A stretch of 56,466 bases of DNA, taken from Planctomycetota bacterium. Its GTDB lineage: Bacteria > Planctomycetota > UBA8742 > UBA2392. Each line of letters opens with the position of its first letter. Position 1 is the stretch's first letter. The translations under genes and the position numbers were made by a program. Below are positions 1 through 56,466 of this stretch, piece by piece. The stretch lies in the NCBI GenBank assembly GCA_020848275.1, contig JADLAK010000067.1:1-56466 (forward strand), written 5' to 3'. Below the pieces are notes generated by a model that worked only from the letters and a program-made list of their open reading frames with translations, was not told the DNA's origin and searched no databases.

Positions 1-11
1 GAATGCCTTTC

Positions 12-83
12 GTAGCGCGGGCGTCTCGCCCGCAGTCGCGGGCCAAAGGCCTGCGACGATTGCGGCCAAGATGGCCGCGCTAC
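12..83. repeat. GC-rich inverted repeat (family D, copy 1)
   Basis: Long imperfect palindrome. The left arm starts GTAGCGCGGGCG and the right arm ends GGCCGCGCTAC. Nested hairpins lie inside, and a GCAGGC/GCCTGC hairpin follows at 86-102. A second copy with the same arms lies at 50953-51024. Confidence 0.6.
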
Positions 84-160
84 CCGCAGGCTGGAAGCCT
101 GCATCAATCAAACTGACCCACTACCGGGCCGCCCCCCGCCTGTCAGGCGCTGCCTTGGGC

Positions 161-169
161 TGGTATGAT
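161..169 (+). promoter_or_regulatory. candidate extended -10 promoter for the serine ammonia-lyase gene
   Basis: TGGTATGAT fits an extended -10 element (TGn followed by TATGAT), about 31 bases before the chosen start. No convincing -35 hexamer is visible, as is usual for extended -10 promoters. Motif only. Confidence 0.4.
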
Positions 170-199
170 GCGGAGCCTACACCTGAGGCTGCTGCATCA

Positions 200-1435
200 A
201 TGGAATCACTGAAAGAGCTTTACCGAGTTGGTACGGGACCTTCCGCCAGCCACACCATGGGCCCGCGGCGCGCCGCTGAAATCTTTCGCGACCAGAACCC
301 CGGCGCAAGCTCCTTTCGTTGCACGCTCTATGGCAGCCTCGCCGCAACCGGCAAGGGCCACCTGACCGACGTCGCGATCACCGGCGCGTTTGCCTCGCGC
401 GCCGTCGAGATTATCTGGAAGCCGCGCGACCACTTCCCGTTTCATCCCAACGCCATGGACTTCGTCGCGCTTGACGCCAAGGGCACGCCGGGCGCACCTT
501 GGCGCGTCTACAGTGTCGGCGGCGGCGCGTTGCGCGAAGAAGGCATCCCGCCCGCGGACGCCAACGTCTACGACCTCTCGACGATGGCCGACATCCTGAA
601 GTGGTGCGACACTCACAACGCGCCTATCTGGAAGTACGTCGAGCTGCGCGAAGGTCCCGGCATCTGGGACTTCCTGCGCGGCATCTGGGCCACGATGCAG
701 GCCGCCATCGAGCGCGGGCTCAAGGCCACCGAGATTCTGCCCGGCTCTCTCAAGTTGCGGCGCAAGAGCAAATCGCACTACGAGCAAGCTGTCGCGCGGC
801 CGGGCCCGTTGCGCCAGACCGGGTTGATTACCGCCTACGCGCTTGCCGTCAGCGAAGAAAACGCGGCCGGCGGCGTGGTCGCCACCGCGCCCACTTGCGG
901 CGCCTGCGGGCTGATGCCTGCCGTGCTGCGATATGCCAAAGAAACGCTGCCCTGCGGCGATGAGGACATCATCCACGCGCTCGCAACTGCCGGTTTAGTC
1001 GGCAACCTGGTAAAGACCAACGCCTCGATTTCCGGCGCGGCCGTCGGCTGCCAGGGCGAAGTCGGCACCGCGTGCGCCATGGGCGCGGGTGCGGCAGCGC
1101 AACTCATGGGCGGCACGCCACAACAGATTGAATACGCCGCGGAAATGGGCTTTGAGCATCATCTCGGCCTGACCTGCGACCCGATTGGCGGGCTGGTGCA
1201 GATTCCGTGCATCGAACGCAACGCCGTGGGCGCCACGCGCGCGTTGACCTGCGCCGACTACGCGCTTTTGAGCGACGGCCGCCACGAGGTGCCGTTCGAC
1301 GTCGTGGTCAAGGCGATGAAGCGCACGGGCGAAGACCTGCTCTCGCACTACCGCGAGACGTCGATGGGCGGCCTGGCGGCGATGCACCACAGCGCGGGCA
1401 ACACCGCCAGTCCCGAGTCCAACCATTGCGGCTAG
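200..1435 (+). CDS. sdaA: L-serine ammonia-lyase, iron-sulfur type, single chain
   Basis: This enzyme deaminates L-serine to pyruvate and ammonia using a [4Fe-4S] cluster. The 411-residue chain carries the β-type domain first (SASHTMGP near residues 15-22) and then the α-type catalytic domain. Cys284, Cys326 and Cys337 (in GCQGEVG, TCDPIGG and IPCIERN) have the 42/11 spacing I recall for the cluster ligands of this family. The penultimate residue is Cys410, like the C-terminal 'tail' cysteine that enters the active site in characterised members. I start at ATG 200 (MESLKELYRV); the upstream in-frame sequence is repeat DNA. The stop TAG overlaps the stop of the opposing gene by two bases. Family members are often about 450 residues, so the β-like part is somewhat short. 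Confidence 0.93.
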   Translation: MESLKELYRVGTGPSASHTMGPRRAAEIFRDQNPGASSFRCTLYGSLAATGKGHLTDVAITGAFASRAVEIIWKPRDHFPFHPNAMDFVALDAKGTPGAPWRVYSVGGGALREEGIPPADANVYDLSTMADILKWCDTHNAPIWKYVELREGPGIWDFLRGIWATMQAAIERGLKATEILPGSLKLRRKSKSHYEQAVARPGPLRQTGLITAYALAVSEENAAGGVVATAPTCGACGLMPAVLRYAKETLPCGDEDIIHALATAGLVGNLVKTNASISGAAVGCQGEVGTACAMGAGAAAQLMGGTPQQIEYAAEMGFEHHLGLTCDPIGGLVQIPCIERNAVGATRALTCADYALLSDGRHEVPFDVVVKAMKRTGEDLLSHYRETSMGGLAAMHHSAGNTASPESNHCG

Positions 1436-1938
1436 GCGATTTTGACCGGCGCGGCTTTGACGCTATCGAACGCTGCTTTGCACGCCTGCGCGTCTCCCAG
1501 CGCCACGAAGAAGCTTGTTCCGTCGTCGAGGAACACGCGCAAGCCGTGACGGTAGCCCATCAACCCATATGCCGCGCCATTGACGGGGTCAAAGAGGCGC
1601 TTTGGCAGCAGGCTGAATACCGGCCGTGTCTCGAGTTCGACCTTCAATATCTGGGGCGCCCAGTAGACCTTTGAATTCGATCCCCAGCGCGAAATGGCTG
1701 CCCAACGCAGGGAGATTCCTTCGTCCTGCACCTCGATCGTCATACGTATCGAAAACAGGGTAAAAACCGTGAACGCACCGCCCACGATAAGGCCTGTTAC
1801 GCCAAAGTAGCCCTGAGCAACCGGCCCCTGAAGCGACAGGAAGAAGGGCGTGAGCGCTGCGACAACCAGAGCGACGAGCACAATCTCCAGCCACAACCCC
1901 CAGCCGTGATTTCTCATGGTTTCTGTGTATCGGGTCAT
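1432..1938 (-). CDS. hypothetical membrane protein, paralogue of the gene upstream
   Basis: This 168-residue protein has two hydrophobic segments near the N-terminus (about residues 15-35 and 42-63) and then a soluble domain rich in β-strand-like sequence. The layout resembles small bacterial membrane proteins with a PH-like (DUF304/YdbT-like) domain, but I cannot assign a family. It pairs clearly with the neighbouring protein: both have an IEVxDxGIS motif after the second hydrophobic segment, and both end with a GLRVFL/CLRIFL, (D/N)G(T/K)SFxV and AxKxAxD series. The genes are 7 bp apart, which suggests tandem duplication in one operon behind a glycosyltransferase. The function is unknown. 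Its stop overlaps the converging stop of the serine ammonia-lyase gene. Confidence 0.75.
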   Translation of the reverse strand: MTRYTETMRNHGWGLWLEIVLVALVVAALTPFFLSLQGPVAQGYFGVTGLIVGGAFTVFTLFSIRMTIEVQDEGISLRWAAISRWGSNSKVYWAPQILKVELETRPVFSLLPKRLFDPVNGAAYGLMGYRHGLRVFLDDGTSFFVALGDAQACKAAFDSVKAAPVKIA

Positions 1939-1945
1939 TTCAAGC

Positions 1946-2416
1946 CTATCTGGTCGTTCCGTCGTAAGCGTCTTTGGCCGCCTGCGGGTTGTTGACCGTC
2001 ACGACAAACGACTTGCCGTTTTTCAGGAAGATGCGCAAGCATCCCTTGGCGCCGATGTAGCTGAAGGTGCTGCTGCCCCGCCAATTCATCTTCCAGCCCC
2101 AGCCGCCGAATTCCTTCCAGTCGTACTTCTCAACCGCCACGCGCTCGATTTCATCGCGCGTGAAACTCTTGCGGAAAATGACGCCCAGCCGCGCGCTGAT
2201 GCCGTCGTCGCGAACCTCGATACTGACGCGGCTGAGCGTCAGCAGCAGAATGAAAACTGTCGTACACGTCACGGCCGGCAGCACGGGCCAGTTCGGCCAC
2301 GGCTTTGAAAAGTACAGCGCCACGGCCATCACCGCCCCGACAAACGCCATGACCGCAAGCGCGGATATCCAGAACCACTTGCCGCCGCCCGAAGTTTCCT
2401 GGTAGCGAACATTCAT
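1946..2416 (-). CDS. hypothetical membrane protein, tandem paralogue
   Basis: This 156-residue protein has two hydrophobic stretches (around residues 14-35 and 43-60) followed by a soluble domain with the same motif series as its neighbour (SIEVRDDGIS, then CLRIFLKNGKSFVV). I start at ATG 2416 because an AAGGAC Shine-Dalgarno lies just upstream inside the end of the glycosyltransferase gene. The longer reading has an Arg/Gly-rich, non-conserved N-terminus. It begins 2 bp after the upstream stop, so translational coupling is likely. A PH-like membrane-proximal fold is my guess from the layout, not shown. Confidence 0.75.
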   Translation of the reverse strand: MNVRYQETSGGGKWFWISALAVMAFVGAVMAVALYFSKPWPNWPVLPAVTCTTVFILLLTLSRVSIEVRDDGISARLGVIFRKSFTRDEIERVAVEKYDWKEFGGWGWKMNWRGSSTFSYIGAKGCLRIFLKNGKSFVVTVNNPQAAKDAYDGTTR

Positions 2417-2418
2417 CG

Positions 2419-3594
2419 TCAGTCCTTTCGTACCGCGACGCGGCAGGCCTTCGCCTCGGCCGCTTCGCTGATGATTTCCATGATGCGGTCGCAATGCTCT
2501 TGCGGCGTCAAGAGCCGCGACATTGCGCGAACCGCCGAAGGCGCGAATTGCGACGCACGTCCCGCAAACACGTCAGCGATGCGCGCGCCGATTTCACCTT
2601 CGTCGTCGCGCCGCGCCAGCACGTAACCGTTGCGGCCGTTCTCAACCGCATCCCGGTAGCCTGTGTTGGCGCTGACAATCGCGGGGACGCCGCTCGAGAG
2701 CGCCTCCAGCACCACGTTGGCGCCGGGATCGACCTTCGAGGGGTGCACCAGCACGTCCGCGGCGCGGTAATAGCCCTCAATCGCCGCCGTTCTGGCGTCG
2801 ACGCGCAGTTGCGCGCCCAACGCGTTCTCGCGCGAGATGCGCTCGATGATGCCGCCGTCGCCGCGGCCCACGGCCACGAAAAACATCAACTTGCGGCGGC
2901 CGGGAAGCGCCGCCTTCACGGCCTCGCAGAAGCCGCGAGCCGCCGCAACCAGCCCCTTGCGCCTGAAATCCATCGAGACAAACAGCGCCACTTGCGCGTC
3001 GCAGGGTAGGCCGAGTTTAACCTTCGCGGCGGCGGCTTGATCGGCCGACGGAGGCGCAAAGCGCCCGCCATCGACGCCGTTGGGCACCAGTGCGATGCGA
3101 TCGTCGGGGAGACTGAAATACTCGCGCATCCAGCCGGACATCAGCGTGCTCTCGACGATCACGCGCCGCCAAGGTTGCGCGAACACGCGGTCCTCCAGCG
3201 CCATGCGCCGTCTGATGCGCCAGGCCCAGCGCAGCTTGCTTGCCCGTTTGCGCGCCGGCCAGTGCGCTTCGACCCATGCGCGCTGCAACAGGTCGCCGAC
3301 GCGGCAGACGTCGCCGCCGAGGCTTCGCGCCAGCGCCAACGTGACGTCAGGCATTAACCGTTGCGCGGCTTGCGCGGTTGCGGCGGCCCAGCGCTCGTAG
3401 GCAAAGGGCCCGAGCCAGCGGCTAAACGGCACGCGAATCATCTCAAAGCCGCGAGCGTCATCGGGTGTCCAGCGGTCGCAGATCACGCTAACGCGGTGGC
3501 CACGCTCACGCAGGGCATATGCCAGGTTCACGGCGTAACGTTCAGCGCCGCCGTGCAAGCGGTCGAACCATTCGCGGATAAGCGCGATGTGCAT
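2419..3594 (-). CDS. GT4-family glycosyltransferase (WaaG/RfaG-like)
   Basis: This 391-residue cytoplasmic glycosyltransferase has the GT-B layout. The N-terminal acceptor domain starts MHIALIREWFDRLHGGAERY, with the HGGAER loop typical of GT4 enzymes. The C-terminal nucleotide-sugar domain has LVPNGVD, then HPSKVDPGANVVLEALSSG, the EX7E-type region (Glu in VVLEAL). It probably adds a sugar to lipopolysaccharide core or another envelope glycan. The substrate cannot be read from the sequence. I chose ATG 3594 because the upstream codons fall in repeat DNA. No Shine-Dalgarno is visible: the start is preceded by CTTTCCCCCC and a TACACT box only 9 bp upstream, so a leaderless transcript is possible. 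It heads an operon with two paralogous membrane proteins. Confidence 0.87.
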   Translation of the reverse strand: MHIALIREWFDRLHGGAERYAVNLAYALRERGHRVSVICDRWTPDDARGFEMIRVPFSRWLGPFAYERWAAATAQAAQRLMPDVTLALARSLGGDVCRVGDLLQRAWVEAHWPARKRASKLRWAWRIRRRMALEDRVFAQPWRRVIVESTLMSGWMREYFSLPDDRIALVPNGVDGGRFAPPSADQAAAAKVKLGLPCDAQVALFVSMDFRRKGLVAAARGFCEAVKAALPGRRKLMFFVAVGRGDGGIIERISRENALGAQLRVDARTAAIEGYYRAADVLVHPSKVDPGANVVLEALSSGVPAIVSANTGYRDAVENGRNGYVLARRDDEGEIGARIADVFAGRASQFAPSAVRAMSRLLTPQEHCDRIMEIISEAAEAKACRVAVRKD

Positions 3595-3602
3595 GGGGGG
3601 AA

Positions 3603-3608
3603 AGTGTA
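3603..3608 (-). promoter_or_regulatory. possible -10 box (TACACT) of the glycosyltransferase operon
   Basis: On the minus strand TACACTTTCC stands 9 bp before the glycosyltransferase ATG. The same TAnnCTTTC context occurs at the fusA, rpsG, rpsJ and tRNA-tuf promoters described below. No good -35 is found at 16-18 bp. If real, it implies a leaderless mRNA. Confidence 0.28.
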
Positions 3609-3616
3609 GCAAAGCA

Positions 3617-3697
3617 GTTGTGGCTGGGGTCTCCCGGCCCGAGCAGACAACGCAAGTCGCGGGAAAATTTGCTGGGGCGTGCACGCCCCAGCCACAA
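3617..3697. repeat. GTTGTGGC...CCCCAGCC repeat (family F, copy 1)
   Basis: Starts GTTGTGGCTGGGGTCTCC and ends CCCCAGCCACAA, so its termini are complementary. A second copy at 13644-13724 shares both ends, with changes inside. Confidence 0.55.
3671..3692 (-). terminator. hairpin after the lipoprotein gene
   Basis: A perfect 22-bp palindrome (GCTGGGGCGTG and its complement) lies 7 bp beyond the lipoprotein stop on the minus strand and is followed by AAATTTT. It resembles an intrinsic terminator with a weak U-tract and is also part of a repeat. Confidence 0.45.
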
Positions 3698-3699
3698 AG

Positions 3700-4545
3700 C
3701 TACTTGCCGGGTTCGATGGCCTTGTCGCCGCGCTGGATCGGGCGGCCGTTGGCATCGACGGGCTGGCGGTCCTTGAACTCGATACCGCCCATGGGGCCGT
3801 CGACCTTTTCGCCGCGCGTTGCCTTGCGCAGCTCTTCCAGCGCGATCTCGTTGCTGCTGTTGAAGATGTTTGCCTCAAGGGCGGTGCGCAGCTTCGCGGC
3901 CTCGCTTGAGGGCACCTGCCGGACCTCGATCTTCGGCTCGTGGCCGCGATGCTGACGGATCACCACTCCGCGCGCCGCGGGGTTGGTGCCGACAACGTCT
4001 GGGTCCAGGCCCTGGGTGCGCTTGAGGTCGGGCGTGACAGCGTCGTAGCCGTAGCCGCTGCGGGGCTTGTAAACCACGGCAGCGGCAGTCTCGATCTGGT
4101 AATTGCCCTCGTGCACGACTTCACCGGCGCGAATTCCGTAAGTGTAAAGCTCGCCGCGCGGGTTCATCCAGGCAATGCGGTCCCAGGCGTCGTCATAGAA
4201 CTCGAACAGGAATTCGCCCCGGCGCTCTTCCTCGATGCGGCGCATGTAACCCACCAGCGTCATGACATCGCGCTTTGTCGGGTCCTTGGCGATGTGGACG
4301 GTGTAGAACTCGGTCTCGATATAGCCGCGCGTCTGGCCGCGTAGAGGGTCGATGCGGTTTTGCATCTCGGCGCCGGCGTAGTAACGCTCGACTTCGAGGC
4401 CATTGCGGCCGTGGCGATAAATGGACAGCTCGGCTTCGCTGCGGTCGATGCCGCCGGCGGTCGCCGAACGCGCCTGGTTGCCAACGGCGCACCCGCCAAG
4501 GATCAACGCGGCAAAAATTACGATCAAGGAAACGGGCCGGATCAC
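3700..4545 (-). CDS. hypothetical lipoprotein
   Basis: The predicted 281-residue lipoprotein has a signal peptide of about 18 residues ending in the lipobox LGGC (Cys19), so it is probably anchored to a membrane in the periplasm. I chose GTG 4545 (VIRPVSLIVIF), because the longer reading puts 31 unrelated residues before the signal peptide. The mature part is hydrophilic with several YxxGIR/YxIE-type β-like stretches and no motif I recognise. The end (MGGIEFKDRQPVDANGRP) is Gly/Pro/charged. It follows the coiled-coil gene of the signalling operon by 79 bp on the same strand and may be co-transcribed. The function is unknown. Confidence 0.72.
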   Translation of the reverse strand: MIRPVSLIVIFAALILGGCAVGNQARSATAGGIDRSEAELSIYRHGRNGLEVERYYAGAEMQNRIDPLRGQTRGYIETEFYTVHIAKDPTKRDVMTLVGYMRRIEEERRGEFLFEFYDDAWDRIAWMNPRGELYTYGIRAGEVVHEGNYQIETAAAVVYKPRSGYGYDAVTPDLKRTQGLDPDVVGTNPAARGVVIRQHRGHEPKIEVRQVPSSEAAKLRTALEANIFNSSNEIALEELRKATRGEKVDGPMGGIEFKDRQPVDANGRPIQRGDKAIEPGK

Positions 4546-4624
4546 GGGAAACCCCGGGTCTGCGTGGAGCGGGAGGACGCTTAGTCTAGCCAGCGGCAAG
4601 GGCCTTGGCCAGCATGTCGAGGGC

Positions 4625-5386
4625 CTACTTGTCCTCATCCTCGAGGTCGTCGATGTGGTCCTCTGCGGTGTTCTTGAGGATCAGGACTTCGTTCTGGCGG
4701 GTCTCGAGGCTGCCCTTGAGCGCCTTGGCGTCGTCGGCAAGGTCGCTGCCGCCATCAAGCTTGTTGCCTTCCACCGTACGAGCGCGTTTGATCTCGGTGC
4801 GCAGTCGCTTCTCCTCGTCCTCGCACCACTTCTTGAACTTCCTGAGGCGGCTGAGATCGCCCGAGCGCACGGCGTGGGCTTCGTCATCGTCCATGTCCTT
4901 GGTCGAGCGAACTTCCGGGATGTCGGGCAATTCGCCCAGCGCCTCGGACCAGTTCTTGAGCGCCTCGGCCGCGTCAGCGACGAGCTTTGCCGCCTTTCCC
5001 TTGGCGTTCACTTTGTCTTCGGCCGTTTTGCTGGCTTCGTCGCGCAGTTCCGAATACTTGTCGGCGAGTTCTTTGGCCAGGTCCTGGACGGCCTCGCTGG
5101 CAACCTGCGCATTCTCGGAAAGCTGGATGGCCTGGCGCTTCAGCTTCTTCCACTCTTCGCTGCCCTGGGCGGCGCGGCGCTGCTTGGTCTGGTTTTCCGT
5201 CAGGGATTCAACGGCCTTCTTTTCGGTCTCGCGAGCCTTGTCGAGGTCCTTCTTGATGCTGTCAATCTCCTGCTTCAGCTTCTTCACGTCGGCCTGCACC
5301 GGTGAAAACACCGCCGCCAGCGCCATAAGCGCCGCAACGAAAACCAGCAGCCACGAAGCTGCGCTAAGTCGGTTTGCTGATGCCAT
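4625..5386 (-). CDS. exported coiled-coil protein of the two-component operon
   Basis: This 253-residue protein has one N-terminal hydrophobic segment (residues 10-30, WLLVFVAALMALAAVF) that could be a signal peptide or anchor. Nearly all the rest is Lys/Glu/Ala-rich heptad sequence (residues 33-140 and 180-250), typical of a long coiled coil. A short Asp-rich linker (KDMDDDEAH) lies between the halves. The start overlaps the end of the σ54 activator gene by 23 bp, so translation is likely coupled. No family is recognised. Its place suggests a periplasmic or envelope partner or output of the kinase-regulator pair, but that is inference from context. Confidence 0.75.
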   Translation of the reverse strand: MASANRLSAASWLLVFVAALMALAAVFSPVQADVKKLKQEIDSIKKDLDKARETEKKAVESLTENQTKQRRAAQGSEEWKKLKRQAIQLSENAQVASEAVQDLAKELADKYSELRDEASKTAEDKVNAKGKAAKLVADAAEALKNWSEALGELPDIPEVRSTKDMDDDEAHAVRSGDLSRLRKFKKWCEDEEKRLRTEIKRARTVEGNKLDGGSDLADDAKALKGSLETRQNEVLILKNTAEDHIDDLEDEDK

Positions 5387-6731
5387 ATTTCTTCATCTTG
5401 TATTGCAACGCCGTCCGCCCCACCCCAAGCACGCGCGCCGCACGCGACTGGTTGAACCCGCATTCCTGCAACGCCGCCAGCAGCGCGTTTCGTTCAATTC
5501 TCTCGAGGTCGCCCGTCAAGCCTGCCGCCGCATCTTCGCCTTGCGGCGGTTTCATCGCTTGAACCTCGGCCGGCAGGTCGATCAAACGAAGCTCGTTACC
5601 CGGCGCCAGCGCGACGCAGCGGCGCATGACATTTTCAAGTTCACGCACGTTACCCGGCCACGAGTATTCCTTCAGCCGTTGCAAAAACGCATCGGGCACA
5701 CTTTGCCGCGCGTTCTCCTTGCGCATGAAATGTTTGACCAGCAGCGGGATATCCTCGGCGCGTTCGCGCAGCGGCGGCAGCGTGACGGTCACGACATTGA
5801 CGCGGTAGTACAGGTCTTCGCGGAACGTGCCGGCCTTGACGAGTGTGCGCAAATCTTTGTTCGTCGCGCAGACCAGCCGCACGTCGGCGCTGATGGACTC
5901 CGTCCCGCCGACGCGCTCGAAGCGCTTGTCCTGAAGCACACGCAGCAGCTTGACCTGCGTGCTCGCGGGCAATTCGCCAAGTTCGTCGAGGAAAAGCGTC
6001 CCGCCGTTGGCGGTTTCGAAACGGCCCTTGCGCTGGGCCTCGGCGCCTGTGAACGCGCCTTTTTCGTGGCCGAAGAGTTCACTTTCGAGCACGCCCGGCG
6101 CAAGCGCGCCCGCGTTGACGGCGATAAACGGGCCCGCCTTGCGCGCGCTCAGCGCGTGGACGGCGCGGGCGACGATTTCCTTGCCCGTGCCCGATTCGCC
6201 CAGCACCAGCACCGGCACCGTGCTTTTCGCGGCGCGTTTGACGATGTCTGAAATTTCGGTCATCTGCGGGCTGGCGCTGATGATGCCTGGAAGCGGCTCC
6301 GGGCCTACAGGCGCCGCGGGCTGCGCGGGCGCGCCAGGTTTAACCGGCGCTGCGGCGGGGCGGCCTTCCTCAATAGCGCGTTCAACCTTGAACTCGAGCT
6401 CGGTGAGATCGAAGGGTTTTTCGATGAAGTCGCTGGCGCCAAGGCTCATGGCCTCGACGGCTTCCTTGACGCTGCCGTGGGCAGTGATGATAAGAAACGG
6501 CGGGACCTCGCCGCGCGCGCGCAGGCCGCGCAGCAGGCCGATGCCGTCAAGCTTGGGCATCTTCAGGTCGCTGACGATGGCGTCAAATCGCTTCTTGAGG
6601 CAGAGGTCGAGCGCCTGCGCGCCGTCGCCGGCCTGCGAGACGTCGATGCCGCGAACGCCCAGCGCCAGCGCCAGCATGTCGCGCATGCTTGGTTTGTCGT
6701 CAACAATCAGGACTTGGGGTTTGTCAGCCAC
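5364..6731 (-). CDS. NtrC-family σ54-dependent response regulator
   Basis: This 455-residue activator of σ54 RNA polymerase has three domains. The receiver (1-120) has Asp11/Asp12, phospho-acceptor Asp55 and Lys105. A Pro/Ala-rich linker (125-145) leads to the AAA+ domain (150-385) with Walker A GESGTGKE (178-185), the σ54-contacting GAFTGA loop (225-230) and Walker B LFLDE (about 246-250). The Fis-type helix-turn-helix is at 415-450 (NQSRAARVLGVGRTALQYKM). All key residues are present. The ATG overlaps the end of the sensor kinase gene by 8 bp, so this is its cognate regulator. It should act on -24/-12 promoters; I searched the spacer 9265-9938 by eye and found no good one. Confidence 0.95.
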   Translation of the reverse strand: MADKPQVLIVDDKPSMRDMLALALGVRGIDVSQAGDGAQALDLCLKKRFDAIVSDLKMPKLDGIGLLRGLRARGEVPPFLIITAHGSVKEAVEAMSLGASDFIEKPFDLTELEFKVERAIEEGRPAAAPVKPGAPAQPAAPVGPEPLPGIISASPQMTEISDIVKRAAKSTVPVLVLGESGTGKEIVARAVHALSARKAGPFIAVNAGALAPGVLESELFGHEKGAFTGAEAQRKGRFETANGGTLFLDELGELPASTQVKLLRVLQDKRFERVGGTESISADVRLVCATNKDLRTLVKAGTFREDLYYRVNVVTVTLPPLRERAEDIPLLVKHFMRKENARQSVPDAFLQRLKEYSWPGNVRELENVMRRCVALAPGNELRLIDLPAEVQAMKPPQGEDAAAGLTGDLERIERNALLAALQECGFNQSRAARVLGVGRTALQYKMKKYGISKPT

Positions 6732-8067
6732 GTACGCTCCAGTATCTGTCGAAAGTCGCCTTGAATATCGTACCCGTCGGACCGCTTTGAATCAGCACAA
6801 GATCGCCGCCCATGTCGCGCAGCAAACGCCGCGAAATCGCCAATCCCAGCCCGGTGCCGTCAGCCTTGCCCGTGGTAAACGGCTCGAACAGTTTCGCCTT
6901 GATGTCCGCGGGCATGCCGGGGCCGTCGTCCTTGACCTCGACGGCGATTTGCCGCGGGCCGGCGTGCGCGAGCACCTCGACCCTGCCGCCGCGCTCGCAA
7001 AGCGCCTCGGCGGCGTTGACTGTGACGTTGACCAGCGCCTGACGCACGGCGTTGGCGTCGGCCTCAAGCTCCGCCGACGGGTTATCGCAACTCAGGGAAA
7101 TCTTGACCGTGTCGCCGCCGCGCGCGCGCGCGGCCTCTATCGTCGGTGAGAGCAGCGTCTCGAGCGTGAGCCTTTCGCTGCTGCCGTGCGCGCCGCGCGA
7201 AAACGCCAGGAAATCGCGCACCACGCGGTCCAGCATGCCGGTTTCGGCCACGAGTTTTTCGGCAAGCTGCTTCTGCATCGGCTCGTTGAGCGTGCGTGCG
7301 AGAAGTTCGGTGTAGCCGCGCATGGCGCCCAGGGGGTTCTTGATCTGGTGGGCCATGCCGGCGCTGAACTGCGCAAGCTCGGCCAAGCGCGTCTGGCGCG
7401 CAAGGTCGGCGCGAAGTTTCGCCTGCTTGCGCATGATCAGCAGCGCGGCGCCCAGCGTCACGACAAAGACGCCAAGCACGCATGCGCCCAGCACGAGGCG
7501 GATGGCGCCCAGGCGCTCGAAATAATCGGCTTCGAGTTCGACAACCGCCGCAAAATCCGACGGCATGCCCAGGCCGCCGCCCTCGCCGCGCGTCAGCACC
7601 GGGGCAAAGGCGTTGCGGTAGGCGCGGCCTGATGCGTCCTCGTACATAGCCGTGACCAGGGGCTTGCCCTGCACAAAACACTGCTCCAGTTCGTTGGCGT
7701 CCTGCTTGGTGCCGTAGTCGGTCTCACCGGGTTTGCCGCCCGCGGTGTCGAGCACCCGCACGCCCGCGCGCGTGACGACCGCGACGCGGCGCACCCCCGC
7801 CTCGGCCTGCAGCGCCTTCTGGCGTGACCGCAACAGGGCGATCAGCGGTTCTTCCTGTTCCGACTTTCCCTTCAGCACGTTCTCGAGCGCCCTGACGCTC
7901 GCGCCCGTCGCCGCCGCCGTGGCGTAGCTGCGCAGGCGGCGCTCGAGCTGTTCTTCAAAACCCTGCTTGACCTGGAAATACGCGACGAGCGCGCCCGCCG
8001 TGAGCGCGCCCGCCAGTGCGAATGTGAACACCAGCCCCAGTGAAACGCTTTTGGCTGGATATCTCAT
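6724..8067 (-). CDS. membrane sensor histidine kinase
   Basis: This 447-residue kinase has two membrane spans (about 10-32 and 190-212) that flank a sensor domain of about 155 residues with no recognised PAS or Cache motif. The HisKA helix has phospho-acceptor His240 (AHQIKNPLGAMRGY). The HATPase part shows the N box (NVTVNAAEAL, about 347-356), the G1 box (DDGPGMP, 380-386), an FEPF F-box and the G2 box GTGLGLA (404-410). The short form without a receiver matches NtrB/AtoS-type partners of NtrC regulators. It starts 18 bp after the outer-membrane protein gene and overlaps the regulator gene by 8 bp, so all four genes probably form one transcript. The ligand is unknown. Confidence 0.94.
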   Translation of the reverse strand: MRYPAKSVSLGLVFTFALAGALTAGALVAYFQVKQGFEEQLERRLRSYATAAATGASVRALENVLKGKSEQEEPLIALLRSRQKALQAEAGVRRVAVVTRAGVRVLDTAGGKPGETDYGTKQDANELEQCFVQGKPLVTAMYEDASGRAYRNAFAPVLTRGEGGGLGMPSDFAAVVELEADYFERLGAIRLVLGACVLGVFVVTLGAALLIMRKQAKLRADLARQTRLAELAQFSAGMAHQIKNPLGAMRGYTELLARTLNEPMQKQLAEKLVAETGMLDRVVRDFLAFSRGAHGSSERLTLETLLSPTIEAARARGGDTVKISLSCDNPSAELEADANAVRQALVNVTVNAAEALCERGGRVEVLAHAGPRQIAVEVKDDGPGMPADIKAKLFEPFTTGKADGTGLGLAISRRLLRDMGGDLVLIQSGPTGTIFKATFDRYWSVRG

Positions 8068-8085
8068 GGATGCCTTTGCTGCCCG

Positions 8086-9264
8086 TTAGAACGACAACCC
8101 TGCGAACAACTGGTACTGGCCGTTGGCGTAGCCGCGATTGTCGAAGTCGCTTGCGCGGCGGTCGAAATCAGCCCTGACGCCGACATAAAGCTTCCAGATC
8201 ACGTTGGCGCGGACTTCCGCCCAGATGCCGAACAAACGCTCAAAGGTCGTCTCACCTTCGCCGATGTCGTTGAAGTCTACGGCGTCAGTGTATTCGCGCG
8301 ACCAGCCTTTGACGCCGACCGTCACGCGCACCATAACGATGTTGAACAAGGCCGCGGCGTCAAAACCATACTGCCAGTAACGCTGGAAGCCCTGTGCGCT
8401 GTCGTCCTGCCGGCGCAGATATACGTTGGCGACCATGCCAAACAGCGAACCGATTCTCGTACGAATCTCGACCGCGAGCTTGCCCTTGAGCAACTGCAGC
8501 TTGTCTTCACCGCTGAAAGAACCGTCGTCGTTCTGGTCAAAGGCGTCGCGGAACCAGTCGTACTCGCCGCGGATGTAGGGTTTGATCTGCAGGAATTCCC
8601 AGAAGCGCATCCACAGGCCGAAGTCGAAGCCGATTTCCCAGTAGTCGGCGCTGGTGTCGAGGTTTTCTTCACTGAAATCGCTGTTGCTGCCGAACACCCC
8701 GAGCTCAAGCCCGAAGTAGTCGGTAGCCGCGTAGGCAAAATGCGCGCGACCGACAATCGCGCCGCGGCGGACCTTGTCGAAGCGCAGGATCGGGCCCGTG
8801 AGTTCGTAGTACGTGGGCTCCTGCCAGACCAGGTCGGCGCTGACGCCAAAGCCGATTTCGCCGCCCTTGCGCGCCTGCTTGCGCACAAAACCGCCGGCAT
8901 TGAGCTGGAACAGGATATCGTTGTCGGCGTCGAACAGGATGCGGCCCGCGGCATTGCCGCGAACGCCGACTTCGACCAGCCCAAGGTTCACGCCAAAAAA
9001 CGCCGCGGCCACGGAATCAAGGAAGCCGCTGGTTTCCTTGTGGCGGTCGACATTCAGCACGTTGTCGTCAATACCGATGGAAAGGACGGTCCAGTCCAGC
9101 CCGAAACCTGTGCGGTCCTGGCCAAGTTCGAGTTTTCCTTCCTTCTGGAATATCGGCGAACCCTTGATGACCATGTCTTCGATGTTGCCGTCAATACGGT
9201 CTTGCGCCGCCAACGGAGCCGCCAGCAGCGTCAAAGCCGCCAACCACAACATGCGCTTGCCCAT
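8086..9264 (-). CDS. putative outer-membrane β-barrel protein
   Basis: This 392-residue precursor has a signal peptide (MGKRMLWLAALTLLAAPLAA, cleavage likely before QDRI) and a mature chain of alternating hydrophobic and polar strands. Aromatic residues recur (YWEIGFDFGLWMRFW, YWQYGFDAAALF). It ends in ...QLFAGLSF, with the terminal Phe used by the Bam machinery. Acidic loops (DQNDDGSFSGEDK, DFNDIGEGE) would face outward. I chose ATG 9264 because GGAG lies 8-10 bases upstream; seven more residues are possible at 9285. No substrate-specific family is recognised. Being first in an operon with a kinase and σ54 activator suggests a regulated porin or surface sensor, which is inference. Confidence 0.78.
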   Translation of the reverse strand: MGKRMLWLAALTLLAAPLAAQDRIDGNIEDMVIKGSPIFQKEGKLELGQDRTGFGLDWTVLSIGIDDNVLNVDRHKETSGFLDSVAAAFFGVNLGLVEVGVRGNAAGRILFDADNDILFQLNAGGFVRKQARKGGEIGFGVSADLVWQEPTYYELTGPILRFDKVRRGAIVGRAHFAYAATDYFGLELGVFGSNSDFSEENLDTSADYWEIGFDFGLWMRFWEFLQIKPYIRGEYDWFRDAFDQNDDGSFSGEDKLQLLKGKLAVEIRTRIGSLFGMVANVYLRRQDDSAQGFQRYWQYGFDAAALFNIVMVRVTVGVKGWSREYTDAVDFNDIGEGETTFERLFGIWAEVRANVIWKLYVGVRADFDRRASDFDNRGYANGQYQLFAGLSF

Positions 9265-9938
9265 GTCTGCCCTCCAAAGAATCAATCAGTGAGCGAAGTA
9301 AGAAAGGGTAAAGATCGCGGGATGAAGTGACAATGAGAATAGAAGGCGGGCTCGAAGCGCTGCCGGTTTGTTGGCACTCGGCAGTCCGTTGTCAGTGATC
9401 CGCGGTCGGCAGCCGGACACCCAGTTGGAGTGCTCTCGTCGCTGGCCGTTACCGACAACTGATGGCTGACAACTGACTACCGGAAAACACAGTGGCAGCC
9501 GACAGTGGGGCCATACTGCCGGCTGCCTTTCTTTGTTGCCTGAGAAACCGTTTCCCAGACGAAAAGTAATAAAGCAGTCGCCGTGCCAATTGGCGTGGCG
9601 CGCACGCCAATCGTCGCAACTTGGCCTGTGAAGCCGCTTTACGGGTGGTTGATAGTTCAAAAGTCGAGGCGCAAACTGCCAGTGCCAGTACAGAAGTGCC
9701 AGTTTTGGCGCAGGGGATTTGGCAGCTTCCAACACTGGCATCGGCTTGTAATCGGATTGGTTGTAACGAGGTGGGTTGGTGATCAGGGATCGGTACGGCG
9801 CTTGTTGGACCGGGCGCATAGGTGACATCCGCCGGTCCTGATCGCTCGGTAGTCACGATTAAACGGCTACTGACTCGGTGCTCTGTTCTGCTAAGATGCG
9901 CGGTCCGCATTTAAGCGGCATCGCATCCAGGAGCGTTC
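9265..9938. other. gene-free spacer between divergent operons
   Basis: This 674-bp region separates the outer-membrane protein operon (left) from the XPB operon (right). The only long reading frame, on the minus strand (9286-9828), is Pro/Arg/Trp/His-rich, crosses an inverted repeat and has no start signals, so I do not call it. The region contains a word-type hairpin (9378-9483), a cluster of TGCCAG/CTGGCA words (about 9680-9745) and TAAGAT at 9893-9898, a possible -10 for the helicase. No σ54 promoter with proper GG-N10-GC spacing was found by eye. Confidence 0.6.
9378..9483. repeat. word-type hairpin C1
   Basis: The left arm holds GGCAGTCCGTTGTCAG and GGTCGGCAG. The right arm holds the complementary words CCGACAACTGATGG and CTGACAACTGACTACC. 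It shares the GTTGTC(A/G)G word with the hairpin at 51104-51174. Confidence 0.55.
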
Positions 9939-11663
9939 GTGTCCACCAAACAAGGTCCTGTCATCGTCCAGGCCGACCGCAGCATCCTGCTGGAGGTCGC
10001 CCACCCCGACTACGAAGCCGCCCGCGATGCGCTCGCCGCATTTGCCGAACTCGTCAAGAGTCCCGAGCACATCCACACCTACCGCATCACGCCGCTGTCG
10101 CTGTGGAACGCCGCGGCCTCGGGCGTAACGGTCAAGGACGTGCTGGCAAACCTGGAAAAGTACTCGCGCTACGACGTGCCCGAGGTCGTCGAAAGCGAGA
10201 TCGTCGAGTACATGGGCCGCTACGGCCGCCTGACGCTTCGCCTCGAAGACGGCCGATACGTGCTTCATTCCACCGACCCGCTGCTGCTTAAACAGGTCAC
10301 GCGCCACAAGACCGCCGCACAGTACTTCGGCGAACAACTTGACGACCACCACATCGTGATCGCGCCGGGGGCGCGCGGCTACGTCAAGCAGGCGCTGGTG
10401 AAGATCGGCTTTCCCGTCGACGACCTGGCGGGCTACACCGCGGGCAAGGCGCTGCAGGTCGTAATGCGGTCGGAAGCCGTCACGGGCCGTGACTTCAATC
10501 TGCGCAAATACCAGAAGGAAGCCAGCGAGGTCTTTTATGCCGGCGGCGGCGTCAAGGGTGGCTCGGGGGCGATCGTGCTGCCTTGCGGCGCGGGCAAGAC
10601 CATCGTCGGCATCGCAGCCATGAGTTTAGTAAAGGCTCACACGTTGATCCTGACCGCGAACGTGGTCGCTGTCCGCCAATGGATTCGCGAATTGCTCGAC
10701 AAGACCACGCTGACGCCCGACGACGTCGGCGAGTACACAGGTGAAAACAAGAACATCCGGCCTGTGACGGTCGCGACCTACCAGATCGTGACGTACCGCA
10801 AGCGCAAGTCCGACGAATTCCCCCACTTCGAACTCTTCAGCAAGGGCGACTGGGGTTTAATCATTTACGACGAAGTGCACTTGCTGCCCGCGCCGGTGTT
10901 CCGTGCGACCGCCGAAATCCAGTCGCGCCGCCGTCTCGGCCTCACTGCCACGCTTGTCCGTGAGGATGGCCTCGAGGAAGACGTATTCAGCCTAGTCGGC
11001 CCCAAGCGTTACGACGTACCGTGGCGTGTGCTCGAAAAGCAGGGCTGGATCGCCAGCGCCGACTGCACGGAAGTGCGCGTCGAGATGCCCGGAGAGCAGC
11101 GCCTGCCCTATGCGACGGCCGACCTGCGCGAACAATATCGCCTCGCGGCCGAGAACCCGCGCAAGCTGGATGTGCTCGAAGCCCTGTTGAAGCTGCACAA
11201 GGACGACCACGTGCTGGTGATCGCGCAATACCTCGACCAGTTGCACGAGATTTCCAAGCGCTTCAACATCCCGCTGATCGAGGGCAAGACCCCCACCAAG
11301 CGCCGCGAAGAACTCTACCAGCAGTTCCGCGAGGGCAAGCTCAGCCCGCTGCTCGTCAGCAAGGTCGGCAACTTTGCCGTCGACCTGCCCGAGGCCAACG
11401 TGCTCGTGCAGTTGTCCGGCACCTTCGGCAGCCGCCAGGAAGAGGCGCAGCGCCTTGGCCGCATCCTGCGGCCGTCCGGCGACAACCTCGCGCACTTCTA
11501 CACACTGGTGACGCGCGAGACCCGCGACCAGGACTTCGGCGCCAAGCGCCAGTTGTTCCTGGTCGAGCAGGGTTACCACTATCGCGTCGTCGAGGCCGAC
11601 GACGTGGTCGAAGGCCGCATGAGCGTCAAACGGGCGCCGGAGCCAATTACTTCGGAGAGATAG
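9939..11663 (+). CDS. XPB/Ssl2-type superfamily 2 DNA helicase
   Basis: This 574-residue ATP-dependent helicase or translocase belongs to the bacterial XPB (ERCC3/Rad25) group. Residues 1-180 form a helicase-associated/damage-recognition-like region. RecA domain 1 has Walker A LPCGAGKT (214-221), DEVH (311-314) and GLTAT followed by Arg341-Glu342-Asp343, the RED motif that marks XPB. RecA domain 2 has SKVGNFAVDLPEANV and motif VI QRLGRILRPS (504-513). The start is GTG 9939, with AGGAG six bases upstream. XPB works in repair and transcription-linked unwinding in eukaryotes and archaea; its bacterial role is poorly known. Two genes follow, the last encoding a PF13625-like partner, as beside mycobacterial XPB from memory. 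Confidence 0.93.
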   Translation: MSTKQGPVIVQADRSILLEVAHPDYEAARDALAAFAELVKSPEHIHTYRITPLSLWNAAASGVTVKDVLANLEKYSRYDVPEVVESEIVEYMGRYGRLTLRLEDGRYVLHSTDPLLLKQVTRHKTAAQYFGEQLDDHHIVIAPGARGYVKQALVKIGFPVDDLAGYTAGKALQVVMRSEAVTGRDFNLRKYQKEASEVFYAGGGVKGGSGAIVLPCGAGKTIVGIAAMSLVKAHTLILTANVVAVRQWIRELLDKTTLTPDDVGEYTGENKNIRPVTVATYQIVTYRKRKSDEFPHFELFSKGDWGLIIYDEVHLLPAPVFRATAEIQSRRRLGLTATLVREDGLEEDVFSLVGPKRYDVPWRVLEKQGWIASADCTEVRVEMPGEQRLPYATADLREQYRLAAENPRKLDVLEALLKLHKDDHVLVIAQYLDQLHEISKRFNIPLIEGKTPTKRREELYQQFREGKLSPLLVSKVGNFAVDLPEANVLVQLSGTFGSRQEEAQRLGRILRPSGDNLAHFYTLVTRETRDQDFGAKRQLFLVEQGYHYRVVEADDVVEGRMSVKRAPEPITSER

Positions 11664-11728
11664 AGTTTGGAGAGATGGAGAGTCGGAGAAAAGCACTGTT
11701 GCGATCTCTCCAACTCTCAAACGCTCCA
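11651..11728. repeat. word-type hairpin C2
   Basis: The left arm repeats GGAGAGA and GGAGAGT words (TTTGGAGAGATGGAGAGTC). The right arm is GATCTCTCCAACTCTCAAAC. It overlaps the last codons of the helicase gene and ends 18 bp before the next start. Confidence 0.6.
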
Positions 11729-11746
11729 GCACGCAAGGCACAACAA

Positions 11747-11944
11747 ATGAAATTTCATGCCCATGTCGGCGTCGTGGAAACGCGCGACGAACAGACGCTG
11801 AACGAAGTACTCGTCATCGCCAAGATGGAGGGCAAGCTGCTTGCGCGCCTTGCCCCCAACCTCGCGGTGCTCGAGGTCGACGACGCCCGCGAAGTGCTTG
11901 AGACCCTCGAGAAACTCGGCAAACATCCGAAGGTGATGCGTTGA
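11747..11944 (+). CDS. small protein of unknown function between XPB and its partner
   Basis: The 65-residue reading frame begins MKFHAHVGVVETRDEQ and ends KLGKHPKVMR. It alternates predicted strands (KFHAHVGVVE, LLARLAPNLAVLEV) with helices (DEQTLNEVLVIAKM, DDAREVLETLEKL), so a small α/β fold is plausible. No Cys, catalytic motif, signal peptide or membrane span is visible, and I do not recognise a family. Evidence that it is real: its stop TGA overlaps the TTG start of the next gene (TTGA), its codon use is GC3-rich like its neighbours, and it lies inside an XPB operon. The Shine-Dalgarno is weak (AAGGCACAACAA before ATG). It could be a cofactor or regulator of the helicase pair. Confidence 0.65.
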   Translation: MKFHAHVGVVETRDEQTLNEVLVIAKMEGKLLARLAPNLAVLEVDDAREVLETLEKLGKHPKVMR

Positions 11945-13641
11945 ACCCCGCCACCGCCAAGCGAGCATGCAACTATCGCACGGGTGAAGCCGACCTGTTG
12001 AGCGTGCTGGAGATCGTAATTGCGCAGCAGCCGCGCGTGCTCAAGGGCGGCCAGCCTAATCTGACGTTCTTCCGCGCCGCCAACGAAGCCCTGATTTCTC
12101 CCGACGACGAACAGGGCGCCGCGGGTTTTGTGCAGGTCGAGTTCTGGCTGGCGCTGGCGCGCAGCGCGGGGTTGACCGCGATCGTGGAAGGCAGCCTCGC
12201 CGTCACGGCCAAGGCCGACGCGTTCTGGAGTCTCCCCGCAGACCAGCGCCGCGAGCGCCTGCAGCAGGCGTGGCTGGCCGCGGGCGACGTCAGCGAATTC
12301 GCGCTGACGCCTGAAATCGAACTGCCCGGCATGCGCAAGACGCGCACCGTCGACGTGCTGTCGGACGTCCCGCTGCCCGCGAAGCTGATTGCCGCTCGCA
12401 AGGCGATCCTGCGTCACATCCAGGCGATCAAGACCGAACTCGCGCTGCCGAAGTTCTGCATGCAGATGGAGGAAAACGCGCGCGACCTGTTCATCGACCA
12501 CTCCGACGACAAAAGCTGGCGGCAGGTCTACTATCGCGGCATCCGCGAGCGCGGCGGCAACGAAGACATCGAACGCGCCGGCGCCTGGCAGCGCGTCGAG
12601 GGCAGCGTGATCCGGCTGGTCTGCGAAATGATCCTGCCCAACCTCGGGCTCGCGGCTTACGACGCCGCACGCGGCGTGATCGAGCCGCCCGCGGAACTTC
12701 CGCCGACTCAGCCGGCGGAAGTCGTGGTGCAGCCCAACTTCGAGGTGGTGGCGCTGGGTGAAGGCGGCGACGCCTCGGCCCTGTGGAAACTGGCGCGCAT
12801 CTCGGCGCCGGCGCCCGCACGCCGCGTGCGCAAATACGTGCTTCAGCGCGGCCGTTTTGCAAATGCGCTCGCGCGCGGTTTTGGCCCCGAAGAACTTATC
12901 ACTTTCGTCGCGTCGCTTTCGCGCACGCCGTTGCCGCAGAACGTGCGCTACGCACTGCAGGATTGGGGCCAGAGCACCGAGAGCATTCGCATCTGGCCGG
13001 ACGCGCTGCTGATCGAGGCCGAGGGCGTCGAGGATCTCGCAACCACGCTGCCGCGAGCGCTGGCCGACAAGCTGCAACTCGGCGTGTTGCCGGGGGGCCA
13101 CCGGGCCTGTCCTATGCCCGAGATCGCGCAACTGCGCCCGAACCTGCCGCCACGCAAGCAGTTGTTCGATTATTCGCGCCAGTTGCCGCGCGTGCTGTTC
13201 CCGGCGCAGGGGCTGGTGATCAACGCGCCGCGTGAGACGCTGCACTTCCGCGCGCGGCGGCTGCTCGAACTCCTGACGGCGCAGGAGAGCGCCGACCGCT
13301 ACGCGCTCGACGCGGCGAAGGTCGCCGACACGGCGGGCAAACTTGGCGCCGGCGACGTGCGCCAGCGCTTCGAGGCCGCGCTGGCCGAAGACGCGGGCAG
13401 CGCGTTGAACCTGGCGCTGCGGTCGTGGACGGGGGAATTCGGCAGCGTGTTTGCCGGGCCCGCTGAAATCTTGGTTTGCGAAAACCTCGACCAGGCGCGC
13501 GCGCTGGCGAGCCTGCCGGAATTCAGCGCATGGGTTGAACGCAGCCTCTCACCCACGGCTTACGTGTTGAAGGCGGGTTCGTCCGACAAAGTCTGGGCCG
13601 TGCTGACAAAACTCGGCGTGAAACCCAGGAAGGGCAAGTAG
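11941..13641 (+). CDS. XPB-partner protein with PF13625-like domain
   Basis: This 566-residue protein resembles the large protein encoded beside XPB in actinobacteria, whose C-terminal region has the 'helicase C-terminal/XPB N-terminal-like' domain. Residues about 255-345 carry the recognisable part (VVVQPNFEVVALGEGGDAS, then RGRFANALARGFGPEELITF and PLPQNVRYALQDWG). The N-terminal 250 residues look helical, and the C-terminal 200 include a DNA-binding-like Arg-rich stretch and a winged-helix-like end (SDKVWAVLTKLGVKPRKGK). It lacks helicase motifs, so it is not itself an ATPase. The start is TTG 11941, overlapping the previous stop by 4 bp, which is a strong sign of translational coupling. 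A repair or transcription-coupled role with XPB is inferred from context. Confidence 0.82.
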   Translation: MNPATAKRACNYRTGEADLLSVLEIVIAQQPRVLKGGQPNLTFFRAANEALISPDDEQGAAGFVQVEFWLALARSAGLTAIVEGSLAVTAKADAFWSLPADQRRERLQQAWLAAGDVSEFALTPEIELPGMRKTRTVDVLSDVPLPAKLIAARKAILRHIQAIKTELALPKFCMQMEENARDLFIDHSDDKSWRQVYYRGIRERGGNEDIERAGAWQRVEGSVIRLVCEMILPNLGLAAYDAARGVIEPPAELPPTQPAEVVVQPNFEVVALGEGGDASALWKLARISAPAPARRVRKYVLQRGRFANALARGFGPEELITFVASLSRTPLPQNVRYALQDWGQSTESIRIWPDALLIEAEGVEDLATTLPRALADKLQLGVLPGGHRACPMPEIAQLRPNLPPRKQLFDYSRQLPRVLFPAQGLVINAPRETLHFRARRLLELLTAQESADRYALDAAKVADTAGKLGAGDVRQRFEAALAEDAGSALNLALRSWTGEFGSVFAGPAEILVCENLDQARALASLPEFSAWVERSLSPTAYVLKAGSSDKVWAVLTKLGVKPRKGK

Positions 13642-13643
13642 TT

Positions 13644-13724
13644 GTTGTGGCGGGGGTCTCCAGACCCCTGCACGCAACTGAGAATCTGTTTCAACTTAGT
13701 ACTGGGGCCTGGAGGCCCCAGCCG
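13644..13724. repeat. GTTGTGGC...CCCCAGCC repeat (family F, copy 2), possible terminator
   Basis: Starts GTTGTGGCGGGGGTCTCC and ends GGCCCCAGCCGCG. It contains two hairpins, GGGGTCT/AGACCCC (13653-13668) and CTGGGGCCT/AGGCCCCAG (13702-13721). It fills the gap between the XPB operon and the lipoprotein gene. Neither hairpin is followed by a T-tract. Confidence 0.5.
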
Positions 13725-13734
13725 CGAGTGAATC

Positions 13735-15108
13735 TTGCGCTACTGTCCGCTTATCCTGCTTTGCCTGTTGCTTGCGTCCTGCGTGGCGCCCGATCCGCTT
13801 GAGGCTCCCGAAGGCGACAAGGCCGCGGAACTCGTTGCGCGCCTGAAAGATCATCCCACCGACGTCGAAGCCTCGGCTGACCTGCTGCGCATCCAGATGG
13901 AGCGCTCCGACGCCGAAGGCGCACGCCTGACCGTCGAGCACACGATGTTCCATTGCTCGGGCGATTTCCGCGCCTACTTGCTTGCCGCGCAATACCACCG
14001 CTGGCAGCTCGACCTGCTGACGGCCGAAAAGGAGCTCCGCAAGGCGCGTGAACTCGTGCCGCTGCGCGTCGAGCCGCGTGTCGCGCTCGCGGCGCTCTAC
14101 CGCGACGCCGCGCTCGACACCGACGAACTGATCCAGCGCGAAGCCGCCGTGCAACTCGCCGATGACGCCACGCGCGCCGAACTTCTGCTCGACCTCATCT
14201 ATACGCGCGCAACGGGCGGCCAGGCGCAAAGGGCGCTCGATCAAGCCAGGGCGCTCGCCAACAGCGCCGCGCCGTCACTTGTGCGCTGCCGCGCGTGGCT
14301 GTTGATCAGCGAACTCGCGCTGGACGCGAGCGACGAAACCTCCGCGGTCGCAGCCCTCCTGGAAGCGCGCAAACTCGAGCCCCGCGACCGCTCCGTCGTT
14401 CGCTTCGCCGCACGCCTGGCGGCGGCGCTGGCCAACCCCGCGCCGCTGCGCGCGATGTTTGAGGACGTGCTGGCCAAACAGGAAGACCCGGAGGCGCGTT
14501 TTGGCGCGCTGTTCGGCCTCTGGACAACCGACGTCTGTCTCGCCCTGCGCGCTGAAAAAGACGCGTTTTCCAAAGAGATCGAAGCGACGTGGTTGCGGCT
14601 GCTCGAGATCGACGAAGGCCAGCCCGACGCGCTCTCGCGCCGCTACCTGCTGATCAGCCTCCATGAACACCGCAAGCCCGAGGCCGAGCGCATCAAGCAG
14701 CGCCTCGAGCAACTGGGTTTTGGCGCGCCCGCGACGGCCTCAAGTGCGGCGGCGCTGGTGCGCCTGTGGCGGGCCGAAGACTGCCTGCGGCTGGGCGCGG
14801 CGCACCCGTGTTTGGCGGAACTCGACCAGCTCATGCCGCGCGAGCCGCGCATGCCCGCGCTGAAGCTGCTGCGCGCAACAGGGTTGTTCGTGACGCGCCA
14901 GGACGCCGCTTGCATCGAGTACATCAACGGTTTGCTGGCCGAGACGCAGGGCAAGGGCGACGAACTGATCGCGATGAAACGGCAGATCCAGTTGCGCCAG
15001 GGCAAGGCCATCGAGCTGGTGCGCGAACTCGAGGGCAGCGAGCCGACCTCGCAGAACGATATCTGGGTTCTCGCCGTCGCGCGCTTTCACACCTACCGGG
15101 TTAAGTAG
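13735..15108 (+). CDS. TPR-like lipoprotein
   Basis: This 457-residue predicted lipoprotein has a very short signal sequence (MRYCPLILLCLLL) with lipobox LASC (Cys16). The remainder is almost wholly helical and rich in Ala/Leu/Arg/Glu. Repeated pairs of helices about 34 residues apart (LVARLKDHPTDVEASADLLRI and similar at about 75-110, 195-225 and 375-405) suggest degenerate tetratricopeptide repeats. TTG 13735 is the only usable start: an in-frame TGA lies two codons upstream. It would sit in the periplasm or outer membrane as a scaffold. The link to the XPB genes is only by position; hairpins and 93 bp separate them. Confidence 0.75.
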   Translation: MRYCPLILLCLLLASCVAPDPLEAPEGDKAAELVARLKDHPTDVEASADLLRIQMERSDAEGARLTVEHTMFHCSGDFRAYLLAAQYHRWQLDLLTAEKELRKARELVPLRVEPRVALAALYRDAALDTDELIQREAAVQLADDATRAELLLDLIYTRATGGQAQRALDQARALANSAAPSLVRCRAWLLISELALDASDETSAVAALLEARKLEPRDRSVVRFAARLAAALANPAPLRAMFEDVLAKQEDPEARFGALFGLWTTDVCLALRAEKDAFSKEIEATWLRLLEIDEGQPDALSRRYLLISLHEHRKPEAERIKQRLEQLGFGAPATASSAAALVRLWRAEDCLRLGAAHPCLAELDQLMPREPRMPALKLLRATGLFVTRQDAACIEYINGLLAETQGKGDELIAMKRQIQLRQGKAIELVRELEGSEPTSQNDIWVLAVARFHTYRVK

Positions 15109-15119
15109 GGCCGCGGCAT

Positions 15120-15145
15120 GCGGACACGCTGCCGCGTGCCCCTAC
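15120..15145 (-). repeat. stop-adjacent REP hairpin A1
   Basis: A copy of the element whose minus-strand reading is GTAGGGGCACGCGGCAGCG followed by TGTCCGC. It overlaps the yraN stop codon by 4 bp and lies between converging genes. Confidence 0.75.
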
Positions 15146-15615
15146 CTCTTCTTCAATATCCCCGCGTCGAACGCGTCCGCAAATCGTTCGGCCTTCACCG
15201 GCTCGCCCGCCGCATTCACCCAGACGCCGACGATATCGAAGCGAACGGGCTCGCGGTCGAGCTGCCGACGTTTCAAGAGCCGGCGCGCGGTGTTGATGAC
15301 TTGGCGTTTCTTGGCGCCGCGCACGGTGTCGCGCGGGTCAAGCGGACTGCCTTCGCTGCGCGAGCGCACCTCAACCACGACGATGCCGTCAAAGCCGTTT
15401 TGACGCCCGACGAGGTCGAGCTCGCCGCGGCTGTCCGAGAGATTGCGTTCGATGAGTGAAAAACCTTCGCGCTGCAACTGGGCGAGCGCAAACAACTCGG
15501 CCTTGTCGCCCGCCATGCGCTGAGGCGAGCCTTTTATGTGGGGCTTACGCCTGCCGCGCTGAAGCACGTTCAGGCAGTAATCGGTCACGGCAAAGAACAG
15601 GTCGACGACAAACAT
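15142..15615 (-). CDS. yraN: YraN/UPF0102 family protein
   Basis: This 157-residue protein has a restriction-endonuclease-like (Holliday-junction-resolvase-type) fold in its family. Conserved elements are GDKAELFALAQLQREGF (about 36-52), ERNLSDSRGELDLV with the acidic GELD (about 57-69), and VVVEVRSRS (about 79-87), the ExK-like catalytic strand with Arg in place of the usual Lys. Residues 1-35 are an extra N-terminus; an internal start at Met34 (MAGDKAEL) would give the normal size of about 124. It follows rplS by 63 bp with a hairpin between. trmD-rplS-(rnhB)-yraN is a common bacterial order. The cellular function is unsettled. Confidence 0.88.
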   Translation of the reverse strand: MFVVDLFFAVTDYCLNVLQRGRRKPHIKGSPQRMAGDKAELFALAQLQREGFSLIERNLSDSRGELDLVGRQNGFDGIVVVEVRSRSEGSPLDPRDTVRGAKKRQVINTARRLLKRRQLDREPVRFDIVGVWVNAAGEPVKAERFADAFDAGILKKR

Positions 15616-15630
15616 ACCCCGATCATAGAC

Positions 15631-15656
15631 AAACCCCGCGCGTTGGCGCGGGGTTT
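15631..15656 (-). terminator. intrinsic terminator after rplS
   Basis: A perfect 11-bp stem (AAACCCCGCGC with its complement) has a 4-nt loop. On the minus strand the stem ends GGGGTTTGTCT, a short T-rich tail. It lies 23 bp past the rplS stop and ends the 38-kb translation block, apart from yraN. Confidence 0.75.
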
Positions 15657-15678
15657 GAAGGATCGCACCAACAACAAC

Positions 15679-16146
15679 TTACGCCTTGGCGCCGGCGGGT
15701 TCCGCCTGTTTGGCCTCGGCCTTGGCGGGCTCCGCGGCGGCCGACTTGCCCGCGCGCAGGATGTTGCGGTCTTCGTCGAGCTTGCCGACGTGGCCCGCGT
15801 TGAGCAGTTCCTTGACGCGCGTCGCCTTGCCCACGCGCTTGCGCAGGTAGTACAGCTTGGCGCGGCGCACATCGCCGGCGCGCTTGACGTCGATGCTGAC
15901 GATGTTGGGGCTGTGTAGCGGGAAGATACGCTCCACGCCTTCACCCTCAACGATGCGCCGGACGGTGAAGGTCTCGCGCAGGCCCGTGCCCTTGCGGGCA
16001 ATCACGATGCCGTTGAAGGTCTGGACGCGTTCCTTGTCGCCTTCCTTGATTCGCACGCCCACATCAACGGTGTCGCCCACGTTGAACTTGGGAATGTTCG
16101 TTTTCTTGATGTCCTGACGTTCGTACTTCAGTGCAAATCCGCTCAT
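15679..16146 (-). CDS. rplS: 50S ribosomal protein L19
   Basis: This 155-residue L19 lies at the 30S-50S interface. Family signatures are [52 protein letters not shown] and [17 protein letters not shown], broken here only by normal variation. ATG 16146 follows GGGAGG; the upstream codons are REP sequence. Residues from about 133 form an extra Ala/Glu/Lys tail ([20 protein letters not shown]) beyond the usual 115-120-residue protein, like tails on other ribosomal proteins here. It follows trmD, the order seen in the rpsP-rimM-trmD-rplS operon of other bacteria. Confidence 0.97.
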
Positions 16147-16171
16147 GACAGCCTCCCGTACTTTCTGCTTT

Positions 16172-16197
16172 GCGGACACGCTGCCGCGTGTCCCTAC
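16172..16197 (-). repeat. stop-adjacent REP hairpin A2
   Basis: The minus strand reads GTAGGGACACGCGGCAGCG then TGTCCGC: 8-bp stem GGACACGC/GCGTGTCC, 4-nt loop. It starts 4 nt after the trmD stop. Confidence 0.8.
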
Positions 16198-16201
16198 GGC
16201 A

Positions 16202-16885
16202 TTAACCATCCAGTAAATCAGGCCTGCGTTGTTTCGTCCGTTCCCTCGACTGCTCGCGCCGCCACTTTTCAATCTCGGCGTGGTGGCCGCTTTGCAACAA
16301 CTGGGGCACCTTCATGCCCTCGAATTCGACCGGGCGCGTGTAGTGCGGATATTCCAGCCAGCCCGCCTGCCCGAAACTTTCATCGCTGCTGCTGGCCTCG
16401 TTGCCCAAAGCGCCTGGAATCAGGCGCACCACGGCATCCGTTATCACCAGCGCGCCAAGCTCCCCGCCCGACAGCACGTAATCGCCGATGCTTATTTCAT
16501 CCCACGCAAAACCCTGCCTGATGCGTTCGTCAAATCCCTCGTAGCGGCCGCACAACATCAACAGCCGCGGTTTCTGCGCCAGCTCGCGCGCCACCTTCTG
16601 GTTGAACACCCTTCCCTGCGGCGTCAACAACACCCTGTGCGGAGGCGTCGGGTCAGCCTTTTCAACCTCGCGAACCGCGGCGAAAACCGGCTCACATTTA
16701 ATGACCATCCCGGGGCCTCCGCCGTACGGACGATCATCAACAGATTGATGCACGCCCTTGGCGTGATCCCTGAAATTCTTCAGGTGGTAGCTGACCAACC
16801 CTTTTTCCCGCGCGATGCGAAGGATTCCTTCGCCCAGCACCGCGTTCACCGCCTCGGGAAACAGCGTCAAGATGTCAATGCGCAT
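16202..16885 (-). CDS. trmD: tRNA (guanine-N1-)-methyltransferase
   Basis: This 227-residue SPOUT-family enzyme methylates G37 of tRNAs using S-adenosylmethionine. Clear motifs are [11 protein letters not shown] at the start, PYGGGPGMV (about 53-61), [12 protein letters not shown] (about 111-122) and the trefoil-knot cofactor loop [15 protein letters not shown] (about 132-146). The C-terminal [15 protein letters not shown] is also typical. The length is normal. rpsP and rimM, usually upstream, are missing; the gene directly follows rplQ, so the trmD-rplS unit has been joined to the α operon. Confidence 0.97.
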
Positions 16886-16930
16886 GGGAACCTCTCAGAC
16901 CCTGCGCCTCCAACGTGAAGCAACAGCGAA

Positions 16931-16957
16931 GGACCCGTCGCTAACGCTCCGGGCTCT
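16931..16957 (-). repeat. stop-adjacent hairpin G1
   Basis: The minus strand reads GAGCCCGGAGCGTTAGCGAC followed by GGGTCC. It begins 2 nt after the rplQ stop. Same family as copies at 22062, 24361 and 49734. Confidence 0.65.
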
Positions 16958-16959
16958 TG

Positions 16960-17424
16960 TTAGGCCTTTTCGACCTTGGTGAACGGAGACTCGACCAGCT
17001 CAAGCAGGCACTGGCTCGCCGCATCGCCAAGGCGCTTGCGCGCGAGCTTGATGATGCGGGTGTAGCCGCCGTTGCGCTTGGCGTTGCGAGGGCCGAGGTC
17101 GTTGAACAGCTTCTGCAGGGTGGTGTGGCCCTTGACCTTGGTCTTGGTCTGCTTGTCCTTGCCGTCGCCGATGGTCTCGGTGACGACAACAGGATTCTGC
17201 AACTCCCGGTCACCGATAAGTTGCGCCGCACGCCGAATGTTCTTCAGCGTCTTTTCCTTGCCGAGGTGGATGATGTGCTCCGCCAGCGGCTGGAAATTCT
17301 TGGCCTTGGGAATGGTTGTCACGATGCGCTCGTGGTCGATCAAAGCTTTGACCATGTTGCGGCCCATCGCTTTGCGGTTGGGCGACTTGACGCCAAAGGT
17401 CCGACCCTTAACTCTGTGTTTCAT
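16960..17424 (-). CDS. rplQ: 50S ribosomal protein L17
   Basis: This 154-residue L17 binds 23S rRNA near the tunnel exit. Signatures are MKHRVKGRTFGVKSPNRKAM, VKALIDHERIVTTIPKAKN and the end RNGGYTRIIKL.RKRLGDAAS. A Lys/Gly-rich insertion at about 93-104 (GDGKDKQTKTKVKG) makes it longer than the usual 115-130 residues. It is the last gene of the canonical α operon (infA-rpmJ-rpsM-rpsK-rpoA-rplQ), 107 bp after rpoA with a word-type hairpin in the gap. Confidence 0.97.
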   Translation of the reverse strand: MKHRVKGRTFGVKSPNRKAMGRNMVKALIDHERIVTTIPKAKNFQPLAEHIIHLGKEKTLKNIRRAAQLIGDRELQNPVVVTETIGDGKDKQTKTKVKGHTTLQKLFNDLGPRNAKRNGGYTRIIKLARKRLGDAASQCLLELVESPFTKVEKA

Positions 17425-17440
17425 GGCTTACTCCGTTTTT

Positions 17441-17519
17441 CGTGTCTCGTGCTACGTGTTACGTGCTTCGGATTTCCCTGCGCGCCGTCGTATCCCGTAA
17501 CACGAAGCACGTAGCACGT
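17441..17519. repeat. word-type hairpin C3 between rpoA and rplQ
   Basis: The left arm is CGTGCTACGTGTTACGTGC with TTCG. The right arm CGTAACACGAAGCACGTAG plus CACG is its complement. The arms are built of (T)ACGTG words. Confidence 0.7.
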
Positions 17520-17531
17520 TCCCCGCGATAG

Positions 17532-18584
17532 TTATCCCTGCCCGCCAACGCCTGCGCCGGCCATGCCGGCCTCCGCAGTGGTGGCTACGCCCAGTTCGGC
17601 CAGGTTCATGCCAAAGCTCAGGCCCATGTCCTCGATCTTCTTCTTGATTTCCTTGAGCGTGGTCTTGCCCAGGTTGCGGATCTCGAGCAGATCCTCCTCG
17701 CGGCGCGAAACCAGGTCCGCGATGGTGTGGATGCGCTCGGCGCGCATGCAATTGTTGGCGCGCACGTTCAGGTCAAGCTCGGTGATCGGGCGCATCAGGC
17801 GCTGGCGCATGCGCTCGAACTCGTCGCTCTTGCGGCCGGCATCGCCGACCTTGGCGCCTTCGGCCAGCAACTGTTCCTTCAGTTCGAAATATTGAACGAA
17901 GGGGTTGAGGTGCTTGCGCATGATCTTGGCGGCCTCGACCAGCGCGAATTCCGGGTCCTTGGTGCCGTCGGTCCAGATTTCGACGATCAGGCGGTCATAG
18001 TTGGTGAGCTTGCCGACGCGCGTGTATTCGGTCTTGAAGCGCACGCGGGTCACGGGGCTGAAGGCCGCGTCGACGTAGATCAGGCCGAGTTCCTGCTGGC
18101 CCTGGCTGAGTTCTTCGGCCGTCACGTAGCCGCGGCCGCGCTGCACGGTGACGTCGAGGCTGAACTCGCGGTCTTCCGTCAGGTGGCAGATCACGAGATC
18201 AGGGTTCATGATCTCGTAGTCAGGATCGGGCGTGAAGTCAGCGGCGGTGATGGTACCCTTCTTCTTGGTCGTCAGCGAAATCACCTTGGGCCCGTCAACG
18301 GCGAGCTTCACGCGCAGCTTCTTGACCGCGAGGATGATGAGCGGAACGTCTTCACTCACGCCCTTGGGGCTCTCGAATTCGTGGCTCACGCCCTTGATAC
18401 GCACAGACGTCGGGGCCGTGCCTTCGAGGGACGACAGAAGAATACGCCGCAAGCTGTTGCCGATAGTCGTGCCGAAACCGCGTTCAAACGGTTCGATTTC
18501 GAATTTGCCAAATCGGTCAGTCTGAGTTTCCTTGTCGCAAACAAGACGGTTGGGAAGCTCCAGCCCACGCCAGCGAATTCTCAT
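17532..18584 (-). CDS. rpoA: DNA-directed RNA polymerase α subunit
   Basis: This 350-residue α subunit is complete. The N-terminal domain dimerises and scaffolds β and β' (RFGKFEIEPFERGFGTTIGN and SLRRILLSSLEGTA at about 24-55). The C-terminal domain (about 262-330) has the UP-element contact residues in LNVRANNCMRAE and the helix-hairpin-helix NLGKTTLKEIKKKI. A Gly/Ala-rich tail of about 20 residues (AEAGMAGAGVGGQG) is extra. The gene sits between rpsK and rplQ as usual, but rpsD, normally just upstream, is absent. Confidence 0.98.
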   Translation of the reverse strand: MRIRWRGLELPNRLVCDKETQTDRFGKFEIEPFERGFGTTIGNSLRRILLSSLEGTAPTSVRIKGVSHEFESPKGVSEDVPLIILAVKKLRVKLAVDGPKVISLTTKKKGTITAADFTPDPDYEIMNPDLVICHLTEDREFSLDVTVQRGRGYVTAEELSQGQQELGLIYVDAAFSPVTRVRFKTEYTRVGKLTNYDRLIVEIWTDGTKDPEFALVEAAKIMRKHLNPFVQYFELKEQLLAEGAKVGDAGRKSDEFERMRQRLMRPITELDLNVRANNCMRAERIHTIADLVSRREEDLLEIRNLGKTTLKEIKKKIEDMGLSFGMNLAELGVATTAEAGMAGAGVGGQG

Positions 18585-18704
18585 TCGATTTCTCCTTGGA
18601 TGTCATTTCCGCCGGGGATCTCGGTGGGACAAGCCCACCCTCTGGTTCCCGTCAGAAGCCGTCGTCAGTTGTCCTGCGTACTGCGAAGCCTGTTTTCTTC
18701 TTCT

Positions 18705-18858
18705 TGTGTCGCGCCTCGGCATCTTCCCTCGATTTGCTCCACCGGAGCGAATCTTCGGGCGCGCTCACTTCGTTTTGCCCTCGTCGCGATTTCACGCGGT
18801 GTTCGCCCTTCGGGCTCAACCGCACTCGCCATCCATGGCTCGGTTTTTCGGTCGGATG
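18705..18858. repeat. structured dispersed repeat family B, copy 1 (expanded)
   Basis: Shares GTGTCGCG, CTCGTCGCGATTTCACG and CTCGCCATCCATGGCTCG with copies at 34283, 34897 and 52770, but carries about 55 extra bases in the middle. It fills most of the 285-bp gap between rpsK and rpoA. No open frame is credible here. Confidence 0.65.
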
Positions 18859-18869
18859 GCTGTCAGTTC

Positions 18870-19394
18870 TTAGACGCGACGGCGCTTCTTGGGGCGGCAG
18901 CCGTTGTGCGGCAACGGAGTGACGTCTTCAATCGACTTCACCTCGATGCCCGAGGCCTGCAGCGCGCGCACGGCCGAATCACGGCCCGCGCCCGCACCCT
19001 GCACGCGAACTTCCACTTCGCGCACGCCCATTTTCTTCGATTTGTCGGCGACGTTTTCGCCCGCGCGCTGGGCCGCGAACGGCGTGCCCTTGCGCGAACC
19101 CTTGAAGCCCATGCTGCCTGCGGAATCCCACGCCAGCGTGTCGCCGTTGAGGTCGGTGATGGTCACGATGGTGTTATTGAACGTGCTCTTGACGTGCACG
19201 ATCGCGCGCGGGACGTTGCGCTTGACCTTCTTGACCTTGACCTTGCCCTCTTTGCCTTCCTTGCCGCCTTCGGGCTTGCCTTCTTTGGCAGCCTTGGCGG
19301 GTTTCTCGGTTTTTTCCGCGGCCGGGGCAACTGCTGCAGCGGGAGCGGCGGGTTTGTCCGCCGCCTTCGGGGCGGCCTTTTCGTTTTCTGCCAT
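18870..19394 (-). CDS. rpsK: 30S ribosomal protein S11 with long N-terminal extension
   Basis: The C-terminal 120 residues are standard S11, a platform protein: [54 protein letters not shown] and the ending [13 protein letters not shown]. The first 50-55 residues are an Ala/Lys/Glu/Pro/Gly-rich extension absent from ordinary S11 (about 129 residues). I start at ATG 19394 ([10 protein letters not shown]). A later start would need an internal codon without a Shine-Dalgarno, so the extension seems to be translated. It lies between rpsM and rpoA. Confidence 0.95.
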
Positions 19395-19505
19395 GACTCT
19401 TTTCTCGCTTCTTCGGGTGGGTTCGGCCTCGCGTGCCTGCGAGTAGCCCACCCCTGACTGGCCCCCGACAAGCGCGGGCCGGGCACTGTCTCAATTAGTT
19501 CACTA

Positions 19506-19886
19506 CTACTTCTTGGTCGCGGCCTTCTTGCCGGCGATGGTCTTGCGCGGACCCTTGCGCGTGCGCGCGTTGGTGCGCGTGCGCTGGCCGCGAACCGGCA
19601 GGTTGGCGCGATGGCGCAGCCCGCGATAGCACTTGATGTCGCGCAGGCGGTTCACGTTCTGCGTGCGCTGGCGGCGAAGGTTACCCTCGACCACAAAGTT
19701 CTTTTCGATGAAACCGGCGATGCGCGTCAGCTCTTCTTCCGTGAGCGTCTTGGCCTGGCGCGCGGGGTCGAGGTTCAGACCCTCGCAGATCTTCTTGGCC
19801 AGCGTGCGCCCGATGCCGTAGATGTAACGGAACGAGTACGGAAGCTGTTTGTTCGGCGGAATGTCGACACCCAGGATACGAGGCAT
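19506..19886 (-). CDS. rpsM: 30S ribosomal protein S13
   Basis: This 126-residue S13 binds the head of the small subunit and forms bridges to the 50S. Signatures are [24 protein letters not shown] (helix-hairpin-helix), [20 protein letters not shown] and the terminal [20 protein letters not shown] that reaches toward the tRNA sites. The length is normal. It lies 50 bp downstream of rpmJ in the α operon. Confidence 0.98.
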
Positions 19887-19936
19887 GCTTGTCTCTCTTG
19901 ATCAGCACCGCGCACGACGCGGTAAGTTTGGTTGAG

Positions 19937-20053
19937 TTAGCCCTGGCGCTGCTTGTGCCGCGGATTCTTACTGCACACCACGCGCACAACGCCCTTGCGG
20001 CGGATGACCTTGCAGCCTTCGCAGATACGCCTGACAGATGACTTGACCTTCAT
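19937..20053 (-). CDS. rpmJ: 50S ribosomal protein L36 (zinc form)
   Basis: A 38-residue gene found by reading the strand: [20 protein letters not shown] continuing to [11 protein letters not shown]. The zinc ligands are all present (Cys11, Cys14, Cys27, His33), so this is the C+ form. It lies 15 bp after infA and 50 bp before rpsM, the standard infA-rpmJ-rpsM order. Confidence 0.96.
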
Positions 20054-20068
20054 GGGACCACTGCCTTT

Positions 20069-20284
20069 TTAGTTGCGATAAATGATGCGGCCTTTGTCCA
20101 AGTCGTAGGGGCTCAGTTCCACGGTGACTTTGTCGCCGGGCACGATGCGGATGTAATGCATGCGCATCTTGCCCGAGAGCTGGCAGAGAACCTGGTGCTT
20201 GTTCTCAAGCTCCACCCGAAACATGGCGTTGGGCAAGGCCTCCAGCACTGTCGCCTCCACCCGAATCGCCGCTTCTTTCGCCAT
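20069..20284 (-). CDS. infA: translation initiation factor IF-1
   Basis: This 71-residue OB-fold protein binds the 30S A site during initiation. Signatures are [37 protein letters not shown] and [24 protein letters not shown] 20284 (MAKEAAIR) gives the family length; an ATG three codons upstream is also in frame. It is 245 bp from map, a gap holding an interrupted REP element and a possible promoter. Confidence 0.97.
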
Positions 20285-20413
20285 AAATTCCATCCGACCA
20301 CGACGCCCGGTTTCCCAACGAAACCTGCAAGGCGCCTAGCGCAAATAATTGCCCGTTCCGGCTTTGCCGGAATTCGGGGCGTGGGACGGTATCACGACCC
20401 TCCCCCTCTTTCA

Positions 20414-20420
20414 AGTATTA
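20414..20420 (-). promoter_or_regulatory. possible -10 box (TAATACT) upstream of infA
   Basis: The minus strand reads TAATACTTGAAAGAGG about 130 bp before infA, in the longest spacer of the spc-α region. No -35 hexamer lies at 16-18 bp; TTGCAT is too far. Weak evidence for an internal promoter. Confidence 0.25.
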
Positions 20421-20477
20421 GAAACGTAAATCCGGGTTTTTGGTTGAAATGCAAGAACCGGGGCAATCTCCCGACCG

Positions 20478-20533
20478 GCGGACACGCTGCCCGACTTCGC
20501 CAAGGCTTCGTCGGGGAACCCGCGCGTACCTAC
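20478..20533 (-). repeat. stop-adjacent REP hairpin A3, interrupted
   Basis: One half (GCGGACACGCTGCC) and the far end (GCGCGTACCTAC) of the REP element flank about 28 bp that form another hairpin, CCCGAC...GTCGGGG. It overlaps the map stop codon. Confidence 0.6.
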
Positions 20534-21351
20534 GCCATCGCAAAGACGTTGGGTGCGCCTTTTAGCACGCTCAGCACCCGGTGGCCGCCCTCAACCACCG
20601 CCACATCGTGTTCAAAATGAGCCGAAAGCGACCCGTCATGGGTCAAAATCGTCCACGAATCGTCGCCGCGGCGGGTCAGTTCCGTGCCGAGGTTGACCAT
20701 CGGCTCGATCGCCAGCACCCAGCCGACCTCCAGCCGCCGGTCCAGCTCGCGCGCGTTTTTGGGCACGTAGTTGGGCACCTGCGGCGGCTCCCACAGGGAG
20801 CGGCCCAAGCCGTGGCCGACGAACTCCTTGACGCAGAACATGCCCTGTTCGCCCTCGACATAATCCTGCACCGCGGCGGCAATGGCGCGCAACTTGACGC
20901 CGGGTTTGACCAGTGAGATCGCGCGGCGCAGGGCCTCGCGCGTGACGTCGATCAGGCGCTGCGCGTCGTCACTGACTTTGCCGACGGGCACGGTAATCGC
21001 GGCGTCGCTGTACCAGCCGTCCACGATCACGCCGATGTCGCCCTTGAAAATGTCGCCCTCTTTCAGCACGCGGTCTGACGGCAGACCGTGGACGATTTCG
21101 TCGTTGACGCTGGCGCAGATGGTGCCGGGAAATTCGAACTTCGCGCCGGGCGCGAGCACGCCCTGGAACGCCGGGATCGCGCCCTGTTTGCGGATGTGGT
21201 CTTCGCAGGCGCGATCGACGGCGCGCGTGGTCACGCCGGGCTTGATCATGTCACGCATGATCTGGTGGCATTCGGCGGCGATACGACCGGCCTCAGCCAT
21301 CAGCTCAAGCTGCTGGGGCGTCTTGATCGAAATTTTGTCGCCGCGAGACAT
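20530..21351 (-). CDS. map: type I methionine aminopeptidase
   Basis: This 273-residue metalloprotease removes the initiator methionine from nascent proteins. All five metal ligands can be placed: the two Asp in IFKGDIGVIVDGWYSDAAIT, His in GHGLGR, Glu in AIEPMV and Glu in FEHDVAV. The substrate-side His in the FVGHGLG and LSAHFEH regions is also present. It starts 4 bp after adk and lies in the usual secY-adk-map-infA order. Confidence 0.97.
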   Translation of the reverse strand: MSRGDKISIKTPQQLELMAEAGRIAAECHQIMRDMIKPGVTTRAVDRACEDHIRKQGAIPAFQGVLAPGAKFEFPGTICASVNDEIVHGLPSDRVLKEGDIFKGDIGVIVDGWYSDAAITVPVGKVSDDAQRLIDVTREALRRAISLVKPGVKLRAIAAAVQDYVEGEQGMFCVKEFVGHGLGRSLWEPPQVPNYVPKNARELDRRLEVGWVLAIEPMVNLGTELTRRGDDSWTILTHDGSLSAHFEHDVAVVEGGHRVLSVLKGAPNVFAMA

Positions 21352-21355
21352 TCAC

Positions 21356-22015
21356 TTACCCGAGTTTCTTTACCGCCGCCATCATCGCATTAAACACTTC
21401 CTCGACACCTTTTGTTGCGTCAATCGGCGCGAGCAACCTGGCCTTTTCGTAGTGCGTGATCAGCGGGCCGGTATTGACGTCGTATTCTTCCAGGCGCTTC
21501 ACCACCTTGTCGGCCGCGTCGTCGGCGCGCTGGCAGGTTTCGCCGCCGCAGACGTCGCACACGCCGGCCTTTTTTGTCGGCGCGAACTTCACGTGGCTGA
21601 TGGCGCCGCAGGCTTTGCAGGTGCGGCGGCCGCTGATGCGCTCGACGATAATTTCCTTGGGAGCCTTGAAATAAAGCGCCGAGCGTACGGCCTCGCCGCG
21701 TTTTTCCAGTGCGTTGGCAAGCATGTTGTCCTGGCCCACGGTGCGCGGGAAACCGTCGAGGATGTAGCCGTTGCTGCAGTCGGCCTGGCTGATGCGGTCG
21801 AGGGTGAGGTCGACGACGAGTTCATCGGGCACGAGTTTGCCGGCGTTGACGAACTCCTTGGCCTTGAGGCCAAGGGGCGTGCCGCGCTTCATGTGGTCGC
21901 GGAAAAGGTCGCCCGTGCTGACGTGCGGAAGTTTGAGCTGCTGCGCCAGACGCGCGGCCTGGGTGCCCTTGCCGACGCCCGGGGGGCCGAGAAACACGAG
22001 AACTTGCTTTGCCAT
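21356..22015 (-). CDS. adk: adenylate kinase
   Basis: This 219-residue enzyme interconverts ATP + AMP and 2 ADP. The P-loop is GPPGVGKGT (10-18), the AMP-binding helix is STGDLFRDHM, and DGFPRT is at about 89-94. The LID domain carries a four-cysteine zinc site (CKAC at about 133-136 and CDVC at about 152-155), as in Gram-positive and many other bacteria. It follows secY by 72 bp and precedes map by 4 bp. Confidence 0.98.
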   Translation of the reverse strand: MAKQVLVFLGPPGVGKGTQAARLAQQLKLPHVSTGDLFRDHMKRGTPLGLKAKEFVNAGKLVPDELVVDLTLDRISQADCSNGYILDGFPRTVGQDNMLANALEKRGEAVRSALYFKAPKEIIVERISGRRTCKACGAISHVKFAPTKKAGVCDVCGGETCQRADDAADKVVKRLEEYDVNTGPLITHYEKARLLAPIDATKGVEEVFNAMMAAVKKLG

Positions 22016-22061
22016 GACTTGTCCTCAATGAAACGGGGCGCTCGCGGCGCCCCTTTTATCT

Positions 22062-22087
22062 GACCGCTTGCTTGCGCGCGCGGCTCG
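22062..22087 (-). repeat. stop-adjacent hairpin G2
   Basis: The minus strand reads CGAGCCGCGCGCGCAAGCAA followed by GCGGTC, directly after the secY stop codon. Similar to the copies after rplQ, rpsE and nusG. Confidence 0.65.
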
Positions 22088-23506
22088 TTAGCGTTTGCGG
22101 GCGCCAAGGTTGCCGGCAAAACCCTCGTAGTTGCGCTGGATGAGCTGTACTTCGACCTTCTGCACCAGGTCCAGCGCGACGTGCACGACGATCAAAAGGC
22201 CCGTGCCGCCCATGAAGCGGAAAAATGTCTGGTTCGAGCCCAGCGCGTCGCTTTGGCCGAAAATGAAGGTCATGGCGACCGGCAGCATCACCGGCACCAC
22301 CGCCACCAGCGAAAGGAAGGTGGCGCCCGCAAGCGTCATGCGGCGCAGGATCTGCGACAGGTAGGTAACCGTGTCTTTGCCGGGACGAACGCCGGGAATG
22401 AACGCGCCCCATTCCTTGAAATTCTTGGCAAGCTCGATGGGGTTGAACTGGAGTTGCGTCCAGAAGTAGGTGAAGAAGAAAATCATGCCGATGTAGCAAG
22501 CCGTATAGAGGAAACTCTGCCGGTTGAACTCATGCTGCAGGTCGGTCATCAGCGTGCTGAGGAAGCCCGAGCCCGTCTGCGACAACAGGCCAAACAGGAT
22601 CATGGGCAGCGTCAGCAGCGCCGAGGCGAAGATGATCGGGATGACGCCGGCCTGGTCGATGCGCAACGGGAAAGTCTGGCGCTGGCCGCCGACGGTCTTG
22701 GGGCCGCGAACGTGCTTGGCGTGCTGGATGACGATTTCTCGTCGTCCCAGCGTGATTATCACAATGCCCACGGTGATGACCACGAACATCGCAAACAGCG
22801 TCACGAGGCTGAGGAAGCTGTCCAGCGCCGCAACCGGCTCGGTCTTGGGGTCGAACATGGGCTGGATCAGGCCGATGACGGCATTGGGAATGGCGGCGAC
22901 GATGCCCGCCATGATCAGCAGCGAAATGCCGTTGCCCAGGCCTTTTTCAGTGATCTGGTCGCCCAGCCACATCAGGAAATACGTGCCGGTCATCATGGTC
23001 AGGATCGCGAGGATCGTGAACATGGTCTGGTCGCGGAAGACAATGGTGTGGGCCAGCGTCGGGTTCGACGTCATCAGCTTGATGACGAAGAACGCCTGCA
23101 GGATACAGATCGGGATGGTGGCAAAGCGCGCGTAGAGGCGAATCTTGCGCTGGCCGCCCTGGCCTTCCTTCTGGATTTCCTCAAGCTTGGGCACGACCTT
23201 GGTCAGCAACTGGAAAATAATCTCCGCGCTGATGTAGGGCATGATGCCCAGCGAGAAAATCGTGAAGTCCATCAGGTTGCCGGCGGAAAGCGCGTTGTAG
23301 ACGCCGAGGAAGCTGAAAACCCAGCTCCCTTCCTGCTGCTTGCGGAATTCTTCGGCAAAGGCAAGCGTGTCGATGCCCGGCACAGGGATGTTCGTGCCAA
23401 GGCGAAACACCGCCAGGACCACCAGCGTGAAGATCGCCTTCTTTCGCAACTCGGGAATGCGGAAGAGATTGAGGAACATCTCCCCCGGAGACTGCGCTTG
23501 ACCCAT
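22088..23506 (-). CDS. secY: protein translocase subunit SecY
   Basis: This 472-residue channel subunit of the Sec translocon has about ten membrane spans. Characteristic pieces are PELRKKAIFTLVVLAVFRLG at the start, PGID plug-region sequence, ADFAxxA-equivalent LMDFTIFSLGIMPYISAEII, GDQITEKGLGNGISLLI, and IPGVRPGKDTVTYLSQILRR near the C-terminus. It is slightly longer than usual (430-450) because of periplasmic loop sequence around 180-250. It follows rplO, as in most spc operons. Confidence 0.97.
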   Translation of the reverse strand: MGQAQSPGEMFLNLFRIPELRKKAIFTLVVLAVFRLGTNIPVPGIDTLAFAEEFRKQQEGSWVFSFLGVYNALSAGNLMDFTIFSLGIMPYISAEIIFQLLTKVVPKLEEIQKEGQGGQRKIRLYARFATIPICILQAFFVIKLMTSNPTLAHTIVFRDQTMFTILAILTMMTGTYFLMWLGDQITEKGLGNGISLLIMAGIVAAIPNAVIGLIQPMFDPKTEPVAALDSFLSLVTLFAMFVVITVGIVIITLGRREIVIQHAKHVRGPKTVGGQRQTFPLRIDQAGVIPIIFASALLTLPMILFGLLSQTGSGFLSTLMTDLQHEFNRQSFLYTACYIGMIFFFTYFWTQLQFNPIELAKNFKEWGAFIPGVRPGKDTVTYLSQILRRMTLAGATFLSLVAVVPVMLPVAMTFIFGQSDALGSNQTFFRFMGGTGLLIVVHVALDLVQKVEVQLIQRNYEGFAGNLGARKR

Positions 23507-23607
23507 GACCGCCTCTTAACCGCTTCTTACAACCGCCTTGGCGGCGGAAAGTTCGCAGGATAGCTCCACTACTGCGCGGCACAACAGTTCTGCTAAACCG
23601 ACTTCTG

Positions 23608-24291
23608 CTACTTCTTGTCACCCTTGGGCTTGTCAGCCTTGCCTTCCGCCTTCGGCTTTTCAGCCTTTGGCGCGGCTTCCTTGGCAGGCTTCTCAGCTTT
23701 GGGCGCCGCGGCCTTTTCAGCTTTCGGTGCGGCTTCCTTGGCCGGTTTTTCGGCCTTTGGCGCCGCGGCTTTCTCGGCCTTGGGCGCCGCGGGTTTGGCA
23801 GCAGCCTTCGGCGCGGCCTTTTGTTCTGCAACCGGGGCAGCACGCACGATCAATTCAACCTTGCCGCCGGCGGCTTCAATCTTGGCCTTGGCGGAAGCGC
23901 TGAAAGCGTGCGCCCGCACCGTAAGCTTCTTCTTCAATTCGCCGTCTCCGAGAACCTTCACGCCGTCGAGCATGCGGTTGATGACGCCGGCCTTGATGAA
24001 TTCGTCGGGCCCGACGCTCGCGCCGCTGTCGAACACATCAAGCTGGCTGACGTTCAACACCGAGTTTTCCTTGCGGAAGATCGCGTTGTTGAAGCCGTGC
24101 TTGGGCAACTTGCGAACGAGCGGCATCTGGCCGCCTTCGAAGTAGTAATAGTTGTTAAAGCCCTGGCGCGCGCTGGCGCCCTTGCCGCCGCGGCCCGCTG
24201 TCTTGCCCTTGCCGCTGCCGGGACCGCGCGCCTTGCGTTTCATGGCTTTGGTGCGGGTACTCGGCAGTGCTTTCAGTGTCGTCAGGTTCAT
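23608..24291 (-). CDS. rplO: 50S ribosomal protein L15 with repetitive C-terminal tail
   Basis: Residues 1-150 are L15: MNLTTLKALPSTRTKAMKRK, ARGPGSGKGKTAGRGGKGA, NYYYFEGGQMPLVRKLPKHGF, and the C-terminal AHAFSASAKAKIEAAGGKVE. Residues about 155-227 are a tail of imperfect repeats of an AAPKAEK/PAKEAAPKAEK unit, ending in a Lys/Asp-rich segment. The DNA is likewise repetitive, which makes it prone to length change. rpmD (L30), normally just upstream, is absent: only 97 bp separate rplO from rpsE. Confidence 0.96.
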   Translation of the reverse strand: MNLTTLKALPSTRTKAMKRKARGPGSGKGKTAGRGGKGASARQGFNNYYYFEGGQMPLVRKLPKHGFNNAIFRKENSVLNVSQLDVFDSGASVGPDEFIKAGVINRMLDGVKVLGDGELKKKLTVRAHAFSASAKAKIEAAGGKVELIVRAAPVAEQKAAPKAAAKPAAPKAEKAAAPKAEKPAKEAAPKAEKAAAPKAEKPAKEAAPKAEKPKAEGKADKPKGDKK

Positions 24292-24360
24292 GGTCTTCTC
24301 TCACTTCGTCAACTTGGGGCGAGTGTTCAAGCCAACCCGCCCCGCAAAAGTCCGCCATTT

Positions 24361-24388
24361 CAGACCGCTCGCTCGCGGCTCGTAACGT
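24361..24388 (-). repeat. stop-adjacent hairpin G3
   Basis: The minus strand reads ACGTTACGAGCCGCGAGCG followed by AGCGGTCTG, immediately after the rpsE stop. Core GAGCCGCGAGCGAGCGGTC. Confidence 0.65.
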
Positions 24389-25081
24389 TTACGCCTGCGG
24401 GGCAGCCTCGCCGCCGCTCGCCTGCTCGCCGCTCTGCGGTGCATCATCGCCGCCGCCACGGTTGTCGCGACGCCCGCCGCCGCGCGGTCCGCGCGCGCCG
24501 CCCTTGCCGCCGCCAGGACCGCGGCCACGGCCGCGCTCTTCACGCTTGGGCAGAACGATCGGCTCAAGTTTCGGGCCTTCACGGTCGGCGTGGACGGGAA
24601 GTTCACGCAGGCCAAAGATTTCCTTCTTGCCCGCAAGACGGCCCAGGCCGTCAAACACAGCCTTCACCAGGTTGGTGGGATTGCGGCTGCCGTAAGCCTT
24701 GGTAAGCAGGTTGCGGATGCCGAGGCTTTCAACCACCGAGCGCACCGTCGCGCCGGCCTTGATGCCAGTACCGGGCGAGGCGGGACGCAATATCACCTTG
24801 CTGGCGCCGAAGCGGCCCAGCACCTGGTGCGGGATGGTGTCGCCGCGCAGGGGGTAACGGCGCAGGTCCTTGCGCGCGCTGCGCACGGCCTTTTCGATGG
24901 CCTGCGGCACTTCGCGCGCCTTGCCCTGGCCCAGCCCGACCACGCCGCGCATGTCGCCAAGGACCACCAGCGCCGTGAAGCTGAAGCGCCGGCCACCCTT
25001 GACGACGGCCGCTGTACGGCTGACGTTGATTACTTTTTCTTCCCCGAGCTCGACATCGCGAGCAGAAACGCGGTGCATCAT
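24389..25081 (-). CDS. rpsE: 30S ribosomal protein S5 with RGG-rich tail
   Basis: S5 helps set decoding accuracy and mRNA unwinding at the entry site. Family signatures are NVSRTAAVVKGGRRFSFTAL, GVVGLGQGKAREVPQAI, PHQVLGRFGASKVILRPA, GTGIKAGATVRSVVE and NLVKAVFDGL. Core S5 ends near residue 165. A 60-residue tail follows, containing RGRGRGPGGGKGGARGPRGG and then an acidic/Gln/Gly end. RGG-like arrays are unusual for S5 and resemble RNA-binding RGG boxes. It lies 13 bp after rplR. Confidence 0.96.
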   Translation of the reverse strand: MMHRVSARDVELGEEKVINVSRTAAVVKGGRRFSFTALVVLGDMRGVVGLGQGKAREVPQAIEKAVRSARKDLRRYPLRGDTIPHQVLGRFGASKVILRPASPGTGIKAGATVRSVVESLGIRNLLTKAYGSRNPTNLVKAVFDGLGRLAGKKEIFGLRELPVHADREGPKLEPIVLPKREERGRGRGPGGGKGGARGPRGGGRRDNRGGGDDAPQSGEQASGGEAAPQA

Positions 25082-25094
25082 TAGTTGTGGCTCC

Positions 25095-25457
25095 TTAGAA
25101 CTTCAACCCTGCTTCACGCGCGGCGTCGGCCAAGGCCTTCACCCGCCCGTGGTATTTGTAAGGGCCGCGGTCAAACGCGACTTCCTTGATGCCCTTGCCC
25201 AGCGCGATCTCGGCGATTTTCTTGCCGACGACCTTGGCCCCCTGCACGTTGCCGCCGCCCTTGACGCCGGCTTTCTTGCCGACGCTGGTGGCGCTGCAAA
25301 GCGTGCGTTGCGTCTGGTCGTCGATGATCTGCACCGAGATGTGCTTGGTGCTGCGGAACACCGACAGGCGCGGACGCGTGCCCGAGGCGCGAATGCGGTT
25401 GCGCACGCGGAAAGCGCGAGAGCGACGGGCGCGAAGACGACTGGCTTGCTTGTTCAT
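25095..25457 (-). CDS. rplR: 50S ribosomal protein L18
   Basis: This 120-residue L18 binds 5S rRNA. Signatures are [52 protein letters not shown], and the C-terminal [28 protein letters not shown] (the family's [22 protein letters not shown]). The length is normal. It lies between rplF and rpsE. Confidence 0.98.
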
Positions 25458-25532
25458 ATTCTGCCTCTGTTGATCGCCGGTATCCCGGCGGTTTTTTCGA
25501 TCAGCGGAACGCGGCTGAGCCGCGTCCCTTCG

Positions 25533-26108
25533 CTACTTCTTGCCGCCTGCGCCGCCGCCGCCCGCGCCGCCGCCGACGAACGACTTGCCGGCCTTGCGCG
25601 CCACGTGTTCACCAACGTAGCGGATGCCTTTGCCCTTGTAGGGCTCAGGCGGGCGTACGCTGCGGATCTGCGCCGCAAGGTGGCCGACCTTCTGCTTGTC
25701 GGCGCCGGAAATCTCGATGCGCTGGGGGTTGGGAAGGTTGACGTTCACGCCCTCGGGAATGGCCACGTCGACGGTGTGGCAGTAGCCGATCTGCATGGAG
25801 ACGTTTTTGCCTTCCTTCTTGGCCTGCCAGCCCACACCCACGATGTCGAGGATTTCCTGGTAGCCCTTGAGCGCGCCCTGCAGCATGTTGTGGATCAGCG
25901 CGCGTGTCAGGCCATGCAGCGATTTCGCCAGTTTGGACTCGTTCTTGCGGCTGACCTTGACGACGGCGCCTTCGATGGCGACGCCGATTTCAGGCCGGTG
26001 CGTGAACTCGAGCTTGCCCTTGGGGCCGTCGACCTTGATGGTCATGCCCTTGACTTCGATTTTCACGCCCGCGGGCACGTCCACAGGCAGTCTTCCGATT
26101 CTCGACAT
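25533..26108 (-). CDS. rplF: 50S ribosomal protein L6
   Basis: This 191-residue L6 lies near the sarcin-ricin loop. It begins MSRIGRLPVDVPAGVKIEVK and has the second-domain signatures GYQEILDIVGVGWQAK and the end PEPYKGKGIRYVGEHVARKAGKS. ATG 26108 fits the family; the upstream in-frame codons do not. The last 12 residues are a Gly-rich tail (GGGAGGGGAGGKK) beyond normal L6. It lies between rpsH and rplR. Confidence 0.98.
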   Translation of the reverse strand: MSRIGRLPVDVPAGVKIEVKGMTIKVDGPKGKLEFTHRPEIGVAIEGAVVKVSRKNESKLAKSLHGLTRALIHNMLQGALKGYQEILDIVGVGWQAKKEGKNVSMQIGYCHTVDVAIPEGVNVNLPNPQRIEISGADKQKVGHLAAQIRSVRPPEPYKGKGIRYVGEHVARKAGKSFVGGGAGGGGAGGKK

Positions 26109-26180
26109 AACTTTCTCCCGGCCTTGGCATGGAGGTTTCCCATGCACGGGCCCCGCGGCGCCTACCGGCGCCGTCGTCCT

Positions 26181-26579
26181 TTACCCGATACGGGCGATGA
26201 TCTCACCGCCCACGTTCTGTTTGCGACACTCGCGGTCCGACAGCACACCTTTGGGCGTACTCAGGATGCAGATGCCCATGCCGCCGCGGATGCGCGGAAT
26301 CTTGGTGACGGGCGTGTACACGCGGCAGCCCGGCTTGCTCACACGGTCGATGCTGTTGATGACGCGTTCGCCGTCGGGGCCGTAACGCAGCGTCACGACC
26401 AGGGCCTTCTGGGTGCCGTCGCCCTTGGCGGCCACGGTGCGCACGTAACCTTCACGCGCAAGCACTTCAGCCACGGCGCGCTTGAGGGACGAGAACGGGA
26501 TCTCGACCTGGTCGACGTTGTTCAGGTTCGCGTTGCGGATGCGCGTCAGCAAATCCGCGATTGGGTCAGTCATTGACAT
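26181..26579 (-). CDS. rpsH: 30S ribosomal protein S8
   Basis: This 132-residue S8 is a primary 16S rRNA-binding protein and in many bacteria the repressor of the spc operon. Signatures are [70 protein letters not shown] and the end [15 protein letters not shown] lies 9-11 bases before ATG 26579; an ATG two codons later is possible. Confidence 0.98.
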
Positions 26580-26642
26580 GCAAATACTCTCCTTGCCGGT
26601 GGTCTCCTTGCCGCGGGCATTCGCCCTTGCGCGGAAAGGACC

Positions 26643-26828
26643 TTACCAGCTCGCCTTCGTCATGCCGGGAATCTCGCCCCGGCTTGCCAGTTCACGCACA
26701 CAGCAGCGGCAAATCTTCAGCTTGCGATACACCGCACGGGGGCGACCGCAAAGCTGACAACGCAGCTTCTTGCGCGACGAGAACTTCGGCTTGCGATTGG
26801 CCTTCACAACCAGACAGGTACGGGACAC
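26643..26828 (-). CDS. rpsN: 30S ribosomal protein S14, zinc type
   Basis: This 61-residue short-form S14 has four zinc cysteines, Cys24, Cys27, Cys40 and Cys43 ([20 protein letters not shown] then C). The end [16 protein letters not shown] is typical. This is the rpsZ/type-Z form; the long C- form is not seen here. It lies between rplE and rpsH as usual. Confidence 0.98.
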
Positions 26829-26864
26829 TGCGTTCTCCTAAATTCCGGGCACAGCCCGGTTTGG

Positions 26865-27572
26865 TTATTTCTTCTTGGCGTCCTTGGCCGGGGCAGCCGC
26901 CGGGGCCGCCTTGGCGGGCGCCGCCGCTGCTTTGGCTGGGGCCGCAGCCGCGGGCTTGGCCTCTGCCGGCGCTTCGTCGCGCGGCGGCGGAGGACGGCGT
27001 TTCTTTTCTTCCTTCAACGGCGCGCGGCGCAACGGAACGCCCAGGCCCAGCAGCATGGCCTTGGACCATTCCTTGTTGCCGCCCGAAATCGTGAAGCAGA
27101 TGTCCATGCCCTGCACCGTCGTCACCTTGTCGATTTCGATGTCAGGAAACAGCGACTGCTCGGCAAGGCCCATGCTGTAGTTGCCCTGGCCGTCGAAGCT
27201 GTCCGGGTTGAGGCCCGAAAAGTCGCGGATACGCGGCACGGCGATACTGATGAGTTTTTCCAGGAACAGCCACATGCGGTCGCGGCGCAGCGTGACCTTG
27301 GCGCCGATGGCGTCGCCCTGGCGCAGCTTCCAGGTTGCGGCGGCCTTCTTGGCGCGCGTGACGACGGGCTTCTGGCCCGTGATCTGCGCGAGATCGCCCG
27401 CGAGCTGCTCCGGCAGCTTCTTGTTCTGCGTGCCCTCGCCAATGCCCATGTTGACGGTGATCTTCTTCAGGCGGGGCACCGCCATGATGTTTTCGATATT
27501 GAACTGGGCACGAAGCGCCGCGACGACTTCGTCGTGGTACTTCTTCTGGAGCCTCGGGATTACTTTTGCCAT
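26865..27572 (-). CDS. rplE: 50S ribosomal protein L5 with C-terminal tail
   Basis: L5 binds 5S rRNA and contacts the P-site tRNA. Residues 1-180 match the family: MAKVIPRLQKKYHDEVV, NIMAVPRLKKITVNMGIGEG, DLAQITGQKPVVTRAKKA, RGDRMW-type LRRDRMWLFLEKL and SMGLAEQSLFPDIEIDKV. ATG 27572 matches the family start. The final 50-55 residues (Pro/Arg then repeated AAPAKAA) are an extra low-complexity tail. It follows rplX by 22 bp. Confidence 0.96.
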   Translation of the reverse strand: MAKVIPRLQKKYHDEVVAALRAQFNIENIMAVPRLKKITVNMGIGEGTQNKKLPEQLAGDLAQITGQKPVVTRAKKAAATWKLRQGDAIGAKVTLRRDRMWLFLEKLISIAVPRIRDFSGLNPDSFDGQGNYSMGLAEQSLFPDIEIDKVTTVQGMDICFTISGGNKEWSKAMLLGLGVPLRRAPLKEEKKRRPPPPRDEAPAEAKPAAAAPAKAAAAPAKAAPAAAPAKDAKKK

Positions 27573-27594
27573 GACTGGGTCTCGCTGAACTTTT

Positions 27595-27930
27595 CTATTC
27601 GTCGATGTTCGTGTTAGTGCTCTTGAAGTAACGCTTCTTCTTGCCGCCCTCGAGCTTGTAGTGGACGCGCTCGGCCTTCTTGCTCTTGTCATTGAAGAGC
27701 ATCACGTTCTCGACCGGGATTGCCGCCTCGCGCTGGACGCGGCCACCCTGGGGGTTGGCTTCACTCTTGCGCAGGTGTTTCCACACCAGGTTCTTGCCCT
27801 CGACGATCACGCGGCGCTTCTCGGTGTCGACCTTGAGCACCTTGCCGCTGGGTTTGGCCCGTTCCTCTTTGGTCTGGGGACGGTCCTTGCCCTTGATGAT
27901 CTGAACGACGTCGTCTTTTTGGATATGCAT
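27595..27930 (-). CDS. rplX: 50S ribosomal protein L24
   Basis: This 111-residue L24 is an early assembly protein with a KOW motif: KDDVVQIIKGKDRPQTKEE.AKPSGKVLKVDTEKRRVIVEGKN, then HLRKSEANPQGGRVQREAAI.VENVML. ATG 27930 (MHIQKDDVV) fits the family; the longer reading runs into the C4 repeat. It lies 22 bp before rplE and 130 bp after rplN. Confidence 0.97.
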   Translation of the reverse strand: MHIQKDDVVQIIKGKDRPQTKEERAKPSGKVLKVDTEKRRVIVEGKNLVWKHLRKSEANPQGGRVQREAAIPVENVMLFNDKSKKAERVHYKLEGGKKKRYFKSTNTNIDE

Positions 27931-27933
27931 GTT

Positions 27934-28053
27934 TGAGTCCGGGGTCCTGCGTCCTGAGTCCGGGGTCAAAACCCCGTCAATTCAAGTTGCCTTCCGCCCG
28001 CCCTTTCGCTTCTTTCCTTATCGACTCCGGACTCCGGACACCGGACTCCGGAC
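27934..28053. repeat. word-type hairpin C4 between rplN and rplX
   Basis: The left arm is GAGTCCGGGGTCCTGCGTCC then TGAGTCCGGGGT. The right arm is GGACTCCGGACACCGGACTC then CGGAC. Repeated (G)GACTCCGG words pair across about 50 bp. Confidence 0.7.
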
Positions 28054-28060
28054 GAATTCG

Positions 28061-28453
28061 TTAGACCACTTCCGTCGCCAGCGAGATAATCTTCATGAAC
28101 TTCTTGGCGCGCAGCTCGCGGGCCACCGCGCCGAAAATGCGCGTGCCGATAGGGTTGCCTTCCTTGTCGACAATCACCGCCGCGTTGCGGTCAAAGCGCA
28201 CGTAGCTGCCGTCGTCGCGGCGAACCGCGCGGCGCACACGCACCACCACGCAGCGCACAATGCGCTTCTTCTTGTCCTTCTTGGTGGTCTTCTTGAACAA
28301 CTCGCACGTCGGCACCGCTTGTTTAATAACGCCGACAAAGGTGTCGCCGAGCGAGCACGTGCGGCGGCCGCTGCCACCCAGCACCTTCATGCAGCGCACC
28401 ACCTTGGCGCCCGTATTGTCGGCTACGTCTAGTTCTGTCTGTTCCTGAATCAC
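28061..28453 (-). CDS. rplN: 50S ribosomal protein L14
   Basis: This 130-residue L14 takes part in the 30S bridge B8. Signatures are [31 protein letters not shown], the [13 protein letters not shown] region, [26 protein letters not shown] and [24 protein letters not shown] Lys-rich insertion ([14 protein letters not shown]) makes it about 8 residues longer than usual. Located between rpsQ and rplX. Confidence 0.98.
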
Positions 28454-28491
28454 GGCTCACTCCTTTAGGCGCTCGTTCCTGCGTTTGCCTC

Positions 28492-28517
28492 GCGGACACG
28501 CTACCGCGTGTCCCTAC
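28492..28517 (-). repeat. stop-adjacent REP hairpin A4
   Basis: GGACACGC/GCGTGTCC stem with loop GGTA on the minus strand. Overlaps the rpsQ stop codon. Confidence 0.8.
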
Positions 28518-28903
28518 CCTACGGCGATCGCGGGCTCCGTCGCCCTGCGCAACACGCGCAGCAGGCGCCAGGTCTTGGTCTTGGAAAGTGGGCGCGTGGC
28601 CATGATCTCGACCAGGTCCCCCACCTTTGCCTCGTTCTTCTCGTCATGCGCGTGCAGCTTGGTGTGGCGCTGCACGAACTTGCCGTAGCGCGGGTGCTTC
28701 ACGCTGCGCTGCCACAGCACCGTGATCGTCTTCTGCATCTTGGCCGATTTCACGATGCCCTGGATAGTGCGGCGCTGGTTGCGCTCGTCATCGCCGGCCT
28801 CGGCAACAGGCACGCCGGCGGCGGCCTTCACCGGCGCCGGGGCCTTGGCCGGAGCTGCCGGCTTGGCTGCGTTGTCATGAGGCTTTCCACCCTTGTCGCT
28901 CAT
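28514..28903 (-). CDS. rpsQ: 30S ribosomal protein S17 with N-terminal extension
   Basis: Residues about 45-129 are S17, a primary 16S rRNA-binding OB-fold protein: [61 protein letters not shown]. Residues 1-44 form an Ala/Pro/Lys extension ([19 protein letters not shown]) not found in normal S17 (about 85 residues). It starts 54 bp after rpmC and overlaps the REP element at its stop. Confidence 0.96.
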
Positions 28904-28931
28904 TTAATCTTTCCTCTTTGCGTCTCTTTGA

Positions 28932-28955
28932 GGACACGCTGCCGCGTGTCACTAC
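28932..28955 (-). repeat. stop-adjacent REP hairpin A5
   Basis: The minus strand reads GTAGTGACACGCGGCAGCG then TGTCC. It begins 2 nt after the rpmC stop. Confidence 0.78.
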
Positions 28956-28957
28956 GG

Positions 28958-29320
28958 TTATTTGCCCTTGATCGCGGCGAGCGCGGCCTTGGTGCGCTCG
29001 AGTTCGTTCTTGCGGCGCAACGCCGCGGCAAGCTTCTGGCGCTGGACCGGGTCATCGGGGCTGGCCTTGCCGATCTTGGCCAGGCGTTCCTCGACCGCCT
29101 TGAGCTGCGAAACCGCGCGGTCGTATGCGACGCGGCCCGCGAGCACGGTGTTTATGTGCGCGACCTCAAGCTTGCGCTTGCTGCGCGCCGCGGCCTTGGC
29201 CGGGGTCATGGGCTCGGTGGTAAAGCTTGCTTTGAAGCCCTCGCCGGCGAGCTCCTTGAGACGGCCCTTGAGGTCCGCCTCGTTCTTGCCCGTCAAGCTC
29301 GATATGTGTGTCGTTGCCAT
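28958..29320 (-). CDS. rpmC: 50S ribosomal protein L29, enlarged
   Basis: This is placed as L29 by order (rplP-rpmC-rpsQ) and by the LKGRLKELAGEGFKASF and EVAHINTVLAGRVAYDRAVS helices, which match the family's two-helix hairpin. At 120 residues it is about twice the normal 60-70. The extra part is an internal Ala/Lys segment (PAKAAARSKRK) and a 45-residue charged helical C-terminus. L29 sits at the tunnel exit near the signal recognition particle site, so an enlarged form could change factor docking; that is inference. Confidence 0.9.
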   Translation of the reverse strand: MATTHISSLTGKNEADLKGRLKELAGEGFKASFTTEPMTPAKAAARSKRKLEVAHINTVLAGRVAYDRAVSQLKAVEERLAKIGKASPDDPVQRQKLAAALRRKNELERTKAALAAIKGK

Positions 29321-29344
29321 GTTCGTTCTCTTGTTTCGTTTTCG

Positions 29345-29767
29345 TTAACCAACGCGGTGGCGGCGGTCGACCATGCGGCAGCGGATCGGCATCTTGTTGG
29401 CGGCCTTGTACAGGGCCGCGCGCGCCATCGCCTTGGGTATGCCTCCCACTTCAAACAGCACCGTGCCGGGCTTGACCACGGCGCACCAGTACTCGGGTTC
29501 GCCCTTGCCCACGCCCATGCGCACTTCCAGCGGCTTAGCCGTGACCGGCTTGTGCGGGAAAATGCGGATCCAGTAGCGGCCCGTGCGGCCTACGGCGCGC
29601 GAAATCGCGATGCGCGCGGCCTCGATCTGCTGGCCGGTGATCCATGCGGCGTCGAGCGACTGCAGGCCCGAGTCGCCAAACGCGACATAGTTTCCGCGCG
29701 TGGCGTTGCCTTTGACGACGCCGCGCTGTTCTTTTCTGTAGGTGCTTCTCTTTGGCATCAAAGCCAT
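29345..29767 (-). CDS. rplP: 50S ribosomal protein L16
   Basis: This 140-residue L16 lies by the peptidyl-transferase centre. Signatures are [82 protein letters not shown] and [21 protein letters not shown] sits 7 bases before ATG 29767. The length is normal and there are no tails. Confidence 0.98.
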
Positions 29768-29794
29768 TGCAAACTCCTCACTGCTGCGTTTTTT

Positions 29795-29820
29795 GCGGAC
29801 ACGCTTGCGCGTGTCCCTAC
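29795..29820 (-). repeat. stop-adjacent REP hairpin A6
   Basis: GGACACGC/GCGTGTCC stem with loop GCAA on the minus strand (loop differs from other copies, stem intact). Begins 7 nt after the rpsC stop. Confidence 0.78.
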
Positions 29821-29827
29821 GTAATCC

Positions 29828-30508
29828 TTATTGCGGCACGACCTTCTGTTCGAGGCCGAAGATGGCCTCCTGCGTCTGCTTCATCATGCCGCGGTAGATC
29901 CACACCTTGACGCCGAGCTTGCCGTAAACCGTCTGCGCTTCCGAGAAACCGTAGTCGATGTCGGCGTCCAGCGTGTTGAGCGGTACGCTGCCCGAAACCT
30001 GCTTCTCGACGCGGCTGATGTCCGAGCCGCCGAGGCGGCCGGCGATCTGCACCTTGCAGCCCTCGGCGCCCGCGCCCTTGATCATGTCCATCTCGCGCTT
30101 GGCGGCGCGCTTGTAGCTGCCGCGGCGCTCGAGCTGTTCGGCGATACGCTCGGCCGCAAGCTGCGCGTCGAGTTCAGGCTTGGAGACTTCCTTGACGCGC
30201 ACATCGCAGGCCTTGCCGCCGGTCAGCAGCGCCACTTCCTTCTCGAGGTCGCTGAGGCGGTTGGTCTTCTTCGAAATCAGCATGCCCGGCTTGGCCGAGT
30301 GGATGATCAGCGTGATCTTGTTGTCGCCGCTGCGCTCGATCTCGACCTGCGGGATGCCCGCGTACTTGTACATGCGGTGGATGTGGCGGCGGATCTTGGC
30401 GTCCTCAACGAGGTATACGCCAAATTCCTTCTTGGCCGCGAACCAGCGCGAACGCCAGGGCTTGGTAACGCCCACACGGAAGCTGTACGGTCTGACTTTC
30501 TGGCCCAT
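29828..30508 (-). CDS. rpsC: 30S ribosomal protein S3
   Basis: This 226-residue S3 forms part of the mRNA entry helicase. It begins MGQKVRPYSFRVGVTKPWRS and has the KH-domain section (VEIERSGDNKITLIIHSAKPGMLI), the QLAAERIAEQLERRGSYKRAAKREM segment and the end YGFSEAQTVYGKLGVKVWIYRG. ATG 30508 matches the family; ten further upstream codons are in frame but unconserved. It starts 2 bp after the rplV stop. Confidence 0.98.
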   Translation of the reverse strand: MGQKVRPYSFRVGVTKPWRSRWFAAKKEFGVYLVEDAKIRRHIHRMYKYAGIPQVEIERSGDNKITLIIHSAKPGMLISKKTNRLSDLEKEVALLTGGKACDVRVKEVSKPELDAQLAAERIAEQLERRGSYKRAAKREMDMIKGAGAEGCKVQIAGRLGGSDISRVEKQVSGSVPLNTLDADIDYGFSEAQTVYGKLGVKVWIYRGMMKQTQEAIFGLEQKVVPQ

Positions 30509-30510
30509 AG

Positions 30511-31080
30511 TTAAGCCTTCGCTTTCTTCTCTTCCCACTTCGCCTGCGTAACAGTCTTGATTTCGTAGGGCTTGCCGGCCTTCTTTGCTTCGCGCTTGGC
30601 AAGGCGGTCGGCCTTCTCAACGCGCACGCGGGGCTTCTTCCACTCCGGGCGCGGCTTCTTGACGGCTTCCTTCTTCTCGCCCTTGGCGGGTTCCTTCGGC
30701 TCTTCCGGCGCCTCAGACACCGACACGATCAGATGGCAGGTCTTCTTCTGAACCATGCCCGCCTGGCCGCGCGAACGCGCACGGAAACGCTTGAGCATCG
30801 GGCCTTCGTCAACGCGCGCCTCGCTCACAATCAGCTTCGCCGCGTCGATGTTGAAACCCTTGCGGTTGGCGTGGTCTTCGGCGTTTGCGACGGCCGACTG
30901 GATCACCTTGCCAATGTACGGCGCAGCGCGGCGGTAGATGAAGCGCAGGTATGTCAGCGCCTCGTCAACGGGACGGCCGCGGACGACATCCATCACGCTG
31001 CGCGCCTTGCGCGCGGTCATGCGGATCATGCGCGCACTGGCGCTGAAAACTCTCTTCTGGGTTTCGGTTGCTTCTGCCAT
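30511..31080 (-). CDS. rplV: 50S ribosomal protein L22 with C-terminal tail
   Basis: L22 lines the exit tunnel. Residues 10-122 match the family: SASARMIRMTARKARSVMDV, ALTYLRFIYRRAAPYIGKVI, SAVANAEDHANRKGFNID, EARVDEGPMLKRFRARSRGQ and KTCHLIVSVSE. A 65-residue tail rich in Lys/Glu/Pro/Arg follows (EPAKGEKKEAVKKPRPEWKK), where normal L22 ends. As the L22 core faces the tunnel, the tail most likely lies on the outer surface. Confidence 0.96.
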   Translation of the reverse strand: MAEATETQKRVFSASARMIRMTARKARSVMDVVRGRPVDEALTYLRFIYRRAAPYIGKVIQSAVANAEDHANRKGFNIDAAKLIVSEARVDEGPMLKRFRARSRGQAGMVQKKTCHLIVSVSEAPEEPKEPAKGEKKEAVKKPRPEWKKPRVRVEKADRLAKREAKKAGKPYEIKTVTQAKWEEKKAKA

Positions 31081-31107
31081 ATATGTCCCCTGCCGGGCTT
31101 CTGTGCC

Positions 31108-31133
31108 GCGGACACGCTGCCGCGTGTCCCTAC
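31108..31133 (-). repeat. stop-adjacent REP hairpin A7
   Basis: Full consensus copy (GTAGGGACACGCGGCAGCG then TGTCCGC on the minus strand). Begins 7 nt after the rpsS stop. Confidence 0.82.
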
Positions 31134-31140
31134 GTTTTTA

Positions 31141-31410
31141 TTAGGCCTTGCGGTGGCCGGTGTGTCCCTTGTAGGTGCGCGTAGGCGAAAACTCGCCAAG
31201 CTTGTGGCCCACCATGTCTTCGGTGACAAACACCTTCAGGTGCTGTTTGCCGTTGTGGACCAGGAACGTCATGTTCACAAACTCCGGGAGGATCGTGCTG
31301 GCGCGCGACCAGGTCTTGATGCCCTCACGGTTGCTCGTTTCCTTGGCCTTGAGCACCTTCTTCATCAGCTTCGGGTGAACAAACGGGCCCTTCTTCAGTG
31401 ATCTGCTCAT
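31141..31410 (-). CDS. rpsS: 30S ribosomal protein S19
   Basis: This 89-residue S19 of the 30S head begins [19 protein letters not shown]. It continues [20 protein letters not shown] then [10 protein letters not shown] and ends [19 protein letters not shown]. The length and sequence are normal. It lies between rplB and rplV. Confidence 0.99.
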
Positions 31411-31427
31411 GTTCTTTTTCCGTTTTC

Positions 31428-31450
31428 GCGGACACGCTGCCGTGTCCCTG
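31428..31450 (-). repeat. stop-adjacent REP hairpin A8
   Basis: The copy is shortened symmetrically by one base pair (stem GGACACG/CGTGTCC). Begins 9 nt after the rplB stop. Confidence 0.75.
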
Positions 31451-31459
31451 CAAAGTCCT

Positions 31460-32320
31460 TTAGGCCGTGGTCGTCTGCGCCGTCGCCGTCACGCCGCGGC
31501 GCGAGCGCACAATCAACGCGTTGCTGGGTTTACGCGGCTTGCGCGTCGGCGAGCCCTTGGCGGGGTTGCCATGCTTGTCCACCGGCACGCGACCGCCGCC
31601 CGTGCGGTCGTTGCCGCCGCCCAGCGGGTGATCGACGGGGTTCTGCGCCACGCCGCGCGATTTCGGCTTGAGGCCGAGCCAGCGGCGGCGTCCGGCCTTG
31701 CCGTAGCTGACGTTCATGTTGTCGAGGTTGCTGACCTGGCCGATGGTGGCGCGGCAATCAGGGTGCAGGCGGCGCACTTCGCCCGAGGGAAGCTGGACGT
31801 TGATCCATTCGCCGTCACGGCCCGCAACCACGCACTGGGAACCTGCGCCGCGCGCGATCTGGCCGCCCTTGCCGGGGTGAAGCTCAACATTGTGCACCGT
31901 CAGGCCCTGCGGAATGTTCTTCAGCGGCAGGCAGTTGCCCAGGCGCGGTTCAGCCTTGTCGCCGCTCATTACCTTGAGGCCCTTCTGCATGCCGTGCGCC
32001 GCAATGATGTAGGCCTTGTCGCCGTTGTCGTAGTGAAGCAGCGCGACAAAACCCGTGCGGTTGGGATCGTATTCGATGCTGTGGACCAGCGCCTGGATGC
32101 CGTCGTGGCTGTTGCGCTTGTTGTCGACAATACGCAGGCGGCGCTTGTGTCCGCCGCCGCGGCCCGCGACAGTCATGCGGCCGTTGTTGTTGCGGCAGCC
32201 GGTGCGGCGTTTGCCCTCGGTCAGGCGCTTGTTGGGGCGCGTGTCCGTGAGCTCAACGTACTCGACCAGGCGCGTGTGGCGCAGGCTAGGCGTTACGGGA
32301 CGGAAGGATTTGATTGCCAT
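31460..32320 (-). CDS. rplB: 50S ribosomal protein L2
   Basis: This 286-residue L2 is needed for subunit joining and peptide-bond formation. Signatures are [51 protein letters not shown] and, near the catalytic region, [20 protein letters not shown], where the family's conserved HPxGGG is present as DHPLGGGN. The end is [14 protein letters not shown] plus about ten extra residues. It follows rplW in normal S10-operon order. Confidence 0.98.
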
Positions 32321-32371
32321 TTGATGCTCGTTTTCTGTTCAGCGTCGTTGATCTTTAGTTTTTTACCCCGC

Positions 32372-32396
32372 CGCTTACGCAGCGGGCCCCGATGCT
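32372..32396 (-). repeat. stop-adjacent hairpin after rplW (GGCCCGCTGCGTAAGCGGC)
   Basis: The minus strand reads GCATCGGGGCCCGCTGCGTA then AGCGG, 4 nt after the rplW stop. It is a small CCGCT/AGCGG hairpin and may be a single copy of a further family. Confidence 0.4.
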
Positions 32397-32400
32397 TCCT

Positions 32401-32694
32401 TTAGGTGATCTCGATGGTCTGGCCTTTTTCGAGCGTGACCAGCGCCTTCTTCCAATCCGACTCGTTGAAGTAGCCATAACGGTTGCGCTTGTTGCGCTGG
32501 CCCTTCATGCGGATCGTCCGCACGCTCTTGACCTTCACGCCGAAAATGTTGCGCACGGCGTCGGCAATCGCGGGCTTGCTGGCGTCGCGATCAACCTCAA
32601 ACACGTAGCAGTTCTTTTCCGACATCTGCACGCTGCTCTTCTCGGTGATCAGCGGGCGCTTGAGTACTTTGTAGTGTTCTGCGGTGGCCGGCAT
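32401..32694 (-). CDS. rplW: 50S ribosomal protein L23
   Basis: This 97-residue L23 is the tunnel-exit docking site for trigger factor and SRP. It has VLKRPLITEKSSVQMSEKNC.VFEVDRDASKPAIADAVRNIFGVKVKSVRTI and the Arg/Gly/Asn section KGQRNKRNRYGYFNESDWKKA. The length is normal. It starts 3 bp after rplD. Confidence 0.98.
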   Translation of the reverse strand: MPATAEHYKVLKRPLITEKSSVQMSEKNCYVFEVDRDASKPAIADAVRNIFGVKVKSVRTIRMKGQRNKRNRYGYFNESDWKKALVTLEKGQTIEIT

Positions 32695-32697
32695 GGG

Positions 32698-33411
32698 TTA
32701 CTTGGCCTCCTTCTTGGCAGCGGTCTTCTTGGCGGGCTTCGCTTCTTTTTCAGCCTTCTTGGCGGGCGCGGCTTTTGTCTCGCCGCCGCGCAGGCCGCCC
32801 TTGAGGGCTTCCAGCGCGTCCTTGGTCAGCACCAGGCGGCGCTGGCGCATGATTTCGTAGGCGTTGAACTGCTCGACGGGGCGAACCACCATGCGCGGCA
32901 GGTTGCGCGCCGACAGCACGAAATTCTTGTCCGGTTTGCCCAGGCCAAACAGCACGCTTCCGACCGCCAATCCCGCCGTATCCAGCGCCTTGGCAAGCTT
33001 GCGGGTGCGCGGCTTGTCGAAGCTCAGGCCGTCGAACACCGCAACTTCGTTGTCGCGGAACTTCGCCAGCAGCGCGCTCTCGAGCGCGAGCTTGCGCATC
33101 TGCGCCGGGACCTCAACGCGGTAGCTGCGCGGATGCGGACCGTGGGCGACCGAACCCTTGCGGCGGTGCGGGGCGTGCTTCTGGCCCGTACGCGCGCGGC
33201 CGGTGCCCTTTTGCTTCCAGGGCTTCTTGTTGGAGCCCGCGACGTCACCGAGGTTCTTGGTGTTGGCGTTGCCCTGGCGCTGGTTCGCCTCATAGGCATA
33301 CACCACTTCGCGCAGCGTGCGCGATTTGACCTGTTCGCCAAACACGCTTTCGTCAAAGGACACTTTGCCCTTGGACTTGCCTTCAGCGTCATAAACCGGA
33401 ATTTCAACCAT
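32698..33411 (-). CDS. rplD: 50S ribosomal protein L4 with C-terminal tail
   Basis: L4 reaches into the exit tunnel with a long loop; in many bacteria it also regulates the S10 operon. Signatures are VEIPVYDAEGKSKGKVSFDE, EVVYAYEANQRQGNANTKNLGDVAGSNKKPWKQKGTGRARTG and VARGPHPR-like VAHGPHPRSYRVEVPAQMRKLALESAL. The last 30 residues (AAPAKKAEKEAKPAKKTAAK then KEAK) are an extra basic tail. Located between rplC and rplW. Confidence 0.97.
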   Translation of the reverse strand: MVEIPVYDAEGKSKGKVSFDESVFGEQVKSRTLREVVYAYEANQRQGNANTKNLGDVAGSNKKPWKQKGTGRARTGQKHAPHRRKGSVAHGPHPRSYRVEVPAQMRKLALESALLAKFRDNEVAVFDGLSFDKPRTRKLAKALDTAGLAVGSVLFGLGKPDKNFVLSARNLPRMVVRPVEQFNAYEIMRQRRLVLTKDALEALKGGLRGGETKAAPAKKAEKEAKPAKKTAAKKEAK

Positions 33412-33450
33412 GACTGTGTCTTTCGTGTTTCTCGCAGCTCACTCGTTTTC

Positions 33451-33476
33451 GCGGACACGCTGCCGCGTGTCCCTGC
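33451..33476 (-). repeat. stop-adjacent REP hairpin A9
   Basis: Near-consensus copy (GCAGGGACACGCGGCAGCG then TGTCCGC on the minus strand). Begins 10 nt after the rplC stop. Confidence 0.8.
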
Positions 33477-33486
33477 GGATCGGTTA

Positions 33487-34209
33487 TTATTTCTTGGCCG
33501 GCGCCGCAGCCTTGGCCGGGGCGGCAGGAGCCGCCGCAGCCTGCTTGCGGATTGCGCGGTCGGGTTTGGGCATGGTCTTGGCGCGCGCCTTGCGCACGTG
33601 AATCTTGCCGCCGTTGAAGCCCGGGACCGCCCCGCGCACATACAGGAGATTGTTTTCGTTGTCGACCTTGGCGACCAGCAGGTTGCGGCTGGTCACTTGC
33701 TCGACGCCGTAGTGGCCCGCCATGCGCTTGCCCTTAAGCACGTGGGCGACGCTGGTGTTGGTGCCGCTGGAGCCCGGCTCGCGCATGAACTTCGTGCCGT
33801 GGCCGCCGGGACCGCCAAAGAAGCCGTGGCGCTTGACGCCGCCCTGGTAGCCGCGGCCTTTGGTCAGGCCGATGACATCGACCCAGTCGCCGGCCTTGAA
33901 CACATCGGCAACCTTGATGACGTCGCCCGTCTTCACCGTGGGCTTGTCCTTGGTTTTCACTTCGCCCAGCGTGCGGCGGGGCTCGGTGTTGGCCTTCTTG
34001 AAGTGGCCCTTGCGCGGTTTGTTGACGCGCGTGAGTTTGATCGAGCCGTAACCGAGCTGGATGGCGTTGTAGCCGTCGGTCTCGGTGGTCTTGACCTGCG
34101 TGACAGTGCAGGGGCCGACCTGGAGGATCGTGACGGGCACAACCTGCCCGTCGTCCTTGAAGATCTGGCTCATTTCGGCCTTGAGGCCCAGTAATGCGGT
34201 GACTGCCAT
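33487..34209 (-). CDS. rplC: 50S ribosomal protein L3
   Basis: This 240-residue L3 is an early assembly protein reaching the peptidyl-transferase centre. Signatures are LLGLKAEMSQIFKDDGQVVP, VKTGDVIKVADVFKAGDWVDV then IGLTKGRGYQGGVKRHGF, GGPGGHGTKFMREPGSSGTN and HVLKGKRMAGHYGVEQVT. An Ala/Pro/Lys tail of about 22 residues ends it (AAAAPAAPAKAAAPAKK). A strong hairpin and a family-B repeat separate it from rpsJ, which is usually close-coupled. Confidence 0.97.
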   Translation of the reverse strand: MAVTALLGLKAEMSQIFKDDGQVVPVTILQVGPCTVTQVKTTETDGYNAIQLGYGSIKLTRVNKPRKGHFKKANTEPRRTLGEVKTKDKPTVKTGDVIKVADVFKAGDWVDVIGLTKGRGYQGGVKRHGFFGGPGGHGTKFMREPGSSGTNTSVAHVLKGKRMAGHYGVEQVTSRNLLVAKVDNENNLLYVRGAVPGFNGGKIHVRKARAKTMPKPDRAIRKQAAAAPAAPAKAAAPAKK

Positions 34210-34282
34210 GGCTTGCTTCTTTCGTTTCTTGCGCGGTGCGCTCCGACTTGGCTCAAGACCAGAGGTCGGCTGTTTCTTACTT

Positions 34283-34380
34283 GTGTCGCGACATCGGCAT
34301 CCGTGCCTCGTCGCGATTTCACGCCGCTTTCGGCCTCATGGCCTCAGCGGCGGCTCGCCATACATGGCTCGTTTTTTTAT
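34283..34380. repeat. structured dispersed repeat family B, copy 2
   Basis: Multi-stem element: GGCATCCGTGCC hairpin, CGCCGC...GCGGCG stem enclosing GGCC/GGCC, and a GCCATACATGGC palindrome. It ends in a seven-T run on the + strand. Same orientation as copies 1, 3 and 4. Confidence 0.75.
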
Positions 34381-34395
34381 TCCGAGCCAGCACTG

Positions 34396-34443
34396 CAAAA
34401 ACCGGGCGGGCGGCGGGCCTTGATGATGGGCCGCGCCGCCCGC
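34396..34443 (-). terminator. strong hairpin and T-run after rpsJ
   Basis: On the minus strand, just past the rpsJ stop, a GC-rich stem of about 14 bp (GCGGGCGGCGCGGCC pairing with GGCCCGCCGCCCGC, one bulge) is followed within a few bases by GGTTTTTGC. This looks like an intrinsic terminator or attenuator between rpsJ and rplC. Confidence 0.72.
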
Positions 34444-34452
34444 GTAAACTTC

Positions 34453-34773
34453 CTACATTTTGATCTTGACCTCGACACCGGCCGGGAGATTGAGCGTCTG
34501 CAGGGCATCAACGGTGCGCGGCGTGGGCTGGCCGATATAGATCAGCCGCTTGTGCGTGCGGATTTCAAACTGCTCGCGCGACTTCTTGTCGATATGCGGG
34601 CTGCGCAAGACGGTGTAGCGATCAATATTGGTCGGCAGCGGAATAGGCCCGGAAACCATGGCCCCGCTGTCACGCGCACTCTCGCAGATCTGCTTGGCCG
34701 ACTGGTCAAGCAGCTCATGATCGTAGGCTTCAAGCCTGATCTTGATCTGCACTTTTCCCGCTTCGTTCGACAT
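34453..34773 (-). CDS. rpsJ: 30S ribosomal protein S10
   Basis: This 106-residue S10 is also NusE, a partner of NusB and NusG. Signatures are [59 protein letters not shown] and [23 protein letters not shown] 34773 gives the family length. A promoter-like sequence lies about 90 bp upstream, making rpsJ the first gene of the S10 unit here. Confidence 0.98.
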
Positions 34774-34861
34774 GACCGCTCCAGACCTCATTGCGCGCGC
34801 AATCTGTTGCGCGCGCTCAACTTACGTTTGTCAGATTCCCGTCCAAAAATTTGGAGCGAGA

Positions 34862-34890
34862 AAGTTAGCTTCCTTATCCACACCCGTCAA
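34862..34890 (-). promoter_or_regulatory. candidate σ70-type promoter of the S10 operon
   Basis: The minus strand has TTGACG, a 17-bp spacer, then TAACTT. The following TCTCGCTCCAAATTT nearly matches the tRNA-tuf promoter downstream sequence (TCCCGCTCCAAATTT). GC-rich discriminators are typical of stringently controlled translation promoters. Confidence 0.62.
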
Positions 34891-34896
34891 CTACTG

Positions 34897-34989
34897 GTGT
34901 CGCGTCTCGACATCCATGTCTCGCCGCGATTTCACGCCGCATTCGGCCTTGCGGCCTCCGCGGCGGTCGCCTTCCGTGACTCTTTTTCA
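34897..34989. repeat. structured dispersed repeat family B, copy 3
   Basis: Same stem layout as copy 2, with paired changes: GGCA/TGCC becomes GACA/TGTC in the first hairpin, and GCGGCG remains paired with CGCCGC. Lies upstream of the S10 promoter, after fusA. Confidence 0.72.
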
Positions 34990-35006
34990 CACCCTTCAAC
35001 AACGTA

Positions 35007-37139
35007 CTACTTGCGGCGTTGCGGGCCCGCGCGCTCCGTCATGATCTTTTCCTTGATGTGCGGCGGCGTCTTCTCGTAGCGATAGGGCTCCATCGAGTAG
35101 TTCGCGCGGCCCTGGCTCAGGCCGCGGATGGCCTGGACGTAGCCGAACATTTCCGACAGCGGCGCAACCGCCTGGATGATGCGGATGTCGTTGTCGGGCT
35201 CCATGCCCTCGATGCGCGCGCGGCGCGAGTTGAGGTCGCCGACGATCGGGCCGACGAACTCTTCAGGCACGCGCACTTCCACCTTCATCACGGGCTCGAG
35301 AATATCCGTGCCGACTTCGTCCAGCAGCGTGCGGAACGCAATGCGCGCCGCGTCGCGGTAGGCGAAGTCCTTGGAGTCAACGTCGTGATAGCTGCCGTCG
35401 TACACCGCGGCCTTGAAGCCCATGACAGGATAGTTGGCCTTGCCGCCCGAGAGCGCCGTGTCGCGCACGCCTTCCTCGACGTTCTTGATGAACTGGCGCG
35501 GAATGCTGCCGCCGACGGTGTCATCCTCGAACTCGACCTGGTCCCACTTGTCGTCGCCCAGCATCTCCCAGCGAATCTTGCAATGGCCGTACGAGCCCGC
35601 GCCGCCTGACTGCTTCTTGTGCAGGCCTTCGGTTTCGACGGGCTGGCCGACCTTCAGCGCCGGCAGTTCGCGGTATGCAACGCGCGGCTGGCCAACCACG
35701 GCCTCGACGCGGAACTCGTTGAGAATGCGCGAGCGGATGATGTCGAGGTGGAGTTCGCCCATGCCTGAAATGACGGTCTGCTGGGTTTCCGCATCGAGCT
35801 TAACCTTGAACGTCGGGTCGTCCTTCATCATCTTCTGCAGCGCGTACGAGAGTTTTTCGCGGTCCGCGTTGGTCTTGGGCTCGATCGACATCGAGATAAC
35901 CGTCGCGGGGAACGTGATGGCGCCAAGCACCAGCGGCCTGTCTTCATTACATAGCGTGTCGCCGGTGACGGTGTTGCCGAGGCCGACCGCGGCAACGATG
36001 TCGCCGGCAATGGCCGTGGGAAGCACTTCACGCTCGTTGGCGAACATGCGGAACAAACGCGTGACGCGCTCGCGCCGCTTGATGCGCGCGTTGTACAGCG
36101 TAGCACCCTGCTCAAGCGTGCCGGAATAAATGCGCAGGTACGTGAGGTCACCGTGTTCGTCGGTCACGGTCTTGAACGCCATGAGCGCCAGCGGGCCCTT
36201 GGGGTCGCAAGTCAGCTTGACGATCTCGGGATTGTCGGGATCCTTGGGGTCCTTCGCCTCGACCGGCGGCATGTCAAGCGGGCTGGGCAGATACCACACC
36301 ACCGCGTTAATCATGTCCTGCACAGCCTTGTAGCGATAAGCGCTGCCGCAAACCACGGGCACAAGCTTGAAGCTGATGGCGCCTTTGCGCAGCGCAGCGC
36401 GGATCATCTCCGGCGTCACCTTCTCCATCTTGTCTTCAATGACAAGCTCGGCGATCGCGTCATCAACGTCGCCGCACTTTTCAATCATGTGCTGGCGCGC
36501 GAATTGCGCGTCCTCAAGCATGTCGGCGGGGATGGGATGCACGACGACTTCCTTGCCGTCCTGTCCCTCAAACGAATGCGCCTTCATGTCGATCAGGTCG
36601 ATGACGCCCTTGAACTCGACTTCTTCGCCCCACGGAAGCTGCACCGGCACCGGGTTGGTGCCCAGGCGCTTGATCATGGAGTCGACGGACTTTTTGAAGC
36701 TCGCGCCGATCTTGTCCATCTTGTTGATGAACGCGATGCGCGGGACCTTGTACTTGTTGGCCTGGCGCCAGACGGTTTCGGACTGCGCCTCGACGCCTTC
36801 CTTGCCGTCGAACACGACCACAGCGCCGTCGAGCACGCGCAAGCTGCGCTCGACCTCGGCCGTGAAATCCACGTGCCCGGGAGTGTCGATCAGGTTAATG
36901 CCGTGCTTGACCTTGGAGATCGGGTCGTCCCAGAAAGTCGAGACGGCGGCGCTCACGATGGTGATGCCGCGTTCACGTTCTTCCTTCAGGTAATCGGTGA
37001 CGGTGGTGCCGTCGTCGATGTCGCCGGGCTTGTGGATCATGCCCGTGTAGAACAACACGCGTTCGGTCGTCGTCGTCTTGCCGGCGTCAATGTGCGCGCA
37101 AATTCCGATGTTGCGCCAATACTTAAGGTCGATCGCCAT
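35007..37139 (-). CDS. fusA: elongation factor G
   Basis: This 710-residue translocase GTPase has G1 [11 protein letters not shown] (16-26), switch [10 protein letters not shown] (about 85-92) and G4 NKMDKIG (about 139-145). Domain IV shows [16 protein letters not shown] and domain [28 protein letters not shown]. The ending shows [21 protein letters not shown] precedes ATG 37139. It is close to classical FusA rather than the paralogue involved in recycling. The 269-bp leader to rpsG has its own promoter-like sequence. Confidence 0.98.
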
Positions 37140-37358
37140 CTCAAATCTCTCCGTGCCACCGTCCCCAAAACTATGCGGGCCGACTCCCTTGTTTCAGGCG
37201 GTCGGCCCGGACGCCCATTAGCGTCCGCCTCGCGCCTGAAACTTGCCTGACTCGACTGAATGAGTCACGCAGTCTTTCAGTGCTCGCCTCCCGCCAGCAT
37301 CCGGGAAGCCTGTATTCATCCCTTTGTACTTCCACCCGCCTTTATCAACGGGGCGCAA

Positions 37359-37386
37359 AGTGTAACGGCCCGCCTGAGGGTGTCAA
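37359..37386 (-). promoter_or_regulatory. candidate promoter of fusA
   Basis: The minus strand has TTGACA, a 16-bp spacer, then TACACT, about 220 bp before fusA. The -35 consensus is perfect. The hexamer lies in the loop of an inverted repeat (37366-37394). Confidence 0.62.
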
Positions 37387-37394
37387 GCGGGCCG
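37366..37394. promoter_or_regulatory. perfect inverted repeat around the fusA -35 region
   Basis: CGGCCCGC and GCGGGCCG (8 bp each) flank a 13-bp centre that contains the -35 hexamer. It could be the rpsG terminator stem without a T-tract, or an operator. The position 15 bp past the rpsG stop allows either. Confidence 0.5.
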
Positions 37395-37408
37395 CTGAAG
37401 ACTCATCT

Positions 37409-37882
37409 CTACCATGCAAAGTGCGCAAAGGCCTTGTTCGCGTCCGCCATGCGGTGCGTCTCTTCACGCTTCTTGACCGCCGCACCTTCGCGTTTGTACG
37501 CGTCGCCGAGTTCTTCGGCCAGGCGAATCGACATTGGCTTGCCCTTGCGCGCGCGCGCGGCCTGGATCAGCCAGCGCACGGCCAGCGCCTGCTGGCGCTT
37601 CTTGTTGACTTCCATCGGGACCTGGTAAGTCGCGCCGCCGACGCGCTTGGAGCGCACTTCGACGACGGGGCGGCAGTTGTTCAGCGCCTCGTTGAAAACT
37701 TCAACCGGGTCTTTGTCCGGCACCTTCTTCTTCAATTGGTCCAGCGCGTCATACACGATGTTTTGTGCGACCGTCTTCTTGCCCTGGTACATGATGCAGT
37801 TGATGAATTTGCTCAGCAGCTTGTTGGCATGCGCAGGGTCAGGCTTGAGAAAGCGTTCTGTCGACTTGTAGTTACGCGGCAT
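37409..37882 (-). CDS. rpsG: 30S ribosomal protein S7
   Basis: This 157-residue S7 nucleates the 30S head. It begins MPRNYKSTERFLKPDPAHAN, then LLSKFINCIMYQGKKTVAQN and VEVRSKRVGGATYQVPMEVN, and ends ADANKAFAHFAW. The length is normal and there are no tails. It is separated from rpsL by 310 bp that include a terminator, a word-type hairpin and its own promoter. Confidence 0.98.
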   Translation of the reverse strand: MPRNYKSTERFLKPDPAHANKLLSKFINCIMYQGKKTVAQNIVYDALDQLKKKVPDKDPVEVFNEALNNCRPVVEVRSKRVGGATYQVPMEVNKKRQQALAVRWLIQAARARKGKPMSIRLAEELGDAYKREGAAVKKREETHRMADANKAFAHFAW

Positions 37883-37961
37883 TCGCTCGATCTCCTATCG
37901 GGGCGTTGGCCCCAAACCCCTTGGGCTTCGGCCTCTGCGGCCTTTCGCTCAAGGGGGCGGA

Positions 37962-37989
37962 AAGATAGCAACGCGCGTCGAAGCGTCAA
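37962..37989 (-). promoter_or_regulatory. candidate promoter of rpsG
   Basis: The minus strand has TTGACG, a 16-bp spacer, then TATCTT followed by TCCGCCCCC. The GCCCGCTTGAC context before the -35 is shared with the fusA promoter, and TATCTTTCC with the tRNA-tuf promoter. About 80 bp before rpsG. Confidence 0.62.
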
Positions 37990-38030
37990 GCGGGCGAAAC
38001 CGGAATGTTCGGTGAATGTTAGTAATGAGG

Positions 38031-38115
38031 GTTCAGGTGCAGGTTCAGGTCCAGGTCAAGAAAAAGCACGCACGACAATTTCTGTTTTTCTGAACCTGAA
38101 CCTTGATCTGAACCT
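38031..38115. repeat. word-type hairpin C5 between rpsL and rpsG
   Basis: The left arm is GTTCAGGTGCAGGTTCAGGT then CCAGGTCAAGAA. The right arm is TTTCTGAACCTGAACCTTGA then TCTGAACC. (T)CAGGT words pair with ACCTGA words. Confidence 0.7.
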
Positions 38116-38117
38116 CG

Positions 38118-38153
38118 CAAAAGAAAACGACCCCCGAAAATTCGGAGGTCGTT
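38118..38153 (-). terminator. intrinsic terminator of rpsL
   Basis: On the minus strand a stem AACGACCTCCGAA with loop TT and the complementary arm (one G/T variation) is followed by TTTCTTTTGC. It lies 40 bp past the rpsL stop. A clear stem with a T-tract. Confidence 0.85.
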
Positions 38154-38192
38154 CAACACTCTCAATCCAAAAACCACATTCTCAATTCAAAC

Positions 38193-38564
38193 CTACTTGC
38201 CGCGCTTGGCGCCGTACTTCGAGCGGCTCTGCTTGCGGCCATCAACGCCCTGGCAGTCGAGCGCGCCGCGCACGATGTGGTAGCGCACGCCGGGAAGGTC
38301 GCGCACGCGACCGCCGCGGATCAACACAATGTTGTGTTCCTGCAGGTTGTGGCCCTCGCCCGGGATGTAGGCGGTGACTTCACGCTGGTTGGAAAGGCGC
38401 ACACGCGCGATCTTGCGCAGCGCCGAGTTCGGCTTCTTGGGCGTCGTGGTCTTGACCTGCAGGCATACGCCGCGCTTGTACTGGCAGGCGTCGAGCGCAG
38501 GACTCTTGCTCTTGGAAACCATCTTGCGGCGGGGCCGCTTGCAAAGCTGGTTCATCGTCGGCAC
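38193..38564 (-). CDS. rpsL: 30S ribosomal protein S12
   Basis: This 123-residue S12 of the decoding centre reads (M)[20 protein letters not shown], then [40 protein letters not shown] and [16 protein letters not shown] choose GTG 38564: the conserved (V/M)PTxNQL follows it and GGAG lies 9 bases upstream. An ATG 15 bases earlier overlaps that Shine-Dalgarno and adds five unconserved residues. The Lys residues linked to streptomycin response appear wild type. Confidence 0.96.
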
Positions 38565-38594
38565 GTCGGTGTTCTCCAAATCAGAAGGGCCGAG

Positions 38595-38621
38595 AGTTTA
38601 CTAATCGGCCGGGGATTTCAA
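38595..38621 (-). promoter_or_regulatory. weak candidate promoter of rpsL
   Basis: The minus strand has TTGAAA, a 15-bp spacer, then TAAACT followed by CTCGGCCC. The spacer is short. It lies about 30 bp before rpsL, which would leave a very short leader. Confidence 0.38.
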
Positions 38622-38630
38622 GAGCAGGCG

Positions 38631-38707
38631 CACGCTAATTTTGGATTTTGGATTGGCGCTACCGCGCCCCGCGCGTCCTGAATCCACATTCGACAATCCA
38701 CAATTGA
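38631..38707. repeat. word-type hairpin C6 between rpoC and rpsL
   Basis: The left arm is CTAATTTTGGATTTTGGATT. The right arm is CTGAATCCACATTCGACAAT then CCACAATTG. Its CGCACGCTAATTTTGGATTT and GGATTGGCGCTACCGCGCC blocks are identical to those of C9 (49173-49250). Confidence 0.75.
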
Positions 38708-38736
38708 ACCGGGACAGACGTTCTGTCTGTCCCGGT
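38708..38736 (-). terminator. hairpin after rpoC
   Basis: Perfect 12-bp stem ACCGGGACAGAC/GTCTGTCCCGGT with a 5-nt loop, 20 bp past the rpoC stop on the minus strand. No T-tract follows, so it may be an RNA-stabilising or processing hairpin rather than a terminator. Confidence 0.55.
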
Positions 38737-38755
38737 CGAACAATCCCAATCAACA

Positions 38756-42973
<4,218 letters not shown>

Positions 42974-43046
42974 GTGTCGTCTCTTCCTTCGTTAGCGGCC
43001 AATTTTGTTGGCCGAGTTATTTTTCTTCGGTTACTCCGCGTCATTT

Positions 43047-43144
43047 GGGGTTCTAGGTTCTAAGTGTTAGGTTTTAGGCAAAGCCCGCGATCGGCTGCGC
43101 CAATACCCATTCAACCCAGTTCCTAAAACCCAATACCTAGAACC
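43047..43144. repeat. word-type hairpin C7 between rpoB and rpoC
   Basis: The left arm is GGGGTTCTAGGTTCTAAGTG then TTAGGTTTTAGG. The right arm is CCTAAAACCCAATACCTAGA then ACC. (C)TAGGTT words pair with AACC(T)AG words around a 45-bp centre. Confidence 0.75.
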
Positions 43145-43148
43145 TGCT

Positions 43149-46901
<3,753 letters not shown>

Positions 46902-47098
46902 GGACATTCCTTAGTTAACTCACCTGAAGGGCGGAATTATTCGCCCGTGGTCACCGGCATAAACACAATCGGGGCATGCCGGCGGGGGCCGGCAGCCCTG
47001 AGTTTTTGTCACGTTTCCTGAGGTCCCGGCGAGCGAGAGCCGACCCTGTTCGGCCCTACGCGCGCCATGCTGGTTGCAGGTACGCGAAAGAAGATTCC

Positions 47099-47122
47099 GC
47101 GGGGGCGCCAAAGCGCCCCCGC
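47099..47122 (-). terminator. attenuator hairpin between rplL and rpoB
   Basis: Perfect 10-bp stem GCGGGGGCGC/GCGCCCCCGC with a TTTG loop, 10 bp past the rplL stop. On the minus strand it is followed by GGAATCTTCTTT. Partial terminators at this site are known from other bacteria and lower rpoBC relative to rplJL. Confidence 0.7.
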
Positions 47123-47132
47123 GTGTATGACA

Positions 47133-47531
47133 CTACTTCAGTTCGACCTTGGCGCCAGACTCTTCCAGCTTCTTCTTTAGAGCCTCGGCCTCGGCCTGCG
47201 GCAGGCCTTCCTTGACCGGCTTGGGCGCGCCCTCGACCAGCGCCTTGGCTTCCGCCAGGCCCAGGCCCGTGGCTTCGCGAACCACCTTGATCACCGGGAT
47301 CTTCTTGTCCGGGGCCGAGATGGAAACGAGCACCACGTTGAACTCGGTCTTGGCTTCCGCAGCCGCCGGGGCAGCAGCGCCCCCGCCGGCCGCCGGGGCG
47401 GCAGCAGCCGCAACCGCCTGGGCCTTGACCTCGAACTTTTCCTCGAACGCCTTCACGAAATCGCGAACCTCGAGGAGATTCCACGTCGAAACTTCATCCA
47501 GAACCTTGTTGATCTTTTCGGCTACCGCCAT
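47133..47531 (-). CDS. rplL: 50S ribosomal protein L7/L12
   Basis: This 132-residue stalk protein has the N-terminal dimerisation part ([30 protein letters not shown]), an Ala/Gly/Pro hinge (about 38-60) and the factor-binding C-terminal domain ([38 protein letters not shown]). AGGAGAAGG lies just before ATG 47531. The Ala/Gly hinge is slightly long. 263 bp separate it from rplJ, much more than usual, and hold a word-type hairpin. Confidence 0.98.
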
Positions 47532-47576
47532 GACCTTCTCCTGATTTAGAGCCGGCCTCAATTTTGAGCCGGATCC

Positions 47577-47722
47577 TTCGATTGTGGATTTTGGATTGTG
47601 GATTCCGGAGTGCCGCGGCTGTTGCCGCACGCATCCCGCATCCGCACGTCCAATCCCTCTTCAGTTCCTTGGACTTGCGATTCTGGCACACTCCAAAATC
47701 GAAAATCCAAAATCCAAAATGT
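47577..47722. repeat. word-type hairpin C8 between rplJ and rplL
   Basis: The left arm is CTTCGATTGTGGATTTTGGA then TTGTGGATTCC. The right arm is CCAAAATCGAAAATCCAAAA then TCCAAAATG. GGATT(TT) words pair with AATCC words across a centre of about 90 bp. Confidence 0.72.
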
Positions 47723-47794
47723 TCGAACTTCCCGTGTCCCTTCGCGGCCACACCCGACTATGAACAGGCAACCCGCGACCACTGCGAAAATCGG

Positions 47795-48349
47795 CTACTT
47801 CTTCTCCAGCTTGTTGGCCAGCGCATTGAACCCGTAGGCAATACGCGCATAACCGGCCTGCAGCGTCGCCGCCATCTTCTGCGGCAGCGCCAGGAAGTCG
47901 CCCGCCAACGTGGACAGCAGTTCCTTGCGGCCGGGCAGCGTCGCCGAGGCCTCAACCTGCTTCACATCGAGGACGTCGTGGCCCATCTGGCCCGCTTTGA
48001 CCTTGATGGTGTCCTTGTTTTCCTTCATCCACTTGGTGGTGAACTTGGCGATATCCACGGTGCCGTCTCCGCCGAAAAGCACGGCAGTCGGGCCGCGGAA
48101 AATCTGCTGCTTGCGCGGCAGCTTCTTGTCGTGCTCGATCAGCGGCTTGAGGCCGTGGGCCTTGAGCGCCGTGGACGCGATGCGGTTCTTGACGACTTCC
48201 ATCGTCAGCTTGGCCTTGCGCAACTCGCTGCGAAACTGCGCCATCTTCAGGCTGTTGAGGCCCTGGTAGTCGATGATGACGACGTTGTCGAGCTTGCTCA
48301 TGCCCCGCGTAATCTGGTCAACGAGCATCTGGTTCAGTTTGTTAGGCAT
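47795..48349 (-). CDS. rplJ: 50S ribosomal protein L10
   Basis: This 184-residue L10 anchors the L7/L12 stalk. It begins MPNKLNQMLVDQITRGMSKL and has VVIDYQGLNSLKMAQFRSEL-RKAKLTMEVVKNRIA and the stalk-helix region AATLQAGYARIAYGFNALANKLE at the end. The length is normal. It starts 48 bp after rplA. Confidence 0.97.
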   Translation of the reverse strand: MPNKLNQMLVDQITRGMSKLDNVVIIDYQGLNSLKMAQFRSELRKAKLTMEVVKNRIASTALKAHGLKPLIEHDKKLPRKQQIFRGPTAVLFGGDGTVDIAKFTTKWMKENKDTIKVKAGQMGHDVLDVKQVEASATLPGRKELLSTLAGDFLALPQKMAATLQAGYARIAYGFNALANKLEKK

Positions 48350-48397
48350 AGCTTGCTTTCTCTGCGAAACTGTTTGGTCTGTATCCCGAAATTTGCG

Positions 48398-49108
48398 TTA
48401 GCCCACCGCGACGTTGGACGCTTCAAAGGCGACGTTCAGGCCGGGGCTCATTGTGGCGGACAGGCTGACGCGCTCGATGAAATGCCCCTTCACTGTCGAC
48501 GGCCGCAGGCCCTGCACGTGCGACAGCAGGTGCTTGAGGTTGTCCGACAGCTTGTCGTTGGCGAAGCTGCGCTTGCCAATAGGCACGTGCAGGTTGCCGC
48601 CCGCGTCGGTGCGGTACTCGACCTTGCCGGCCACGAATTCTTTCACCGCCGCGCCGACGTCTTCGGTCACCGTGCCGGCCTTGGGCGTGGGCATCTTGCC
48701 CTGGGGGCCGAGAACCTTACCCAGCTTGCCCACGTGGCGCATCTGGTTGGGGTGGGCAATGGCGATATCGAAGTCCATCCAGCCGCCTTCGATCTTCTTG
48801 GCAAGTTCCGCCGAGCCGACTTCGATGGCGCCCGCGGCCTTGGCCTTCTCCGCGTCGCCGCCTTCGGCAAAGCAGATCACCTTCATGGTCTTGCCCAGGC
48901 CGTGCGGCAGCGAAACCGCGCCGCGCAGGTTCTGTTCGGCCTTCTTGGGATCCACGTTGAGTTTGATCGCAACGCGGACCGTCTCGTCGAATTTGGTTTT
49001 CTTGAAATCGGCAAGGCGCGAAACAGCTTCTTCCACCGAATACTTCTTCAGCGGGTCAACGCCCTTGGCGGCTTCCTTGTAGCGCTTGCTGCGTACACGT
49101 TCCTTCAT
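48398..49108 (-). CDS. rplA: 50S ribosomal protein L1
   Basis: This 236-residue L1 forms the E-site stalk and often represses its own operon. Signatures are SKRYKEAAKGVDPLKKYSVEEAV, the FDETVRVAIKLNVDPKKAEQNLRGAVSLPHGLGKTMKV block, MRHVGKLGKVLGPQGKMPTPKAGTV and the end FIERVSLSATMSPGLNV. ATG 49108 fits the family; upstream codons enter repeat DNA. The 144-bp gap to rplK holds word-type hairpin C9. Confidence 0.98.
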   Translation of the reverse strand: MKERVRSKRYKEAAKGVDPLKKYSVEEAVSRLADFKKTKFDETVRVAIKLNVDPKKAEQNLRGAVSLPHGLGKTMKVICFAEGGDAEKAKAAGAIEVGSAELAKKIEGGWMDFDIAIAHPNQMRHVGKLGKVLGPQGKMPTPKAGTVTEDVGAAVKEFVAGKVEYRTDAGGNLHVPIGKRSFANDKLSDNLKHLLSHVQGLRPSTVKGHFIERVSLSATMSPGLNVAFEASNVAVG

Positions 49109-49172
49109 GTCTTTCTCCGGTGGCAGTGTTTTTAGCTGTCTGCTGCCTTCCAAGTCGCGCGTCGACAGTTCA

Positions 49173-49250
49173 CGCACGCTAATTTTGGATTTTCGATTCT
49201 GGATTGGCGCTACCGCGCCACCTTGAATCGAAATCTAAAATCTAAAATTC
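49173..49250. repeat. word-type hairpin C9 between rplK and rplA
   Basis: The left arm is CTAATTTTGGATTTTCGATT then CTGGATT. The right arm is GAATCGAAATCTAAAATCTA then AAATT. It shares two long identical blocks with C6. Confidence 0.75.
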
Positions 49251-49252
49251 CC

Positions 49253-49678
49253 CTACCCTTCGACCGTCACGCCCATGGAGCGCGCGGTGCCCGCAATCAT
49301 GCGGCACGCCGCATCGAGGCTGCCGGCGTTGAGGTCCTTTTCCTTGGCCTTGGCGATTTCTTCCAGCGCCTTGCGGCCAATCTTGCCGACCTTTTCGCGG
49401 CCCGGGGTCTTGGACCCTTTTTCGAGTTTAATGGCGTTGCGAATCAGCACGCTCGCTGGAGGAGACTTAATCTCGAGCTCCATCGACTTGTCTTTAAAGA
49501 TGCTGATCACAACGGGCAGGATCAACCCCATGCGGTCGCGGGTTTTGTCGTTGAACTGTTTAACAAACGCCGCAATGTTCACGCCGTGCTGGCCGAGCGC
49601 CGGGCCAACCGGCGGCGCGGGAGTAGCTTGGCCGCCGGGGCACTGCAGCTTGACCTTGGTCAGAAGTTCTTTAGCCAT
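49253..49678 (-). CDS. rplK: 50S ribosomal protein L11
   Basis: This 141-residue L11 of the GTPase-associated centre begins MAKELLTKVKLQCPGGQATP. It has the APPVGPALGQHGVNIAAFVKQFN loop, SIFKDKSMELEIKSPPASVL, and ends MIAGTARSMGVTVEG. The length is normal. It follows nusG by 87 bp with a G-family hairpin in between. Confidence 0.99.
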   Translation of the reverse strand: MAKELLTKVKLQCPGGQATPAPPVGPALGQHGVNIAAFVKQFNDKTRDRMGLILPVVISIFKDKSMELEIKSPPASVLIRNAIKLEKGSKTPGREKVGKIGRKALEEIAKAKEKDLNAGSLDAACRMIAGTARSMGVTVEG

Positions 49679-49733
49679 GACTGATAATTCCTTGCCGCCA
49701 AAATTCAGTTCAGTTCCTGTCGCACTTCAAAGG

Positions 49734-49758
49734 GCCCGCTCGCTCACGCTCGGGGCTC
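49734..49758 (-). repeat. stop-adjacent hairpin G4
   Basis: The minus strand reads GAGCCCCGAGCGTGAGCGAG then CGGGC. Begins 7 nt after the nusG stop. Confidence 0.65.
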
Positions 49759-49765
49759 TGACGCA

Positions 49766-50347
49766 TTAACTTACGGGTTCCACCTGCCAGTATTCCAGCT
49801 CGACGGGCGTCGGGCGGCCGAAGATGGTCACGACCACCTTCACGCGGCCCTGTGCCGGGTTGACGTCCTCCACGGTGCCCTCGAAGCCGTCAAAGGGACC
49901 GTCCTTGATCTTGACCGCGTCGGCCTTCTTGAACTCGATCTTGACCACGGGCTCTTCGCCCTCGGGCTTGGGCTCGGAAATCTTGAGAATTTTGCGCACG
50001 TCGTCCTGGCTCATGGGCACAGGCTTGTCGCGGTCGCCCACGAAATCGCCCACGCCGGGCGTCTCGCGAATCAGGTGGTAGGCGTCGCCGTTTAGCGTGT
50101 AGCGCTGGTCGGCGTGATCGGACGTGTCCTCGATGGTATCGATCTCGAGGTACAGGTAGCCGGGGTAGACCTTGCGCGAACGTTCGCGCTTCTTTCCGCC
50201 CTTGATTTCCTGCACCGTCTCCGTCGGGATCACCATACGACCGAACAGTTGCTCAAGGCCCTTGGCCTTGACGCGCTTCTGCAGGTTCTCCTGGATCTTC
50301 TCTTCCCGGGAACTCTGCACCCTCAGCACGTACCACATGAGCGCCAT
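49766..50347 (-). CDS. nusG: transcription termination/antitermination protein NusG
   Basis: This protein of about 193 residues has an N-terminal NGN domain ([20 protein letters not shown], then [11 protein letters not shown] and the [20 protein letters not shown] end) and a C-terminal KOW domain ([52 protein letters not shown]). I favour ATG 50347 ([10 protein letters not shown]) because GGAAGG lies 8 bases upstream; an in-frame ATG at 50374 would add nine residues. It links RNA polymerase to Rho or to S10. It lies directly after secE. Confidence 0.96.
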
Positions 50348-50378
50348 CTGTTCTGCCTTCCGTTCGTCCATCATTCGG

Positions 50379-50942
50379 TTACTTCGTCGCTTCTTCCGGC
50401 GTCAGCGCCGGGCCCTTGTCCGCTGTCGGTTGCTGGTCGAGCCTCAACACCATGCTCACAATCCGGCCCCAGCCCACGCTCTTCCAGCTCTGGCCCTGCA
50501 GCACACCCACGCCAAGGCTGAATGTCAGGTCGTACAAAAACACGATGATCGCAAACCACATCACAAAGTAGAGCACAACCACCGTCGCGCGGCGCACGTC
50601 ATTTTTGGGCGCCCAGCGCACCTTCTTGAGCTCCGCTTCCGTCGCCACCAGCAGGTCGACGTATTTCGGGCGATTCAGCCACCAGCGCACGCCAAGCAGC
50701 CCCACGACGAAAACCGCCAGCGCAATAATCAAACTGGGCGACAGCCAGTCCGTCATGCTGCTGCCGCCGCGCAGCAGCGATTCGCCAAAGAACGGCTCGA
50801 TGCCAAGCAGGCGGTCAAAACGCGTGTTGCCGTACTCGAAGATCGCGTAGCACATCCACACCAGCGCAAGCAATAGCATGGCCGACGCAAAGAACCGGGT
50901 CTTGCGTCCCGCCCCGCGCCTGTATGTGTCAAACATGGCCAT
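50379..50942 (-). CDS. secE: preprotein translocase subunit SecE, three-span form
   Basis: The C-terminal 100 residues contain the conserved SecE amphipathic helix and last membrane span (VATEAELKKVRWAPKNDVRRATVVVLYFVMWFAIIVFLYDL). The 187-residue protein has two further hydrophobic segments (about 20-37 and 67-85), so it is a three-span SecE like that of enterobacteria rather than the one-span minimal type. A unique loop (NTRFDRLLGIEPFFGESLLR) joins spans 1 and 2. ATG 50942 has AGGAG 6-7 bases upstream, inside repeat D2. It precedes nusG by about 31 bp. Confidence 0.94.
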   Translation of the reverse strand: MAMFDTYRRGAGRKTRFFASAMLLLALVWMCYAIFEYGNTRFDRLLGIEPFFGESLLRGGSSMTDWLSPSLIIALAVFVVGLLGVRWWLNRPKYVDLLVATEAELKKVRWAPKNDVRRATVVVLYFVMWFAIIVFLYDLTFSLGVGVLQGQSWKSVGWGRIVSMVLRLDQQPTADKGPALTPEEATK

Positions 50943-50952
50943 GCCTGCTCCT

Positions 50953-51024
50953 GGTGGCGCGGGCGCCTCGCCCGCGACCCTATTCTTAACCGCACTGCCC
51001 GCGGCCGAGGCGGCCGCGCCACAC
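50953..51024. repeat. GC-rich inverted repeat (family D, copy 2)
   Basis: Left arm GTGGCGCGGGCGCCTCGCCC, right arm GCGGCCGAGGCGGCCGCGCC then ACA. Same arms as 12-83. Lies between tRNA-Trp and secE. Confidence 0.6.
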
Positions 51025-51100
51025 TGGCACGGCGGGAGGGAATCGAACCCCCAACCTGCGGTTTTGGAAACCGCTGCTCTGCCAGTTGAGCTACCGCCGT
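51025..51100 (-). tRNA. tRNA-Trp (CCA)
   Basis: Full cloverleaf: acceptor ACGGCGG/CCGCCGT, D stem GCTC/GAGC, anticodon stem GCGGT/ACCGC with loop TTCCAAA (anticodon CCA) and T stem GGGGG/CCCTC. Discriminator G, with the CCA end encoded. It lies between rpmG and secE, a common place for this tRNA. Confidence 0.97.
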
Positions 51101-51103
51101 ATA

Positions 51104-51174
51104 ATCCGGTTATCGGAGACCGGCTTTCGGTTGTCGGTATTACCGACCGCTGACCACCGAATACCGACCGCCGG
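51104..51174. repeat. word-type hairpin C10 between rpmG and tRNA-Trp
   Basis: The left arm is CCGGTTATCGGAGACCGGCT then TTCGGTTGTCGGTA. The right arm is TACCGACCGCTGACCACCGA then ATACCGACCG. CGGTnnTCGG words pair with CCGA words. Confidence 0.68.
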
Positions 51175-51175
51175 C

Positions 51176-51343
51176 TTACTTCTTCTTTTCCTTGTGCAAC
51201 GTGTGCTTCTTCAATTTCGAGTTGTACTTCTTCAGCTCGATCTTCTTGATGTTCTGGCCCTTGACCCGCTTCTGCGTGCGATACACGCGCATGCCGGTCT
51301 CGGTGCACTCAAGGAACACGTATTCTCTGTTATCACCGGCCAT
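51176..51343 (-). CDS. rpmG: 50S ribosomal protein L33 (zinc-less form)
   Basis: A 55-residue frame read directly from the strand: MAGDNREYVFLECTETGMRV, then YRTQKRVKGQNIKKIELKKY and a lysine-rich end with KKHTLHKEKKK. The VFLECTE.G, RLELKKY-like IELKKY and KHTLHKE motifs identify L33. Only Cys13 remains of the usual two CxxC pairs, so it cannot bind zinc in the normal way. It lies between tuf and tRNA-Trp/secE, matching the widespread tuf-rpmG-secE order. Confidence 0.93.
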   Translation of the reverse strand: MAGDNREYVFLECTETGMRVYRTQKRVKGQNIKKIELKKYNSKLKKHTLHKEKKK

Positions 51344-51365
51344 CTGAGCTCATCCCTTCAAACGC

Positions 51366-51396
51366 GCGGCGGCCTTCGACCAGCTCAGGCCGCCGC
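51366..51396 (-). terminator. GC-rich hairpin between tuf and rpmG
   Basis: Nine-bp stem GCGGCGGCC/GGCCGCCGC with a 13-nt loop, 15 bp after the tuf stop. No T-tract. It may be an attenuator or RNA-processing hairpin. Confidence 0.45.
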
Positions 51397-51410
51397 AACT
51401 GGGCAACTTT

Positions 51411-52610
51411 TTACTTCAGGATCTTCACAACTTTGCCTGCGCCGACGGTGCGGCCGCCTTCGCGGATAGCGAAGTTGGCGCCCTCGTCCATGGCGATCGG
51501 CTTGCCAAGCTTCACCGAGAGCTGCACGGTGTCGCCGGGCATGACCATTTCCGCGCCGCCCATAAGGTCGGCGGTGCCCGTAACGTCCGTCGTGCGGAAG
51601 TAGAACTGCGGGCGATAACCGGTGAAGAACGGCGTGTGGCGGCCGCCTTCTTCCTTATTGAGGATGTAGCACTGGCACTCGAAGTCGGTGTGGGGCTTGA
51701 TCGTGCCGGGCTTGGCAATAACCATGCCGCGTTCGATCTGCGCCTTTTCAACACCGCGCAGCAGCACGCCGACGTTGTCGCCGGCCATGCCGCTATCGAG
51801 CGTCTTCTGGAACATTTCGACGCCGGTGATGGTGCTCTGCATGGGCAACTCGCGCAGGCCGACGATCTCGACGTTGTCGCCGACCTTGATCAGGCCGCGT
51901 TCGATACGGCCCGTGGCGACGGTGCCGCGGCCCGAAATCGAGAACACGTCTTCGACGCTGAGCATAAACGGCTTGTCGACTTCGCGCACGGGCTCGGGGA
52001 TGTGGCTGTCGAGCACGTTGAGCAGGTCCTGGATGCACTTGGTCTTGCCCGCGTCGCTGGGGTTTTCCAGCGCCGCCTTGGCGTTGCCGCGGATGATCGG
52101 GATCTTGTCGCCGGGGAACTTGTACTTGTTGAGCAACTCACGCACTTCGAGCTCAACCAGCTCAAGTAATTCCGCGTCGTCGACGAGGTCGACCTTGTTG
52201 AGGAATACGACGAGCGCCGGGACGTTCACCTGGCGGGCGAGCAGGACGTGCTCGCGCGTTTGGGGCATCGGGCCGGTGTCGGCGGCGACCACCAGGATCG
52301 CGCCGTCCATCTGCGCGGCGCCGGTGATCATGTTCTTGATGAAGTCGGCGTGTCCGGGGCAGTCGACGTGCGCGTAGTGGCGCTTTTCCGTCTCGTACTC
52401 AACGTGCGCCGCCGCGATCGTCACGGTCTTGTTGGCGTCACGGACGGTGCCGCCCTTGGTGATTTCCGCGTAGGTCTTGGCCTTCGACAGGCCCTTGGCC
52501 GCGCAATAGGCAACCAGTGCGGCGGTCAAAGTGGACTTGCCGTGGTCAATGTGTCCGATGGTGCCGACGTTTACGTGCGGCTTCTTACGTTGAAAGGTTT
52601 CGCGCGCCAT
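51411..52610 (-). CDS. tuf: elongation factor Tu
   Basis: This 399-residue GTPase delivers aminoacyl-tRNA. G1 is GHIDHGKST (19-27), switch II is [12 protein letters not shown] (about 83-94), G4 is NKVD (about 138-141), and domains II/III follow with [13 protein letters not shown] and [11 protein letters not shown] at the end. The length and sequence are normal. It is preceded by four tRNA genes in the same order as the E. coli thrU-tyrU-glyT-thrT-tufB operon. Confidence 0.99.
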
Positions 52611-52680
52611 TGCTTACGTACTCCTGAGTGATTTCGTTTTTTTATTCAGTCCTGTTACCGGTTTCGTCTACAGCAAAGTC

Positions 52681-52755
<75 letters not shown>

Positions 52756-52769
52756 GAATTCTTACGCTT

Positions 52770-52858
52770 TCGCTCCTCGGCATCCTGCCTCGTCGCGACT
52801 TCACGGCGGCATTCCCTTCGGGCCTGCCGCCGGCTCGCCATCCCTGGCTCGTTCTTCC
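52770..52858. repeat. structured dispersed repeat family B, copy 4
   Basis: GGCATCCTGCC hairpin, CGTCGCGACTTCACG box, CGGCGGC/GCCGCCG stem and CTCGCCATCCCTGGCTCG end. Lies between tRNA-Gly and tRNA-Thr(GGU), widening that gap to 160 bp. Confidence 0.7.
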
Positions 52859-52915
52859 TTCCGGGGTGGCCCCACCCCTTCTTCCTTTATCCAGCCCCGT
52901 CGGGCCACAGCATTC

Positions 52916-52990
52916 TGGAGCGGGCGATGGGATTCGAACCCACGACATTCTGCTTGGAAGGCAGAGGCTCTACCACTGAGCTACACCCGC
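52916..52990 (-). tRNA. tRNA-Gly (UCC)
   Basis: Acceptor GCGGGTG/CGCCCGC with one G-U pair, anticodon stem TCTGC/GCAGA with loop CTTCCAA (anticodon TCC), T stem GTGGG/CCCAT. CCA encoded. Confidence 0.97.
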
Positions 52991-53026
52991 ATTTCCCGCT
53001 AATCCTACACGCCCGGGGCGTGAATC

Positions 53027-53112
53027 TGGTGGGCAGAGAAGGATTCGAACCTTCGAAGGCATAAGCCACCTGATTTACAGTCAGGCCCCTTTGGCCGCTT
53101 GGGTATCTGCCC
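53027..53112 (-). tRNA. tRNA-Tyr (GUA)
   Basis: Acceptor GGGCAGA/TCTGCCC, anticodon stem CCTGA/TCAGG with loop CTGTAAA (anticodon GTA), and a long variable arm as expected for a class II bacterial tRNA-Tyr. Discriminator A, CCA encoded. Confidence 0.97.
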
Positions 53113-53159
53113 TAAAACCCTTCTTTTCTCCCTCCGCGCCTTGCCCCGCATGCTCAATT

Positions 53160-53234
53160 TGGAGCCGGCGGCGAGAATCGAACTCGCAACCACCGGTTTA
53201 CAAAACCGGTGCTCTGCCATTGAGCTACGCCGGC
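53160..53234 (-). tRNA. tRNA-Thr (UGU)
   Basis: Acceptor GCCGGCG/CGCCGGC, anticodon stem CCGGT/ACCGG with loop TTTGTAA (anticodon TGT), T stem GCGAG/CTCGC. CCA encoded. First gene of the tRNA-tuf operon. Confidence 0.97.
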
Positions 53235-53261
53235 GATGGCGCGCCGAAATTTGGAGCGGGA

Positions 53262-53289
53262 AAGATAACAATAGTCTTTGGGGGCGCAA
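53262..53289 (-). promoter_or_regulatory. candidate promoter of the tRNA-tuf operon
   Basis: The minus strand has TTGCGC, a 16-bp spacer, then TATCTT followed by TCCCGCTCCAAATTT. It lies about 25 bp before the first tRNA. The downstream sequence matches that of the S10-operon promoter. Confidence 0.65.
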
Positions 53290-53354
53290 TGGCCCGTCGC
53301 AAGTTTCTTGCCAATGGGCGTTTACACCCGCCTTCGGAACCCTTTTACCCGCGA

Positions 53355-53427
53355 GGCGTCAGGCTTCAGGCCTCAGGCGACAGTTTTTCGCCTTGACTGC
53401 AGCCTGGTGCCTGCCGCCTGTCGCCTC
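53355..53427. repeat. word-type hairpin C11 between divergent operons
   Basis: The left arm is GGCGTCAGGCTTCAGGCCTC then AGGCGACAG. The right arm is CCTGGTGCCTGCCGCCTGTC then GCC. CAGGC words pair with GCCTG words. Confidence 0.68.
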
Positions 53428-53455
53428 TTTCGCTGCGGGTGTTAAAACCTCAGCC

Positions 53456-53980
53456 ATGACCCTGCTGATCCTTAAAGCCTGCCGCTGGTTGTACCGCACG
53501 CTCAACAGCGACGCGAGGCCCTGGCAGATCGGGCTTGCGGTCGTGCTCGGCGCGCTCGCGGGCCTTCTGCCGCTGGGGCTGGGCACCGTTGCCGCCTTCC
53601 TCCTGATTCTTCTCGTCAACGTGCACTTCTCCACGGCGTTCTTCAGCTTCGCCGTCTTCCAGCTTCTCTCGCTAACGCTGCAAACCGCGTTGATTCGCCC
53701 CATCGGCGAACGGACGCTCGACCTCGCGCCGCAAGCGCTGGTCGTCGGCGCCGCCAGGACGCCCATCGTCTCGCTGTTTCGCTTCGATTACTTCGACGTC
53801 GCGGGCGGTATTGCCCTGTGGCTCATTATCGCCGCGCCGCTGATGGCGGGCGTGACACTTTTCTATGCGCGCTACCAGGCCTGGATGAAGGCGAAACTCG
53901 CGAACTCGCGCATCATGAAGTTGCTCAGCCAGACCTGGCTCTTCAAAGGACTCCGCTTTGTCTTCATCGGCCATGGATAA
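53456..53980 (+). CDS. TIGR03546-like membrane protein
   Basis: This 174-residue protein has about three hydrophobic segments (WQIGLAVVLGALAGLLPLGL, then FLLILLVNVHFSTAFFSFAV, and IALWLIIAAPLMAGVTLFYA). The sequence and especially the pairing with the next gene resemble the two-gene set modelled as TIGR03546/TIGR03545, described as occurring only in bacteria with outer membranes (from memory). ATG 53456 starts MTLLILKACRWLYRTLNSD. The stop TAA overlaps the next gene's start by 8 bp. The function is unknown; a role in the inner membrane with its partner is likely. Confidence 0.8.
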   Translation: MTLLILKACRWLYRTLNSDARPWQIGLAVVLGALAGLLPLGLGTVAAFLLILLVNVHFSTAFFSFAVFQLLSLTLQTALIRPIGERTLDLAPQALVVGAARTPIVSLFRFDYFDVAGGIALWLIIAAPLMAGVTLFYARYQAWMKAKLANSRIMKLLSQTWLFKGLRFVFIGHG

Positions 53981-56153
53981 TACGCCGCCAAAACGCGTGG
54001 GCTTTCTGCGGCTAAAAGCCGTGATCGGGTTGCCGTTGGTCATCGGCATCGCGCTTCTGGTTTACAACTTCACCATCGACGGCGCGGTAAAGGACTTTCT
54101 GGTCGCCCAGGGAGCCGGTATGGCGGGTTACGCGGGCAAGGCCAGCGTCGACGAAGTCAAATTCTCGATCTTCGGGCCCAAGCTCTACGTCAAGAATCTC
54201 CATATCTACCAGGCGCCGCCCGGCGGGCCGGAACACACCGTGCTGCGCGCCGGCGAAGCCAACCTCGACCTCGAACTTCTGCCGTTGCTCGAGCGCCGGC
54301 TGGTCGTGCGCGAAATTCGCGCAACGAAGATCGAGTTCCAGCGCCCGCTCGCCGCAAGCGAAACTGGCGCGCCTCCCCCGCCGCCGCCGCAAACCGAAAA
54401 CAAGGACGCCAACGATTACATCAAGCAAGTCGAGGGGTTCTTCAAAAGCGATGAATTCGCCGAAATCCGCAAGTGGCTCGAGAAAATCCGCGCGTCGCAG
54501 CAACAGGCGCCCGTGGGGCAGGGCGATGTTAATGTTAAACCCGCGCCGCAGCAGCCCACGCTGCTGGACCCGGGACCCGCGGGCCGCGCAGCCTATGTGA
54601 CCAGGGCGCTGGCCGACGACAAGGCGCCGCCCGCGGTCGTGGTCATGCGCGCGGCGCTGGAGCAGCTCGACTTCAACTTCGGCAAACCCGGCGACAAGAC
54701 ACTCGCGAGCAGCATCACGGACGTCAAGCTCGAGGCCAAGGAGCTTAGCAGCGACCCCGTGAGTTACGGCCGGCCGATAACCATGAGCGCGGGCGGCAAC
54801 CTCGGCGGAGACGCAGGCAAACGCCTCGATCTCGACCTGGTCGTGCGCTTTGACCCCAAACAGCTCATCAAGATCGAACAGGTGCGCGGCAACGCGAGCT
54901 ACGCGCAGGTTCCACTGGCGGGCATTGTTGACACGTCAATATTCGGCGACTACCTGCGCGACCTGCGCATGAGCGTCAGCTATTACGCGCCCGAGCACGC
55001 CGAACTTGCCGGGCGCGCGTGCATTTCGCTTTCCGGCAATCTGACGCCGCCGGGCTCGCTCGACACGCAAGGCTCGCGACTTGCAGTGAACATCTGGCTG
55101 GGCGGCTACAAGGGCACCGACGCCGCGGCGGCGCTGATGCCCAGCGGCATCGGCTTTTCCGTGGAACGCGTGCCGCTTGACGGTCTCCTTAGACAGGCGG
55201 GCGGCTCTCCGGCGGCCGTTGAGCCCGGCGCGACGATCAGCTTCGGCACCTGCGACGCCAACGGCCGCACCGGCACACCCGAAGCAGCGTTCACCTGGCA
55301 CGACGGCATGAATTGCCGCTTGCGGCTGAGTATCGACAAGCTGGCGATCAAGCCCAAGGCCGGCAACGACAAGATTCTTGGCATCTCGTCCAAGGACTTC
55401 TGCAGCGCCTTCAACACCTTCATGACCGCACAGGGCAAGGACGCGACGTTCCAGCTCAGTTTGTTCGACGCAAAGGGACGCTTTGCGCCGGCGCTGGAAA
55501 AACCTGGCACGCGCGGCCTGATCGACGGCATTGTCGCCGTGCTGGCCTACACCGGCGCGGAGGCGAACAAGGCATTCGACCTGCCGTTCACGCTCTCGGA
55601 CAAAGCGGTCATTAAATGCGCGAGCATCAATGCCGACGGCAGCGTGCGCACGATGTTCGGGCCCGACAGCATGCGCGGCGACCTCGGCGATTTGCGCATC
55701 CGGCTGCTTGTCAAAGACATCTACGCCGCCAAGAAAGCCGGCCGCAACGAAGTGATGGGCATTCCCGCCGAGCACTTCACGTTTGCGTGGAATGCGATGG
55801 TCGCGACCTTTCCCGCCGAGGGCTTTCCGTTTGTGCTGCGGCTGTTCAACGACAAAGGCGTTTTCGAGCCGACCGTCGTCAGCCCGACGCCGACGGAACT
55901 CACGACAATGCTTGGCGCCGCCGTCGGGATATCGTTGTTCGAGAAAAACTTTGGGCAGCTCGCTACAAAGTTTGGCCCGCAGTTTGCGCAGTTCCAAAAG
56001 GGCGGGCTGTCGGCGGCGCCGGATATCGCCAAGGCGCTGACGGGCGGCAAGGTCATCGACCCGAAAACGCTGCCCGTGCCGATTCCGAAGGAAATCCCGA
56101 AGGAGCTACCCAAGGAAGCTCCGAAGCTGCCCAATATCAAACTGCCGTGGTAG
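53973..56153 (+). CDS. TIGR03545-like / AsmA-like envelope protein
   Basis: This 726-residue protein has one N-terminal membrane span (about 14-34, LKAVIGLPLVIGIALLVYNF) and a long exported part. The first domain (FSIFGPKLYVKNLHIYQAPPG, LDLELLPLLERRLVVREI and RATKIEFQRPL) has the short β-repeat style of AsmA/YhdP-type proteins. A Pro-rich linker (PPPPPPQ) and an Ala/Gln-rich helical stretch follow, then β-rich repeats up to a Pro/Lys-rich end (PIPKEIPKELPKEAPKLPN). ATG 53973 overlaps the upstream stop. By analogy with AsmA relatives a lipid-handling or envelope-assembly role is possible, but this is inference. Confidence 0.78.
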   Translation: MDNTPPKRVGFLRLKAVIGLPLVIGIALLVYNFTIDGAVKDFLVAQGAGMAGYAGKASVDEVKFSIFGPKLYVKNLHIYQAPPGGPEHTVLRAGEANLDLELLPLLERRLVVREIRATKIEFQRPLAASETGAPPPPPPQTENKDANDYIKQVEGFFKSDEFAEIRKWLEKIRASQQQAPVGQGDVNVKPAPQQPTLLDPGPAGRAAYVTRALADDKAPPAVVVMRAALEQLDFNFGKPGDKTLASSITDVKLEAKELSSDPVSYGRPITMSAGGNLGGDAGKRLDLDLVVRFDPKQLIKIEQVRGNASYAQVPLAGIVDTSIFGDYLRDLRMSVSYYAPEHAELAGRACISLSGNLTPPGSLDTQGSRLAVNIWLGGYKGTDAAAALMPSGIGFSVERVPLDGLLRQAGGSPAAVEPGATISFGTCDANGRTGTPEAAFTWHDGMNCRLRLSIDKLAIKPKAGNDKILGISSKDFCSAFNTFMTAQGKDATFQLSLFDAKGRFAPALEKPGTRGLIDGIVAVLAYTGAEANKAFDLPFTLSDKAVIKCASINADGSVRTMFGPDSMRGDLGDLRIRLLVKDIYAAKKAGRNEVMGIPAEHFTFAWNAMVATFPAEGFPFVLRLFNDKGVFEPTVVSPTPTELTTMLGAAVGISLFEKNFGQLATKFGPQFAQFQKGGLSAAPDIAKALTGGKVIDPKTLPVPIPKEIPKELPKEAPKLPNIKLPW

Positions 56154-56178
56154 CAAAGCCCCTATAAGGCCGGGAGGC

Positions 56179-56348
56179 CTTAGAGCACTTTCAAGATTAC
56201 CGTGCCGGTTTCTGCTTGCGGCGAGCATCGCATCTCTGCATCGCGCTCGCTCAGCGTGGCTTCCAGCCACGCCGTCGCTCGCGCTTCTTGATCTGCTCGC
56301 TCGGCGCAGCGCATAAACTCGGCACACTAACCTTGAAAAAGCTCTAAG
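56179..56348. repeat. 170-bp element with terminal inverted repeats
   Basis: The left end starts CTTAGAGCACTTTCAAGATT. The right end, read in reverse complement, starts CTTAGAGCTTTTTCAAGGTT. The similarity continues through GTGCCGnnTTT for about 45 bp. The centre contains a GCGTGGCTTCCAGCCACGC hairpin. It has no open frame, so it looks like a non-autonomous MITE-type element. Confidence 0.6.
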
Positions 56349-56371
56349 CGGTCCTAGATAATTGTCTTTAG

Positions 56372-56464
56372 GTGGCGCGGACATTCCTGTCCGCGGTGGC
56401 GAGCTTTGCGAGCCACAATTCGACCGGCTACGCCGGTCGGGCGGACAAGAATGTCCGCCCCACA
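56372..56464. repeat. GTGGCGCGGACATTCC...GAATGTCCGCCCCAC inverted repeat
   Basis: Termini GTGGCGCGGACATTCCTGTC and GACAAGAATGTCCGCCCCAC are complementary apart from a few changes. Inside are GGACATTCCTGTCC and GACCGGCTACGCCGGTC hairpins. A dispersed, cassette-like repeat resembling family D. Confidence 0.55.
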
Positions 56465-56466
56465 AC

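Follow-up and report, generated by a model that had tools for sequence, protein, structure and literature searches.

Described Systems with Paired Short-Word Arrays

Paired arrays of short words have so far been reported from single genera and from one intron, and they have been read as G-quadruplexes, as regulator sites, or as an intron stem. Geobacter metallireducens carries tandem octamers and heptamers paired on opposite strands, for which a role as sites of global regulators (IHF/HU) was proposed (PMC2700814). These arrays resemble the hairpins described here in being intergenic pairs of tandem short words at variable distance that fall into several classes (24, 21, and 8 pairs), but they comprise few words in one genome and come with a regulator-site proposal, and the passages devoted to them contain no polarity rule, cross-phylum vocabulary, or word-replacement test (PMC2700814). 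The passages on the GGGAATC heptamers of Xanthomonas describe 70 and 75 convergent pairs, i.e., mostly intergenic inverted repeats with the G-rich word pointing inward, in contrast to the present case a single word discussed as a G-quadruplex, with few pairs in Nostoc PCC 7120 (PMC4692102). Degenerate heptamers also build the arms of the P6b stem in the Nostoc tRNA-Leu intron, and the whole stem is described as having been swapped several times (TDNGATT for NNTGAGT); this is one site within a group I intron and involves two words (PMC4476775). Foldback transposons, as portrayed in the account of Tetris from Drosophila, are noncoding and share long inverted arms with tandem repeats around a variable middle, whereas Tetris is eukaryotic, has far longer arms and units, and shows target duplications of 8 to 10 bp in complete copies (PMC4079207). 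Passages in other reports cover TAACTGA direct repeats in Beggiatoaceae (PMC4679880) and hairpin elements in sponge mitochondria (PMC2800124).

In the planctomycete-like genome considered here, many words share the same architecture, the same inward polarity, and the same kind of site; the word GGATT recurs in genomes of two phyla, and words take each other's place within a gap without any sign of selection on RNA. One- and few-word precedents are known; what is new is a class of many words that can replace each other in situ. No description of such a class was found in the literature searched, which left out most subscription papers and therefore gives weak evidence of absence. What produces degenerate hairpins of repeats in bacteria becomes a directly testable question, and the results caution against taking such hairpins for terminators.

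Word Hairpins of the Window

The window, which is the whole stretch of 56,466 nucleotides that was analyzed, is contig 67 of a genome of 4,411,489 bases in 111 contigs. The RNA polymerase beta gene of this genome comes nearest to those of Planctomycetota MAGs. An earlier note had named eleven spots in its spacers at which both arms of an imperfect hairpin are built from degenerate copies of one short word. At each place, the interval was searched for its best self-complementary stem, and this stem and the repetition within its arms were compared with 100 dinucleotide-preserving shuffles of the interval; at all 11, none of the 100 shuffles reached both values. Paired degenerate word arrays are present at every one of these spots, and the idea that shuffled sequences might yield them at the same rate, which would have undone the class, is not borne out. 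The stem alone was reached by 0 of 100 shuffles at ten places and by 4 of 100 at 51104 (5 of 300 in a second run, in which stem and repeats together were reached by 0 of 300); this hairpin and the one at 38631, both with a stem score of 18, are the weakest of the set. Under stricter settings, a scan across the window yielded 8 hairpins, compared to a mean of 0.3 in 20 shuffles. Seven of them are among the eleven, and the remaining one (50954-51022) is a pair of REP-like palindromes; the spots at 9378, 38631, 43047, and 51104 lie below the threshold of that scan. The best stems at the 11 places have arms of 19 to 32 nt (about 2.5 to 4.5 word copies) and loops of 11 to 76 nt, which corrects the three to five copies and the centers of 10 to 90 bp given before.

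The lead hairpin (43055-43145; like all others, it is given without strand) lies between rpoB and rpoC, at a distance of 3 nt from the rpoB stop codon. Its arms (43055-43078 and 43122-43145) carry the word AGGTTCT / GGTTTTAG, and 0 of 100 shuffles matched it on the stem or on both values. The hairpin at 9379-9482 occupies a divergent gap with a word of the CAGTTGT / CGGTNGT type (0 of 100 shuffles), and that at 11662-11725, with the word GGAGAGAT, lies in a gap of 83 nt that measures 0 to 14 nt in four relatives. CGTGNNN at 17441-17518 is found upstream, on the rpoA start side, followed by GTCCGGA at 27937-28053 and the 6-nt word AGGTNC at 38030-38114, where the relatives have equally long gaps without a called word hairpin. 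GGATTNN builds the weak hairpin at 38637-38705 (stem score, 18; 0 of 100 shuffles), whose loop has GGCGCTACCGCGCC in common with the GATTTTN hairpin at 49181-49249, as well as the hairpin at 47581-47720, which lies in the gap separating the genes of L10 and L7/L12. Among relatives, this gap has called GGATT hairpins in G001, G010, and L006 and a GCAG word in G013/G014. The second weak hairpin (51120-51174; word CGGTNGT) lies between the L33 gene (51176-51343) and tRNA-Trp (51025-51100), and the last one (53353-53427) has the word AGGCNNC. Several words are thus present in the window, as the earlier note had it, but they are not private to their loci and recur in genome-wide families. The inward direction of the words in nearly every pair and the fixed core with a variable slot were not mentioned there.

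The window also contains REP-like pairs of GC-rich palindromes with the tag GTGG/GTAG (12-83, 50954-51022, and 56372-56463) and, near its end, a long near-palindrome (56179-56348) with arms of 83 to 84 nt, a stem score of 66, and a loop of 3. A search against Rfam returned only five tRNAs.

Genome-Wide Occurrence and Placement

A self-written detector, which finds stems by local self-complement alignment and tests the arms for internal repeats, made 104 calls in 800,674 bp (the window and 40 further stretches). The resulting density, about 1 per 10 kb, is inflated, as the stretches all come from contigs with a GGATT array and many of the second 20 were chosen at such matches. According to a self-written gene caller, 88 of the 104 calls lie in gene gaps, 14 lie in genes and, judged by eye, are mostly false calls of high GC content, and 2 lie at edges; the counts of context, skew, and clusters exclude the latter 16, which were retained in the polarity count of hairpin pairs. 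The 88 gap hairpins fall into 27 word clusters, one of which is the REP-like pair at 50954-51022. The same build recurs across these clusters genome-wide, which agrees with the earlier view of one architectural class as opposed to copies of a single element. In a family with a 10-nt word, the outer end TTTAGCC is recurrent by eye. Among the matches listed, many family alignments end close to the hairpin ends, and identity between separate hairpins does not rise above about 85%.

With respect to gene orientation, 65 hairpins lie in co-directional, 18 in divergent, and 5 in convergent gaps, compared to 57.7, 20.4, and 9.9 expected from gap length. In co-directional gaps, the hairpin begins at a median of 4 nt past the stop codon and ends at a median of 21 nt ahead of the following start. 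The gap is thereby taken up except for the stretch before the start of the next gene. The location in gaps of ribosomal and RNA polymerase operons might suggest that operon transcripts use them as terminators, attenuators, or sites of processing, and five hairpins folded as RNA gave z-scores of −3.05 to −5.79. A strong predicted RNA fold is, however, expected of any such inverted repeat. The deficit in convergent gaps and the presence in divergent ones speak against such RNA hairpins, and placement as terminators is not supported. Only one (51106-51123) of 32 terminator-like sites in positions 37000 to 54000 (22.9 expected) falls in a word hairpin. In the sense RNA of 95 hairpins from co-directional gaps (65 from the genome itself and 30 from relatives), there are 2,207 matches, 78 G-U pairs, 77 A-C pairs, and 218 other mismatches. 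As selection on an RNA stem would favor G-U, its equality with A-C gives no sign of such selection, and the proposal in the earlier note of a long degenerate RNA stem under selection is not supported. The hairpins were accordingly not assigned to the intrinsic terminators or RNA stems, and a role as RNA hairpins is given only a small chance.

Polarity of the Words

Neighboring arrays identified by pattern alone, with no hairpin filter, form 49 convergent, 0 divergent, and 3 same-way pairs. Facing tandem arrays of one word on opposite strands, of the kind known from Xanthomonas and Geobacter, are therefore present in this genome. Seven of the nine array patterns yielded pairs, and 101 of 205 arrays have no partner by the strict patterns. 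Called hairpins behave in the same way: among those with similar arms at a score of at least 32, 216 pairs share their polarity and 4 are opposite, with 3 of these 4 due to one hairpin. Looser arm similarity gives 266 versus 12 (score, 28) and 429 versus 60 (score, 20); the 11 opposite pairs at a score of at least 26 trace to three hairpins (L108:14273, L118:2408, and L108:1987). An exception to the polarity is the high-scoring C-rich left arm of a hairpin in G008 (L256:255).

The pattern holds outside this genome as well. Convergent GGATT arrays occur in 23 of 294 Planctomycetota genomes and divergent ones occur in 1 of 294; in the phylum of L070, a MAG labeled Nitrospira japonica, the numbers are 9 and 0 of 148 genomes. 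Backward control patterns that were intended as blanks did match, CCTAA..TTAGG six times in G204 and TTAGG..CCTAA in G026, G123, and G180. Viral contigs contain convergent GGATT pairs in 43 stretches and divergent ones in 46. Of the latter, 31 have a length of 32 bp and nearly all of these represent a single sequence, so that the viral collection is no test of polarity; this 32-bp sequence with divergent GGATT pairs recurs in about 30 viral contig stretches, among them most of L304 to L346. Across the 27 word clusters, the 5′ arm is purine-rich in 21, pyrimidine-rich in 5, and even in 1, with G exceeding C in 19, C exceeding G in 7, and 1 even, which indicates that the polarity rule spans unrelated words.

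Core, Slot, and Relation of the Two Arms

The words combine a fixed core with a variable slot. In strict GGATT arrays, the slot reads GT, TT, or GC in 40 of 42 cases, and CACGAAT arrays show 13 different following triplets among 25. If one word had been amplified locally by slippage and the second arm copied from the first by template switching, slots would be expected to agree best between paired units. Slot identity in paired versus unpaired units of opposite arms is 0.61 versus 0.71 for GGATT, 0.25 versus 0.47 for CACGAAT, 0.55 versus 0.47 for CGTG, and 0.56 versus 0.57 for AGGT, in small samples of 18 to 36 paired letters per word. A hairpin's own partner arm beats other arms of its family in fractions of 0.59 (GGATT), 0.52 (AGGTTCAGG), and 0.51 (CACGAAT) of comparisons in the three largest families; it is preferred in two smaller ones, at 0.73 (CGTG) and 0.80 (GTC), where sub-words may be mixed. 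Judging from these values, the arms resemble each other more through a word used across the genome than through mutual copying. The generating mechanism considered in the earlier note, template switching or amplification of an arm, finds no backing in the two largest of the four words tested for slots, nor does copying from the partner in the three largest families. Some cases do fit local slippage and template switching, such as the perfect mirror arms of an AGTTGAT hairpin in G003 and, by eye, one matched change from G-C to T-A between L005 and L006. The recurrence of the GGATT core in unrelated genomes and the unlike units of two young hairpins in the rpoB-rpoC gap (see below) count against it, and only a small chance is given to this origin.

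Probable Gain, Loss, and Word Replacement among Relatives

Gaps of the window were compared with those of seven family genomes and two MAG loci. At four of seven gaps, the length remaining after subtraction of the hairpin is about that of most hairpin-free relatives: 19 nt versus 14, 0, 0, and 0 at 11664; 29 nt versus 30, 48, 12, 47, and 29 (and 92 and 92) at 17425; 13 nt versus 14, 2, and 2 (and 84, 64, 56, and 56) at 27931; and 6 nt versus 9 to 55 (and 106) at 49178. At 37883, the gaps of relatives measure 210 to 347 nt without a called hairpin and are as long as the 310 nt of the window, and at 42974 and 47532, several relatives hold hairpins themselves. Genome-wide, co-directional gaps with a hairpin have a median of 28 nt besides the hairpin, compared to 67 nt in hairpin-free gaps (83 nt without overlaps).

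The word can differ at one and the same place. L003, whose contig is as long as that of G009, was omitted when words were compared among relatives. The L33-tRNA-Trp gap carries CGGTNGT in the window, AGTTGAT in G003, GTCCCGN in G009, GTTGTCA in G010 and L006, GCGAATG in G013 and G014, and no hairpin in G001. A hairpin seen by eye in the same gap of G008 was dropped, since 157 of 300 shuffles matched it. The rpoB-rpoC gap contains a CGTG hairpin in G013, first read by eye, and a GGGTTTC hairpin in G014. For each of the two, 3 of 300 shuffles equaled the stem, and none of the 300 equaled stem and repeats together. The anchors of this gap are 94.5% and 96.6% identical between the two genomes, which share 92.4% identity over 59.8 kb; both hairpins, although young, are already composed of unlike units. 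No close sibling of either was found in the 16 family genomes, which are 76 to 94% complete, the best matches being 74% over 59 nt and 92% over 25 nt. Further comparisons of G013 with G014 include one G013 hairpin that is missing part of its right arm and another that keeps the right arm while the left has diverged. The expectation that both arms change together consequently stands for most cases, in which they are gained, lost, or reworded jointly in relatives, but one arm alone is conserved in two of six G013/G014 comparisons (one of the six lacking anchors).

Conservation of one gap could point in another direction. The hairpin gap at L004 9155-9321 is 95.9% identical to its counterpart in L034, loop included. 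That exceeds every one of the 15 flanking genes compared (median, 87.2%; maximum, 91.5%) as well as 13 other gaps and could reflect function or recent exchange; the hairpin gaps of L005/L006, at 89.5% and 89.6%, lie at the median. If each word were bound directionally by a nucleoid or regulatory protein, with facing arrays producing a bound DNA structure, such conservation and the constant cores with varying slots would be accounted for, and the pairs of Geobacter metallireducens have been proposed as IHF/HU sites (PMC2700814). The swapping of words at one gap in close relatives, the rpoB-rpoC gap included, speaks against a word-specific link to the neighboring genes, and one genome holds over 20 words, so that protein-binding arrays appear distinctly unlikely.

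Nature of the Elements and Search for an Enzyme

The hairpins are tentatively regarded as small, noncoding DNA elements of the foldback type that are gained as units and can be replaced by a unit of another word, a reading given somewhat less than an even chance. In each element, an unrelated center would be flanked on both sides by arrays of a single short core word that face each other; inverted arms with tandem repeats around a variable middle are indeed what is observed. The element would probably be gained whole in a gene gap and at times be replaced by a hairpin of another word. The core word may be the recognition site of a putative recombination or transposition enzyme, and gaps may be merely a tolerated landing place; the elements would then serve themselves and not the cell. 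The gap preference would need no function, because an insert presumably does the least harm there.

Foldback-type elements are favored by the combination of polarity, unit gain, and mismatch pattern. The inward polarity (49:0, with 3 same-way) extends to genomes of two phyla, words form families, four of seven gaps match in length, words change within one gap, and sense RNA shows no mismatch bias. Moreover, arms are unrelated beyond the word, and in G255 (L218 to L221), a GGATT hairpin is, by eye, nested in a longer dispersed repeat common to four places. On the other side stand the Y1 loci described below, the lack of siblings for the two rpoB-rpoC hairpins, and the ceiling of about 85% identity among the matches listed, unlike recent copies. 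Direct repeats of 5 to 6 nt flank the edges of 6 of 88 hairpins (1.9 expected) with no fixed length or sequence, the relatives' gaps at 37883 are equally long, and the L004/L034 gap is conserved. The missing enzyme, siblings, and target duplications keep confidence in the foldback reading low and leave room for a repeat-writing origin.

REP and REPIN elements are short, tagged, dispersed palindromes of intergenic regions beside a Y1 (RAYT) transposase gene. Dispersed intergenic palindromic elements exist in the genome of the window too, but in contrast to REP palindromes, word hairpins are absent within 300 bp of the Y1 transposase at all 20 loci examined, of 35 in G000 and G008, and membership in the REP/RAYT system was rejected. 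A different inverted repeat, similar to the REP-like pairs of the window, lies within 70 bp of 6 of these 20 genes. Family genomes hold 2 to 28 Y1_Tnp copies, which by eye rise with hairpin density in eight genomes; as the Y1 genes examined are not beside word hairpins, this trend is not used as evidence. Exactly one RVT_1 match is present in 12 of 16 family genomes, hairpin-dense and sparse alike, and there is one in G000, the genome of the window; the RVT_1 profile may miss DRT10. The reverse transcriptase of G001 (L213:1291-2637), the only one examined, is retron-like by PADLOC and NCBIfam, and the single-copy reverse transcriptase was dropped as a lead. The profile searches, which covered Y1_Tnp and RVT_1, found no mobilizing or making enzyme.

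An alternative origin is repeat writing: at a break within a gap where this is tolerated, an enzyme would extend each 3′ end with repeated copies of a short word, and the ends would then be joined. This would give facing arrays of a single word, degenerate from birth and without sibling copies. The polarity corresponds exactly to 3′ ends pointing inward, with the purine-rich 5′ arm in 21 of 27 unrelated clusters, and the lack of siblings in the rpoB-rpoC gap and the unlike slots within and between arms are as expected. An activity of this kind is described in the passages on DRT10 reverse transcriptases, which make tandem-repeat DNA of short words and many motif lengths from an RNA template in a telomerase-like manner; DRT10 differs in being a defense system, and the same passages contain no chromosomal repeat arrays (PMC12632851). 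Against repeat writing, there is no candidate enzyme, given the even distribution of RVT_1 and the retron-like enzyme of G001, the more than 20 words would demand many templates, and the unrelated centers are left unexplained; it is considered unlikely, with a real if minor share of the probability. Doubtful to a still greater degree is the broader proposal that several phyla carry an unrecognized repeat-writing system acting at breaks in gaps, with multiple templates, hundreds of hairpins per genome, and a cross-phylum vocabulary.

Occurrence on Other Contigs and Plasmids

In L198 (G224; 3,059 bases), ten detector calls are crowded into 3 kb, and their words number four or more (GGAGACA, GGAACTC, GATTTCG, and ATTTGGTGA); two of the calls look GC-rich and not word-like. 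When plasmids were queried with single words, two words gave weak or no matches and a third gave 30 records. L200 and L201, from Persicobacter plasmids (Bacteroidota), show TTTTAGCCACGAAT arrays that resemble a planctomycete word and have no called partner arm, with weak BLAST matches (E, 0.6 to 2). The cyanobacterial plasmid stretches L202 to L205 (200 kb) contain 3 detector calls, compared to 0 in 12 shuffles.
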